Source: an uncultured Prevotellaceae bacterium (GTDB lineage Bacteria; Bacteroidota; Bacteroidia; Bacteroidales; Bacteroidaceae). From it: a stretch of DNA of 46,607 nucleotides. A program made the translations under genes and the position numbers. Position 1 is the stretch's first letter; each line of letters starts with the position of its first letter. Below are positions 1-46,607 of the stretch, piece by piece. Below the pieces are notes generated by a model that worked only from the letters and a program-made list of their open reading frames with translations, was not told where the DNA came from and ran no database searches. The DNA lies in the NCBI GenBank assembly GCA_947167515.1, contig CAMVIM010000028.1:1-46607 (forward strand), given 5' to 3'.

Positions 1-343
1 CAAAGATTTGCTCCAAGTCATTAATCTTAACGGCAAACTTGTTCTTAATGAAACGGCCAAGCGAAGTAATGCGCTGCTGACCGTCGAGCACTTCCAATTC
101 TGTTTGAGGTGACTGATAGTCTTTATTGCGGTTGAAGTATATCAGTCCGAGCGGATAGCCTTTCAGTACAGACTCAATCACAGCCACATCACGTTTGCCG
201 TCAGCATAGATGTAGTTACGCTGATACTCTGGCTGAATTGTCAACTTACCAGCCAAGCCATAGAGACCTTTTCCTTCCAGTTCGTTATACTCAAAGCCGT
301 CGCAAATCTGCTCAACGGTATAAATTTTCAATTCTGTCTTCAT
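1..343 (-). CDS. DUF262 domain protein, N-terminal part (cut by window edge)
   Basis: The first 114 residues are visible; the gene runs off the left edge. Residues 36-48 ([13 protein letters not shown]) and the DGQQR motif at 87-91, followed by ITSLGRF, are typical of DUF262, the ParB-like N-terminal domain of GmrSD-type and related DNA-targeting proteins. Many family members carry a C-terminal HNH-like nuclease domain (DUF1524), but that part lies outside the window. The ATG overlaps the TGA of the upstream methyltransferase gene as ATGA, so the two are almost certainly translationally coupled. Inference: a restriction-like or defence partner of the methyltransferase. It could instead be a regulator without nuclease activity. 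Confidence 0.85.
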
Positions 344-1470
344 ACTGATTGCTTTTTGCGGATTAGTATTCTTGCGTAAGGTTTCACTGGGTAGCCGTCT
401 TCCATATAGTAAAGTTGGCCTTGTCTAAGGCTGGGATTTAGTTTTTTCAATTCTGGTGGGAATGGCTTTAGTCCTAACTCTTTGCCAGAATCCCCTTCAG
501 CAATACCGATAATCTCGAATTGCTCCGGGCAGTATTTATCAAGAAAAGATTTTGGCAAACCCATTGCTCCCTCGTAGTCGGATGGGATTGCATCAGTATA
601 TGGGATTTCTATTGCATCATAGTTCTCATAATGGATGTAGTCCTCCCTTCCTCGTATTTCCTTGTGCTTACTATGCTTGAAGTTCTCTGCCATCGTCATT
701 AAGCGTAAAGGCTGATGGCGGCGTCCGTGGTCAATATTTGTAAACCAACAGCAATTACGAAACTTAACAAGGCTTGTGTTCTCGTCGTATACACCATCAG
801 CATAGCTTTCCCGTGGAGCTTCAACACGAAAGTAGGCATTGCCATTTTGGAAACCATTGCCAAGCCACATTTTGTTATCCTTTATCAATGGGAATATTTC
901 TTTATAGGTGACTGCATTCATATTGCCAATGATAATAAATTGCTTCTGGGTTTCCATTAGCCAAACAACAAATTCACGGAACAGCGAGAAAGGCGGATTA
1001 GTTACAATGATGTCTGCCTCGTCACGTAGTTTGCGTATCTCCTTGCTACGGAAATCACCGTCACCCTCCAGATACTGCCATTGCAAATCTTCGATGTTGA
1101 TACGATTGTCGCCCGTTACATCACGCTCAAGTACGAATATCTTTCCATGCGTCTTACTTTTGTCTGCGTTGAAATGCGGTTGCTCAGTTTCAAAGAGTGT
1201 CGGTTGGTATGGCATCTTGTACTTCTTGCTTTCGGGTGCATAGCTGGTGGAAATCAGTTTCTTCAATCCAAGCAGTTCAAAGTTCTGAGCAAAGAACTTT
1301 GTGAAATTGCTCCACTCTGGGTCATCGCAAGGCAGGAGCACCGTCTTGCCACGAAATACATTCGGGTCATAGTCCAGATAGGCGTTTATCTCCTTCTGAA
1401 TATCGGGATATTGCGTATAGAACTCGTCGTTCTTTGCCGTCTTCGCATTTGCTAAGTTCGTATTTGCCAT
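340..1470 (-). CDS. EcoRI-family adenine-specific DNA methyltransferase
   Basis: A 376-residue protein. The N-terminus [20 protein letters not shown] and the acidic stretch [12 protein letters not shown] (45-56) resemble the EcoRI methylase family, and the catalytic motif IV NPPF sits at 158-161 ([11 protein letters not shown]), as expected for an N6-adenine methyltransferase. Length is close to M.EcoRI-like proteins. Known role of the family: transfer of methyl from S-adenosylmethionine to adenine in a specific DNA site. No EcoRI-like endonuclease gene is seen; the co-translated partner is a DUF262 protein. An ACTCAA-N5-TTGAGT dyad lies just upstream and may serve autoregulation. Target sequence cannot be read from the protein. 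Confidence 0.88.
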
Positions 1471-1503
1471 ACTCGTTTGCTTGGGGATTTCAAATTTTGG
1501 CTA

Positions 1504-1527
1504 CAAATTTACTCAACTTTATTGAGT
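1504..1527 (-). promoter_or_regulatory. Probable promoter and dyad operator of the methyltransferase gene
   Basis: Read on the minus strand, TAAATTTG at 1504-1511 matches the Bacteroidetes -7 box TANNTTTG. A dyad ACTCAA-N5-TTGAGT (1511-1527) sits directly upstream, inside the promoter spacer. No good -33 TTTG is seen at the expected distance, so this promoter may need activation or be weak. Confidence 0.45.
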
Positions 1528-1529
1528 AT

Positions 1530-2731
1530 TAGGCGAAATCAGTACAAAAAATGCTAAAATCGAGAAGATTTAATGAAAAATTATCGTCAATTATTGGCAA
1601 TTATTGTCCAAGGAAAAAACAAGCCGCTTGCGGCAACACAAAAGAAAGAGAATCGCCCTTGGCGATGGATTTCAAGAAACAAATTAGCATAATTAGAATA
1701 ATTTTATCCACAAATTATAATTATAGAAATTAGTGAACTGAATAATTCCAATTATTCTAATTAGTTTCAAGAAAAAAACAAGCCGCTTGCGGCGAGAAGA
1801 AGAGACATCATTGTATAAGACAATTGAAGTTTCGGAAGTTCCAAACGCTTCATTTTCAACAACGAATCAAGCGAATCATTCTAATTTACCATGCGGCGAG
1901 AAGATGTCTTTTCTTAATGCCGCAAGCGGCAACGAATGGAATCGAATGGCTACACTCAGCATTCGTTTTTATTCGTTGCACCCTTGGGTGCATTGTGCAT
2001 TGTATAAATTCGTCATATTCGAAATATTCGTTGTTGAGAAAAACATCCGAAACTTCAATTCATAAATTTTTTAATAAACAATTTGGGATAAATATAAAAA
2101 CACAAGACTTTCTCTTTTTCACGTATAATACCCATATAATGCCCATGAACCTTTAGTTCGGCGAAGCCAATGACCATCAATTTTTGTAAGAGTTTCTAAC
2201 AAACGTTTTTGGGGGCAACTCAAATCGCTCGCTTAGGAATGTCTTCTGTGAACACCCTTCCGCATCCTGCTCCATTCTCCAGTCATGTCTTCACGCTTCT
2301 GGCAGTCGTTTCTTCACGCTTCTGGCAGGCATCTCGTTGAGGGATAACACGACTGCCAGACGGAGGTTGATACGAGTGCGAGGCTGGGGGTGATACAGGT
2401 GAGAGGGGGAGGAGGATACGAGTATAAGATGGAGGCGATGACGAGTGGACGACGGTGGTGGATGCGGGTGCGCGATGGAGGTGGATGCAGACGTGCGTTC
2501 ACTAAAGAGGTGAAAGGGGGATGAACAATGAATAATTAATAATTAACAATGAACAATGAATATAATTCATGAGGCCTCATCTTCCACACCTTCCGATGAG
2601 TCTCTTCCACACCTTCTGGAGAGTCTCTTCCACAGAGTCACAAGGGGCAGTGGAAGAGAGTCACGTGACTCTGTGGAGTAGAGTCATAAGAGATAACGAC
2701 GAAGCCCCTATGGAAACTCTTAATAATATGT
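1530..2731. repeat. Gene-free, repeat-rich intergenic region
   Basis: No ORF here looks like a protein gene. It holds copies of the 12-bp palindrome GCCGCTTGCGGC or its GCCGCAAGCGGC variant (1623-1634, 1782-1793, 1919-1930). The first two are each preceded by a shared AAAAAACAA run. An 18-bp direct repeat TCTTCACGCTTCTGGCAG lies at 2288-2305 and 2311-2328. A G-rich low-complexity tract covers about 2360-2520, an AATGAAC/AATTAAT-rich tract about 2520-2570, and repeated CTCTTCCACA/GAGTC words about 2580-2690. Position 2151-2173 resembles part of the inverted-repeat unit at 2886-2909. This looks like decayed repetitive filler between the methyltransferase operon and 3155. Confidence 0.6.
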
Positions 2732-3140
2732 GAGTTCGGTATAAGAATTACGCCTTCGGCGGATGTGTAAAATGACATTTAGTTACTTTACACATCCGCC
2801 GAAGGCGTATAATAAAACTTTTATGATTATCCGCAATCGTACCACCAATTGCTTATTTCAGACATGCGTTCATTTCAACACGAACCTTTACTCGGCGTAG
2901 CCAATGACACGAAATTTCACCAAGCCATGCGGAAAAGAGAACACAAAGCCGCAAGCGGCGACCAATTGCACGAACCATCCGGATGGATTGGCTACGCCGA
3001 ACTAAAGGTTCGTATGTTTCGTCGCACCGAAGGTGCTTTGTGTAATGTTTTCTGGTTGCATAGTTTGAGAATATTCGTGTTAAAATGAGCAGTTGGTGGT
3101 ATGTTTACGGATAGTCGTAAAACTTTTTTTATACCGAACT
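2732..3140. repeat. Large nested imperfect inverted repeat (about 410 bp, MITE-like)
   Basis: AGTTCGGTATA at 2732-2742 is mirrored at 3130-3140. Inside it lies a perfect 23-bp hairpin (2749-2771 with 2787-2809, 15-nt loop). Next comes an imperfect pair of about 40 bp (2814-2855 with about 3088-3128) and an inner pair around the words CGAACCTTTA and TAAAGGTTCG (about 2880-2905 with 2986-3012), plus a GCCGCAAGCGGC palindrome at 2948-2959. A 79-codon ORF at 2849-3088 falls inside and is explained by the repeat. No transposase is present, so a non-autonomous element is the simplest reading. Confidence 0.65.
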
Positions 3141-3154
3141 GACGTTATTTTATA

Positions 3155-3850
3155 TCATGTACAACTCCTCCTCCCTGGCCGTTTTACGCTCACCTTGTTC
3201 ACCGCCTCCATCCTGTAGTTGACATTATTGACCACGGCATCGATGAAGTGGAGATTGCCATCAAGGTCAACAAGGACATTGGAGGACTTGACATCGGAAA
3301 TCTCATATTGACCATTGAACCAGATGTCGTCCATATCAACGGTGTAACCATGTGATTCAAGAAAATCGTCAATCTCCTTATCGGTGGCATAGCGAAGAGG
3401 CTCTATGAAAGGCTGTTTGAGAACAACACAAGGTTCACCGATGCTGTTGTGAGTAAAACCTATGATGATGTAGGCATCATCAGGAAATAGTTCGTTATGA
3501 GCAATCAAACGATGAATGAAACCATCTAAACTGGTGGCAGAGGGGGATAGCAGGGCAAAGTTGTTGAGTTTGATGGCGTAGAGATCATCTTTAGAGATGA
3601 AGACATCATTCTCTTGTCCGTTGCCTATCATCTTGCCTACATGGTCTTCTATCCTCTCAATCCATGTCCCAAGGCTTTGAGATCGCTGAACGACATGCCT
3701 AAGTAGGGATTCTCGATTCCTAAAGACTGGTCGAGCCTCCGTTGGATCTGAATTCTCGTGGCTGAATCCACAGGCCTGTTCCAGCGTGGCTTGGATGCGT
3801 GGATGGCTTCCAAATAGTCGTTCCAACTCTTGTTGTTCATTGCTGGTCAT
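3155..3850 (-). CDS. Stand-alone kinase-fold protein (polyvalent-protein-kinase-like)
   Basis: A 231-residue protein, no signal peptide. Residues 76-81 (GNGQEN) could form a glycine-rich loop, K94 in AIKLNN the ATP-binding lysine, VVLKQPFI (142-149) the hinge region, SDVKSSNVL (185-193) the catalytic-loop equivalent with D186 and N191, and D204 in HFIDA the metal-binding aspartate. This order is that of the small kinase-like domain found in polyvalent proteins of Bacteroidetes mobile elements. Here it stands alone, and substrate is unknown. The first 70 residues are less recognisable. A consensus promoter lies upstream at 3886-3916. It sits next to the repeat-rich region and could be a mobile-element relic. 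Confidence 0.65.
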   Translation of the reverse strand: MTSNEQQELERLFGSHPRIQATLEQACGFSHENSDPTEARPVFRNRESLLRHVVQRSQSLGTWIERIEDHVGKMIGNGQENDVFISKDDLYAIKLNNFALLSPSATSLDGFIHRLIAHNELFPDDAYIIIGFTHNSIGEPCVVLKQPFIEPLRYATDKEIDDFLESHGYTVDMDDIWFNGQYEISDVKSSNVLVDLDGNLHFIDAVVNNVNYRMEAVNKVSVKRPGRRSCT

Positions 3851-3885
3851 CTTTGTTTAGAGGTGAGCATCTAAGTTTCTCGCCA

Positions 3886-3916
3886 CAAAGGTACAATCTT
3901 TTTCTTTCCTCCGCAA
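3886..3916 (-). promoter_or_regulatory. Promoter of the kinase-fold gene
   Basis: On the minus strand TACCTTTG (3886-3893) is preceded, after a 20-bp spacer, by TTG (3914-3916). This fits the Bacteroidetes primary sigma factor consensus and gives a leader of about 30 nt. Confidence 0.6.
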
Positions 3917-3965
3917 CTTTTTAGCAGGAAAAAGATTTTTCACTGAAAAAAGACTGTGCAGCACT

Positions 3966-5735
3966 CTACTTCCACTCACCTTCCACCATTCGACCCACCA
4001 CCAGCTTGTCGCCCGAAAGATCCACCTCGAAGAGATGGGGCACACGGATGTAGCGGCCTTGGACACTCTTGTGACTGTGGACTGACATGAGCCAACGACC
4101 GTCGAGAGTGCGGAAGAGCATGCCGTGACCGAAGTCGGGAGGGGTGATGGGCTGAGATTCTTGCACCCAAGGACCATCGAGGGTGCCACTTTCTGAATAG
4201 GCTACGCCCTGCGTATAGATGTTGTCTATCCACGAAGTCCAGAGCATGCCCAGACGACCAGTGCCTGTGCGGAAAAGATAGGGACCGTCGGTCACCTTGT
4301 TGGGACGGTCTTTACCATCTTCCACCTCATGGCTCCAGGGGGAAGCCGAGGCTCGGAAAAGGATTTTTCCCTGACCTACAGATCCGCTCAAGTCGGGCTT
4401 CAACTCTATCTTCTCGATGGTGCCGTCCCAGTTTTGCAACCATTCACCGCAGTACACCATGTAGGGCTTGCCGTCAGTATCTACCCAGAAAGTGCCGTCG
4501 AGTGTGGGCTGACTGGCTGGCAGATAGGTGGCATCGGCCATGGGACGGTAGGGTCCGCAGGGTTGGTCGCTCATCAGCACATGGGAGGCACGGCGTGGAA
4601 TGACGTTGCCACGCACGGTGTCTATCTTGATGGCTTCGTTAGTGAAAGTGGCAAAATAGTAGTATTTACCTTTATAGGGATGTAGTTCAGCTGCCCAGAT
4701 TTGTGGATGCTTGCCCATCCATGAGGTAGAGTCGGTTTCTGCCACACGATAAGGTCCTGCCCAGCGATTGAGGTCGCGGCTCGTCCAAAGCTGTCCTCCT
4801 GTGCCCGTCATGTAGTAGGTTTGAGTGAGGGAATCGGCGAGGATGCAAGGATCGGAAAGGATGATGGAATCGCGGGGAGTGAGTTGCTGATAGACGCGCA
4901 CGTAGTCTATCTCATATTTCATTGGAAAAGCCTTGGGGTCTATCTCACCCCCGTTGTCGCCTCCGAGGGCAAGATTGAGCAACAGGTACTGAGGACGTCG
5001 GAAGGGGTTAAGATGCTGACCGATGGAACCGTTGAGAGTCTCGCTCATGGGGATGTCGTTGAGCAGCTCGTCGTCCAGGTAGATACGGATGGATCTCGGA
5101 CTCCAGTCCATGCGCCACACGTGGAACTCATCTGCCCATCGGGGATTTTTCTCCGTGAAATGGCTGAAAGGAATCTTCTTCGAGTTCCACACTGCCGAAT
5201 GGGGACGGTCATTGCCCCATGCAGCATTGGCCAGAATGTGGGGAACACCATCAATGCGATAGTACTCCATCACGTCTATCTCTCCGCAGGAAGGCCAAGA
5301 CATACCCTTGCCCAGCAGCCAGATGGCTGGCCATGCTCCTCCTGCCGTGGGGATTTTGGCACACACTTCAAGCCTTCCGTAGAGGAAGGAAAAGGAACGG
5401 TGAGTGGTGAGGGAAGCGGCTGTGTAGTCGGTGTGTTCACGTTCGCTCCTCCAGTCCCTTCTACCTTCAGCACGAAAGAGCGGGTTGGGTTTCTCCTCCT
5501 TTCTACCCTCGATGACGAGGCATCCTCCTTTCTGATAGGCATTCTCGCCCTGATACCACTGAGCCTCATGATTGCGCACGAAGCCGCGTTCGGGTTCCCA
5601 CACTTCTGCGTTGTAGGGACCATCGGTGTTGAACTCTTCGCTCCACACGAGCGACCATTCGCCTCTCTGTGCCTGCATGGGCTGGCTGAGTGCCAACAGA
5701 CAGATGCCTGTCCACTGTAGAAAGTTTCTCTTCAT
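3966..5735 (-). CDS. Secreted GH16-GH43 fusion glycoside hydrolase
   Basis: A 589-residue protein from the ATG at 5735; the longer frame lacks a signal sequence at its start, whereas MKRNFLQW...ALSQPMQA is a good signal peptide. Residues 25-285 are GH16 (beta-glucanase fold) with the catalytic motif GEIDVMEY (E152, D154, E157). Residues 287-589 are a five-blade GH43-type domain with D295 (SDPCI, general base) and D413 (LDGTFWVD, pKa modulator). The place where GH43 enzymes usually have the acid glutamate (TEGP) reads TDGP (D483). It probably attacks a mixed or branched plant or algal glycan in the periplasm. No susCD genes are nearby, so it is not in a visible utilisation locus. Confidence 0.88.
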   Translation of the reverse strand: MKRNFLQWTGICLLALSQPMQAQRGEWSLVWSEEFNTDGPYNAEVWEPERGFVRNHEAQWYQGENAYQKGGCLVIEGRKEEKPNPLFRAEGRRDWRSEREHTDYTAASLTTHRSFSFLYGRLEVCAKIPTAGGAWPAIWLLGKGMSWPSCGEIDVMEYYRIDGVPHILANAAWGNDRPHSAVWNSKKIPFSHFTEKNPRWADEFHVWRMDWSPRSIRIYLDDELLNDIPMSETLNGSIGQHLNPFRRPQYLLLNLALGGDNGGEIDPKAFPMKYEIDYVRVYQQLTPRDSIILSDPCILADSLTQTYYMTGTGGQLWTSRDLNRWAGPYRVAETDSTSWMGKHPQIWAAELHPYKGKYYYFATFTNEAIKIDTVRGNVIPRRASHVLMSDQPCGPYRPMADATYLPASQPTLDGTFWVDTDGKPYMVYCGEWLQNWDGTIEKIELKPDLSGSVGQGKILFRASASPWSHEVEDGKDRPNKVTDGPYLFRTGTGRLGMLWTSWIDNIYTQGVAYSESGTLDGPWVQESQPITPPDFGHGMLFRTLDGRWLMSVHSHKSVQGRYIRVPHLFEVDLSGDKLVVGRMVEGEWK

Positions 5736-5758
5736 GTCTCTTTTGTGTTGATTTGGGG

Positions 5759-5790
5759 CAAAGGTAACAATTCTTTCATAAAGTAGCAAA
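5759..5790 (-). promoter_or_regulatory. Promoter of the GH16-GH43 gene
   Basis: On the minus strand TTTG (5787-5790), a 20-bp spacer, then TACCTTTG (5759-5766): an exact Bacteroidetes consensus. It lies about 24 nt before the chosen ATG, which supports that start over the longer frame, since the longer frame's start would fall within the promoter. Confidence 0.75.
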
Positions 5791-6167
5791 TTATTTGAAG
5801 GAAGATGCAGAGCGCAAGCATCGAAACATCATTATTATATATGTATTCTCTTTTTTCTTTAATTTAAGAAAAACTAAAATGATGATGTTAATAGCGTGTG
5901 GATGGTGTGAATAAGTTTTACAGTTGGTTTGTATTCAGCAGGTTAGTTTGTGGAAAGAGAGTGGAGAAGGTATTGAAATAAGGGTTGAAAAAAAAGAACA
6001 ACTTTTTTTGGAGTTTTCGGAAGCGTTGTGGTATAGAAAAGTGTGACTGATATGCAAGAAAAGTTATTAGAAGTTGTTGTCAACTTATCAATCGCTTTTT
6101 AACAAGGATGTAAACAAGGTTGTGAACATTTCTCTTCATTTCTTATTGAGTATTTTACTCTCTATTT
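5791..6167. other. Intergenic stretch with no recognisable feature
   Basis: About 380 bases of AT-rich sequence between the GH16-GH43 promoter and the 3' end of the small gene at 6168-6365. No ORF, RNA gene, strong hairpin or repeat was seen. Confidence 0.5.
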
Positions 6168-6365
6168 TCAACTATTCACTCTCAGCAGTTCCATAAAGCG
6201 TTTTTTCATGGCTTCTTTCAGTTCGCCTTCGTCGAGGATGAAGTCGTTAATTACCTCATCGAAAGCACGTTCTGCTTTCTGACGCATCTGAGCCTTCCCT
6301 GCACGAAGACCGGAGGAGAGGTCTGTCTTGGGCAGCAGTTGTCGGTTGAAGTTTCCGTCGCTCAT
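6168..6365 (-). CDS. Small basic cytoplasmic protein, 65 residues, unknown function
   Basis: Sequence begins MSDGNFNRQLLP, then SGLRAGKAQMRQKAERAF, and ends in an acidic-basic helix (EGELKEAMKKRFMELL). There is no signal peptide or membrane segment. The composition is that of a folded helical protein rather than a chance ORF, and a consensus promoter at 6459-6489 points into it. It is divergent from ribD. I do not recognise a named family. I believe similar small proteins exist in other Bacteroidales but cannot verify this here. Confidence 0.65.
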   Translation of the reverse strand: MSDGNFNRQLLPKTDLSSGLRAGKAQMRQKAERAFDEVINDFILDEGELKEAMKKRFMELLRVNS

Positions 6366-6458
6366 CTCTTATTGACCATTTTTTTGTGTTTATAATAGTG
6401 TTTATAAATAGTAGAGATTCGTATTGATAATCTTGTTGATATCTGTCTTGTCAGATTG

Positions 6459-6489
6459 CAAAGTTAGTGGATTTGGATGACATGGCAAA
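6459..6489 (-). promoter_or_regulatory. Promoter of the 65-residue gene
   Basis: On the minus strand TTTG (6486-6489), a 19-bp spacer and TAACTTTG (6459-6466) match the Bacteroidetes consensus and predict a leader of about 85-90 nt. Confidence 0.6.
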
Positions 6490-6585
6490 CATTTGAGAAT
6501 GAAAATGATTGAAAAGTTTCTATTTTAAGATATGAACAGCTAAATTTGCAGGTGTTTATAATGTTAATAATTGAGTGGATAAGTT

Positions 6586-7539
6586 ATGAATAGCATGTCG
6601 ATAACTGACGAGCAATATATGAGAAGGTGTCTTCAGTTGGCCAGAAATGGTCAGCAGAATGCTCAGCCAAACCCGATGGTGGGGGCTGTGATTGTACATG
6701 AGGACAGAATCATCGGTGAAGGTTACCATGTGCGTTGTGGAGAAGGTCACGCTGAGGTGAATGCCTGTGCATCGGTGAGGAAAGAGGATGTGCATCTGTT
6801 GAAGGAAAGCACCATCTATGTGAGTTTGGAACCTTGCAGTCATTATGGCAAAACACCTCCTTGTGCCGACCTGTTGATAAGTAAGGGTTTCAAGCGTTGT
6901 GTTATCGGCTGTCAAGACCCCTTTGCCAAGGTTCAAGGTCGTGGCATACAGAAACTTAGAGATGCTGGTATGGAAGTGACGGTGGGGGTGTTGAAAACTG
7001 AGTGTGAAGAGCTGAACAAACGCTTTATGACTTATCATGGGAAGCATCGTCCTTTTGTCACGCTGAAATGGGCTGAATCGGCTGATGGCTTCATAGATGG
7101 TCATATCTCCAACGCTTACACCCAGATGGTTTGCCATAAGCGCAGGGCGGAACATCAGGCCATCTTGGTGGGCAGAAAGACGTTTGAAGTGGATAAGCCG
7201 TCGCTGAATGTGCGTGAATGGGTTGGTTCTTCTCCAAAACGGTATGTGGTGTCTTCGCAGTCATTGACCTTACCTGAAGGTTTTCATCTGATTCAGTCAA
7301 CAAGTGTTGATAACATCCTGAAGCAGTTGTATGACGATGGCATTCAGACCGTGCTGGTGGAAGGTGGTGCAGCATTGCTTCAGTCGTTTATTGACAGTGG
7401 CAAATGGGATGAATGTTATGTGGAAAAAGGCACTCAACGGATAGAGGGAAAAGTCAAAGTTCCTGTACTTTCAAACGCTATCCTGAAAGATGTGAACACT
7501 GACTTTGGAGGAAGGATTGAAATGTATGTGAAGGCATAA
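6586..7539 (+). CDS. ribD: Bifunctional riboflavin biosynthesis deaminase/reductase RibD
   Basis: A 317-residue protein. The N-terminal cytidine-deaminase-type domain has HAE (55-57) and PCSHYGKTPPC (83-93), the zinc-binding and catalytic set of the pyrimidine deaminase. The C-terminal part (from about 150, RPFVTLKWAESADGFI) is the NADPH-dependent reductase, with the later motif VLVEGGAALLQSF. Together they convert the GTP-derived pyrimidine to the ribityl-amino-uracil phosphate in flavin synthesis. Start could be 6586 or the in-frame ATG at 6595; length suits either. Monocistronic: a bidirectional terminator follows directly. Confidence 0.97.
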   Translation: MNSMSITDEQYMRRCLQLARNGQQNAQPNPMVGAVIVHEDRIIGEGYHVRCGEGHAEVNACASVRKEDVHLLKESTIYVSLEPCSHYGKTPPCADLLISKGFKRCVIGCQDPFAKVQGRGIQKLRDAGMEVTVGVLKTECEELNKRFMTYHGKHRPFVTLKWAESADGFIDGHISNAYTQMVCHKRRAEHQAILVGRKTFEVDKPSLNVREWVGSSPKRYVVSSQSLTLPEGFHLIQSTSVDNILKQLYDDGIQTVLVEGGAALLQSFIDSGKWDECYVEKGTQRIEGKVKVPVLSNAILKDVNTDFGGRIEMYVKA

Positions 7540-7545
7540 AAAAAG

Positions 7546-7580
7546 AAAGCACCAAGTGGATGAACGCTTGGTGCTTTTTT
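7546..7580. terminator. Bidirectional terminator between ribD and the LRR lipoprotein gene
   Basis: AAGCACCAAG is mirrored by CTTGGTGCTT (7548-7557 region with 7567-7576), with a run of T on the right and a run of A on the left. It serves ribD (plus) and the convergent gene ending at 7604 (minus). Confidence 0.85.
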
Positions 7581-7603
7581 GTGTTGATAAGTGATGTAGA
7601 TGC

Positions 7604-8770
7604 TTAGAAGATTCTGCTGCTGAAACTTTCAAACTTAGGAAGTTTTTTCACAGAAGCAGGAATGTTTTGGTCGATGGCTGTATTGCCAAGGCTCACCGAA
7701 TAGAGGTTTTGTAGTTTGCCCATGCTCTCAGGAATCTTGCCACCCAATTCTGGATTGTCGTTGAGTGAGATACTCATCAGGTTGGAGTTGCCGATGCTGG
7801 CAGGAATCTCTCCCTTGATGGCATTTTTCTCCAAACTGAAATACTTCAAGGCTGGCAATGCAAAGAATTCTTCTGGAATGTTAGTGATGCCATCCTTGCT
7901 CAGTTTCAGGTTCTCCACCTTGGTCAGTTTAGCTACTTTGGCACCATCCAGGTCACCTGTGTTCTTAGCTACGTTGGTCAACCAAAGTTTTTTCAGATTG
8001 GTGAAGTCCCAAATGAAGTCTGGAATCTTCTCGTCAAATCCTTGTTCCTTTGTGGTGTTGAAGCAGATGTCAATAACTTCCAATGAAGTCAGCTTCTTCA
8101 ACTCAGCGGTAAGTGGCTTGGTGTTGGCATTTCCTGGGTACCAGATGAGCGTCTTCAGATTGGTGCAAGTACCGATTTCGTCTGGAATGTCAGCAGGACC
8201 GCTACTGACTTCGAGCGTTTCCAACTTAGGCATCTGGCTCAGCTGATGCAAGTCGCTCTCTACATGCAACAAACTCAAATTTTTCAGATTGGGCAAGTTG
8301 ACAGTTTCGGGAATGACGATGCCAGCTCCCTCTTCTGAATTGGTGTTCTGAATGATGAGTATTTCCAATGAAGGCATCATGAACACATTGGCTGGAACAG
8401 GATTGGCAACGCTTCTGTCGAAGCTGACATGCAGCTTTTTGAGCGATTCGAAGTTCTGGATTTCTGGTGGGAGTGGCTTTTTCAGGCTAAGAGAGAGAAA
8501 GAGTTCCTCCACCTTACCCTCTTGGTTCACTTTCACATTTTTCCACTCGTTGAGAGGAGCATCAGTACACCATCCTGCTTTGTTGTAATCGCTCCATTCT
8601 TCACCTCCTACTGCTTCGAAGATTTTCACCAAAGCGGCACGTTCGTCCAGTTTCTCATACTCTGGTACATCCGTTGCCTCAGCAGTTCCTTCGCCTGATG
8701 AGGAACCACCCTTACAAGACATGATGAGCATAGCAATAGCAGCCATGATCAACATTACACTCTTTTTCAT
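7604..8770 (-). CDS. Leucine-rich repeat lipoprotein
   Basis: A 388-residue protein. The N-terminal signal ends in IMSCKG, so C19 is a likely lipidation site. Residues 45-95 (ALVKIFEAVGGEEWSDYNKAG, then W-rich) resemble the cap that precedes plant-type leucine-rich repeats in bacterial surface proteins. Thereafter repeats of the form LKKLxVSFxxS, IPxxIGxCTNLKTL, GEIPASIGNSNLMSISLNDN and GKIPESMGKLQNLYSVSLGN continue to the C-terminus. It is expected at the cell surface or outer membrane, with a binding role that cannot be specified. It ends at the shared terminator with ribD. Confidence 0.85.
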   Translation of the reverse strand: MKKSVMLIMAAIAMLIMSCKGGSSSGEGTAEATDVPEYEKLDERAALVKIFEAVGGEEWSDYNKAGWCTDAPLNEWKNVKVNQEGKVEELFLSLSLKKPLPPEIQNFESLKKLHVSFDRSVANPVPANVFMMPSLEILIIQNTNSEEGAGIVIPETVNLPNLKNLSLLHVESDLHQLSQMPKLETLEVSSGPADIPDEIGTCTNLKTLIWYPGNANTKPLTAELKKLTSLEVIDICFNTTKEQGFDEKIPDFIWDFTNLKKLWLTNVAKNTGDLDGAKVAKLTKVENLKLSKDGITNIPEEFFALPALKYFSLEKNAIKGEIPASIGNSNLMSISLNDNPELGGKIPESMGKLQNLYSVSLGNTAIDQNIPASVKKLPKFESFSSRIF

Positions 8771-8907
8771 GATTGTTGTTGTTTTAAATGATTAAAAAAT
8801 AAAATAGTAAATAGTATATTTGTTGCTTAGAATTCGTCTGCAAAGCTACGCAAAAATATTGATTGATAAGCTACTCCAACAAAAAAACTTCATGTTCAGG
8901 TTATTTT

Positions 8908-9390
8908 TCACTCCTCATCTTCCAGATTCCCCACCACCTTGATGATATCATCCATCTGAAATCCTCTTCCCAAAGCAAAACGAATCAGTTTTCCTTTGAT
9001 TTCATATTCGTTCTTTCCTTTCACAGAGGGACGCTTCTTCTGTATCATTTCTCTCAAGGCCTTCAGATTGTCCTTTTCGTCTATTTCCTCCAACGCTTCA
9101 TCAATGTGTCGTTGAGCTATCTTTTTCCTTTTTAGTTCCTGCTCTATGCGCACCCTGCCCCAATGGTTGTAGCGGAACTTATCCCTCACAAACGCTCTGG
9201 CATAACGCTCCTCGTCGATGAAGCGTTCCTTGACCAACCGAGCCACCACCCTTTCAGCCAGTTTCTCAGCCAGTTCCCAACGTCTCATCTTCTGCATCAT
9301 GTCGTGACAGCATTGTTCGCTCACCGCACATAAGGCCGAGAGTTTCAGATAAGCCTCTTCTTCCGTGTAGATATGTTTCTTCTTTTCCAT
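8908..9390 (-). CDS. recX: Regulatory protein RecX
   Basis: A 160-residue protein of the RecX family, which binds RecA filaments and limits recombinase activity. Recognisable are the repeated three-helix units: AYLKLSALCAVSEQCCHDMMQKM, then VVARLVKERFIDEERYARAFVRDKF and GRVRIEQELKRKKI, and a C-terminal unit ending RGFQMDDIIKVV. No recA is next to it in this window. A promoter-like TATCTTTG lies at 9419-9426 (minus) with TTG at 9447-9449. Confidence 0.93.
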   Translation of the reverse strand: MEKKKHIYTEEEAYLKLSALCAVSEQCCHDMMQKMRRWELAEKLAERVVARLVKERFIDEERYARAFVRDKFRYNHWGRVRIEQELKRKKIAQRHIDEALEEIDEKDNLKALREMIQKKRPSVKGKNEYEIKGKLIRFALGRGFQMDDIIKVVGNLEDEE

Positions 9391-9418
9391 TATGCTGGAT
9401 GCTCACTATTTGTGCAGA

Positions 9419-9449
9419 CAAAGATACATTGAAAAATGGGTTTTGTCAA
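9419..9449 (-). promoter_or_regulatory. Promoter of recX
   Basis: Minus-strand TTG (9447-9449), 20-bp spacer and TATCTTTG (9419-9426), about 30 nt before the recX ATG. Confidence 0.55.
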
Positions 9450-9545
9450 GTTTTTTCCTTTTTTTGCAAAGAAATGTGTCAGAATATTTGGAACATTTGG
9501 GTAATTTATCGTATTTTTGTCTCCAAATTATAAACTCTAATGTAG

Positions 9546-10901
9546 ATGAAAAGCATGAAAAGAACTTTTGGAAAGTGTATGGTCTTGGCTGTAATGGCTC
9601 TTTGCCTTTCGGCCTGTGAAAAGTCGAGCATTGCCGAACTGGAGGAACAGGGACAAGGCACTGCTTTGTTGGAAGTATATACCCGAACCACCAACGCTGG
9701 TGAAGAGGCTACAGTGAGCTATCCTGTGAGTGTGTATGTATTTAGTGGTGAGAAGTGTGTGGCTTTACAAACCATCACCAGCGCTGCTCAAGCCCTGAAC
9801 ATACTGCTGACGGAGGGCAATTACACGGTGTTGACCATTGGTGGAGCCACATCTGAAAATTATGTGCTTCCATCGAAGTCTGAGGCTACTCCCGATATGT
9901 CCCTCGTGCTGAAGGAAGGAAAGAGTCACGGAGACCTGATGATGGCTAAAAACCTTGTCGTACTGAAGGATGGACAGACGAATTCGCTGTCCGTCACATT
10001 GGAGAGGAAAGTGGCTCTGCTGCAAAGTGTCCTGATGGAAAACATCCCCTCTTCTGCTACGGAAGTGACACTAACGCTCTCGCCGCTGTGGACAAGTATG
10101 GCCGGCATCGAGTATGCTGGTGCTGAAGGTCAGACAACGGTGGCCCTGACAAAGCAGGAGGACGGAAAAACCTGGTCATTCACGGGTGAAAAGTATCTGC
10201 TGCCTCCTTCGGGTGCAGTCATGACGGTGAAGGTACGGATTGTCAAGCCTAATGGTACCACCACCTATACTTATAACATTGACGAAACGGTGGAAGCTGG
10301 CGACAAACTGAACATCAGCAGCACCTACACAGGCTCGTTGGAAGTGACGATGACAGGCACCATTGCTGGCGACGCATGGAAGAGCGAAAAGAACATATCC
10401 TTTGAATTTAATGAGGAGGGAGGTCAAACGGTGGAGAATCCTGATGACACACCTGAAGGCGGCAATCCATCGGATGAGAACGATGATGTCGTGATTGGCA
10501 CTATCCCAACCGTAGGTTCCACCTACCAGACTTGCTACGTCCTTTCTGTTACGGAAAAAGAAGGCATTTCAGAGGTGCTGCTCCTTTCCCCCACTCAGCA
10601 GACAGTCTTAGCGGGTGGAGAAACGCAGGACGAAGCCCGTGAGAAGGTGGAGGCGGCGATGGCTGGCTGTGGTGTGAGTGGTATCAGTGGCTGGAGGCTG
10701 ATGACCTTTACAGAGGCAGAGGTAGTTTGTCAATCCAACGCTCCTAACTTACAATCGGGTAGCAATCATAGATATTTGTTAGAAGAGAATGGTGTTGTCA
10801 AGGCAGCCACTTTTGGATCGGGTACAGTAACCAAGGCTCAATCTTTTGCATCCACCAACTTGCTCCGTCCTGTCACTATACTACGCATGAAGGCGGAATA
10901 G
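9546..10901 (+). CDS. FimB/Mfa2-like fimbrial lipoprotein
   Basis: A 451-residue lipoprotein. The signal ends LCLSACEK with C24 as lipidation site. Residues 40-165 (LLEVYTRTT, YPVSVYVFSGEKCVALQTI, LTEGNYTVLTIGG) follow the pattern of the N-terminal domain of Bacteroidales fimbrial anchor and tip proteins (Mfa2/FimB type). Residues 165-290 form a second beta domain ending MTGTIAGDAWKSEKNISFEF. A low-complexity linker (PDDTPEGGNPSDENDD) leads to a C-terminal region with SGWRLMTFTEAEVVCQS. Family is known for anchoring type V pili. No major fimbrillin gene is adjacent. A promoter-like TATTTTTG precedes it at 9510-9517. Confidence 0.75.
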   Translation: MKSMKRTFGKCMVLAVMALCLSACEKSSIAELEEQGQGTALLEVYTRTTNAGEEATVSYPVSVYVFSGEKCVALQTITSAAQALNILLTEGNYTVLTIGGATSENYVLPSKSEATPDMSLVLKEGKSHGDLMMAKNLVVLKDGQTNSLSVTLERKVALLQSVLMENIPSSATEVTLTLSPLWTSMAGIEYAGAEGQTTVALTKQEDGKTWSFTGEKYLLPPSGAVMTVKVRIVKPNGTTTYTYNIDETVEAGDKLNISSTYTGSLEVTMTGTIAGDAWKSEKNISFEFNEEGGQTVENPDDTPEGGNPSDENDDVVIGTIPTVGSTYQTCYVLSVTEKEGISEVLLLSPTQQTVLAGGETQDEAREKVEAAMAGCGVSGISGWRLMTFTEAEVVCQSNAPNLQSGSNHRYLLEENGVVKAATFGSGTVTKAQSFASTNLLRPVTILRMKAE

Positions 10902-10923
10902 GTTGTTGCAATGCTACAAAAAC

Positions 10924-10958
10924 AGCAATTCTTTCCCTGTGAAAGGGAAAGAATTGCT
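10924..10958. terminator. Strong hairpin terminator, 14-bp stem
   Basis: AGCAATTCTTTCCC (10924-10937) pairs with GGGAAAGAATTGCT (10945-10958). It sits between the fimbrial lipoprotein gene and the convergent esterase gene and can end both. Confidence 0.75.
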
Positions 10959-10991
10959 ATTGTCTATTGGGTGATGGCACTTATCCATTTT

Positions 10992-12818
10992 TTAACGGAG
11001 GAGCACTTGTTCCAACGCGATGCGACGGGAACTCCAAGTCTTGTTGATGGAGGCTGGCATGACGACTACCGCCCTGTCCTTGAGGGAGGTGTCTGTCGTC
11101 AGGATGTAGGGGATGGTCTTGCCCTCGGCAAGCATCTTGTCGGCTATGGCATTGGCACCACCCACCTTGAACCAGCTTTCCATCGTGTCGTCATCTCCAG
11201 GAATGAGCAGGATGACAGGTAGTTCATCCACGTTCTTCGTCGTGGGCGGATAATAGGTGGCGGTGTTCTTGTTGAGGTCGTAAGTGACTTTTCCATGAGG
11301 GATGTCGCCCATCGAGAGGAGGCTGTATTTGGAAGCTGGGTTTTCGTGGATGCTGTACTTGAAGCCTTTGTCGGGCGAGAGGAACATGTTGGTGGGGTCG
11401 GCCACTTTGGTGCCATCGACGATGAAGCAGTATTTAAAGGTCAGGTTCTCCACCCCCTTCATGTCGAGGCTCCACACGCCGTCGGAGTCTTTCTCCATCG
11501 CGATAGGCTCAGGCACCCATTCCCTCTCAAGCAGCACCTGCTTGGCGGCGGGAGCGTTGATGCGGAAGGTAACGCCGTCGTTCTTGTATTCGGGCGACAC
11601 GTTGGCACGGGGGAATAGTTGTGCCATAACTGCTGGGGTGAACTGCTTTTCCTTGCCTGTGGCGGCAAGAGCGGGTTGAGCGTTCTGCATGGCTGCCTCG
11701 GCTGCTTCAGGACGGAAGAGCAGACGCAGAGTCTTTTCCAGGAAGTATTTGGCGTTCATCCATGTGTGGCCAAACTTGTCGTGGGTGTATTCTTTGACGG
11801 AGCGGATGCCCTTCTTGTCGAGGAATTCCATGTAGTCGCGGGCATTGCCGTAGAGGAAGTCATCTGTTCCCACTCCGAGCCAGAAGAGATGCAGCTTGCT
11901 GTTGGTGTCGGCTGCGTTGTCGTAAACACCTGGGATGTCGGTGGAGGTGAAGGAGCTGTAGCTGCACAGGTAGGAGAACTTGTCGAGGTTTCTCAACCCG
12001 TTGGAAAGCCCTTGGTTGCCGCCTCGGGAGAAGCCGCCGATGGCTCGGTGGTCGCGGTCGTTGAGGGTGCGGTAGTGTTGTTCCACGTAGGGCATGAGGT
12101 CGGCTGTGAGGTCGTTGCTGAACACATCGCCGCCAAATCGGGTTTGAGGTTGAGAGGTGGCGGGTGAATCGCTCCCCACGAGGAGTTTCTGGGGATTGCC
12201 ATACGGCAGCACCACAATCATCTCCTCAGCATTCCCTTCTGCCAAGAGGTTGTCGAGAATGTAGTTGACGCGGCCCACCTTGTAGTAAACCTCCTCGGTG
12301 TCGGTGGTGCCGCTGATGAGGTAGAACACGGGATAGCGCTTGTTGGCGTTCTTCTGCTCCTCGTATGCAGGGGGCAGATAGACAATGGCGTTGTTGGTGC
12401 CCTTGAGGCTTTGGGAGTAGTAGTGGATGTATTCCACCTTGCCGTGAGGCACATCCTTGATGTCGTGGGGTAAGGAGCCCTTGGGATTGGGAATCTCCAA
12501 GATGCTGTTCTTGAAGCCCTCGTTGGGGAAGTATTGGTCATTCTCGGGGTCCATCACGCTCATCCCGTCGACGATGAAGCAATAGGGATACATGTCGGGT
12601 GCGGCAGGGCCGAGTGTGGCTGTCCATAGGCCTGTTTGGGCATCGCGTTGCATCGCGTGACGCCCAGCAAACTGTACATCGACCATCACCTCCTTGGCGT
12701 GGTCGTTCCGATACTGAAAAGTGACGGTGCCATCATCGTGGCAGATGGTGGAAGATTGGGCAACAGCGATGGCTGTCCATCCCATAAACAGGAACGATAG
12801 AATGTCTTTCTTTTTCAT
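10992..12818 (-). CDS. Secreted CBM48-type carbohydrate esterase with a degenerate second half
   Basis: A 608-residue protein from the ATG at 12818, which gives a signal peptide (MKKKDILSFLFMGWTAIAVA); the upstream part of the frame reads through the preceding gene. Residues 28-112 are an E-set/CBM48-like domain (FQYRNDHAKEVMVDVQF, YPYCFIVDG). Residues 120-370 are an esterase-D-like hydrolase with nucleophile S264 in GGFSRGGNQG and H351 in KFGHTW. Residues 415-500 are a second CBM48-like domain. Residues 502-608 repeat the start of an esterase (GDIPHGKV, ILLIPG) but stop before any catalytic serine. Likely a feruloyl or acetyl esterase acting on plant glycans. Last gene of the bcp operon. Confidence 0.85.
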   Translation of the reverse strand: MKKKDILSFLFMGWTAIAVAQSSTICHDDGTVTFQYRNDHAKEVMVDVQFAGRHAMQRDAQTGLWTATLGPAAPDMYPYCFIVDGMSVMDPENDQYFPNEGFKNSILEIPNPKGSLPHDIKDVPHGKVEYIHYYSQSLKGTNNAIVYLPPAYEEQKNANKRYPVFYLISGTTDTEEVYYKVGRVNYILDNLLAEGNAEEMIVVLPYGNPQKLLVGSDSPATSQPQTRFGGDVFSNDLTADLMPYVEQHYRTLNDRDHRAIGGFSRGGNQGLSNGLRNLDKFSYLCSYSSFTSTDIPGVYDNAADTNSKLHLFWLGVGTDDFLYGNARDYMEFLDKKGIRSVKEYTHDKFGHTWMNAKYFLEKTLRLLFRPEAAEAAMQNAQPALAATGKEKQFTPAVMAQLFPRANVSPEYKNDGVTFRINAPAAKQVLLEREWVPEPIAMEKDSDGVWSLDMKGVENLTFKYCFIVDGTKVADPTNMFLSPDKGFKYSIHENPASKYSLLSMGDIPHGKVTYDLNKNTATYYPPTTKNVDELPVILLIPGDDDTMESWFKVGGANAIADKMLAEGKTIPYILTTDTSLKDRAVVVMPASINKTWSSRRIALEQVLLR

Positions 12819-12829
12819 ATTCGTTGATT

Positions 12830-13813
12830 TTAATAAAGCTTGGTGGCACCGCCCCGACAGGTCTTCATCACATGGAAGCCATAGTCGAGTAAGGTGGCCG
12901 ACTCGGTGAAGCGTGAGGTGTAGCTCTTGCTTTTGAGCAGGATGAGGTAGAGGGTCACCCCGTTGCGAGTGGCGGCAGAGGCGAGGCAGTTGCCTGCCTG
13001 ACGGGTGAAGCCTGTCTTGATGCCGATGCACCCTTCGTAGTGGGTGAGCAGGGCATTGGTGTTCTGGCAGGGCAGATGGCGTCCGTCCAGCAGGGGGATG
13101 TCTGCCGAAGCTGTGCCGACAATCCTTGCAAAGGCTGTGTCCTGCATACAGTAGCGGGACAGGCGGAGCAGGTCGTAGGCGGTGCTGTAATTATTGTTGT
13201 TGGGCATTCCGTTGGGATTGGCAAAATGGGTGCCATTCATGCCCAGATAAGCCGCTTTCTGGTTCATCATCTGATAGAACTTCAGCGTGTCGCCTCCAAC
13301 AAACTTGGCCAAAGCGTAGGCGGCGTTGTTGTCGCTCAGCATCATCATCTCGCGAATCATGCCAGCCACCGTGTAGCCGTCGCCCACTTTCACCCGGGCA
13401 TCACTCGTTGTGTACACATCGGGTGTTATCTTGATGGAATCGTCTATCTTGCCGTTCTCCAGCGCCAGCAGACAGGTCATCATCTTCGTGATGCTCGCCA
13501 TATACATCCGCTGGTCGGCATTCTTCTCGCTGATGATGAGACCCGTCGAATCCTCCACCAGCACCCATGCCTCAGCCGAGAGTGCATCCAGCCGCTCCTG
13601 CCATCGGTTCAAGCTGTCGGCCATCCAACCTTCCATCCCCTTCGCACGAGGCAGCATCCCCAACAACGTGCTGTCCAACCGCCCTATCTTCTCCAGCCGT
13701 ACTTCCTCCTCACTCCGTTGCGGTTCCTCTTCACGCTTTCCCTCCCCGCAACTGCCACAAAGCACGATGGCCAACAGTCCCAGCGCGGTCAAAACACCCA
13801 TTCCTCTCTTCAT
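12830..13813 (-). CDS. D-alanyl-D-alanine carboxypeptidase (peptidase S11), lipoprotein-like
   Basis: A 327-residue penicillin-binding protein of the S11 class. The three active-site motifs are in order: SITK (S107, K110), SDN (160-162) and KTG (266-268). The N-terminus is hydrophobic and ends LCGSCGEG, which would place a lipidated cysteine at 22, although the lipobox is not ideal. The family trims the terminal D-Ala from peptidoglycan pentapeptides in the periplasm. The C-terminal membrane-anchor domain of PBP5 is absent. It lies 6 bp after bcp and 11 bp before the esterase gene, so it is in the same operon. Confidence 0.92.
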   Translation of the reverse strand: MKRGMGVLTALGLLAIVLCGSCGEGKREEEPQRSEEEVRLEKIGRLDSTLLGMLPRAKGMEGWMADSLNRWQERLDALSAEAWVLVEDSTGLIISEKNADQRMYMASITKMMTCLLALENGKIDDSIKITPDVYTTSDARVKVGDGYTVAGMIREMMMLSDNNAAYALAKFVGGDTLKFYQMMNQKAAYLGMNGTHFANPNGMPNNNNYSTAYDLLRLSRYCMQDTAFARIVGTASADIPLLDGRHLPCQNTNALLTHYEGCIGIKTGFTRQAGNCLASAATRNGVTLYLILLKSKSYTSRFTESATLLDYGFHVMKTCRGGATKLY

Positions 13814-13819
13814 ACAGGC

Positions 13820-14281
13820 CTATTTTTCAGCATTCAATATCTGTTCGGCATGTTCCTTGGTTTTCACCTGCTTGCCAGCGAAAATCTGCTCGATGATGCC
13901 CTCCTCGTTGATGATGAAAGTGGTGCGGATGGTGCCCATCGTTTTCTTTCCGTACATGTTCTTCTCGCCCCATGCCCCCATCGCCTCCAAGAGTGTATGG
14001 TCAACATCGGCAATCAACGGGAAGGGCAGTTCATGCTTCTCCTTGAACTTCACGTGGGAGGCAGCCGAGTCCTTGCTCACACCTACCACCTCGTAGCCGG
14101 CTCCCTGCAGCTCCCCATAGCGGTCGCGCAAACTGCAAGCCTCAGCCGTGCATCCGCTCGTGTTGTCCTTCGGATAGAAGTACAGCACCAACTTCCTGCC
14201 CTTGTAGTCACTCAGACGGATGTCCCGTCCCTGTTCGTCCTTGCCCAATACTTCGGGCGCACGGTCTCCAATGTTCATCAT
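13820..14281 (-). CDS. bcp: Bcp-type thioredoxin-dependent thiol peroxidase
   Basis: A 153-residue peroxiredoxin with the Bcp/PrxQ signature: peroxidatic C44 and resolving C49 in NTSGCTAEACSL, and the downstream motifs GVSKDS and MGTIRTTFIINEEG. It reduces hydroperoxides in the cytoplasm. The start at 14281 (MMNIGDRAPE) is preferred over the longer frame because the promoter at 14307-14338 lies just upstream and family members begin near this point. First gene of an operon with the carboxypeptidase and esterase genes. Confidence 0.95.
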   Translation of the reverse strand: MMNIGDRAPEVLGKDEQGRDIRLSDYKGRKLVLYFYPKDNTSGCTAEACSLRDRYGELQGAGYEVVGVSKDSAASHVKFKEKHELPFPLIADVDHTLLEAMGAWGEKNMYGKKTMGTIRTTFIINEEGIIEQIFAGKQVKTKEHAEQILNAEK

Positions 14282-14306
14282 GTTCACATCTATTTTTTTA
14301 ATGCTA

Positions 14307-14338
14307 CAAAGGTAACTAAAGTTCATCGTTTCAACAAA
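14307..14338 (-). promoter_or_regulatory. Promoter of the bcp operon
   Basis: Minus-strand TTTG (14335-14338), exactly 20 bp, then TACCTTTG (14307-14314). Consensus Bacteroidetes promoter, about 26 nt before the chosen bcp start. Confidence 0.8.
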
Positions 14339-14394
14339 AAAGTGCCGAATATTTTATATCAAAAGCAGATTTTGTGTGATTTCTCACCCTTTTC

Positions 14395-14456
14395 TTTGTT
14401 CATTCTTCACCCTTTTCTTATATTTGCGAAAAATTTCGCAACGAAAAATTTCGCAA
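14395..14456 (+). promoter_or_regulatory. Promoter plus tandem 15-bp repeat at the start of the ATPase gene
   Basis: TTTG (14395-14398), 20-bp spacer and TATATTTG (14419-14426) form a consensus promoter. Directly after the -7 box, CGAAAAATTTCGCAA occurs twice in tandem (14427-14441 and 14442-14456), running up to the ATG at 14458. Each unit contains the near-palindrome GCGAAAAATTTCGC. The repeats fill the transcription start and leader, where a repressor or an RNA-level control site would act. Confidence 0.65.
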
Positions 14457-14457
14457 T

Positions 14458-15507
14458 ATGGGAAACCCTTTCAAATTCGGCACTATAGTGGATGGTCAGT
14501 ACTTCACAGACAGGACGAAAGAACTACAATATGTAGAGCAGATTCTGCAAAGTGAAAACCATCTTGTACTGATAAGTCCTCGTCGTTTCGGCAAATCAAG
14601 TCTTGTCAACAAGGCTTTGGAGCAGACGACACGAAAGCATATCGTCATCAATATGCAGAGTGTGACCAGTGTACAAAACTTTGCAAGCCGTCTGATGGGT
14701 GCATTGTTCAGGCTTTATCCAGGAGAGAAGATGAAGCATCTGATGACGCATTTCCGAGTGGTGCCAACCGTATCAACCAACCCTATGACAGGCTCTGTAG
14801 ATGTGTCGTTCAATCCATCCATGAACTCGGACGTGATACTGGAAGATGCTATGGAACTGCTCCAGAAAGTCAGCACGGAGAAGAATAGACTGATTGTCGT
14901 GCTGGACGAGTTTCAGGAGATAGACGGCATCAAGGGTTTCGACAAACAGTTGCGTTCCATCATGCAAACACAACAGCACATCAACTATGTCTTCTTGGGT
15001 AGTCAAGAGTCGATGATGGAAAGTATTTTCGAGAAAAAAAAGTCGCCTTTCTATCATTTCGGCCAATTGATGCGGCTGGCAAAGATTCCATACGAGGACT
15101 TCAAACAGTATGTTGCAGAGCGACTTAACGAAGAACTTGCCGAGGAGATTCTGGCTTTCACCGATTGCCATCCCTACTACACCCAGCAAATCGCCGCCCA
15201 AGTGTGGGACTTGGTCAACTATGAGCATGAGGAAACTGACCTCATTCCCAAGGCCATAGAAAGGCTTGTTACTCTCCACGACCTTGATTTCGAACGCCTT
15301 TGGCTCAACTTCAACAAGTCCGACCGTCGTGTACTACAAGAACTGAGCAAATCTGTTGGCAACAACCCCCTTTCCGACCGTTCATTCCCCACCAGCACCA
15401 CCTTCAGCATCCTCAAAAAACTCATGCGCCAAGGCTATGTCATCAAGACCGACCGCTACGAGATAGAAGACCCCTTCTTTAGAAGATGGGTGATGGAAAG
15501 GGGATAA
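14458..15507 (+). CDS. AAA+ ATPase of the archaeal/bacterial ATPase_2 (STAND-like) type
   Basis: A 349-residue protein. It starts NPFKFGTIVDGQYFTDRTKE, the usual beginning of this ATPase group. The Walker A is SPRRFGKSS (40-48) and the Walker B is LIVVLDEFQEI (145-155). A GSQESMME motif follows (sensor 1 region). The C-terminal 100 residues carry a winged-helix-like segment (RRVLQELSKSV, TTFSILKKLMRQGYVI, DPFFRRWV). The family is widespread in Bacteroidetes genomes, often in many copies and near mobile DNA. Cellular role is not established. A hairpin terminator follows at 15517-15556. Confidence 0.88.
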   Translation: MGNPFKFGTIVDGQYFTDRTKELQYVEQILQSENHLVLISPRRFGKSSLVNKALEQTTRKHIVINMQSVTSVQNFASRLMGALFRLYPGEKMKHLMTHFRVVPTVSTNPMTGSVDVSFNPSMNSDVILEDAMELLQKVSTEKNRLIVVLDEFQEIDGIKGFDKQLRSIMQTQQHINYVFLGSQESMMESIFEKKKSPFYHFGQLMRLAKIPYEDFKQYVAERLNEELAEEILAFTDCHPYYTQQIAAQVWDLVNYEHEETDLIPKAIERLVTLHDLDFERLWLNFNKSDRRVLQELSKSVGNNPLSDRSFPTSTTFSILKKLMRQGYVIKTDRYEIEDPFFRRWVMERG

Positions 15508-15516
15508 TCATTATAC

Positions 15517-15556
15517 AAAAAAAGTGGTGATTCCAACAACGGAACCGCCACCTTTT
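15517..15556. terminator. Hairpin terminator after the ATPase gene
   Basis: AAAAGTGGTGATTCC and GGAACCGCCACCTTTT form an 11-bp stem with two G-T type mismatches around AACAAC, flanked by A and T runs. It can serve the ATPase gene (plus) and the convergent operon that ends at 15559 (minus). Confidence 0.7.
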
Positions 15557-15558
15557 GT

Positions 15559-15747
15559 CTATTCTACTTTTTTCTCTCCTTCTTTCGCCTTCCTGATATC
15601 ATCAAGAACTTGCCCGTTGTAGGAGAAGTACTTAGCGCCTTGATAGGCACCAGAAGCTGTTCGACGGTCTTCTGGCATGAAAGTGCGAACAAAAGGAGAC
15701 AACTTATACACACCTCCCTCAAATTCGACAGAATCATCCGAGACCAC
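15559..15747 (-). CDS. Small acidic protein, 62 residues, third gene of a toxin-antitoxin-like operon
   Basis: The frame opens with GTG (15745-15747), 12 bp after the stop of the DUF2442 gene. It reads VSDDSVEFEGGVYKLSPF, then RTFMPEDRRTASGAYQGAKY and ends charged. The composition is protein-like, and the short spacing argues for co-translation with the gene before it. I do not recognise the family. It may be a partner or immunity-like small protein, or a remnant of a longer gene. The start codon is uncertain because there is no clear ribosome binding site. Confidence 0.4.
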   Translation of the reverse strand: MVSDDSVEFEGGVYKLSPFVRTFMPEDRRTASGAYQGAKYFSYNGQVLDDIRKAKEGEKKVE

Positions 15748-15759
15748 TTAAACTTTCGG

Positions 15760-16176
15760 TTATGCTGTCTGCAACTCACGTCCAAAAGTGTGAAGTGAAC
15801 TGCGGATTTGAGACATACGCTGCGGAGTTGGCTTGGCCATGCCATAGATATAGCGGGCAATGAGACTGGGATGCACACCCATAGCCTTTGCTACTTCGGC
15901 TGTGTTGAGCCATGGAAAACGAGAGAAGAGTTCAGCCACCTCGTTGTGAGGATTAGGCTCGTTGGTTTCGAAAAAACTGGAAATGTGCAGGTCGGCATCA
16001 AGAACCTCCCAGCGAATCTCTTCGCCATCGGCATCGATGGTAAAAGCATTACGCTGTTCTGCATCGGCATCTTTCAACTCTGGAAAAGCCTCCAACGGAC
16101 GGCTGTACTTGTTTCCTGCATCGGTTCTGATGTAGATTCTTGCATCGTCGAACCATAGATTCTTAATCTTTTCCAT
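15760..16176 (-). CDS. DUF2442 protein with C-terminal helix-turn-helix (antitoxin-like)
   Basis: A 138-residue protein from the ATG at 16176, which follows the DUF4160 stop by 2 bases. Residues 1-70 are the DUF2442 fold (IKNLWFDDARIYIRTDAG, TIDADGEEIRWEVLDADLHIS). Residues 78-130 carry a helix-turn-helix (NTAEVAKAMGVHPSLIARYI) followed by TPQRMSQIRSSL. DUF4160-DUF2442 pairs are common two-gene modules with toxin-antitoxin organisation. The DNA-binding tail suggests this member also represses its own operon. A longer frame start at 16233 is unlikely since it overlaps the DUF4160 reading frame. Confidence 0.8.
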   Translation of the reverse strand: MEKIKNLWFDDARIYIRTDAGNKYSRPLEAFPELKDADAEQRNAFTIDADGEEIRWEVLDADLHISSFFETNEPNPHNEVAELFSRFPWLNTAEVAKAMGVHPSLIARYIYGMAKPTPQRMSQIRSSLHTFGRELQTA

Positions 16177-16178
16177 AT

Positions 16179-16411
16179 TCACCCGAAGCGTTTGTGCCAC
16201 TCTGTAATGAAGTCTTCCCGATAGGTGCGGCATGTCTCTATCGCCTTCCTTAATTCTTGCTCTTTAAGCCCATGATTAAACACGACATAAACCTCAGGCT
16301 CTAATGTATTTTCGCTTTCTTGCCATTTGCATTGATGTGAACATGAATTGGTTCGTGTTCATCAAGATAGAAATAGAATCTCATACCGAATATGGTCAAC
16401 AATGTTGGCAT
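16179..16411 (-). pseudogene. DUF4160 gene broken by a single-base frameshift
   Basis: From the ATG at 16411 the frame reads MPTLLTIFGMRFYFYLDEHE, then PIHVHINANGKKAKIH and meets TAG near 16301. One frame over, the rest of a normal DUF4160 protein follows at once: LEPEVYVVFNHGLKEQELRK and ETCRTYREDFITEWHKRFG with a TGA at 16179-16181, 2 bases before the DUF2442 ATG. The span is 233 nt, one short of 78 codons, so one base is missing around 16300-16306 (AAAATACATTAG). It could be a true inactivating mutation, a sequencing error or, less likely, programmed frameshifting. Promoter at 16430-16461 is intact. Confidence 0.8.
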
Positions 16412-16429
16412 AGGCTCAAGTTTTAGTTG

Positions 16430-16461
16430 CAAAGATAACAACTCTTTTCGATACCAACAAA
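16430..16461 (-). promoter_or_regulatory. Promoter of the DUF4160-DUF2442 operon
   Basis: Minus-strand TTTG (16458-16461), 20-bp spacer and TATCTTTG (16430-16437). The IS1182-family element begins only 8 bp upstream of the -33 box, so the promoter survived the insertion. Confidence 0.65.
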
Positions 16462-16469
16462 AAGAATGA

Positions 16470-18317
16470 GGGTGTGTCAAAATAGGCACATCCTCTTTTT
16501 TTTGTTTAACCTTGTCAGGTTTGTAAGTATCGGTGTCTCTATGCTGCTTTTTTCATGTTTTCAGCTTTATGAGACCACACTAACCCCCAAACTCGCATAT
16601 ATGAGGTTGCAGGATGCATATATTGCCCTCCGTTTGTCGGCATATTGCCCTGTTTTAGGACTTTTGCTGCCATTTTCTTGATGTCAAAAGCAATGGCGAA
16701 GAAGGCAAAGTCCATTGTGACCTTGTCCTTGCCGAAGTGGCGGAAGCGTTTGTAGTGCATGTTGTACTTCATTTGTCCGAAGACCGCTTCGGGTTCTATG
16801 GGACGGTTGGAGCGGTGCTCAAGCCCCCTTTCTGAGGTCAGCCGCTCACGTGCTTTGCGTTTGTATTCCATGAGCCGATGGTTGACCTCTATCTCCCTGT
16901 TGCCTTTCCTCTTCTTGTAGCACCCCCATCTCAGAGGGCATCCCTGGCAGTTTTTCGCCCTATAGACGACACTTTCTGTCCTGTACCCGCTGTCGGTTTT
17001 CCCATGGCTCACTCCGACACGTTCCATGTGCTGCCCCATCGGACAGACGAAATAGTCCCCCTCTGGGTTATAGTACAGGTTCTCTGTGCGGAAGATGTCA
17101 TTTTTGAAGGCCCGTTTCTGCTCTTTATGGAAAAAGTTGTACTTTACATATGCCTCCATTTCGTGGGATTCCATAAAAGAGTTGTTCTCCTCGCTGCCGT
17201 AACCGGAGTCGGCACAGACCTCCTTCGCAAAATGGCCATAGCGGTTTGAGAAAGACTCGAAGAAAGGTGTCATAGTACCCGTATCATTGGGATTGTGGAA
17301 GAATCCGAAGTCGGTGATGAACTGGTTCTCGGTAGCTATCTGCAGGTTGTAGCCCGGCTTGGTCTGTCCGTTGTTCATGGCATCCTCCTTCATGCGCATA
17401 AATGTCGCGTCAGGGTCACTCTTGCTGTAAGAGTTGCGCTCGCCCAATGTCTCAAGGTGGTTGTCATACTCGGAGAGCTTGTCACGCATCTTCTCCAACT
17501 GCGCAACTTGTTTCTTCTTCTCACGGATCGTCTTCTTCTCTTCCTTGCTCATTGGGGCAGGCTGTTCAGAGAGAGACTGACGAAGTTCATCCGCAATCTC
17601 GGTCAGCGTCTCGGGAGTGAAACTGACCACCTCCTCATCAGCCGCCTTGTCCTGAGCGATGGCGTCGTCAACCTGAGCCAGCAGGACCTTTATCTTCTCC
17701 ATCAGCTTGGCGCGGTTCTTCTCAACCGTCTTGCGCCAAACGAAGGTGTACTTGTTGGCCTTCGACTCTATCTTTGTACCATCTATGTATTCCACATCCA
17801 AGCTCACGAGCCCCTTTGCTGAGAGCAGGAGCACCAGCTGCGTGAACACGTTGCTGATCTCATCCTTCACACGGTTGCGGAAACGGTTGATGGTAATGAA
17901 GTCAGGCTGCTCGTAGCCTGCCAGCCAGATGAAGTGGATGTCACGCTTCAGAGCCTTTTCTATCCTGCGGCAGGAATAGATGTTGTTCATGTAGGCATAG
18001 ATGACAACCTTCAGGAGCATCTTCGGATCGTATGGGCTCCGACCACGCTCCTTATACAGCCTGCGGAAATTGCTCAGCTCGAGGCTCTCTACTATGCTGC
18101 TGATTAGGCGAACTGGATCGTTTTCCGCAATATCTTTGTCGATTCTTTGCGGAAAAAGTATCGTTTGATTTGGTGAATACGGGCGAAAGTGGTACCTTTG
18201 CATAACATTGAATTTGATGTTGTAAAGGTACAAAAACTTTACGACATAACAAAGCCCTGGCTTGAGAAAGTCGGGGCTTTGCGCAAAAAAAGAGGATGTG
18301 CCTATTTTGACACACCC
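16470..18317. mobile_element. Complete IS1182-family insertion sequence (about 1.85 kb)
   Basis: Terminal inverted repeats of about 33 bp start GGGTGTGTCAAAATAGGCAC at 16470 and are mirrored at 18285-18317 (ending ATTTTGACACACCC). A single intact transposase gene fills the element on the minus strand. No clear target-site duplication was found in the flanks. The right end lies 10 bp from the stop codon of the aspartic protease gene and the left end 8 bp from the DUF4160 operon promoter, so the insertion broke no gene. Confidence 0.92.
16539..18203 (-). CDS. IS1182-family DDE transposase
   Basis: A 554-residue protein from the ATG at 18203 (MQRYHFRPYSPNQTILFPQR). The N-terminal domain has YDPKMLLKVVIYAYMNNIYS, typical of IS1182/IS5-like transposases. 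Likely catalytic acids are D141 (EYIDGTKIESKAN), D332 (CADSGYGSEEN) and E472 (IEPEAVFGQMKYN). A lysine- and glutamate-rich insert (about 160-255) and a Cys cluster (CPMG, CQGCPLRWGC) are usual for the family. There is no frameshift or internal stop, so the element may still be active. Confidence 0.95.
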   Translation of the reverse strand: MQRYHFRPYSPNQTILFPQRIDKDIAENDPVRLISSIVESLELSNFRRLYKERGRSPYDPKMLLKVVIYAYMNNIYSCRRIEKALKRDIHFIWLAGYEQPDFITINRFRNRVKDEISNVFTQLVLLLSAKGLVSLDVEYIDGTKIESKANKYTFVWRKTVEKNRAKLMEKIKVLLAQVDDAIAQDKAADEEVVSFTPETLTEIADELRQSLSEQPAPMSKEEKKTIREKKKQVAQLEKMRDKLSEYDNHLETLGERNSYSKSDPDATFMRMKEDAMNNGQTKPGYNLQIATENQFITDFGFFHNPNDTGTMTPFFESFSNRYGHFAKEVCADSGYGSEENNSFMESHEMEAYVKYNFFHKEQKRAFKNDIFRTENLYYNPEGDYFVCPMGQHMERVGVSHGKTDSGYRTESVVYRAKNCQGCPLRWGCYKKRKGNREIEVNHRLMEYKRKARERLTSERGLEHRSNRPIEPEAVFGQMKYNMHYKRFRHFGKDKVTMDFAFFAIAFDIKKMAAKVLKQGNMPTNGGQYMHPATSYMRVWGLVWSHKAENMKKAA

Positions 18318-18326
18318 CCACTTCTT

Positions 18327-19586
18327 TTATTTGTTTTTTAATTGAAACTCCATCACATCCACACCCTCTTTCTTGATGTAGTCAATATGAGAGTCACGGA
18401 AATTGATACATAACTTTTTGAAAGCACCTAATATAGGTGCGCCCAAAATCCCCATGGAGTCGGAATAGGGGGTGAAAGCATGACTGCTGGAGTGTCTAAA
18501 ACAGAATGTTTGGCCACCTATTTTTGCCTGCACTTCGTCAGGGTTGCTGGCGTATTGAGATGGTAGAATGACCCCATCACAACCAGTATCCAACAGGAAT
18601 GAGAAAGGATGTGTGTCTAACGTGCAGGACAGTATCATGCAGCGGTCGCCTCGGCCGCCTGCGTTCATTCTGAAATTCACGTCGTCTGTTTGGTCGGCTA
18701 CTGGATGGCGGAAGGTGAGGCTGTCTGACGATAACTCCATGTATTCTAACCGGGAGAGGTCGGGAGTGCCGATGAATCCGTCTGCATCGTAGCGAACCTC
18801 TTCGTCTGACACCCACACGGGGAGGTTGTATAAGGTGATGTCTCCTATCTGAAGGCTGTCCAGCACTCCTGCCTGCATGGAAAAATCTACGTCGGGAGCA
18901 CTTCCAGAGCAGGTGACAATGGAATCGGGAAGCAACTTCACTCCCATTGCATTTGCCGCATGGCGATAGAGTATCATGTTGGTTGGGACTCCTGTATCAA
19001 CGATGAATCGGCCATTTTTTGTCTGGTTGACATCGGCATGTATATTGATGAAGTGAGGATGATTTTCCTGTCTGTACAGTTCTAATGAGGTGACGTTTTT
19101 TCGGCGATGGATTCTCACGGGCTGAATGTCTTTTCCTGCTTCTGCCAGCCGGTGCCAATGCTCGGATTTCTTTTTCAGTTCCAGATTGTCTTGCCAGCGT
19201 CTGTCTATGTAGCATGCCATTTTCTCGATTTCGTCAAATCGGTTTTGGCGCATCATCATCGTGTATTTGATATTCAGCAGGTAGTCCACCACTCCCTTGA
19301 TTCGATTATTCGTTCCTTCTTCAAGAACGTAATTTACCCCGACTAATGCCGTGCTGTCGGCTCCTATGGATTTGTTGTATTCGATGGCCACCATGCATCT
19401 GATGAGCGCATCCACGTCTTTGTCCAAGAGGGCGGTATCCATCATGGTCTCGTAATCTACTTGTCGCCAATCTCTTACGGCTTCGAGTCTGTCTATGAGC
19501 CATGTGTTGACATCGTGCTGTGCTGCCGCATGGAGGGCTGCCATGCTCAGCATGAACACAGTCATCCACCGCTTTGTCCCGTGCAT
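18327..19586 (-). CDS. Secreted retropepsin-like protein with two DTG lobes
   Basis: A 419-residue protein from the ATG at 19586, chosen because it gives a signal peptide (MHGTKRWMTVFMLSMAALHA). Residues 25-160 are helical and lack known motifs. Two aspartic-protease half-domains follow: FIVDTGVPTNM (DTG at 197-199) and FLLDTGCDGVILPSQ (DTG at 333-335), the latter ending in GILGAPIL. Retroviral-type enzymes have one DTG per chain and dimerise, whereas here both lobes are in one chain as in pepsin. Expected in the periplasm or outside the cell; substrate unknown. It follows sdhB but a hairpin separates them. Confidence 0.8.
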   Translation of the reverse strand: MHGTKRWMTVFMLSMAALHAAAQHDVNTWLIDRLEAVRDWRQVDYETMMDTALLDKDVDALIRCMVAIEYNKSIGADSTALVGVNYVLEEGTNNRIKGVVDYLLNIKYTMMMRQNRFDEIEKMACYIDRRWQDNLELKKKSEHWHRLAEAGKDIQPVRIHRRKNVTSLELYRQENHPHFINIHADVNQTKNGRFIVDTGVPTNMILYRHAANAMGVKLLPDSIVTCSGSAPDVDFSMQAGVLDSLQIGDITLYNLPVWVSDEEVRYDADGFIGTPDLSRLEYMELSSDSLTFRHPVADQTDDVNFRMNAGGRGDRCMILSCTLDTHPFSFLLDTGCDGVILPSQYASNPDEVQAKIGGQTFCFRHSSSHAFTPYSDSMGILGAPILGAFKKLCINFRDSHIDYIKKEGVDVMEFQLKNK

Positions 19587-19600
19587 GAGGGAGTGATTCA

Positions 19601-19636
19601 AATAAGTGGCGATTCGTGAGAACCGCCACTTATATA
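19601..19636 (-). terminator. Hairpin after sdhB
   Basis: ATAAGTGGCG (19602-19611) pairs with CGCCACTTAT (19624-19633) around a 12-nt loop. It follows the sdhB stop closely on the minus strand. The T tract is weak, so it may act partly as an mRNA 3' stabiliser or attenuator before the protease gene. Confidence 0.55.
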
Positions 19637-19656
19637 TAAATAATGTGTAAATCATA

Positions 19657-20421
19657 TTAGTCAGCCAACTTTGCCTTGATGAACTCGCGGTTCAAGCGGG
19701 CGATGTTGGCGATGGTTTCGCATTTTGGACATACGGCTTCGCAAGCGCGGGTGTTGGTGCAGTTGCCGAAGCCGAGTTCGTCCATCTTGGCCACCATTGC
19801 CTTGGCACGACGGGCTGCCTCTACGCGACCTTGTGGAAGGAGGGCGAGTTGCGACACCTTCGAGGAGACGAAGAGCATGGCAGAGCCGTTCTTGCAGGCT
19901 GCCACGCAGGCACCGCATCCGATGCAGGAGGCGCAGTCCATGGCCTCGTCGGCATCTTCCTTAGGGATGAGGATGGCGTTGGCATCCTGTGGAGCACCTG
20001 TGCGGACGGTGGTGTAGCCACCTGCCTGGATGATTTTGTCGAAGGCAGAGCGATCGACCATGCAGTCCTTGATGACAGGGAAACCAGCCGAACGCCAAGG
20101 CTCGATGGTGATGACGTCGCCCTCGTTGAATTTGCGCATGTAGAGTTGGCAAGTGGTGGCTCCACGCTCGGTCTTGCCGTGAGGCGTACCGTTGATGTAG
20201 AGCGAGCACATGCCGCAGATGCCCTCGCGGCAGTCGTGGTCGAACACGAAAGGCTCCTTGCCTTCCTCAATCAACTGCTCGTTGAGGATGTCGAGCATTT
20301 CAAGGAATGAAGTATCGCCTGGGATGTCCTTCATTACCTTCTCTTCAAAATGACCCGCATCTTTCGGACCATTCTGCTTCCAGTATTTTACTGTGAATGA
20401 TTTTAATACTTTTTCAGCCAT
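19657..20421 (-). CDS. sdhB: Succinate dehydrogenase/fumarate reductase iron-sulfur subunit
   Basis: A 254-residue subunit. The [2Fe-2S] ligands are in [10 protein letters not shown] (C64, C69, C72) with C91. The [4Fe-4S] and [3Fe-4S] ligands lie in [10 protein letters not shown] and in [14 protein letters not shown]. It passes electrons between SdhA flavin and the membrane cytochrome b. Last gene of sdhCAB, 6 bp after sdhA. In anaerobic Bacteroidales the complex mainly works as a fumarate reductase in succinate formation. Confidence 0.97.
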
Positions 20422-20427
20422 AGTTCC

Positions 20428-22410
20428 TTAGTTCTTATAGTTACGGGTTTGTACTTTGATTGCTTCGTATTCGAGAGGCTCCTTGATGAGCTCTGGTGCG
20501 GTAGCGTCGTTGCCCTGATACTTCCAGCAGCCCACATAGAAGAAGTTCTTGTCGTCGCGCTTAGCTTCGCCTTCTTCAGTCTGGTGCTCCTCGCGGAAGT
20601 GACCGCCGCAAGACTCTTCACGAGAGAGTGCGTCGTAGGCGATGAGTTTACCCATCGTGATGAAGTCGTCAAGGTGGATAGCCTTGTCAAGCTCCACGTT
20701 GAGACCCTCGCGAGTGCCAGGGATGAAGAGGTTGGTGTCAAATTCCTTGCGGAGTTCGTCGATGAGTTTGATACCCTTCTCAAGACCTTCCTTCGTGCGA
20801 CCCATGCCAATGTACTCCCAGCAGATGTGGCCAAGTTCCTTGTGGATAGAATCGACAGAACGCTTACCCTTGATGTTCATCAGTTTCTGGATGCGCTCCT
20901 CGGTAGCCTTCTCCACCTCAGCAAACTCAGGTGCATCGGTCGAGATGCGTGGCCAGATAGACTGGTCGGCGAGGTAGTTCTGGATGGTGTAAGGCAGCAC
21001 GAAGTAACCGTCGGCAAGACCCTGCATGAGGGCTGATGCACCGAGGCGGTTAGCACCGTGGTCGGAGAAGTTACATTCACCGATGGCGAAGAGGCCAGGG
21101 ATAGAAGTCTGGAGCTCGTAGTCCACCCAAATGCCGCCCATGGTGTAGTGGATGGCTGGGAAGATCATCATGGGGTTGTAGTAGTCCATGCCGTTCTTGG
21201 AAGTACGCTTCTCGCCGGGGTTCACGTCGGTAATCTCCTCATACATGTCGAAGAGGTTGCCATAACGCTGGCGAATCACGTCGATGCCCAGACGCTGGAT
21301 AGACTCGGAGAAGTCGAGGAACACAGCCAAGCCGGTGTTGTTCACGCCGAAACCCTTGTCGCAACGCTCCTTGGCAGCACGTGAAGCCACGTCGCGAGGA
21401 ACGAGGTTTCCGAAGGCAGGATAGCGACGCTCCAGATAGTAGTCGCGGTCTTCCTCAGGAATCTCCCAACCCTCCTTGGTGCCAGCCTGAAGAGCCTTAG
21501 CATCTTCCAGTTTCTTAGGCACCCAGATACGGCCATCGTTACGCAGAGACTCTGACATCAGGGTTAACTTCGACTGCTTGTCGCCGTGAACAGGAATACA
21601 AGTGGGGTGAATCTGCACATAGCAGGGATTAGCGAAGTAAGCACCCTTGCGGTAGCAAGACATGGCAGCGGTACAGTTGCAACCCATTGCGTTGGTGGAA
21701 AGGAAGTAAGTGTTGCCATAACCACCCGTTGCGATGACCACAGCATTGGCAGAGAAACGCTCCAACTTACCAGTTACGAGGTTCTTGGCGATGATGCCAC
21801 GAGCCTTGCCGTCGATGATGACCACATCGAGCATCTCATAACGCGTGTAGAGTTTCACCTTGCCGGCATTCACTTGTGCAGAGAGTGCGGAGTAAGCACC
21901 GAGCAGAAGCTGCTGACCGGTCTGACCCTTAGCGTAGAAAGTACGAGACACCTGTGCACCACCGAAAGAACGGTTAGCCAATGTGCCGCCATATTCACGA
22001 GCGAAAGGAACACCCTGAGCTACGCACTGGTCGATGATAGAGTTAGACACCTCAGCCAGACGATACACGTTAGCCTCGCGAGCACGGTAGTCACCACCCT
22101 TCACGGTGTCGTAGAACAAACGGTAAACGGAGTCACCGTCGTTCTGATAATTCTTGGCTGCATTGATACCACCCTGTGCAGCGATGGAGTGTGCACGACG
22201 GGGTGAATCCTGAATGCAGAAATTGAGCACGTTGAAGCCCATCTCACCAAGAGATGCGGCAGCCGAAGCACCAGCCAGACCCGTACCAACGACGATGACA
22301 TCGAGCTTCAGCTTATTCTTTGGGTTCACCAGACGCTGGTGTGCTTTGTAGTTCGACCACTTCTCAGCAACTGGTCCCTCAGGAATTTTAGAATCTATAT
22401 TGATTGCCAT
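20428..22410 (-). CDS. sdhA: Succinate dehydrogenase/fumarate reductase flavoprotein subunit
   Basis: A 660-residue subunit beginning [12 protein letters not shown]; the frame extends four codons to a TTG but the ATG at 22410 is the better start. The FAD-binding motif is [20 protein letters not shown] near 45-65, with the histidyl-flavin segment [20 protein letters not shown] and the substrate-site motif [26 protein letters not shown] near the C-terminal half is also standard. It interconverts succinate and fumarate at the cytoplasmic face of the membrane. Confidence 0.97.
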
Positions 22411-22433
22411 AATGTTTTTCAAGTTTTAATGTT

Positions 22434-23141
22434 TTACATCCAGAAAGGAACTACCTTGCCTTCCGCACCACCAAGGCAGTCGGGGCAGACATAGAATGCG
22501 ATGGCCACGATAGCGAAGAGCGCCATCACCACAGTTGACCAGATATAGCCGATAGCCTTCCAGCGGCAGAACCAGGTGTGGCCGCTCCAGCCGAGTGTCT
22601 GGAGAGCTGACCAGAAACCGTGAGTGAGGTGGAACCAGATGGCTACAATCCAAACGAGGTAGAGCACCACGAAGACAGGGTTGGAGAAAATGTACTTGAT
22701 CCACTCGAAACCTTCCGTAGGACCAAAAGCACCTTCAGCACCAACGATTTCTGCCCACATCATGTTGTACCAGAAATCCTTCAGGTGAAGAACGAGACCC
22801 AAGCACACGATGATGCCGAGCACCAGCATGTTCTGGCTTGCCCACTCCACAGCCTTGGGCTTGTCGGTCATCTCATACTTGTTGTTACCGCGAGCCTTAC
22901 GGTTCTGGATTGTGAGGATGAAGGCGTAGATGATGTGAATGCACATCAGAGCAGCCAACGCACAGGTAGCCGCAATGGCATACCAGTTGGAGCCCAACAA
23001 TGCACAAATCTGGTTGTACGCCTCTGCACTGAAAAGTGCCACTACGTTCATGCATCCATGAAACGTCAGGAAGAGAATCAGCGCCAAGCCAGTTACTGAC
23101 ATGATCACTTTCCTTCCGATTGAAGAGTTACATAACCACAT
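22434..23141 (-). CDS. sdhC: Succinate dehydrogenase/fumarate reductase cytochrome b subunit (B type, di-heme)
   Basis: A 235-residue membrane protein with five hydrophobic segments. Histidines within or next to the helices (LTFHGCMN, MCIHIIYAF, LHLKDFW, WFHLTHGFW) are candidate ligands for the two b hemes and match the Bacteroidetes b558 type. The start MWLCNSSIGRKVIMS is usual for the family. First gene of sdhCAB. A consensus promoter is at 23205-23235, giving a leader of about 60 nt. Confidence 0.93.
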   Translation of the reverse strand: MWLCNSSIGRKVIMSVTGLALILFLTFHGCMNVVALFSAEAYNQICALLGSNWYAIAATCALAALMCIHIIYAFILTIQNRKARGNNKYEMTDKPKAVEWASQNMLVLGIIVCLGLVLHLKDFWYNMMWAEIVGAEGAFGPTEGFEWIKYIFSNPVFVVLYLVWIVAIWFHLTHGFWSALQTLGWSGHTWFCRWKAIGYIWSTVVMALFAIVAIAFYVCPDCLGGAEGKVVPFWM

Positions 23142-23204
23142 AAAATGTTGAAAAATTTAAGTTATTAATTGAGTTGATTTTTGTCTTTCACAAAAAGATA
23201 AATG

Positions 23205-23235
23205 CAAAAATACCTTTAATTTCGATAACTGCAAA
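23205..23235 (-). promoter_or_regulatory. Promoter of sdhCAB
   Basis: Minus-strand TTTG (23232-23235), 19-bp spacer and TATTTTTG (23205-23212), matching the Bacteroidetes consensus. Confidence 0.65.
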
Positions 23236-23424
23236 GCCTTTTGGGGAAAATATTTGTTTTTGCCGCTCATTTTTTCTGCTTTCTGCCCGTTTCTTGCTCC
23301 AGAAGTCAGTTGAATGGCTCAAAACGGCCCATTTTATTTAATAAATAATGTGTCAGCACCCCTTCCCTCTCCTTCTTCTCCTCTTCCCCCTGCATTTCCC
23401 CCCTTTTTTATCCTTTTCTCATAC

Positions 23425-23471
23425 TGTGTGCGCACACAAAAATCTGTGTTTTTTAGGTGTGTGCGTACACA
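23425..23471. promoter_or_regulatory. Twin 14-bp dyads, possible operator pair
   Basis: TGTGTGCGCACACA (23425-23438) is a perfect palindrome and TGTGTGCGTACACA (23458-23471) a one-mismatch copy. Their centres are 33 bp apart, close to three helical turns, so both would face the same side of the DNA. They lie about 60-100 bp upstream of the -33 box of the micropeptide promoter and about 190-230 bp upstream of the sdhCAB promoter. Which of the two they would control is unknown. Confidence 0.5.
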
Positions 23472-23527
23472 TTCTTTGATATACATCAATAAAACAACCC
23501 CTTTTTGCCAAAAAACTGCATTTTTTA

Positions 23528-23558
23528 TTGGTCACAGTTTGAAAAGGCCGTACCTTTG
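23528..23558 (+). promoter_or_regulatory. Promoter of the micropeptide transcript
   Basis: TTG (23528-23530), 20-bp spacer and TACCTTTG (23551-23558), the exact form seen before many other genes here. Transcription would start near 23565 and run into the leader at 23565-23919. Confidence 0.7.
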
Positions 23559-23564
23559 CATCGT

Positions 23565-23919
23565 CAAAAGGAAACAAGGGGGTCGCAAGCGAGCGACAAA
23601 CAACCCTCCTGAGACACCAAAAAAATAAAAGTGAGAAAAAATTAGTTTTTCTATCATATAGGTTTTGGTAAAGGTATTAGATTTAGGTTAGTAAAAGATT
23701 GTTATTAGGGAGACAGGTCTTCGTGAGAAGCCCTACTCCAATTTTTGAAAGTTCCAAGCCGCAAGGCTACAACATATATAAGGTAAAAAGACAAAGGTTC
23801 TCAAAAGTAAAGGTAAAAGATTGCTGGGATAAGCAAGTACAAAAGCAAAAGAGAAAATGTAAGAATTGGTTTAGTTAAACATTAAACAGTATTAATTTAA
23901 AAAGAAAGGAGATTGTTTT
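23565..23919 (+). ncRNA. Long structured leader or small RNA of unknown type
   Basis: About 355 nt of plus-strand sequence between a consensus promoter and a strongly ribosome-bound short ORF. Visible hairpins include GTCGC-AAGCGA-GCGAC near 23581-23596 (with flanking GGGGG and CCCTCC), a GG-CTTC/GAAG-CC stem inside GGTCTTCGTGAGAAGCC near 23718-23734, and AGCC-GCAA-GGCT near 23757-23768 with a GNRA-type loop. The rest is purine- and A-rich with repeated GGTAAA words. It does not match tmRNA, RNase P, SRP RNA or any riboswitch I know by eye. Confidence 0.4.
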
Positions 23920-23997
23920 ATGGAAACTATGACAATGATCGCAGTAGCTATCGTAGCTGTAGCAGCTATCGTAAGCAATGTCTCAATCTTCAAATAA
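23920..23997 (+). CDS. 25-residue hydrophobic micropeptide
   Basis: The ORF starts METMTM, continues IAVAIVAVAAIVSNVS and ends IFK, so it is a single predicted membrane helix with a short polar head and a C-terminal lysine. AAAGAAAGGAG lies 8-9 nt before the ATG, an unusually strong Shine-Dalgarno for a phylum that seldom uses one. It stands alone behind its own promoter and long leader and before a strong terminator. Inference: a membrane micropeptide, possibly regulatory or a type I toxin-like peptide. I know of no named family with this sequence. Confidence 0.6.
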   Translation: METMTMIAVAIVAVAAIVSNVSIFK

Positions 23998-24086
23998 TGA
24001 AAGAAGAGACATCTCTGCAAAAAATCCGACAAAGACTCAGTGCAATACCGCACTTGAGTTTCGACGGAGAGAGAGAAAAAAAGTAG
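23997..24086 (+). CDS. 29-codon basic ORF overlapping the micropeptide stop (tentative)
   Basis: Its ATG shares a base with the preceding TAA (TAATG), the arrangement of translational reinitiation. It reads MKRRDISAKNPTKTQC then NTALEFDGEREKK: soluble, highly charged, one cysteine. No homologue comes to mind. It may be a real second peptide or simply the open start of the 3' untranslated region. Confidence 0.3.
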   Translation: MKEETSLQKIRQRLSAIPHLSFDGEREKK

Positions 24087-24103
24087 TAAAAAAATAATTA
24101 ATG

Positions 24104-24140
24104 AGCGACGAATCCGGTCATCGGGTTCGTCGCTTTCATT
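24104..24140 (+). terminator. Strong terminator of the micropeptide transcript
   Basis: AGCGACGAATCCG (24104-24116) pairs with CGGGTTCGTCGCT (24122-24134) through 13 positions including one G-T pair, with a 5-nt loop and TTTCATTTT after it. Confidence 0.85.
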
Positions 24141-24208
24141 TTGTCCCCTCTCCTTCCCTCTTTTCTCTCACTGTGCTTTCCGCGTGAATTTCGCCCCCAC
24201 TTCCTCCC

Positions 24209-24300
24209 TACGTGCAACGCCGTTGCACTTGCAAATTGTACGCCGTACAATATCTAATCTGTACGCCGTTCCTATTACAATCTGCACGACGTTGCATCCC
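24209..24300. repeat. Four tandem 23-bp units with palindromic ACGMCGT cores
   Basis: Cores at 24217-24223 (ACGCCGT), 24240-24246 (ACGCCGT), 24263-24269 (ACGCCGT) and 24286-24292 (ACGACGT) have centres at 24220, 24243, 24266 and 24289, exactly 23 bp apart. Units 1 and 2 are full palindromes (GTGCAACGCCGTTGCAC and ATTGTACGCCGTACAAT); units 3 and 4 are imperfect. Shared flanks such as AATCTG show they are also direct repeats. There are no unique spacers, so this is not a CRISPR array. It may be a cooperative binding array or a small satellite. Confidence 0.75.
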
Positions 24301-24538
24301 GAGAGGCTGTTCCACTCTCCTGTTTGTTCTTTGGGAAGATGTGTACGTTTGTGACTGATGAAACTGATGGGGCGGTGGTGAAATTGCTGTTCGGATTGGT
24401 GGATATTGATGTGTTCTTATTGTAAAAAATATTAAAAATGTAAGATTTCTGTGCCAATAGACCTATTGTCAGCAAAATAAAGGTTAACTTTGCACGATTT
24501 TTTGTGTAAAAGTAACAAACTCTAAAAATACAAAACAA
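24301..24538. promoter_or_regulatory. Region upstream of the first FKBP gene with -7 box
   Basis: TAACTTTG at 24484-24491 matches the -7 box and a TTG is present about 16 bp upstream, slightly short of the ideal spacing. The leader to the ATG at 24539 is about 40 nt. The rest of this stretch is AT-rich without further features. Confidence 0.5.
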
Positions 24539-25402
24539 ATGAAAAAATTTCTTATGTTGGCAGCTGTAGTCGCTGCGACTGCCATGACAATGGTTTCTTG
24601 CGATGGTGGCAATAATGCCACTCTCAAGGATGATGTAGATTCACTGGCTTACAATTTGGGTGTGGCTCAGTCAGAAGGTTTGAAGCAGTATATGACGATG
24701 CAGCTTGGCGTTGACTCTGCCTATATGGATGAGTTCATCAAGGGCATGAAGGAAGGTGCTGTGAATGAGTCTGATCCCAAGAAGGAGGCTTATCTGAAGG
24801 GTCTCGAAGTGGGCAAGCAGGTACAGCAGATGTCGAAGGGTCTGAGCCAGGAGGTGTATGCTGGCGATTCCACCAAGAGTGTGAATGTGAAGAACATCAT
24901 CGCCGGTTTGGTGGCTGGTTTGAAGGGCACTGAGACGATGAATGCAGAAGAAGCTTTCAACAAGTTCAACGAGCAGTTGGAGCCTATCCGCAAGGCAAAC
25001 ACCGAGAGGCAGTATGCCGACAACAAGGCAGCTGGCGAGAAGTATCTGGCTGAGAACAAGAAGAAGGAGGGTGTGAAGGTGACCAAGAGCGGTTTGCAGT
25101 ATAAAGTGCTCGTGGAGGGTACTGGTGCGCTGCCTACTGACACAGCTAAGGTGCAGGTGAACTACGAAGGTAAGCTCATCGACGGCACTGTGTTCGACAG
25201 CAGCTACGAGCGCAACCAGCCTTTCACGGTTGATATGGCTGCTCCTCATGTGATTGAGGGTTGGGTTGAGGCTCTGAAGATGATGCCTGCAGGGTCAAAG
25301 TGGGAAGTGACCATTCCACAAGAACTGGGTTACGGTTCACAGAACCAGGGCATGATCAAGCCTTTCTCCACACTTGTGTTCACGATTGAAGTGTTGAAAT
25401 AA
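24539..25402 (+). CDS. FKBP-type peptidyl-prolyl isomerase lipoprotein
   Basis: A 287-residue protein with lipidation site C21 (TMVSCDGG). Residues 30-155 are the helical dimerisation domain of the FkpA/Mip type (SLAYNLGVAQSEGLKQYM). Residues 170-287 are the FKBP fold (VKVTKSGLQYKVL, VQVNYEGKLIDGTVFDSSYE, PHVIEGWVEALKMMPAGSKW, IPQELGYGSQ). Role: folding helper in the periplasm, anchored by lipid. It stands in tandem with a second FKBP gene, 56 bp downstream. Confidence 0.95.
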   Translation: MKKFLMLAAVVAATAMTMVSCDGGNNATLKDDVDSLAYNLGVAQSEGLKQYMTMQLGVDSAYMDEFIKGMKEGAVNESDPKKEAYLKGLEVGKQVQQMSKGLSQEVYAGDSTKSVNVKNIIAGLVAGLKGTETMNAEEAFNKFNEQLEPIRKANTERQYADNKAAGEKYLAENKKKEGVKVTKSGLQYKVLVEGTGALPTDTAKVQVNYEGKLIDGTVFDSSYERNQPFTVDMAAPHVIEGWVEALKMMPAGSKWEVTIPQELGYGSQNQGMIKPFSTLVFTIEVLK

Positions 25403-25458
25403 TTGGATGGGAAGATAGACTATTGAACATTGAATATTGACCATTGGAGATTGAGAAA

Positions 25459-26478
25459 ATGAAAAAGATACTCACATTGACCATAGCAGCGTTTGCCATT
25501 GCAAACGCTGCTTTCGCACAGACAGAAACAAAGGATTCTATCTGGGCTGCTAAAGAGGCAGCCAAAGCTAAGAAAGTGAAGGATGCAACTGACTTGAAAG
25601 CCTTCAAGGAAAAGCAGAAGGCCGACCTCGCTGCTTTTATCAATGCACAGAAGAATGGCAAGCCAGCCTTCAAGCTGGAAAAGCCTGTGATGGCTAACGA
25701 CGGTGACTCGCTGGGTTATATCTTTGGTATTGCACAGTCTAACGGTCTGAAGCAGTATGCACAGAACCAGCTGGGTGTGGACGAAGCTTACCTGACCCGA
25801 TTTGCCGAAGGTATCATCGACCGTGCCAACGCTGACCCCAACGACAAGGACTTGGCTGCCTATAGTGCTGGTGGTCAGATTGGTAGCCAAATCATCAATA
25901 TGGCTCAGTCGTTCTCGAAGGACTACTATGCAGCCGACGAAGGCAAGAGCGTCAGCCCCACCATCGTGGCTAACGGCATCGTGGCTGGTTTGCTGGGACA
26001 GAGCGAGATGACACCTGACAGCGCCTCCAGAGCGTTCCAACCAGCCATGATGGCTCGTCAGGAAGCCAACAAGGAGAGACTTTATGGCCCTAACCGCATC
26101 GCAGGTGAGAAGTTCCTTGAGGAGAACAAGACCAAGGAGGGTGTGCAGGTGACTGCCAGCGGCTTGCAGTATAAGGTCATCAAGATGGGTGATGGTGAGA
26201 AGCCTAAAGCCCGTCAGAAGGTGAAAGTCGATTATGAAGGAAAACTCATCGACGGCACCGTGTTCGACAGCAGTTACAAGCGTGGTCAGCCCACAACTTT
26301 CCAGGTGAATCAGGTCATCAAAGGATGGACTGAAGCCTTGGAGATGATGCCTGTCGGCTCAGAGTGGGAACTTTACATCCCCTATCAGCTGGCATACGGT
26401 GACCGCGAGCAAGGCAAGGACATCAAGCCTTATTCAGCCCTGATTTTCAAGGTGGAACTTCACGAAATAGAAAAGTAG
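25459..26478 (+). CDS. Second FKBP-type peptidyl-prolyl isomerase, periplasmic
   Basis: A 339-residue paralogue of the gene before it. The ATG at 25459 follows GGAGATTGAGAAA and gives a cleavable signal (MKKILTLTIAAFAIANAAFA); the frame extends upstream only to a TTG. It has no lipobox cysteine. After a lysine-rich segment (AAKEAAKAKKVKDATDLKAF) come the helical dimerisation domain (SLGYIFGIAQSNGLKQYA) and the FKBP domain (VDYEGKLIDGTVFDSSYKRG, VIKGWTEALEMMPVGSEW). So the pair covers one lipid-anchored and one soluble form. The next gene starts 7 bp later, probably in the same operon. Confidence 0.94.
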   Translation: MKKILTLTIAAFAIANAAFAQTETKDSIWAAKEAAKAKKVKDATDLKAFKEKQKADLAAFINAQKNGKPAFKLEKPVMANDGDSLGYIFGIAQSNGLKQYAQNQLGVDEAYLTRFAEGIIDRANADPNDKDLAAYSAGGQIGSQIINMAQSFSKDYYAADEGKSVSPTIVANGIVAGLLGQSEMTPDSASRAFQPAMMARQEANKERLYGPNRIAGEKFLEENKTKEGVQVTASGLQYKVIKMGDGEKPKARQKVKVDYEGKLIDGTVFDSSYKRGQPTTFQVNQVIKGWTEALEMMPVGSEWELYIPYQLAYGDREQGKDIKPYSALIFKVELHEIEK

Positions 26479-26485
26479 TCAGTGT

Positions 26486-29400
26486 ATGAAACAATACAAG
26501 TTAGTCAATGACATTGTAGGTTGGGCAGTCTTTGCTATTGCGGCATTCACCTACTGCTCCACCATTGAGCCCACGGCCAGTTTCTGGGACTGTCCTGAGT
26601 TCATCACCACCGCAGCCAAGCTGGAGGTGGGCCACCCTCCTGGGGCACCTTTCTTCATGCTCTTCGGCAACTTCTTCTCGCTCTTTGCCAGCGATGCCAG
26701 CCAGATTGCCAAGATGATCAACATGATGAACGCTTTGCTCAGTGCAGGCTGTATCCTGTTCCTATTTTGGAGCATCACCCATTTGGCCAAGAAGTTGCTC
26801 GTCAAGGACGAAGAGGCTCCATCGGTGGGCCAGTTGCTCGCCATCATGGGCAGTGGCATCGCAGGTGCCCTCATCTACACATGGTCTGACACGTTCTGGT
26901 TTTCAGCCGTTGAGGGCGAGGTGTATGCCTTTTCCAGCTTCTTCACCGCGCTGGTGTTCTGGCTCATCCTCAAGTGGGAAGACAATGCCGACCAGCCGCA
27001 CTCCGACCGTTGGTTGGTGTTCATCGCCTATCTGGTGGGTCTCTCCATCGGTGTACACCTGCTGAACCTGCTTTGTATTCCTGCCATCGTGCTTGTCTAT
27101 TATTATAAGATGAGCAAGAACCCCACTGGTAAAGGCTCGTTGATAGTGCTGGGCATTTCCGTTGTCATCGTGGCAGCTGTGCTCTATGGCATCGTGCCAG
27201 GTATCTTAAAAGTGGGTGGATGGTTCGAACTGTTGTTTGTCAACACGCTCGGCATGCCCTACAACATAGGTCTTTACATCTACTTGACCCTGCTGATTGC
27301 TGCGCTTATCTGGGCACTTTGGGAGACCACCAATGCTGTGAACGAGACACGCATGTACACCTCTTTCATTGTCTGCACCGCCTTGCTCGGCATTCCGTTC
27401 TATGGACATGGAGTGGCTTCCGTTGTCATCGGCATCCTCGTGCTAGGCATCATTGCAGGTGCGCTTTTCTTCACCAAGAAAGCGACTCCGCGTATTCTCA
27501 ACACAGCCATTCTCTGCATGACCCTGATGACGGTGGGCTACAGCTCCTACGCTGTCATCGTCATCCGCTCCACAGCCAATCCGCCCATGGACCAGAACTC
27601 TCCGGAGGACGTGTTCACGCTGGGCGAATATCTGGGACGTGAGCAGTATGGTGAGCGTCCGCTCTTCTTCGGACAGACCTATAAGTCACAGCCCGAAATC
27701 AAGGACAACGGCGACGGCTATCTCACTTATGCCACCGAGCAGGGAGCACCCGTCTATCAGCGTAAGGACAAGGAGAACGAAAGCGAGAAGGACGAATATG
27801 TGAAGATTCGTGATAAGTTCTCCCTCAAATATCCTTCCGACCAGTGTATGCTCTTCCCTCGCATCTTTAGCGATGATCCTCTGCATGTGAATGCTTATGA
27901 ATCATGGTTGGGCAACGTGTCTTACCATTCTGTCGAGTACAGAATACCGGGTCGCGAGTCGCGCACCGTGGAGATTCCTGGCCAGATAGACAACATCCGC
28001 TTCTTCCTTTCTTATCAGATGAACTGGATGTACTGGCGTTACTTCATGTGGAACTTCGCAGGACGTCAGAACGACATTCAGGGCAATGGCGAACTGGAGC
28101 ACGGCAACTGGCTCTCTGGTTTCGACTGGCTCGATAACATGCGTTTGGGCAACCAAGACTTGCTGCCTTCCGACCTGAAAGGAAACAAGGGACATAACGT
28201 CTTCTTCTGTTTGCCTCTAATTCTCGGTCTGATAGGTTTCTTCTGGCAAGCCTTCCGCGATAAGAAAGGCATTCAGCAGTTCTGGGTGGTGTTCTTCCTC
28301 TTCTTCATGACAGGCATTGCCATCGTCATCTATCTGAACCAGACTCCTCTCCAGCCACGTGAACGTGACTACGCCTATGTAGGTTCGTTCTATGCCTTTG
28401 CCATCTGGTGCGGTCTTGGCATCGCTGCCATCTATGAGCTGTTGGGCGGTTGGCTTGGCAAGAAGATGGAGAAGCGCATGGCTGGCATCATTGCCAGTGT
28501 GGTTGGCTTGGTTCCAGCCGTAGCTGTTCCTGCACAGATGGTCAGCCAGACATGGGACGACCATGACCGCTCAGACCGTTATGTGTGCCGTGATTTCGGA
28601 TTGAACTATCTGGAAACCATTCCTCATGATGGTGTCATCTACACCAATGGTGACAACGATACTTTCCCACTCTGGTACAACGAGGACACTGAAGGCAAGC
28701 GCACCGATGTGCGTGTGTGCAACCTCTCCTACCTCCAGACCGACTGGTACATTGACCAGATGAAGCGTCCTGCTTTCTCTGGTGAAGGACAGTCCAGTCC
28801 GTTGCCTATCTCGTGGAAACGTTACCAGTACACCAGTGGCAAGCATGAGATGATTGACGTGAACCCCGAACTTGACGAGGGTTTCACCATGAAGGATGCC
28901 ATCCGTCAGGTCATGGAACAAGATTCGGCTTTGGCTAAGCGTCTGTGGGGCGACAATCCTTTCGAACTCAAGACAGCCATCCGCAAGTTCATCTTGAAAG
29001 ACTACGAAGGTCTTTCGGGAGAAGAATTGGAGGTAGTGAACGGACTCCCCTCCTGTCTGCCCAGCGACACGCTCTATGTCACCGTTGACAAAGAGGCTGT
29101 GAAGCGTTCGGGCATGAAGATTCCGACGGACTCTTTGGGCAATGCTGTCATCCCCGACCAGATGGTCATCAGCCTGGCAGGACAGGGCCGTGTGTCGAAG
29201 AGTTTCACCATGATGCTGGAGATGATTGCCCAAAGCAACTTCTCACGTCCTCTCTACATGTCAACGACAGTAGGTGCCAGCAACTATGGCAAACTCTTCC
29301 ATCACTTCATGCAGGAGGGTATCGCATGGCGCATCACACCGTTCACCTTTGCGGAAAACCAGCCGATGAACACTGTGTGTGATACGGAGAAGATGTATGA

Positions 29401-29944
29401 CAACATGATGAACAAGTACAGCTATGGCAACCTGAAGCAGCCTGACCTCTACATCGACGAGACCACCATGCGCATGTGCTTCACCCACCGCCGCTGGTTT
29501 GCCAACCTCATCACCAATCTGGTGAAGGAGCATAAGTTGGACAAGGCGCTGAAGGCGTTGGAGAAGTGTGAGCAGGAGATTCCTTCCTACAACGTGCCTC
29601 ATAGCCCCGATTGTTCGTCAATCGATTTGGCCAATGCCTATATCGCTTGCGGCAAGCCCGAAAAGGCTGTGAACATTCTGGAGCAGTTGGAGAAACGCTC
29701 AAAAGAGTACGTTGTGTGGTATCTGTCACTCAACAACACCTATTTTGTCAACAGCACTCGCGATTGCCATCAGGAGTTGTATGTGTTGGCAACGGTGCAG
29801 GAAATCTACAATAACCTGATTGAAATGAAGGCTCCGAAAGCTGCTGCCTACGAGAAGAAGTCGCAGCAACTCGACACGGACATTCAGCGGCTGTTCCATG
29901 CCTTTCTCGGCAAATGTGACGAGGCAGGCATCCAGCTCCAGTAA
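26486..29944 (+). CDS. DUF2723 / GT117-type integral membrane glycosyltransferase
   Basis: A 1152-residue protein. The N-terminal part has about ten or more membrane helices and the family motif TIEPTASFWDCPEFITTAAK followed by LEVGHPPGAPFF, which places acidic residues at the outer face as in lipid-linked-sugar (GT-C) transferases. A long soluble segment follows (about 380-560), then more helices and a large C-terminal domain with TGDNDTFPLWY-like text (TNGDNDTFPLWYNEDTEGKR) and a TPR-like end (ANAYIACGKPEKAVNILEQL). Known as a Bacteroidetes-wide family; a role in protein O-glycosylation is plausible but not shown here. The deacetylase gene begins 3 bp after its stop. Confidence 0.88.
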   Translation: MKQYKLVNDIVGWAVFAIAAFTYCSTIEPTASFWDCPEFITTAAKLEVGHPPGAPFFMLFGNFFSLFASDASQIAKMINMMNALLSAGCILFLFWSITHLAKKLLVKDEEAPSVGQLLAIMGSGIAGALIYTWSDTFWFSAVEGEVYAFSSFFTALVFWLILKWEDNADQPHSDRWLVFIAYLVGLSIGVHLLNLLCIPAIVLVYYYKMSKNPTGKGSLIVLGISVVIVAAVLYGIVPGILKVGGWFELLFVNTLGMPYNIGLYIYLTLLIAALIWALWETTNAVNETRMYTSFIVCTALLGIPFYGHGVASVVIGILVLGIIAGALFFTKKATPRILNTAILCMTLMTVGYSSYAVIVIRSTANPPMDQNSPEDVFTLGEYLGREQYGERPLFFGQTYKSQPEIKDNGDGYLTYATEQGAPVYQRKDKENESEKDEYVKIRDKFSLKYPSDQCMLFPRIFSDDPLHVNAYESWLGNVSYHSVEYRIPGRESRTVEIPGQIDNIRFFLSYQMNWMYWRYFMWNFAGRQNDIQGNGELEHGNWLSGFDWLDNMRLGNQDLLPSDLKGNKGHNVFFCLPLILGLIGFFWQAFRDKKGIQQFWVVFFLFFMTGIAIVIYLNQTPLQPRERDYAYVGSFYAFAIWCGLGIAAIYELLGGWLGKKMEKRMAGIIASVVGLVPAVAVPAQMVSQTWDDHDRSDRYVCRDFGLNYLETIPHDGVIYTNGDNDTFPLWYNEDTEGKRTDVRVCNLSYLQTDWYIDQMKRPAFSGEGQSSPLPISWKRYQYTSGKHEMIDVNPELDEGFTMKDAIRQVMEQDSALAKRLWGDNPFELKTAIRKFILKDYEGLSGEELEVVNGLPSCLPSDTLYVTVDKEAVKRSGMKIPTDSLGNAVIPDQMVISLAGQGRVSKSFTMMLEMIAQSNFSRPLYMSTTVGASNYGKLFHHFMQEGIAWRITPFTFAENQPMNTVCDTEKMYDNMMNKYSYGNLKQPDLYIDETTMRMCFTHRRWFANLITNLVKEHKLDKALKALEKCEQEIPSYNVPHSPDCSSIDLANAYIACGKPEKAVNILEQLEKRSKEYVVWYLSLNNTYFVNSTRDCHQELYVLATVQEIYNNLIEMKAPKAAAYEKKSQQLDTDIQRLFHAFLGKCDEAGIQLQ

Positions 29945-29947
29945 ACG

Positions 29948-30589
29948 ATGATTATAGAACAACCCAGCAAGTGGCTCCGCTGGCTCTATCCGAGCGCGAT
30001 TTGGCGGATGGACCCCAACGAGAAGGCCGTCTATTTGACCTTCGACGATGGGCCTATCCCCGAATCGACCCCGTGGCTCATCGAGACTCTCGACCGCTAT
30101 GGGGTGAAGGCCACCTTCTTCATGGTAGGTGACAATGTGCGTAAGTATCCCGAACTCTTTGAGCTGATACGTTCGCACGGCCATCGTCTGGGCAATCATA
30201 CCTACAACCATCTGGGTGGCCTCATCGTGTCGCCAGGTCACTTCCTGCGCAATGCCAACGAAGCTGACCGACTCATCCATACCAACCTCTTCCGCCCTCC
30301 TCGTGGTTGGATGAAGAATCAGCAGTACATCCGCATTCGTCGCCACTACACCATCATCATGTGGGATCTCGTCACACGCGACTACTCGAAGCATCTGACG
30401 GCTGAAGATGTATATAATAATGTACGTAAATACACGCGTAACGGCTCCATCATCACCTTCCACGACTCCTTGCGCAGCATCGACAAGCTGAAGACGGCTC
30501 TGCCACGCTGTATCGAGTGGTTGCAGCAGGAAGGCTACGAGTTTAAGGTCTTCGAAGATAACTTGCAGCACTCGCGGCACTTGAAATGA
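29948..30589 (+). CDS. NodB-type polysaccharide deacetylase (CE4)
   Basis: A 213-residue protein with all main CE4 motifs: TFDDGP (31-36; D33 base, D34 metal), HTYNH (84-88; metal histidines), RPPRGW (motif 3) and FHDS near the end. It removes N-acetyl groups from a polysaccharide or peptidoglycan sugar using a divalent metal. There is no signal peptide, so a cytoplasmic or membrane-associated place is likely. Translation is probably coupled to the preceding glycosyltransferase, which hints at a joint glycan pathway. Confidence 0.9.
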   Translation: MIIEQPSKWLRWLYPSAIWRMDPNEKAVYLTFDDGPIPESTPWLIETLDRYGVKATFFMVGDNVRKYPELFELIRSHGHRLGNHTYNHLGGLIVSPGHFLRNANEADRLIHTNLFRPPRGWMKNQQYIRIRRHYTIIMWDLVTRDYSKHLTAEDVYNNVRKYTRNGSIITFHDSLRSIDKLKTALPRCIEWLQQEGYEFKVFEDNLQHSRHLK

Positions 30590-30611
30590 TGGAAAAGAAA
30601 AATGTAGAATA

Positions 30612-30650
30612 AAAATGCGGTTGTATCCTTACGTGGATGCAACCGCATTT
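30612..30650. terminator. Bidirectional terminator
   Basis: A 17-bp near-perfect stem (AAAATGCGGTTGTATCC with GGATGCAACCGCATTTT) around TTACGT, ending in A and T runs. It serves the deacetylase gene and the convergent Lrp-family gene. Confidence 0.9.
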
Positions 30651-30684
30651 TTTATTCTCGAGGTACTTTTGCCAGTTGGTAAGC

Positions 30685-31209
30685 CTATTCGTCTTCAGCC
30701 AAGATAATTTTTGCCTTTCCTCCCTTCTGAATCTTCTCTTCAGGCTTGTCGGTCACGCAGATGGGCACCTCCTTCTTGATGCTTTGGTCAAGCGAGATGA
30801 GCGTTTCGGTGGAATCAACACCTGTGATGCCCTGAATCTTTCGGTTGAGCAAATCCATCAGTTGCTCATTGTCGCGGGCATAAAGTTTTACGAGCATGGT
30901 GTAAGGTCCTGTGGTGTAGTGGCACTCCACAATTTCAGGAATCTTGTTCAGTTCGCTCACCACACGTTCATACATGGAACCCTTCTCCAGACGGATGCCC
31001 ACATACGTGCAAGTCTTGTAGCCAAGGCTCTTAGGGTTAATCACATAGCCAGACCCGACAATCACGTTTGTGTCGATGAGACGCTGAACACGCTGATGGA
31101 TGGCAGCGCGCGACACGCCACATACAGCTGCTACATCTTTGAAAGGAATGCGCGCATTGGCGGAGATAATCTCCATAATTTGCTTGTCAAGCTTATCGAT
31201 CTTTTCCAT
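30685..31209 (-). CDS. Lrp/AsnC-family transcriptional regulator
   Basis: A 174-residue protein. The N-terminal helix-turn-helix is KLDKQIMEIISANARIPF, then VAAVCGVSRAAIHQRVQRL. The C-terminal RAM (effector-binding) domain includes YVGIRLEKGSMYERVVSEL and the GPYTMLVKLYARD strand. The last 25 residues are a charged tail (EEKIQKGGKAKIILAEDE). Such proteins control amino-acid metabolism or act globally; the effector cannot be deduced. Own promoter at 31274-31304. Confidence 0.92.
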   Translation of the reverse strand: MEKIDKLDKQIMEIISANARIPFKDVAAVCGVSRAAIHQRVQRLIDTNVIVGSGYVINPKSLGYKTCTYVGIRLEKGSMYERVVSELNKIPEIVECHYTTGPYTMLVKLYARDNEQLMDLLNRKIQGITGVDSTETLISLDQSIKKEVPICVTDKPEEKIQKGGKAKIILAEDE

Positions 31210-31273
31210 TTGGGATGTTTTTTCTAAGACTGTTTTTTGTTTCTTTTTTAGGTTTTGTAGAACAAACTGTAAA

Positions 31274-31304
31274 CAAAAGTAGGTCTTTTTTTCTATTTGT
31301 CAAA
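31274..31304 (-). promoter_or_regulatory. Promoter of the Lrp-family gene
   Basis: Minus-strand TTTG (31301-31304), 19-bp spacer and TACTTTTG (31274-31281), giving a leader of about 55-60 nt. Confidence 0.6.
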
Positions 31305-31421
31305 AGAAAATGAAAAAAAACAATCAAAATTATTAAAAACATTGGAAAAATGCTACAAAAGACTAAGAAAAGCACTAATTTTACAACTCATAATGACAAT
31401 TTTGACAAAAGGAAAAGAAAA

Positions 31422-32021
31422 ATGAAGACATTAGTGTTTGCCAGCAACAATGCGCACAAGCTGGAAGAGATACGTGCCATTTTGGGTGAGAAGTATGAGG
31501 TGAAAAGTTTGAAGGACATCGGTTGTGAGGTGGACATACCCGAGACGGGCACCACCTTCCGCGAGAATGCCTTGCAAAAAGCTCGCTATGTGAAAGAGCA
31601 CTTTGGCTTCGATTGCTTTGCCGACGATTCGGGTTTGCAAGTCGAAGCCCTTGGCGGAGAGCCTGGTGTGTATTCAGCGCGTTATGCTGTGAAGAATGGC
31701 CGTCAGGTGACGGCGGACAACAAGGACGATGCCAACATGAATGTATTGTTGGAGAAACTGGCTAATGAAGAGAATCGCCGCGCCTGTTTCCGCACCAGCG
31801 TCGCACTGATTTATGAAGGAGAGGAGCATTTCTTCGATGGCATCGTCGAAGGCCACCTCATCCGCGAGAAACGCGGCACAGGTGGCTTCGGCTACGACCC
31901 CCTCTTCATCCCCGATGGCTACGACAAGACCTTCGCCGAGCTGGGCACAGAAGTCAAAAACGGCATCAGCCACCGTGCCCGAGCCGTGGCACAGTTGGCA
32001 GAATTTCTGCGAAGTGTTTAG
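31422..32021 (+). CDS. rdgB: XTP/dITP pyrophosphatase (RdgB/HAM1 family)
   Basis: A 199-residue enzyme from the ATG at 31422, preceded by AAAGGAAAAG. It begins LVFASNNAHKLEEI and contains the core FADDSGLQVEALGGEPGVYS, FDGIVEGHL and the C-terminal GGFGYDPLFIP with ELGTEVKNGISHRARAVAQL. It hydrolyses non-canonical purine triphosphates to keep inosine and xanthosine out of nucleic acids. The longer frame start at 31350 adds an unusual basic leader and is not favoured. Confidence 0.96.
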   Translation: MKTLVFASNNAHKLEEIRAILGEKYEVKSLKDIGCEVDIPETGTTFRENALQKARYVKEHFGFDCFADDSGLQVEALGGEPGVYSARYAVKNGRQVTADNKDDANMNVLLEKLANEENRRACFRTSVALIYEGEEHFFDGIVEGHLIREKRGTGGFGYDPLFIPDGYDKTFAELGTEVKNGISHRARAVAQLAEFLRSV

Positions 32022-32096
32022 CTATAGACCCCAAAGCTATTTGTTGTTGTTTCGTTACCCGAAAAAAGCGTGGAGGGTGAAAAATACGTGTAAAAG

Positions 32097-32128
32097 TTTG
32101 GTGGTTTCCCTCTTTTTCATTTACTTTG
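32097..32128 (+). promoter_or_regulatory. Promoter of the MntA/HEPN pair
   Basis: TTTG (32097-32100), exactly 20 bp and TTACTTTG (32121-32128), one mismatch from TANNTTTG. Confidence 0.5.
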
Positions 32129-32150
32129 CCCTCAATAAAAAAGAAAAGGC

Positions 32151-32450
32151 ATGAGCACCAAGACCATGACAAAGATGATAGCCGAGTACTTCAAGACCCA
32201 ACCTGTCTTGAAGGCATGGCTGTTTGGCTCATTTGCGCGTGGAGAAGAAACTGCCCACAGCGATGTGGATTTGCTGGTGGCATTCGACCACAGCACCCCC
32301 ATCGGACTTTTCGCATACGCACGGATGCATCGAGAACTGGAAGAGAGATTGGGACGCAAGGTGGATCTTGTGGAAGAAGGTACATTGCGCCCTGCTGCAG
32401 AAAAGACCGCAAAGAAAGATATGAAAGTAGTGTATGAGAGAGCGAATTAG
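32151..32450 (+). CDS. MntA-type minimal nucleotidyltransferase (antitoxin)
   Basis: A 99-residue protein with the catalytic signature GS-X10-DXD (G26, S27, D38, D40 in LFGSFARGEETAHSDVDLLV). In studied MntA/HepT pairs this enzyme adds AMP to a tyrosine of the HEPN toxin and so blocks it. It overlaps the next gene by 17 nt, as is normal for this toxin-antitoxin type. Confidence 0.92.
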   Translation: MSTKTMTKMIAEYFKTQPVLKAWLFGSFARGEETAHSDVDLLVAFDHSTPIGLFAYARMHRELEERLGRKVDLVEEGTLRPAAEKTAKKDMKVVYERAN

Positions 32451-32808
32451 AGACATAGACCGACTGAGGCATATAGATGAATGCATTGGTCATGTGATGG
32501 ACTTTCTGCAAGGAAAGACATTCGAGGACATGAAGAATGACGTGATGTGTTACCATGCTGTGGTATACAACATCATGATTATTGGTGAGGCAGCCAACTT
32601 GCTGACCAAGGAGTTTCGGGAAGAGCATCCCGAAGTGCCTTGGCGTGAAATTGTGGACATGCGCAATGTGTTGGTGCATGGCTATTTCACCACCAGCGCC
32701 TTGTTTATCTGGGAAACATACACCAAGGACTTGCCGCCACTTCGTGAGCAAGTATTACGCTACATCGAAGAATTGTCAGATGACAGCAAGGCTGAAGATA
32801 AACAATAA
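32434..32808 (+). CDS. HEPN-domain toxin (DUF86, HepT-like)
   Basis: A 124-residue helical protein with the RNase motif R-X4-H-X-Y: R77, H82 and Y84 in MRNVLVHGYF. Y84 is the residue that MntA partners modify in the studied system. The N-terminal helices (DIDRLRHIDECIGHVMDFL, VVYNIMIIGEAANLL) fit DUF86. Known activity of the class is cleavage of RNA, with the antitoxin acting as an AMP-transferase. Complete and apparently intact. A 70-bp repeat follows 24 bp downstream. Confidence 0.92.
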   Translation: MRERIRDIDRLRHIDECIGHVMDFLQGKTFEDMKNDVMCYHAVVYNIMIIGEAANLLTKEFREEHPEVPWREIVDMRNVLVHGYFTTSALFIWETYTKDLPPLREQVLRYIEELSDDSKAEDKQ

Positions 32809-32831
32809 TAACTCATCATATTGTTGAACAT

Positions 32832-32901
32832 TTAACCCTCATGCCTATGGGATAATGAAAGAATAAATTGATAAAAGGACATATAGGATGAACATCCACT
32901 T
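32832..32901. repeat. 70-bp dispersed repeat, copy 1
   Basis: Starts TTAACCCTCATGCCTATGGG and ends GATGAACATCCACTT. It matches 41373-41442 at all but two or three positions over 70 bp, with abrupt loss of similarity at both edges. It begins 24 bp after the HEPN toxin stop and ends about 17 bp before the ATG of the BspA-like gene. It contains no long ORF or strong hairpin. Confidence 0.9.
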
Positions 32902-32917
32902 AATAAACTAAACGATT

Positions 32918-34450
32918 ATGAAAAAGATTAAATTTTTAAGCATGATGATGCTTGTGATGGTGGCCCTGCCATTGATGTTTTCTTGTAGCAAGGATGATGG
33001 AGACGATGGTGGCGACTCTGGAGGTAATGGAAACTCTGGAGGTGGCAGTAACATTACAGTTGTGGTTCATGATGACGGAACAATATCAGGAGGGCATACT
33101 TTCTCTGCAATAGATGATAAAAATTTCTATGTAGATTACATCAAGTATACGGTTGAAGAGGGTCATCTCATTGTCTCTGGCTATGACAAGGCAGGTTTAA
33201 AAGGTGCAGCCAATATTGTTGCTCGCCTTACATATAAAGGGAACACTTATGAGGTGTTGGGGATAAATGGATCTTCTTTCTCAGGCTGCAGTAGCTTGAC
33301 TTCCGTGACTATCCCTAACAGTGTCACATCCATTGGCGATAGGGCTTTCAGGGATTGTAGTAGCTTGACCTCCGTGAGCATTGGTAACGGTGTTACCTCC
33401 ATTGGTTCTAATACTTTCTCAGGCTGTAGCGGCTTGACTTCCGTGACGATACCCAACAGTGTCACATCCATTGGCGATTATGCTTTCTTTGGCTGTAGTG
33501 GTTTGACCTCCTTGACCATCCCTAACGGTGTTACCTCCATTGGCGATAGGGCTTTCTCTGGCTGTAGTAGCTTGACCTCCTTGACCATCCCTAACAGTGT
33601 TACCTCCATTGGCGATAGGGCTTTCTCTGGCTGTAGTAGCTTGACCTCCTTGACCATCCCTAACAGTGTTACCTCCATTGATTCTTCTGCTTTCTCTTAT
33701 TGTAGTGGTTTGACCTCCTTGACCATCCCCAACAGTGTCACATCCATTGGCAATAGGGCTTTCTCAGGTTGCAGCGGCCTGACTTCCGTGACGATACCCA
33801 ACAGTGTCACATCCATTGGCGATTATGCTTTCTCTGGCTGTAGTGGTTTGACCTCCTTGACCATTGGTAACAGCGTCACATCCATTGGCTATGATGCTTT
33901 CTGGGGCTGCAGTGGCTTAGCCTCCATTAAGGTTGAGAGCGGCAATACAAAATATGATTCTCGTGACAATTGTAATGCCATTATTGAGACAGCTAGCAAT
34001 ACATTAATACAAGGCTGCAAAAATACAACCATTCCCAACAGCGTCACATCCATTGGCGATAGGGCTTTCTCAGGTTGCAGCGGTCTGACTTCCGTGACGA
34101 TACCCAACAGTGTTACCTCCATTGGTGGTTATGCTTTCTATCAGTGCTACGGTCTGACTTCCGTGACGATACCCAACAGTGTTACCTCCATTGGTGGTTA
34201 TGCTTTCTATCAGTGCTACGGTCTGACTTCCGTGACGATTCCAAACAGTGTCACCTCAATTGGCTATTATGCCTTCTCAGGCTGCAGTGGCTTGACCTCA
34301 ATACATTGTTTGAGGACAACGCCTCCAGGAAGTGATTCCGATTCTTTTGATACTTACCAAACGGCTACATTGTATGTTCCCAGCGGTTCTTATAGTGCAT
34401 ATAAAAATAAATATCCTTGGAATAGATTTTATAATATAGTGGAAGAATAA
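32918..34450 (+). CDS. BspA-like leucine-rich repeat lipoprotein (LRR_5)
   Basis: A 510-residue lipoprotein, lipidation site C23 (LMFSCSKDD). After a Gly/Asp/Ser linker and a short domain (VDYIKYTVEEGHLIVSG) come about fourteen 23-residue repeats of the type LTSVTIPNSVTSIGDRAFSG with CS, the Treponema pallidum-type LRR of BspA. An island without repeats (KVESGNTKYDSRDNCNAIIE) splits them near residue 345. The C-terminal end (TPPGSDSDSF, ATLYVPSGSYSAYKNK) closes the solenoid. Such proteins bind host or neighbour surfaces. Several repeats are identical in DNA, so copy number is changing recently. Confidence 0.93.
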   Translation: MKKIKFLSMMMLVMVALPLMFSCSKDDGDDGGDSGGNGNSGGGSNITVVVHDDGTISGGHTFSAIDDKNFYVDYIKYTVEEGHLIVSGYDKAGLKGAANIVARLTYKGNTYEVLGINGSSFSGCSSLTSVTIPNSVTSIGDRAFRDCSSLTSVSIGNGVTSIGSNTFSGCSGLTSVTIPNSVTSIGDYAFFGCSGLTSLTIPNGVTSIGDRAFSGCSSLTSLTIPNSVTSIGDRAFSGCSSLTSLTIPNSVTSIDSSAFSYCSGLTSLTIPNSVTSIGNRAFSGCSGLTSVTIPNSVTSIGDYAFSGCSGLTSLTIGNSVTSIGYDAFWGCSGLASIKVESGNTKYDSRDNCNAIIETASNTLIQGCKNTTIPNSVTSIGDRAFSGCSGLTSVTIPNSVTSIGGYAFYQCYGLTSVTIPNSVTSIGGYAFYQCYGLTSVTIPNSVTSIGYYAFSGCSGLTSIHCLRTTPPGSDSDSFDTYQTATLYVPSGSYSAYKNKYPWNRFYNIVEE

Positions 34451-34464
34451 AACATGGACAAACA

Positions 34465-34499
34465 AAACCACCCGTGAGCACTATGCCTACGGGTGGTTT
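34465..34499. terminator. Terminator after the BspA-like gene
   Basis: AAACCACCCGT (34465-34475) pairs with ACGGGTGGTTT (34489-34499), then CATTTACTTTT. It can also end the convergent HTH remnant. Confidence 0.85.
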
Positions 34500-34531
34500 C
34501 ATTTACTTTTCAAAATCAAAAGACGCACACA

Positions 34532-34735
34532 TCACCACAAAGCGACGCGTCCCATCGTTCCAAGGTCGAGAGATGCGGTCTTGGCTCCCAATGCCTTGAA
34601 GGCTCTTACGATGGTGGCATAGGTGATGCTCTTGCCGCTCTCGATTTTTGAGATTTGTGCCTCCTGCACTCCCATGTGTTCGCCCAGTTGTTTCTGAGTG
34701 AGGTTCTGCTGCTGTCTGGTCTGCTTGATGGCTAT
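34532..34735 (-). pseudogene. HigA-type HTH antitoxin, N-terminus lost
   Basis: Reading on the minus strand, IKQTRQQQNLTQKQLGEHMG, then VQEAQISKIESGKSITYATI and ALGAKTASLDLGTMGRVALW are the XRE helix-turn-helix and tail of HigA-like antitoxins. Family members have another 30-35 residues before this point. Here the frame instead runs into DNA that on the other strand is the tail of a mobile-element gene, so the nominal N-terminus (from 34819) is not native. No HigB toxin is present. The 5' end was lost when the remnant at 34728-35183 arrived or when the region was deleted. Confidence 0.75.
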
Positions 34736-35183
34736 CGCGAGGAAGGTTGTGAGTGGCCTTGTAGAGAAAGGTAACAGTAAGTGGTAACATGAGTCAATGA
34801 CAAATGACAATAATGACAATTTTAAAAATGGGGTCTATACCTTTCCGTAATACTTTGTATCTTATTAATATATAAATAGTTATATATATAATAAGAGAAA
34901 AGCGCACCCCTCAAAAATAAACTGTCATAACTGTCATTTGTCATTGGGAACAACTAAATTCAAATTTGATTTTATCTAAAAAGCAGAAAACCAATGAAAT
35001 ACGATGTAACAAAAAACGAGGCTCCCGAAATGCCTAACCTCGGAAAGGGCACAGAATGCATCAAATTGCTGGTTTTTTAGGCCTCGAAAGGCATGTTTTA
35101 ACCCTGTTTTCGATGCTTTTCCCTGCTCTTGGTGCGTGTATGTGCGACGAGGAATTTCACTATCAGCCCTCATTTGGAGGGAA
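34728..35183 (+). pseudogene. Decayed remnant of a mobile-element replication module
   Basis: From about 34728 the plus strand encodes MAIARKVVSGLVEKGNSKW and stop, matching the last 18 codons of the gene at 44103-44492. It is followed by an intergenic region of the same layout as 44493-44688, and at 34995 by an ORF (MKYDVTKNEAPEMPNLGKGT, then ECIKLLVF) that matches the start of the gene at 44689 but stops after 28 codons. Out-of-frame similarity continues as FPALGACMCDEEFHY to about 35183. Stops and frameshifts show decay. Confidence 0.85.
34796..34947. repeat. Inverted triple-motif arms, remnant copy
   Basis: Left arm 34796-34821 has ATGACA three times (spacing 7 and 9); right arm 34922-34947 is its reverse complement with about 23 of 26 positions matching. 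Between them are GGGGT/ACCCC and an AT-rich palindrome (CTTATTA...TAATAAG, 34862-34896). It lies in the gap just before the remnant start codon, as does its counterpart at 44503-44650. Confidence 0.85.
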
Positions 35184-35447
35184 AATCGTGCCAATCCGCT
35201 CAATCTGCCGCTACGGCATAGTTCTTTATACAACTAATCCGCAAAGGAAATTACCCTTACGTCGTTAGCGTAATTACGGCTACGTCGAAGGGGTAATTAC
35301 GGGAACGGAAAAGCCGTAAGTATGCATACGAAATGGCTATTGGCATGCATATTCCGTACACATGGGTAGCAAATTTTTCATTTTTCACTTTTCGTTTTTC
35401 ACTTTTCACTTTTATTCCGTACCTTTGCACCCGTTAATTCATCGACA
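35184..35447. other. Intergenic region with an imperfect palindrome and the M28 promoter
   Basis: An imperfect palindrome centred on TAATTA covers about 35249-35300 (AAATTACCC at one end, GGGGTAATTA at the other). TACCTTTG at 35420-35427 is the -7 box of the downstream gene; its -33 region is only T-rich. Repeated TTTTTCACTTTTC words fill 35375-35412. Confidence 0.5.
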
Positions 35448-36455
35448 ATGAGAAAATTGCTCTATTTGGTTCTCTTTCCCTTGCTGCTGTTAGGCTGCAA
35501 GGAAAAGAAGCATGTGGACACCGACTATGTGTCGCCAGCACCTTCATTCAACGAGGATTCGGCCTTTCAGTATGTGGCTGAGCAATGTGCCTTTGGCCCT
35601 CGTGTGATGAACTCTGCGGCTCACGATTCGTGTGGCAACTACATCGCTCGCAAGTTTGAGGCGTTCGGAGCCACTGTCTATGACCAATATGCCAACTCGA
35701 AACTCTACGACGGCACACCTATCCTGATGCGTAATATCATTGCAGCCTTCAATCCTGATGCTCCGGCACGTATCATCATTTGTGGACACTGGGATAGTCG
35801 TCCGTGGGCTGACCACGACAACAACGAGGCAAATCACCGCACCCCGATTGATGGAGCCAACGATGGTGGCAGTTCCGTGGGCGTGATGCTCGAACTGGCG
35901 CGCCAGTTGCAGAAAGACATGGCCGAGAAAGGTGACTCGTCCCTTTTTGCCCTCCATCCTTCATTGGGCATCGACTTCATCTGTTGGGATGCAGAAGACT
36001 GCGGAACTCCAGCCTTTGACAACGATGGCGAAGACCATGAAAGCACGTGGTGCTTGGGCAGTCAGTATTGGTCGGGCAAGCGTCATATCGAAGGTTATAA
36101 GGCTCGCTACGGCATCAACCTCGACATGGTGGGCAATGCCAACACCATCTTCTACCGCGAACGCATCTCAATGGCATACGCTCCCACCATCGTCGATAAG
36201 GTGTGGGCAGCAGCCAACCGCATCGGTTATGGCAAATACTTCAGTTATGACGATGAAGGTGGTGGGGTGACAGACGACCACTTACAGGTCAATCGCGGTG
36301 GCATTCCTTGCATCGATGTGATAGGTACCGATACCCAAGAAGGCGGTTTTCCAGCCACTTGGCACACGATGGACGACGACATCAACCATATTGACAAAGA
36401 AACCCTCAAGGCTGTGGGACAGACCATGCTGGAGGTGATTTGGACAGAAGAATAA
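35448..36455 (+). CDS. M28-family lipoprotein, glutaminyl-cyclase-like
   Basis: A 335-residue lipoprotein, C17 in LLGCKE. The zinc-binding set of M28-fold enzymes is visible: D139 in DGANDGGSS, E183 in CWDAEDCG and a histidine in TWHTMDDD. SRPWADHD before it is typical of glutaminyl-peptide cyclotransferases of the animal type that periodontal Bacteroidales carry, where a single zinc ion is used. These enzymes cyclise N-terminal glutamine on exported proteins. A peptidase activity cannot be excluded from sequence alone. Confidence 0.87.
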   Translation: MRKLLYLVLFPLLLLGCKEKKHVDTDYVSPAPSFNEDSAFQYVAEQCAFGPRVMNSAAHDSCGNYIARKFEAFGATVYDQYANSKLYDGTPILMRNIIAAFNPDAPARIIICGHWDSRPWADHDNNEANHRTPIDGANDGGSSVGVMLELARQLQKDMAEKGDSSLFALHPSLGIDFICWDAEDCGTPAFDNDGEDHESTWCLGSQYWSGKRHIEGYKARYGINLDMVGNANTIFYRERISMAYAPTIVDKVWAAANRIGYGKYFSYDDEGGGVTDDHLQVNRGGIPCIDVIGTDTQEGGFPATWHTMDDDINHIDKETLKAVGQTMLEVIWTEE

Positions 36456-36530
36456 ATGCCCTCTCCACTACTCTCTCCCTGTGGGGCGAGAGAGGTCCGT
36501 GCGGGATGGGGAGGTATGATAAAAAACAAT
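36456..36530. repeat. Palindromic repeat between the M28 gene and sufE
   Basis: CTCTCTCCC (36471-36479) and GGGCGAGAGAG (36484-36494) form a hairpin with one bulge; CCTCTCC and GGGGAGG flank it. The words GTCCGTGCGGGATGG resemble TGCCGTCCGGATGG in the repeat inside the primase gene at 46231-46316, suggesting one family. Confidence 0.55.
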
Positions 36531-36538
36531 TGACGTTT

Positions 36539-36964
36539 ATGACAATAGAAGAAACACAACAAGAAGTGATTGAGGAGTTTGAGGGCTTCGACGACTGGAT
36601 GGACAAGTATCAGATGCTCATCGACTTGGGCAGTGAGCAGGAGCCGCTGCCTGCAGAGTATAAAGTAGAGAGCAACCTTATCGACGGTTGTCAGAGCCGT
36701 GTGTGGCTGCAAGCCGACCTCACACCCGAAGGGAAGATACACTTTCAGGCAGAGAGTGACGCGTTGATTGTGAAGGGCATCGTCACCCTCCTCATCCGTG
36801 TGTTGGACAACCATACACCCGATGAAATTCTTGCCGCAGACCTCCATTTCATCGAGGATATCGGCTTGAAGGAGCATCTTTCTCCCACACGTAGCAATGG
36901 CCTCTTGGCGATGATGAAGCAGATGAAGATGTACGCCATTGCCTTTAAAGCTAAAATGAACTAA
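36539..36964 (+). CDS. sufE: SufE-family sulfur acceptor protein
   Basis: A 141-residue protein from the ATG at 36539; the longer frame reads through the palindromic repeat and is rejected. The active cysteine is C51 in NLIDGCQSRVWL. SufE accepts sulfane sulfur from the SufS cysteine desulfurase for iron-sulfur cluster assembly. The C-terminal SPTRSNGLLAMMKQMKMYAI is standard. No other suf genes are seen. The ABC exporter ATG follows its stop without a gap. Confidence 0.95.
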   Translation: MTIEETQQEVIEEFEGFDDWMDKYQMLIDLGSEQEPLPAEYKVESNLIDGCQSRVWLQADLTPEGKIHFQAESDALIVKGIVTLLIRVLDNHTPDEILAADLHFIEDIGLKEHLSPTRSNGLLAMMKQMKMYAIAFKAKMN

Positions 36965-38803
36965 ATGAAGGAATTTTTCAATCAGATGGGCAGTTATTTT
37001 GCCCGCTACAAAGGGTACATTGCCGGAACGTTAGCCATGAACATTCTGGCCGCCTTGTTCAATGTCTTTTCCTTCTCCATCCTCTTGCCTATCTTGCAGA
37101 TACTCTTCAAGGTCAACTCGGAGACGTATCAGTTCATGGAATGGGGAACAGGGGGTGTGAACAACCTGCTGGAGGTGGCCAAGAACAACGGCTACTACTA
37201 CTCGCAGCAGTTGGTTGACACATACGGCCCTTCCACCACCCTGCTGATGCTGGGCGTGATTCTCGCCTCGCTCACCCTGCTCAAGGCTGCCACTTACTTC
37301 GGGGGGTCAGCCTGCCTGATGCCTTTACGTACAGGCATTATCCGCGACATCCGCAACGACATCTACAAGAAGATACTCTCCCTGCCCCTCTCCTTCTTCT
37401 CTGAGGAACGCAAGGGCGACATTCTGGCACGTGTCAGCACCGATGTGGGCGAGATTGACGGAAGCATCACCTCCTCGCTCGACATGATGATCAAGAATCC
37501 CATCTTCATCCTTGTCTATGTGGGCACCATGTTTGCCATGAGCTGGCAACTCACCCTTTTCACCCTGTTGGTGGTGCCACTTTTAGCCGGTGGAATCGGC
37601 CGTATTGGTAAGAAACTGAAGCAAAACTCGCTGCTGGCACAGTCGAAATGGAGCGATGGAATCAGCCAGATAGAAGAAACACTGGGTGGACTCCGCATCA
37701 TCAAGGCCTTCATTGCCGAGCGGAAGATGGAAGCCCGTTTTACCCAGATAAACAACGAACACCGCGATGCCGCCGTCAAGGTGGCCATCCGTCAGTCGGC
37801 AGCCCATCCTGTGAGTGAGTTCTTAGGCACCTGCATGATTGTCATCGTCCTTTGGTTTGGAGGTTACCTCATCTTTTCTGGCAACAGCCCTATCGATGCC
37901 AGCGGATTCATCTATTATCTGGTCATCCTCTACACCACCTTGCAGCCCATCAAAGACCTCTCCAAGGCGGGGTATAGCATCCAGAAGGGACTCGCCTCAC
38001 TGGAGCGCATCAACAAGATTCTCATGGCGGAAAACAACATCAAGGAGATAGAGCATCCTCGGAAAATCGATGCGCTCAACGACTGCATCCAGCTGGAGCA
38101 TGTCCACTTCTCCTACAACACAGGCCACGAGATTCTTCACGACATCAACCTCACCATTCCCAAAGGAAAGACCATCGCTCTGGTGGGTCAGTCGGGGTCG
38201 GGCAAGAGCACACTGGTTGACCTCATTCCGCGCTATCACGACGTGACAGCTGGAGCCATCAAGATAGATGGCGAGGACGTGCGCAATCTCTCCATCCACT
38301 CGTTGCGCGGCCTCATTGGCAACGTGAACCAAGAGGCTATTCTGTTCAACGACACCATCTTCAACAACATCGCCTTCGGGGTGGACAATGCCACACAGGA
38401 GCAGGTGGAGGCAGCGGCCCGCATAGCCAATGCCCACGATTTCATCATGGAGATGGAGAAGGGCTATCAGACCAATGTGGGTGACCGTGGCGGTCGTCTT
38501 TCGGGTGGACAGCGTCAACGCATCTCCATTGCCCGTGCCATCTTGAAGAATCCACCCATCCTCATCCTCGACGAAGCCACTTCTGCCCTCGACACGGAGA
38601 GCGAACGACTGGTGCAGGACGCATTGGAGAAACTGATGAAATCGCGCACCACCATTGCCATTGCGCACCGTCTCTCCACCATCAAGAATGCCAGCGAAAT
38701 CTATGTGCTCCACGAGGGCAAGATTGTGGAGCGAGGCACTCACGAGGAACTCATTGCCCAGAATGGCTACTACAAGAAGCTGAACGACATGCAAGCCTTG
38801 TGA
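36965..38803 (+). CDS. MsbA-like ABC exporter (fused membrane and ATPase domains)
   Basis: A 612-residue half-transporter. Six membrane helices lie in about residues 15-330. The ATPase domain (about 365-612) shows Walker A GQSGSGKST, Q-loop region GNVNQEAILF, signature LSGGQRQRISIARAIL, Walker B ILILDEATSALD and the H-loop AIAHRLSTI. It likely flips lipid A or another lipid, or exports a drug; substrate is not certain. It starts directly after the sufE stop. Confidence 0.92.
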   Translation: MKEFFNQMGSYFARYKGYIAGTLAMNILAALFNVFSFSILLPILQILFKVNSETYQFMEWGTGGVNNLLEVAKNNGYYYSQQLVDTYGPSTTLLMLGVILASLTLLKAATYFGGSACLMPLRTGIIRDIRNDIYKKILSLPLSFFSEERKGDILARVSTDVGEIDGSITSSLDMMIKNPIFILVYVGTMFAMSWQLTLFTLLVVPLLAGGIGRIGKKLKQNSLLAQSKWSDGISQIEETLGGLRIIKAFIAERKMEARFTQINNEHRDAAVKVAIRQSAAHPVSEFLGTCMIVIVLWFGGYLIFSGNSPIDASGFIYYLVILYTTLQPIKDLSKAGYSIQKGLASLERINKILMAENNIKEIEHPRKIDALNDCIQLEHVHFSYNTGHEILHDINLTIPKGKTIALVGQSGSGKSTLVDLIPRYHDVTAGAIKIDGEDVRNLSIHSLRGLIGNVNQEAILFNDTIFNNIAFGVDNATQEQVEAAARIANAHDFIMEMEKGYQTNVGDRGGRLSGGQRQRISIARAILKNPPILILDEATSALDTESERLVQDALEKLMKSRTTIAIAHRLSTIKNASEIYVLHEGKIVERGTHEELIAQNGYYKKLNDMQAL

Positions 38804-38830
38804 TGTTATTTAATCACTACCAAAACATTT

Positions 38831-39039
38831 AGCTTGAATATAAGTAACTCAACTTTCGCAAGCTCCACTTTTTTGAAGTTAAAGAAGTTAGAGAAGTTAA
38901 AGAAGTTAGAGACGAATGTCATGCTGCTGTATTCATTGTCAGAAGGTATCGTCTTTAACTTCTAAGCGAAGCGATAACTTCTTTAACTTCTATAACTTCT
39001 ACAACTTGCGAAAGTTGAGTAAGTAAGTGTAATCAAGCT
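38831..39039. repeat. 209-bp inverted repeat with GAAGTTARA tandem tract
   Basis: Ends AGCTTGA and TCAAGCT are mirrored, followed inward by ACTCAACTTTCGCAAG (38847-38862) and CTTGCGAAAGTTGAGT (39005-39020). Inside, 9-bp words GAAGTTAAA and GAAGTTAGA alternate on the left (38875-38911) and their complements on the right (38953-39003), around a short unique middle. No ORF is present. It behaves like a non-autonomous palindromic element and could fold into one long stem after the exporter gene. Confidence 0.8.
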
Positions 39040-39086
39040 ATACTATTTTGTATAAACAAGGCAATCATTTAAGTGTCATCAATACA

Positions 39087-39110
39087 ACTGCCTCACATGT
39101 TGCGAGGCAG
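39087..39110. terminator. Short hairpin, possible terminator remnant
   Basis: CTGCCTC pairs with GAGGCAG around ACATGTTGC. There is no T run, so terminator activity is doubtful. Confidence 0.3.
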
Positions 39111-39165
39111 AAGACTAAAATGATTGGGGTTGCGTCAAGGAGTAACCACGATTGTATGAAAAGGA

Positions 39166-39197
39166 TTTGTATGATAGATGGAAAATGTGTACCTTTG
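39166..39197 (+). promoter_or_regulatory. Promoter of the thioesterase-dprA operon
   Basis: TTTG (39166-39169), exactly 20 bp and TACCTTTG (39190-39197), about 25 nt before the ATG. Confidence 0.8.
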
Positions 39198-39221
39198 CAA
39201 AAAATAAAAATATAGAAGACT

Positions 39222-39626
39222 ATGGCCAATTACATTTTTGAGTTAAAGGATAAGGTACGTGATTATGAGTGCGACTTGCAGGGCATCGTGAACAACGCCA
39301 ACTATCAGCATTATCTGGAGCATTGCCGACATGAGTTTCTGTTGGCACACAACATCAGTTTTGCGGAACTGCACGAAAAGGGGACGGATGCTGTGGTGGC
39401 TCGTCTGACGATGCAGTTCAAGGTGCCTTTGAAGAGTCGTGACGAGTATGTGACAAAGCTCTGGATCAAGAAGGAAGGGGTGCGCTACATCTTCATGCAG
39501 GACATCTTCCGTCTGCCCGACATGAAACTGTGCATCCGTGCGCAGGTGGATTCGGTGTGCCTCGTCAATGGCGTACTGGCAGAGAGCCCTGAACTGAACG
39601 AGAAATTTGCACCCTTCATGCAGTAG
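39222..39626 (+). CDS. Acyl-CoA thioesterase, hot-dog fold (4HBT/YbgC type)
   Basis: A 134-residue protein. VRDYECDLQGIVNNANYQHY followed by LEHCRHEF is the 4HBT active-site region (the aspartate of CDLQGIVNN is the expected catalytic residue). MQFKVPLKSRDEYVTKLWI is the central strand. It hydrolyses an acyl-CoA thioester in the cytoplasm; chain length unknown. Its TAG shares a base with the GTG start of dprA. Confidence 0.9.
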   Translation: MANYIFELKDKVRDYECDLQGIVNNANYQHYLEHCRHEFLLAHNISFAELHEKGTDAVVARLTMQFKVPLKSRDEYVTKLWIKKEGVRYIFMQDIFRLPDMKLCIRAQVDSVCLVNGVLAESPELNEKFAPFMQ

Positions 39627-40756
39627 TGGATACACAGGAAATCATCTCGGCTATCGCGCTGACCAAACTGAAAGGTCTGAGTCTGCTGAATGCCCGAACC
39701 TTGCTGGATGCGGTAGGTTCGGCTCATGAGGTAATTGCCCACCGAAAGGATATCGTGGACATCATCCCCGATGCCAGCCAACGGCTTGTGACGGCCTTTG
39801 CCGAAGCTGATGCCGCTCTGAAAGAAGCGGAGAGTGAGATGCAGTTTATCGAGCAGAAGAACCTGAAAGTCTTCACGCTGACGGACGAGGACTACCCGCA
39901 ACGGCTCCTCGAGTGTGAGGATGCCCCATTGGTGCTTTATTATTGTGGCAATGCCAATCTGAACGCAATGCGCATCATCAGCATCGTGGGTACACGAAAA
40001 TGTTCGGAATATGGACGTGAGGTGTGCAACAACTTTATTGCTGACTTGAAACGCTATTATCCCGATGCGCTGATTGTGAGTGGATTAGCCTATGGTATCG
40101 ACATCTGCGCCCATCGGGCAGCACTGGAGAATAGCATGTCAACGGTAGGTGTGTTGGCACATGGATTGGACAACATCTACCCCTCCATGCACCGCCAGAC
40201 GGCAGCAGACATGGTGCATCGGCAGGGAGGGTTGCTGACAGAATACACTACCCACACGACACCTGAGAGGGGGAACTTTGTGCGCCGCAACCGCATTGTG
40301 GCAGGGCTTTGCGATGCATGTATTGTGGTGGAGAGTGCCGAGCGTGGCGGCTCCCTGATTACTGCCGAGTTGGCAATGGAATATAACCGCGATGTCTTTG
40401 CTTTTCCAGGACGTGTGTATGATGAAGCCAGCCGAGGATGCAACAATCTCATTCGTCGCCAACAGGCAACGCTGCTGACTTGTGCGGCAGACCTCCTTGA
40501 TGCAATGGGTTGGGAGAATCCCCTGAAGAAAACATCAAAGCCAGAGGCTGTGCAGCAAGAACTTTTCCCCGACCTCACCGACGAAGAACGTGCTTTGGTG
40601 AACACACTCAAAGATGTCGATGACAAGCACATCAATCAGATTGCCATCGACGCCAATATTCCTTATTCGCGCGCCAGCATGATTCTTTTCGATTTGGAGA
40701 TGAAGGGAGTGGTCAGAGCACTCGGAGGAGCAAGATACAAGATTATGCACCATTGA
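39626..40756 (+). CDS. dprA: DNA-processing protein DprA
   Basis: A 376-residue protein starting at GTG (39626-39628), overlapping the thioesterase stop. It contains an N-terminal helix-hairpin region, the Rossmann-like core (ISIVGTRKCSEYGREVCNNF, VSGLAYGIDICAHRAALEN, VGVLAHGLDNIYP, NFVRRNRIVAGLCDACIVVE, GSLITAELAMEYNRDVFAFP) and the C-terminal winged-helix domain (INQIAIDANIPYSRASMIL). DprA loads RecA on incoming single strands during natural transformation. The length is usual for the family. Confidence 0.96.
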   Translation: MDTQEIISAIALTKLKGLSLLNARTLLDAVGSAHEVIAHRKDIVDIIPDASQRLVTAFAEADAALKEAESEMQFIEQKNLKVFTLTDEDYPQRLLECEDAPLVLYYCGNANLNAMRIISIVGTRKCSEYGREVCNNFIADLKRYYPDALIVSGLAYGIDICAHRAALENSMSTVGVLAHGLDNIYPSMHRQTAADMVHRQGGLLTEYTTHTTPERGNFVRRNRIVAGLCDACIVVESAERGGSLITAELAMEYNRDVFAFPGRVYDEASRGCNNLIRRQQATLLTCAADLLDAMGWENPLKKTSKPEAVQQELFPDLTDEERALVNTLKDVDDKHINQIAIDANIPYSRASMILFDLEMKGVVRALGGARYKIMHH

Positions 40757-40764
40757 CCAAGGGG

Positions 40765-40845
40765 ATGCACAAAAAATGGGGAAAAATTTCATGGCATAAC
40801 CCCGACAAGCATATTGTGATGAAAATCGACTGGGAAGATGACTAA
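40765..40845 (+). CDS. 26-residue ORF after dprA (tentative)
   Basis: It starts 8 bp after the dprA stop, with AAGGGG just before the ATG. It reads MHKKWGKISWHNPDKHIVMK and IDWEDD: basic front, acidic end, three tryptophans. It may be a small co-transcribed protein or chance. A terminator follows at 40904-40932. Confidence 0.3.
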   Translation: MHKKWGKISWHNPDKHIVMKIDWEDD

Positions 40846-40903
40846 TCAATAGTGAGTCCGCCGGTTTGTGGTGAAGTGACATCAGTTTGAAAAAGAGAGA
40901 AGA

Positions 40904-40932
40904 AGCATGTCCGCAAGGGCATGCTTTTTTCG
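40904..40932 (+). terminator. Terminator after dprA
   Basis: AGCATGTCC-GCAA-GGGCATGCT with a run of six T after it. Confidence 0.85.
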
Positions 40933-40961
40933 TGCCTTTTCCTGTTTTTTTCGGGAAAACA

Positions 40962-40991
40962 TTTGTTTGTGAAAAATAAGTTGTATATTTG
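40962..40991 (+). promoter_or_regulatory. Promoter of the orphan nucleotidyltransferase gene
   Basis: TTTG (40962-40965), 18-bp spacer and TATATTTG (40984-40991); slightly short spacing. The start codon at 41019 is about 27 nt on. Confidence 0.55.
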
Positions 40992-41018
40992 CAGTCAGGA
41001 ATCCTAACATCACGAACT

Positions 41019-41336
41019 ATGAACAAGATACTTGAGCATGCACATCCACACATTTCGGCTTTGTGTCGCAAGCACAGAGTCAGGAGCCTGTATGCTTTTG
41101 GTTCAGTACTGACCTCACGCTTTTCTGATAAGAGTGATGTGGATTTCCTGGTGGATTTCAAGACCGAAGAGATTCCCGACTACCTCACCAACTACTTCGA
41201 CCTGAAGTATGCCTTGGAAGACACCGTGGGGCGTGAAGTGGACCTTGTGGAGGAGAAAGCCATCCGCAACCCTGTCTTCAAACGAAACATAGAAAAGACA
41301 AAACAGAAGATATATTCAACCATCTCCCCTTGTTAA
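41019..41336 (+). CDS. Orphan MntA-like minimal nucleotidyltransferase
   Basis: A 105-residue protein from the ATG at 41019. It has the GS-X10-DXD signature (G28, S29, D40, D42 in AFGSVLTSRFSDKSDVDFLV). Its relative at 32151 is paired with a HEPN toxin, but no HEPN gene follows here: the next 300 bases are gene-free and hold the second copy of the 70-bp repeat. Either the toxin was lost or this enzyme acts alone. Start downstream of the -7 box excludes the longer frame. Confidence 0.88.
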   Translation: MNKILEHAHPHISALCRKHRVRSLYAFGSVLTSRFSDKSDVDFLVDFKTEEIPDYLTNYFDLKYALEDTVGREVDLVEEKAIRNPVFKRNIEKTKQKIYSTISPC

Positions 41337-41372
41337 GGCAAGAAGTTGCTTCGATTTTGGGAGAATAACTTA

Positions 41373-41442
41373 TTAACCCTCATGCCTATGAGATAAGGAA
41401 AGAATAAATTGATAAAAGGACATATAGGATGAACATCCACTT
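41373..41442. repeat. 70-bp dispersed repeat, copy 2
   Basis: Near-identical to 32832-32901. It begins 36 bp after the stop of the orphan nucleotidyltransferase gene, much as copy 1 begins 24 bp after the HEPN gene, and ends abruptly at CCACTT. Confidence 0.9.
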
Positions 41443-41650
41443 TTGGATTCTTGTTTTCCGAATATCGCCAATTGAAAGAAAAATGTACAAGAACTGAAGT
41501 AGATAGTTCACGCCAGAAGGCGTGGGCATTTGCTCGTTTAAGATTGTAAGGCGTTTGGCGACGCTTGGGAGACGTAGACGAAGTAAATTGTCCACGTTTT
41601 CTTTTTGTGCTTTATAAATAACTATTTAATAATTCCAAACAATCAATCAA
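41443..41650. other. Intergenic region upstream of a lipoprotein gene
   Basis: No gene is visible. A small hairpin CACGCC-AGAA-GGCGTG lies at 41509-41524. The last 50 bases are AT-rich and lead into the ATG at 41651. Confidence 0.4.
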
Positions 41651-42934
41651 ATGAAAAAGATTAATTTTTATGCCGTAACACTCCTCACGAGTGTTATGAT
41701 GCTGGGATTCTCAGCATGTAGTTCGGATGATGTGCCCGGAAACGAACAACTGACCCAAAAGGATGAAGCAAAGGTCTATTTTGTCTATACGTTAGACACG
41801 TCAGCTGGTACTTCGATGAACCAGACTCGCGCCAAAGCTGCGAAGACCAACGCCGAGGTGTTCGATGAGTTCTACACGAAAATCAGGAGTGGTGAATTGG
41901 TCGCACCATCTTATGAACTGTCTTTGACGGAAGTCAATACTGGTGCATCTTATTCGTTCAAAGGCAACTGGAAAAGTCATGACCTGATTACACTGAACAC
42001 AGGTACTTATCATATTGTCGGAAAAACGACAGCCGAGGGTGAAAACATCCAGGAAAAGTGCTCGTTCATCTTTGATGAAGTGTGTGATATAGATATTACT
42101 AGTAGTGTGGTGACTCTTCATGCTGTTTACGACAGTTTTCTGCTGATATTCAACAACTCGGATGTTCAGTCGTTACAGAACAATAATGGCACAAGTTTGG
42201 CATCGTTCTTTACGTTCGGCACTTCTTACAAGTATGCCTTCGTAAAGGATCAACTCTATTTGTCAGACAAGAAAAATGATGCTTATATTCTCGGAAAATA
42301 TACCGACGAAGCAGAATTCAAAGTCTTTACAGGCAATCTTAACTTTGAAAAAGGTAAGTACTATGTGTACAATAGTGTATCCAACAGTTTTGATGTGCCA
42401 CCGATGGAAGAAGGCAATGTTCCTAATCACACTTATGTTGATTTGGGATTGCCTTCAGGAAAGAAATGGGCCACAACTAATATCGGAGCCGATACTGAAT
42501 ACGAATATGGTTTATTTTTCGCTTGGGGTGAAATTAATACAAAAACAGACTATAATCCATCTTTATATACTGGAGGATCTTTAGATACGGCTAAGGAACT
42601 ATGGGGTAATTATTGGACTGTTCCATCTGCCTCGGACTTTGAAGAATTGATGAATCAATGTACATGGACAACAACGACAAGAAATGGGATAAAGGGTTCC
42701 GAAGTACAAGGTCCCAATGGAAATACCATTTTCTTGCCTTGGAGTGGTTGGATTAATTCTACGTCAATCATTAGTAGAGGCTCTGAAGGTATATATTGGT
42801 CAAGTACATTAGATGGTGATGGCGCACGTGAATTACGAGTTGGCGAAGCTTTTTGGGATCAAACTCCAGGGATACCGTGGATTGGTACAGACGGACTTAG
42901 TGGAGGTAGAAACATTCGACCTGTTCTTAAATAA
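41651..42934 (+). CDS. Surface lipoprotein with C-terminal paralogous domain
   Basis: A 427-residue lipoprotein, C23 in FSACSSDD. Residues 30-255 are a beta-rich region without a family I can name (YELSLTEVNTGASYSFKGNW, TYHIVGKTTAEGENI). From about 260 the text YVDLGLPSGKKWATTNIGAD, then YGLFFAWGE, NYWTVPSASDFEEL and GIYWSSTLDGDG is the repeated domain common in Bacteroidales and Fibrobacter surface proteins. The DNA of this C-terminal part is visibly richer in A and T than the genes around it, suggesting domain acquisition. A strong palindromic terminator follows. Confidence 0.78.
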   Translation: MKKINFYAVTLLTSVMMLGFSACSSDDVPGNEQLTQKDEAKVYFVYTLDTSAGTSMNQTRAKAAKTNAEVFDEFYTKIRSGELVAPSYELSLTEVNTGASYSFKGNWKSHDLITLNTGTYHIVGKTTAEGENIQEKCSFIFDEVCDIDITSSVVTLHAVYDSFLLIFNNSDVQSLQNNNGTSLASFFTFGTSYKYAFVKDQLYLSDKKNDAYILGKYTDEAEFKVFTGNLNFEKGKYYVYNSVSNSFDVPPMEEGNVPNHTYVDLGLPSGKKWATTNIGADTEYEYGLFFAWGEINTKTDYNPSLYTGGSLDTAKELWGNYWTVPSASDFEELMNQCTWTTTTRNGIKGSEVQGPNGNTIFLPWSGWINSTSIISRGSEGIYWSSTLDGDGARELRVGEAFWDQTPGIPWIGTDGLSGGRNIRPVLK

Positions 42935-42961
42935 CGTGAGTTCGTCGAACTCACGTTATTT
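42929..42961. terminator. Palindromic terminator, 16-bp arms
   Basis: AAATAACGTGAGTTCG (42929-42944) pairs with CGAACTCACGTTATTT (42946-42961). The arms reach over the TAA of the lipoprotein gene. Confidence 0.75.
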
Positions 42962-43035
42962 AGTAAATCCATGCTTTTTTATGGCGGATTACACACGTTC
43001 TCTATTTTTTTCCCTCTGTTTTTTTCTCTCCTTTT

Positions 43036-43067
43036 TTTGAGCATGTGCGGGATTTTCCGTATCTTTG
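43036..43067 (+). promoter_or_regulatory. Promoter of the mobile-element module
   Basis: TTTG (43036-43039), exactly 20 bp and TATCTTTG (43060-43067), about 40 nt before the ATG at 43108. Confidence 0.75.
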
Positions 43068-43107
43068 CAGCCCTTTTTTGTAATAATAACAATCATACTA
43101 CGAGTCT

Positions 43108-43887
43108 ATGAAAGAAAATGTGAATACGGAGGAACTGAGGGAGGCGGCGCGTGAGGTGCGCCGCCAGTTGGAACGTGAGCAAGAGGAGCTGCAGGAGAGG
43201 CATGAGCAGCTGAAGGGATTCATGCTGGCGTTGGAATCGACGGAGGAGGTGCTGCTGGAGAATGAGCGGCTGCGCGAGGAGATGGTGCAGCTGCGGTCGC
43301 AATGGCAGGAGGAGAAGGAAAGGAACACGAGGCTGGAGATGCAGCTGAACGAGATGAGCAAGCTGTCGGCCAGCGTGGCGGGCAAGGCGTCGCAGGACGA
43401 GCTGCTGAAGGCGTTGCGCGTGTTTGTCAACAAGTCGAAGCGCAAGAAGATGGAGAAGCGCATCGCCGTGAAGGAGATGGTGCTGGAGCTGGCCAACGCC
43501 AACGGACTGGTGCTGCCTTCGGACTTGGCGGCGAGCATCGACAGCCTGGACGACGAGCAGCCGCAGGTGGAACAGCCGCAGGCGGCAACGGGCGGTGTGA
43601 CCGAAAACGTGGCGGAGCTGCTGACCGCAGAGGCGCAGGTGCTGTGGCAGCGCTTGCGCGATGCGAGGTTCATCGTGGCCGACGGCTATGCTTTGGCGGA
43701 GGGTGTATCGTCCAACCAGGCTGCGTACATAGCCGACCGCATGGCCGAGCGGTTGCAGATTAGGAAGAAGTGGAAGCTGTTTCAGCAGCTGTGGGGCATT
43801 CCAAATCTGGCTCAGTTGGCCGGCTCTTGGCAGCAGACGGGTAAGCTGCCACCCAGAAGCAACGATATTGACAGGATTGTGAAATAG
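43108..43887 (+). CDS. Coiled-coil protein of a mobile-element module, unknown function
   Basis: A 259-residue soluble protein. Residues 5-100 form a long charged coiled coil (LREAAREVRRQLEREQEELQ and onward, with heptad leucines). A basic patch KSKRKKMEKR (about 110-119) follows, a glutamine/proline-rich linker (QPQVEQPQA) and a C-terminal region rich in alanine with AYIADRMAERLQIRKKWKLF. The gene is much richer in G and C than the lipoprotein before it. First gene of a group that continues with a small protein, a DUF3987-like protein and a primase. I cannot assign a function; a DNA-organising or replication accessory role is a guess. Confidence 0.75.
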   Translation: MKENVNTEELREAAREVRRQLEREQEELQERHEQLKGFMLALESTEEVLLENERLREEMVQLRSQWQEEKERNTRLEMQLNEMSKLSASVAGKASQDELLKALRVFVNKSKRKKMEKRIAVKEMVLELANANGLVLPSDLAASIDSLDDEQPQVEQPQAATGGVTENVAELLTAEAQVLWQRLRDARFIVADGYALAEGVSSNQAAYIADRMAERLQIRKKWKLFQQLWGIPNLAQLAGSWQQTGKLPPRSNDIDRIVK

Positions 43888-43907
43888 TGTAAGAATCAAT
43901 CGGTTAG

Positions 43908-43953
43908 GGTCTTATATAAGTCTTATGGTAAGTCTTATATAAGACCTTTTTTT
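43908..43953 (+). terminator. Terminator with three GTCTTAT words
   Basis: GGTCTTATATAAG (43908-43920) pairs with CTTATATAAGACC (43934-43946), followed by TTTTTTTG. The heptamer GTCTTAT occurs at 43909, 43920 and 43932. A TACCTTTG box at 43967-43974 lies 20 bp downstream and probably starts the next transcript, whose leader has a CCAGC-TCACAT-GCTGG hairpin near 43985-44000. Confidence 0.8.
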
Positions 43954-44102
43954 GTGCCCTTATCCGTACCTTTGCATCGTCAACCAGCTCACATGCTGGG
44001 CGACATGAATAATTAACCTCTGAGTTGGAGCGGATGGAGTCTTCACGTGAATAAAGATGGCCATCGGATTTCTGAAACTTCTTCTCGCTAAAACTCAAAA
44101 TT

Positions 44103-44492
44103 ATGATCAAGATTCAATTCAATGAGACTGACGCAGGTCAGATGACGCTGGATGGCATGATGACATTCGGCACGGTGGACGGGAATCTGCACACGGCAGA
44201 TTTTGTGCCAACCGAGTATGTGGAAATGGAGCCCTGGATGGCTCTGTGCAAAGTGCAGCGCATGAGGGACGGGAACGTCTATGTGACGGAGCTGCCCAAG
44301 CGGGTGAGAAACAAGCCTATCTACCGAGAGGACAACGCGACGTTCTCGCAGGGGCAGGACAGGCGGTGGTACTTCTACTTCTCGCTGGACGAGGAGGAGC
44401 TGCCGCGACTGCCGGAGGAACTGGTGAGACAGGCTGTGGCGATTGCAAGGAAAGTTGTAAATGGCCTTGTAGAGAAAGGTAATTGTAAGTAG
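44103..44492 (+). CDS. Small mobile-element protein, 129 residues, unknown function
   Basis: It reads MIKIQFNETDAGQMTLDGMM at the start, has a beta-rich middle (RDGNVYVTELPKRVRNKPIY, RRWYFYFSLDEEELPRLP) and a helical end (VRQAVAIARKVVNGLVEKGN). No signal peptide or catalytic motif. The last 18 codons are conserved in the decayed remnant at 34728, so this gene is a stable part of the module. It is the second gene, after the coiled-coil gene and before the DUF3987-like gene. Confidence 0.75.
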   Translation: MIKIQFNETDAGQMTLDGMMTFGTVDGNLHTADFVPTEYVEMEPWMALCKVQRMRDGNVYVTELPKRVRNKPIYREDNATFSQGQDRRWYFYFSLDEEELPRLPEELVRQAVAIARKVVNGLVEKGNCK

Positions 44493-44502
44493 TGAGCGAG
44501 TT

Positions 44503-44650
44503 GGTTACAGTTACAGTGGTTACAGTTAAAAAAAGAGGGTATGGTTTCCCTTATAATACTTTATAACTTATTAATATATATATAGTTATATATATAATAT
44601 AAGGGATGACACCCCTCAAAAAAACAACTGTAACAACTGTAACTGTAACC
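44503..44650. repeat. Inverted triple-motif arms, intact copy
   Basis: Left arm 44503-44527 carries GTTACA three times (spacing 6 and 9). Right arm 44626-44650 carries TGTAAC three times in mirror order; 24 of 25 positions pair. Between them lie a GAGGG/CCCCTC pair and an AT-rich palindrome (CCCTTATA...TATAAGGG, 44548-44604). The whole fills the gap before the ATG at 44689. The same layout with different arm sequence occurs at 34796-34947. Confidence 0.9.
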
Positions 44651-44688
44651 GAAGACTGAGAATTTTTCATCTAAAAAGCTAAGAATCA

Positions 44689-46002
44689 ATGAAATACAAT
44701 GTAAGCAAATCAAAGGCTCCCGAGATGCCTAACCTCGGAAAGGGCACAGAATGCATCAAATTGCTGCTCTCACAGGCCTCGAAAGACATGCATGAACCCC
44801 TCGTTCCGATGTTTTTCCCTGTACTTGGCGCACACATCAGCGGCGCAGAATTTCAGTATCCCGACCTCACTTGGAAGGAAATGTGTGGTCAAATGGCCCA
44901 TCTCGTGGCCGATTCGGGCAACAACAAGGGTCAATTGTCACATTTGGTGGAAGCCATCTGCCGCGATTTCCGTCAGCACGACGAGGAGGAACTGAAGAAA
45001 CTGGTGGAATGGGCGAAACTGACCAAGACCCGTGGAGCCAACAAGGAGAAGCCTGCCCGTCCGGACACGGCCATCCTCTTCCCACCCACCGACACCACGC
45101 GTGCGGGATTCCTGCTCAACGCTATGGGCTGTGAGACGTTGGGCGGCAGGACGCAGTACTTCAACCTGCCTGAGGTGGAGATGGCCGACGGACTCTGCGG
45201 CGGTCACAAGCAGGTGTCGCACATGCTCCGAAACATCTACGACAGAGCCAGAGCTGGCGCCATGAGAGCCACAGCCGACGGTGTGACGGGCAATCCCGTC
45301 CTGCGTGCCTGCATGACCATCTCGTCGACCCCTGTGGCAGCCCGTGGCTTCTACAAGAGCGAGCTCTTCAACGGCACGTTCGGCCGCATGGTCTTCTCCT
45401 ACAAGGCACGAGGCAGCCGTAGCGGACGCATTCCCCGACAGGGGCAGTATGGCGACGAGTTCTACAGGAAGCTGGACGAATATCTGGCGCGGCTCGACCT
45501 ATGCAAGGGGCGCTACATCATCCGTCCGCTCAACAAACTGACGGACAGGCTGGCGGAAGATATGGCCTCCATTGCCGACTTGACCGACGACGATGTGCTG
45601 TGGGACATGTCAAAGCGTGCGCTGGTCTCGGCTTGGAAGGCTGGCTGCATCCTCTGGGCGCTCAATGGCCAGACGTGGACAAAGGCGATGGGCGAGATGG
45701 TGGAATGGCTCCTCTATCGGGACATCTGGAGCAAGCTGCGCATCTTCTCAGACCTGCTGAAGGGTGGCGACACCTGCACACAGGAGGCTGCCAAGTCGGG
45801 GCCGAGAAACATGCTCGACTCGCTGCCCAACACCTTCAACGAGGCGCAGCTGGAGGCACTTCGCTTGGAGTCGGGCAAGAGCAAGGAAGGCACGAAGAAC
45901 CAGCTGAAGCAATGGGTGTTCCGCAAGTTCATCACCTACTCGAACCAGACGGGACTCTACACCAAAACCGACGAATATCTGAAAGGCAATGGACAAGTTT
46001 GA
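44689..46002 (+). CDS. DUF3987-like replication protein of a mobile element
   Basis: A 437-residue protein. MFFPVLGAHISGAEFQY (about 41-57), ADSGNNKGQLSHLVEAICRD (a degenerate P-loop position, with K80), IFPPTDTTRAGFLLNAMG and STPVAARGFYKSELFNGTFG with RMVFSYKARG follow the order of DUF3987-like proteins that precede a CHC2 primase in Bacteroidales elements. These are thought to work as helicase-like ATPases in element replication. The Walker A here lacks a standard GKS/T, so ATP use is uncertain. Its last 14 nt overlap the primase gene. A broken relative starts at 34995. Confidence 0.72.
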   Translation: MKYNVSKSKAPEMPNLGKGTECIKLLLSQASKDMHEPLVPMFFPVLGAHISGAEFQYPDLTWKEMCGQMAHLVADSGNNKGQLSHLVEAICRDFRQHDEEELKKLVEWAKLTKTRGANKEKPARPDTAILFPPTDTTRAGFLLNAMGCETLGGRTQYFNLPEVEMADGLCGGHKQVSHMLRNIYDRARAGAMRATADGVTGNPVLRACMTISSTPVAARGFYKSELFNGTFGRMVFSYKARGSRSGRIPRQGQYGDEFYRKLDEYLARLDLCKGRYIIRPLNKLTDRLAEDMASIADLTDDDVLWDMSKRALVSAWKAGCILWALNGQTWTKAMGEMVEWLLYRDIWSKLRIFSDLLKGGDTCTQEAAKSGPRNMLDSLPNTFNEAQLEALRLESGKSKEGTKNQLKQWVFRKFITYSNQTGLYTKTDEYLKGNGQV

Positions 46003-46607
46003 ACTTCAAAGGCTCCGCGACCTCCCGATTGAGGGGGTCGCAGAGCGACTTGGACTCCAGGTCTCGCGACATAAGTGCTTGTGTCCGTTCCATGCGGACA
46101 ACCATCCGAGCCTCTCGTTTTGTGTGAGGAAGAACATGTACAGATGCTTCGTGTGCGGGGCAAGCGGCGGGACGATTGATCTCGTGATGAACTATCTGAA
46201 CAAGGATTTCAAGGAGGCGTGCAGGTGGTTAAGTCCCCTCCCGACCTCCCCAAAAGGGGAGGGGTGCCGTCCGGATGGTTCTTCCCCCCTTGGGGGGATA
46301 AGAGAGGGGCTTGGGGCTGGATTCGACGCCAGTCGTTATGAGCGGTTTTTCGAGCGCCCTTGGCTGAACGAGGCTGCCAAGCAGTTCCTTTTTGCCGAAA
46401 GGCGGTTGGATGAGCGTGTGGTGCGCTGGTGCCGACTGACCTCGTGGCAGGACAGGCGGGGAGTGCCTTGGTTGCAGATACCTTATTATGATAGGGAAGG
46501 GCGTCTGGTTGGCATCCAGAACCGCAACCTCGTGAAAGGTGCATCGCCACGATTCCGATTCCCCAGCGGTTCCCGATGCGGCATCTACAATCTGCCCGTG
46601 CTGAACC
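45989..46607 (+). CDS. CHC2 zinc-finger primase, N-terminal part (cut by window edge)
   Basis: 206 residues are visible. The CHC2 zinc finger is complete: C32, H35, C53 and C56 in CLCPFHADNHPSLSF and MYRCFVCGASGG. After residue 81 the repeat at 46231-46316 adds about 29 residues in frame (SPLPTSPKGEGC and onward), after which primase-like text resumes (SRYERFFERPWLNEAAKQFL, VPWLQIPYYDREGRLVGIQN). The TOPRIM domain should follow beyond the edge. It primes replication of a plasmid-like or integrative element. The ATG overlaps the preceding gene by 14 nt. Confidence 0.88.
   Translation, partial: MDKFELQRLRDLPIEGVAERLGLQVSRHKCLCPFHADNHPSLSFCVRKNMYRCFVCGASGGTIDLVMNYLNKDFKEACRWLSPLPTSPKGEGCRPDGSSPLGGIREGLGAGFDASRYERFFERPWLNEAAKQFLFAERRLDERVVRWCRLTSWQDRRGVPWLQIPYYDREGRLVGIQNRNLVKGASPRFRFPSGSRCGIYNLPVLN
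46231..46316. repeat. Palindromic repeat inserted in frame inside the primase gene
   Basis: CCTCCCC-AAAA-GGGGAGG (46245-46262) and CCCCCC-TT-GGGGGG (46284-46297) sit within outer arms AAGTCCCCTC and GAGGGGCTT. The block is about 86-87 bp and adds no stop codon in the primase frame. It resembles the repeat at 36456-36530. Confidence 0.7.

What the first reader, a model, noticed from the sequence alone, without database searches (positions are those of the whole stretch)
34796..44650. Covarying inverted arms built of triple motifs in two copies of a mobile module
At 34796-34947 (remnant) and 44503-44650 (intact) the gap before the DUF3987-like gene holds two mirrored arms around an AT-rich palindrome. 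Each arm has three copies of one short word: ATGACA in the first, GTTACA in the second. The spacing is nearly the same (7 and 9; 6 and 9). Arm sequence differs between copies, yet within each copy both arms match (23/26 and 24/25), while flanking sequence stays related. Changes in one arm therefore were matched in the other. That is what an element-specific origin, iteron set or recombination site, or a long RNA stem, would show. I know of no described element with this feature.
Basis: partly seen in the sequence, partly recalled or inferred. Interest (0 to 1): 0.78.

Follow-up and report, generated by a model that had tools for sequence, protein, structure and literature searches.

The report
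Origin repeats matched by reader protein
Next to a helicase-like gene in rumen and gut bacteria sit six mirrored copies of a short DNA word that differs between gene copies, and three amino acids in the protein's predicted DNA-reading helix change in step with the letters of that word, as expected of an element-specific replication start site.

Summary
Both window loci carry mirrored triple-word arms (300 shuffles each never reach their score). The same genome has two more full copies with two further words. Of 110 homologous loci with enough upstream sequence, 104 have an inverted repeat there. The word has the form x-T-y-z-CA, in 20 four-letter versions.

The likely reader is the adjacent 437-aa protein. 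In 37 phylogenetically independent pairs, out of 434 columns, the best for letter x is residue 407, for y 404, for z 408. All three lie on the predicted recognition helix of a C-terminal winged helix. Rules fixed beforehand and applied to 22 new loci were right for z in 20 of 21, for His404 with C in 10 of 10, for x in 15 of 20. Arm-to-arm distance moves in helical-turn steps.

Best reading: iterons of a replication origin read by a self-loading MCM-like helicase, as in SaPI and SCC replicons. Binding and replication are untested. A distant family shows such arms in 10 of 20 regions, four of which were chosen with arms already suspected.

The parts
44503..44527 (+). left arm, intact copy: three GTTACA words (44504, 44510, 44519)
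44528..44625 (.). AT-rich centre between the arms (centres average 74% AT in 60 loci, upstream flank 50% in 59)
44626..44650 (-). right arm, intact copy: the same words on the other strand
44689..46002 (+). 437-aa protein, predicted MCM-like AAA+ helicase / initiator
45841..45969 (+). predicted C-terminal winged helix (residues 385-427) of that protein
45898..45912 (+). codons of residues 404 (N), 407 (K), 408 (Q) of the recognition helix, which covary with word letters y, x, z
45989..46607 (+). CHC2-zinc-finger, DnaG-like primase, cut by the end of the contig
   Evidence: Pfam on the L006 homologue
44103..44492 (+). 129-aa gene upstream of the arms (family found before 44 of 62 loci); function unknown
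43108..43887 (+). gene that looks like a coiled coil (by eye); relatives in 9 of the loci
34795..34822 (+). left arm, remnant copy: three ATGACA words
34919..34946 (-). right arm, remnant copy
34994..35131 (+). remnant (first ~46 residues) of the initiator gene, with stops

Best explanation
The arms are iterons: six binding sites, three on each side of an AT-rich segment, for the C-terminal winged helix of the 437-aa protein whose gene starts 38 bp after the right arm. The protein is most likely a self-loading, MCM-like replicative helicase that assembles on both arms, opens the AT-rich centre and, with the DnaG-like primase encoded next, starts replication of the small element. Elements differ in their word, and the recognition helix (residues 404, 407, 408) changes with it, so each initiator should act mainly on its own kind of origin. 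Supported by comparative data here: arms, words, residue-letter covariation, predicted winged helix, helical phasing. Inferred: binding itself, helicase action, replication, and that specificity serves to separate co-resident elements.
For: Arms in 104 of 110 loci; 20 words in 75 non-redundant loci. Residue 407 by x: G has R in 35 of 41, A has S/N/A in 23 of 25, C has Y in 5 of 7; residue 408 by z: A has Q in 17 of 24, C has K in 15 of 16, T has V/L/M in 32 of 35; residue 404 is H in 10 of 10 with y=C and in 2 of 53 with y=T. Independent pairs: best of 434 columns is 407 for x (p 3.8e-5), 404 for y (p 4.9e-3), 408 for z (p 9.1e-5). Controls, with 23 pairs and so less power: best columns of the upstream 127-aa family and of the primase reach 0.024 and 0.0075. 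Hold-out, 22 loci after removing leaks and duplicates: z 20 of 21, H404 10 of 10, x 15 of 20. Helix 399-411 followed by two strands, block pLDDT 84-93 over residues 381-430. Inner arm distance 106-109 in 35, 117-121 in 13, 127-131 in 9 of 60 loci. Foldseek top hits are MCM subunits (E 5e-4), SCCmec Cch at rank 11. Primase CHC2 E 3.5e-15.
Against: Exceptions: L007, L008, L010, L041, L077, L117 break the z rule and L162 has a mismatched arm/helix pair. The x rule fails in 5 of 20 hold-out loci, four of them in the TCTCA clade where x is mixed within arms. In the hold-out z is T in 15 of 22, so always guessing T would already be right in 15. The p values are uncorrected for 434 columns; y alone would not survive correction. 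Foldseek evidence is weak (1 of 359 matches at E<=0.001, TM about 0.35), parts of the ATPase core are modelled with low confidence, and its P-loop is unusual (by eye). No sequence match to a solved helicase. No integrase stood out among neighbours found in five or more loci, and the protein has no match in phages, plasmids or viral contigs. Word avoidance between co-resident copies is not significant (30 of 31 pairs differ; 1.5-2.9 identical expected).
Confidence: 0.82

Rival explanations
1. The arms are an operator: the protein's winged helix binds them to repress or activate its own gene, and origin function is absent.
For: The right arm ends some 32-60 nt before the start codon in most loci, where a promoter or leader would lie; the covariation would look the same.
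Against: Two arrays of three around an AT-rich segment, a helicase-like protein and a primase next door are the anatomy of a replicon. Where arms were found with the BT4734 type they lie 0.9-9.2 kb before the gene (nine regions; in L231 7.7 kb before the gene's end), which does not fit an operator of that gene, though the link of such distant arms to that gene is itself inferred. Autoregulation in addition to origin function is not excluded.
Confidence: 0.12
2. The arms are a recombination or transposition site bound by the helicase-like protein (element end or resolution site).
For: Solo arms inside two 478-bp direct repeats about 10.2 kb apart in the same genome; sporadic presence at one site; a Y1-transposase-like gene (Pfam E 0.059, below cut-off) about 4 kb upstream in 5 of 62 loci.
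Against: No recombinase or transposase recurs widely among the neighbours (families in five or more loci printed); arms lie between two conserved genes of the module.
Confidence: 0.04
3. A long RNA stem formed by the two arms.
For: Compensatory changes between arms; location in a probable leader.
Against: The words within each arm change together, letters track protein residues, spacing is stepped by helical turn, and no Rfam family matches.
Confidence: 0.01

Closest known systems
SaPI Rep/ori replicons and SCCmec Cch2 with its iterons (Staphylococcus; PMC7581432, passages seen)
   Same: Helicase initiator whose C-terminal domain recognises iterons next to its gene; a primase function encoded nearby; [quoted passage not shown]
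   Different: No sequence similarity detected; origin upstream rather than downstream of the helicase gene; about three words in each of two mirrored arms; DnaG-like primase; Bacteroidales; a readable residue-to-base pattern across some 20 words.
BT4734-like_N + DUF3987 type primase-helicases (Pfam PF08800, PF13148). DUF3987 is predicted to be a helicase family, and winged helices of related primases are suggested to bind origins, in PMC5862659 (passages seen)
   Same: About 30% identical to the 437-aa protein; 10 of 20 regions have the same kind of mirrored triple arms.
   Different: One 738-829-aa protein (13 loci); arms mostly several kb away with cargo between, including methyltransferase genes in the two loci scanned. 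The family label rests on one of three proteins matching below cut-off.
Geminivirus Rep iteron-related domain (Arguello-Astorga and Ruiz-Medrano 2001; seen only as a reference in PMC12548392; content recalled)
   Same: Comparative inference of residue-base pairs between an initiator and its iterons.
   Different: Rolling-circle Rep of plant viruses, unrelated fold (recalled).

Membership tests
SaPI/SCC-type self-loading helicase replicon | Iteron arrays flanking an AT-rich segment | tested here: met
   (that SaPI arrays flank an AT-rich segment is recalled)
SaPI/SCC-type self-loading helicase replicon | C-terminal domain of the helicase reads the iterons | tested here: met
   by covariation only; binding not tested
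SaPI/SCC-type self-loading helicase replicon | AAA+ MCM-like or D5-like helicase core | tested here: inconclusive
   Foldseek top hits MCM, E 5e-4, TM 0.35; Cch E 0.07
SaPI/SCC-type self-loading helicase replicon | Sequence homology to Rep, Cch or Cch2 | tested here: not met
   profile search of PDB chain sequences, E<=10, one unrelated hit; no Pfam match
SaPI/SCC-type self-loading helicase replicon | Primase encoded alongside | tested here: met
   54 of 62 loci; CHC2 zinc ribbon in L006
SaPI/SCC-type self-loading helicase replicon | Excision or autonomous replication | not testable with these tools
   needs an experiment
Pfam DUF3987 (PF13148) | Match above the curated cut-off | tested here: not met
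   no match at E<=1 for the 437-aa protein; one distant relative matches below cut-off, E 0.022
Known structured RNA (Rfam) | Match at gathering score | tested here: not met
   0 matches in 34400-45200

The most novel reading that the evidence does not exclude
Bacteroidales chromosomes carry a large, undescribed class of small replicative elements (437-aa type and BT4734/DUF3987 type) whose MCM-like initiators diversify along a simple three-residue DNA recognition code, giving a natural set of mutually orthogonal origin-initiator pairs that may let several elements, some with restriction-modification-type cargo, coexist in one cell.
Probability: 0.45. Interest if true: 0.87.

Novelty: new variant of a known kind. 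Interest (0 to 1): 0.76.

Why it matters
It gives a testable function (origin recognition) to a protein family without a Pfam or NCBIfam name and, by extension, to BT4734/DUF3987-type proteins; it points to their probable origins; and it offers a natural residue-by-letter record of how an initiator and its origin change specificity together. The pattern can be tested directly by binding assays.

Tried and rejected
Searched for the word reader in the upstream 127-aa family and in the primase: no comparable signal, with fewer pairs. Searched phages, plasmids and viral contigs for the protein: none (the viral scan reaches close relatives only). Tested whether co-resident copies avoid sharing a word, in 18 multi-copy genomes listed by hand: 30 of 31 pairs differ but chance predicts nearly the same, so avoidance is not claimed; the identical pair is L106/L123. 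Looked for arms directly upstream of 13 BT4734-type genes: none; in longer regions 10 of 20 have them and 10 do not within the stretch held. Four of those 20 (L225, L228, L229, L233) were chosen after one search had pointed at them; L225 then showed no word arms, so 7 of the other 16 have them. The phase test used a jitter null that I consider weak; the clusters themselves are the evidence. RNA stem rejected (see rivals). My early label DUF5675 for a 165-aa neighbour was not supported. My first hold-out count (z 22 of 23, H404 11 of 11, x 16 of 22, 24 loci) held one locus identical to a training locus (L163 = L051) and one near-duplicate (L168 of L166); one search corrects it. Structure of the 127-aa family could not be predicted.
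Full report
WHAT WAS CLAIMED AND WHAT IS THERE. Arms at 34795-34822/34919-34946 and 44503-44527/44626-44650 are 89% and 96% complementary, each with three copies of a six-letter word, ATGACA and GTTACA. Inverted-repeat scores of 19 and 22 compare with a shuffle maximum of 13 in 300 shuffles each. Other inverted repeats exist in the window, so the mirrored triple word, not the inverted repeat alone, is the special feature.

IT IS GENERAL. The same genome has two further full copies of the 437-aa gene, each with mirrored triple arms and another word, GTATCA (L005) and GTTTCA (L006). One scan of genome contigs returned 61 loci, by their titles all Bacteroidales or Bacteroidetes. The genus search found matches at E<=1e-10 in 35 of 45 genomes, own genome and about 30%-identical relatives included; the family search found matches at E<=1e-60 in 35 of 301. 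Of 110 loci up to L138 with enough upstream sequence (102 distinct upstream sequences), 104 have an inverted repeat of score 12 or more there and 94 of 14 or more. Of the six others, L113 and L117 still show words in both arms and L120 in one, by eye; L130, L136 and L138, short remnants, do not. Seventy-five non-redundant loci with a full protein show 20 different four-letter versions of the word x-T-y-z-CA(G/A)T.

Mutual information between word letters and protein columns pointed to the C-terminus of the 437-aa protein itself. With all 75 loci: residue 407 tracks x (G: R 35 of 41; A: S, N or A 23 of 25; C: Y 5 of 7), residue 408 tracks z (A: Q 17 of 24; C: K 15 of 16; T: V, L or M 32 of 35), residue 404 is H in all 10 loci with y=C and in 2 of 53 with y=T. 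To remove shared ancestry, a tree was built from residues 1-385 only and 37 non-overlapping pairs were compared: of 434 columns the best for x is 407 (p 3.8e-5), for y 404 (p 4.9e-3), for z 408 (p 9.1e-5). The p values are not corrected for the number of columns; y alone would not pass. That the three best columns lie within five residues of one helix is the stronger point. The same test on 47 loci (23 pairs, less power) each of the upstream 127-aa family and the primase gave nothing better than 0.024 and 0.0075. The AlphaFold2 model (38 sequences, mean pLDDT 78.6) ends in helix 385-394, helix 399-411, strands 415-418 and 423-426, with block pLDDT 84-93: a winged helix. That 404, 407 and 408 share one face is inferred from their spacing. 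Arg to G, Gln to A, Lys opposite C, and aliphatic side chains to the thymine methyl are textbook contacts (recalled).

HOLD-OUT TEST. Rules were written down before the words of the new loci were looked at. The first count (24 loci) contained one locus identical to a training locus and one near-duplicate; without them 22 loci remain: z right in 20 of 21 (one had no rule), His404 meant y=C in 10 of 10 (one y=C locus, L162, lacks His), x right in 15 of 20 (two had no rule). z is T in 15 of these 22, so a constant guess would already do fairly well on that letter. Four of five x failures sit in the TCTCA clade, where x is mixed within one arm; the fifth is L176. L162, and in the first set L007, L008, L010, L041, L077 and L117, are mismatches; recombination between arms and gene end is a possible reason (inference).

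DNA, NOT RNA. In the 60 of 75 non-redundant loci with a clear 3+3 trio, the distance between innermost words is 106-109 in 35, 117-121 in 13 and 127-131 in 9, with one each at 74, 115 and 136: steps close to one helical turn. My randomisation for this was weak and the loci share ancestry, so it is supporting evidence. The centre is 74% AT (60 loci) against 50% in the upstream flank (59 loci).

WHAT IT LIKELY DOES. Foldseek places MCM subunits on top (8s09 chain 5, E 5e-4) and the SCCmec helicase Cch at rank 11 (E 0.07). TM-scores are low, so this is suggestive. Downstream is a CHC2/DnaG-type primase (Pfam E 3.5e-15 on L006; family in 54 of 62 loci), then a small protein of the DUF4248 kind in 11 and an HU-type protein in 19 of 62 loci (Pfam on single members: DUF4248 E 1.9e-29 in L048, HU-HIG E 9e-19 in L044). 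[quoted passage not shown] the Cch2 C-terminal domain binds its iterons (PMC7581432, passages only). I therefore read the locus as an element-specific origin and its self-loading initiator. It works like those systems; it is not shown to be a member, since sequence homology was tested and not found.

HOW FAR IT SPREADS. Arms with the word GTTGCA stand alone in the same genome. A search with them hit places some kilobases from BT4734/DUF3987-type genes. Of 20 such regions fetched, 10 have mirrored triple arms upstream (L219, L221, L222, L223, L226, L228, L229, L230, L231, L233; the gene end in L231 was located). Four of the 20 (L225, L228, L229, L233) were picked because one search had pointed at them, and L225 turned out to have none; of the other 16, 7 have arms. 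By eye, the residue equivalent to 407 is R in all seven regions with x=G (R also in L221, word TATACA) and S in both with x=A (not corrected for ancestry). That arms several kb away belong to that gene is an inference. In the two elements scanned, methyltransferase genes, and in one an HNH protein, lie between arms and helicase.

MOBILITY. At the site of the module in P. communis, 19 relatives of the genus were examined (loci were given for the best 20 of 52 genomes with the flanking gene, the first being P. communis itself). All 19 keep the flanking gene pair and none has the module in the flank held, up to 1.5 kb, shorter in L199 and L201. Its presence there is thus sporadic; an exact empty site was not shown. 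No integrase stood out in ORF clusters, which were not all family-scanned.

LITERATURE. Ten searches of an open-licence library listed no paper whose title or abstract start concerns these arms or such modules as origins; I judged from listings, and subscription journals are mostly missing. PMC5862659 (passages) predicts DUF3987 to be a helicase family and suggests origin recognition by winged helices of related primases.

VERDICT. Observation confirmed; iteron reading strongly supported by covariation; origin function likely and untested.

Noticed in passing
L147 (own genome C8:70500-83500), 1016-1489 and 11235-11709: Two 478-bp direct repeats (94.8% identical) hold solo mirrored triple arms with the word GTTGCA; no helicase gene of this family was found there. 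Fragments that look like a pyruvate:ferredoxin oxidoreductase gene (by eye) are repeated around them, as if elements had inserted there repeatedly.
   Followed up: partly
L228 and L229: Elements of the BT4734/DUF3987 type with methyltransferase cargo (two C5 methylases and an HNH protein; D12 and N6/N4 methylases) between arms and primase-helicase.
   Followed up: partly
window 34532-34819, strand -: An open frame with a Cro/C1-type helix-turn-helix overlaps the left arm of the remnant copy; the stretch it shares with the intact copy encodes the tail of the upstream 129-aa gene on the other strand.
   Followed up: no
window 38876-39007 and 1782-2060: Other strong inverted repeats of a different make (AAGTTA-type; CGAAT-type) without the CA words.
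   Followed up: no
L162: A homologue whose arms (GTCTCA) and recognition helix (GTTCCA type) do not match, possibly a recent recombinant.
   Followed up: no
L044:4876-5361: Peptidase M15 gene just upstream of the module in Prevotella communis.
   Followed up: no
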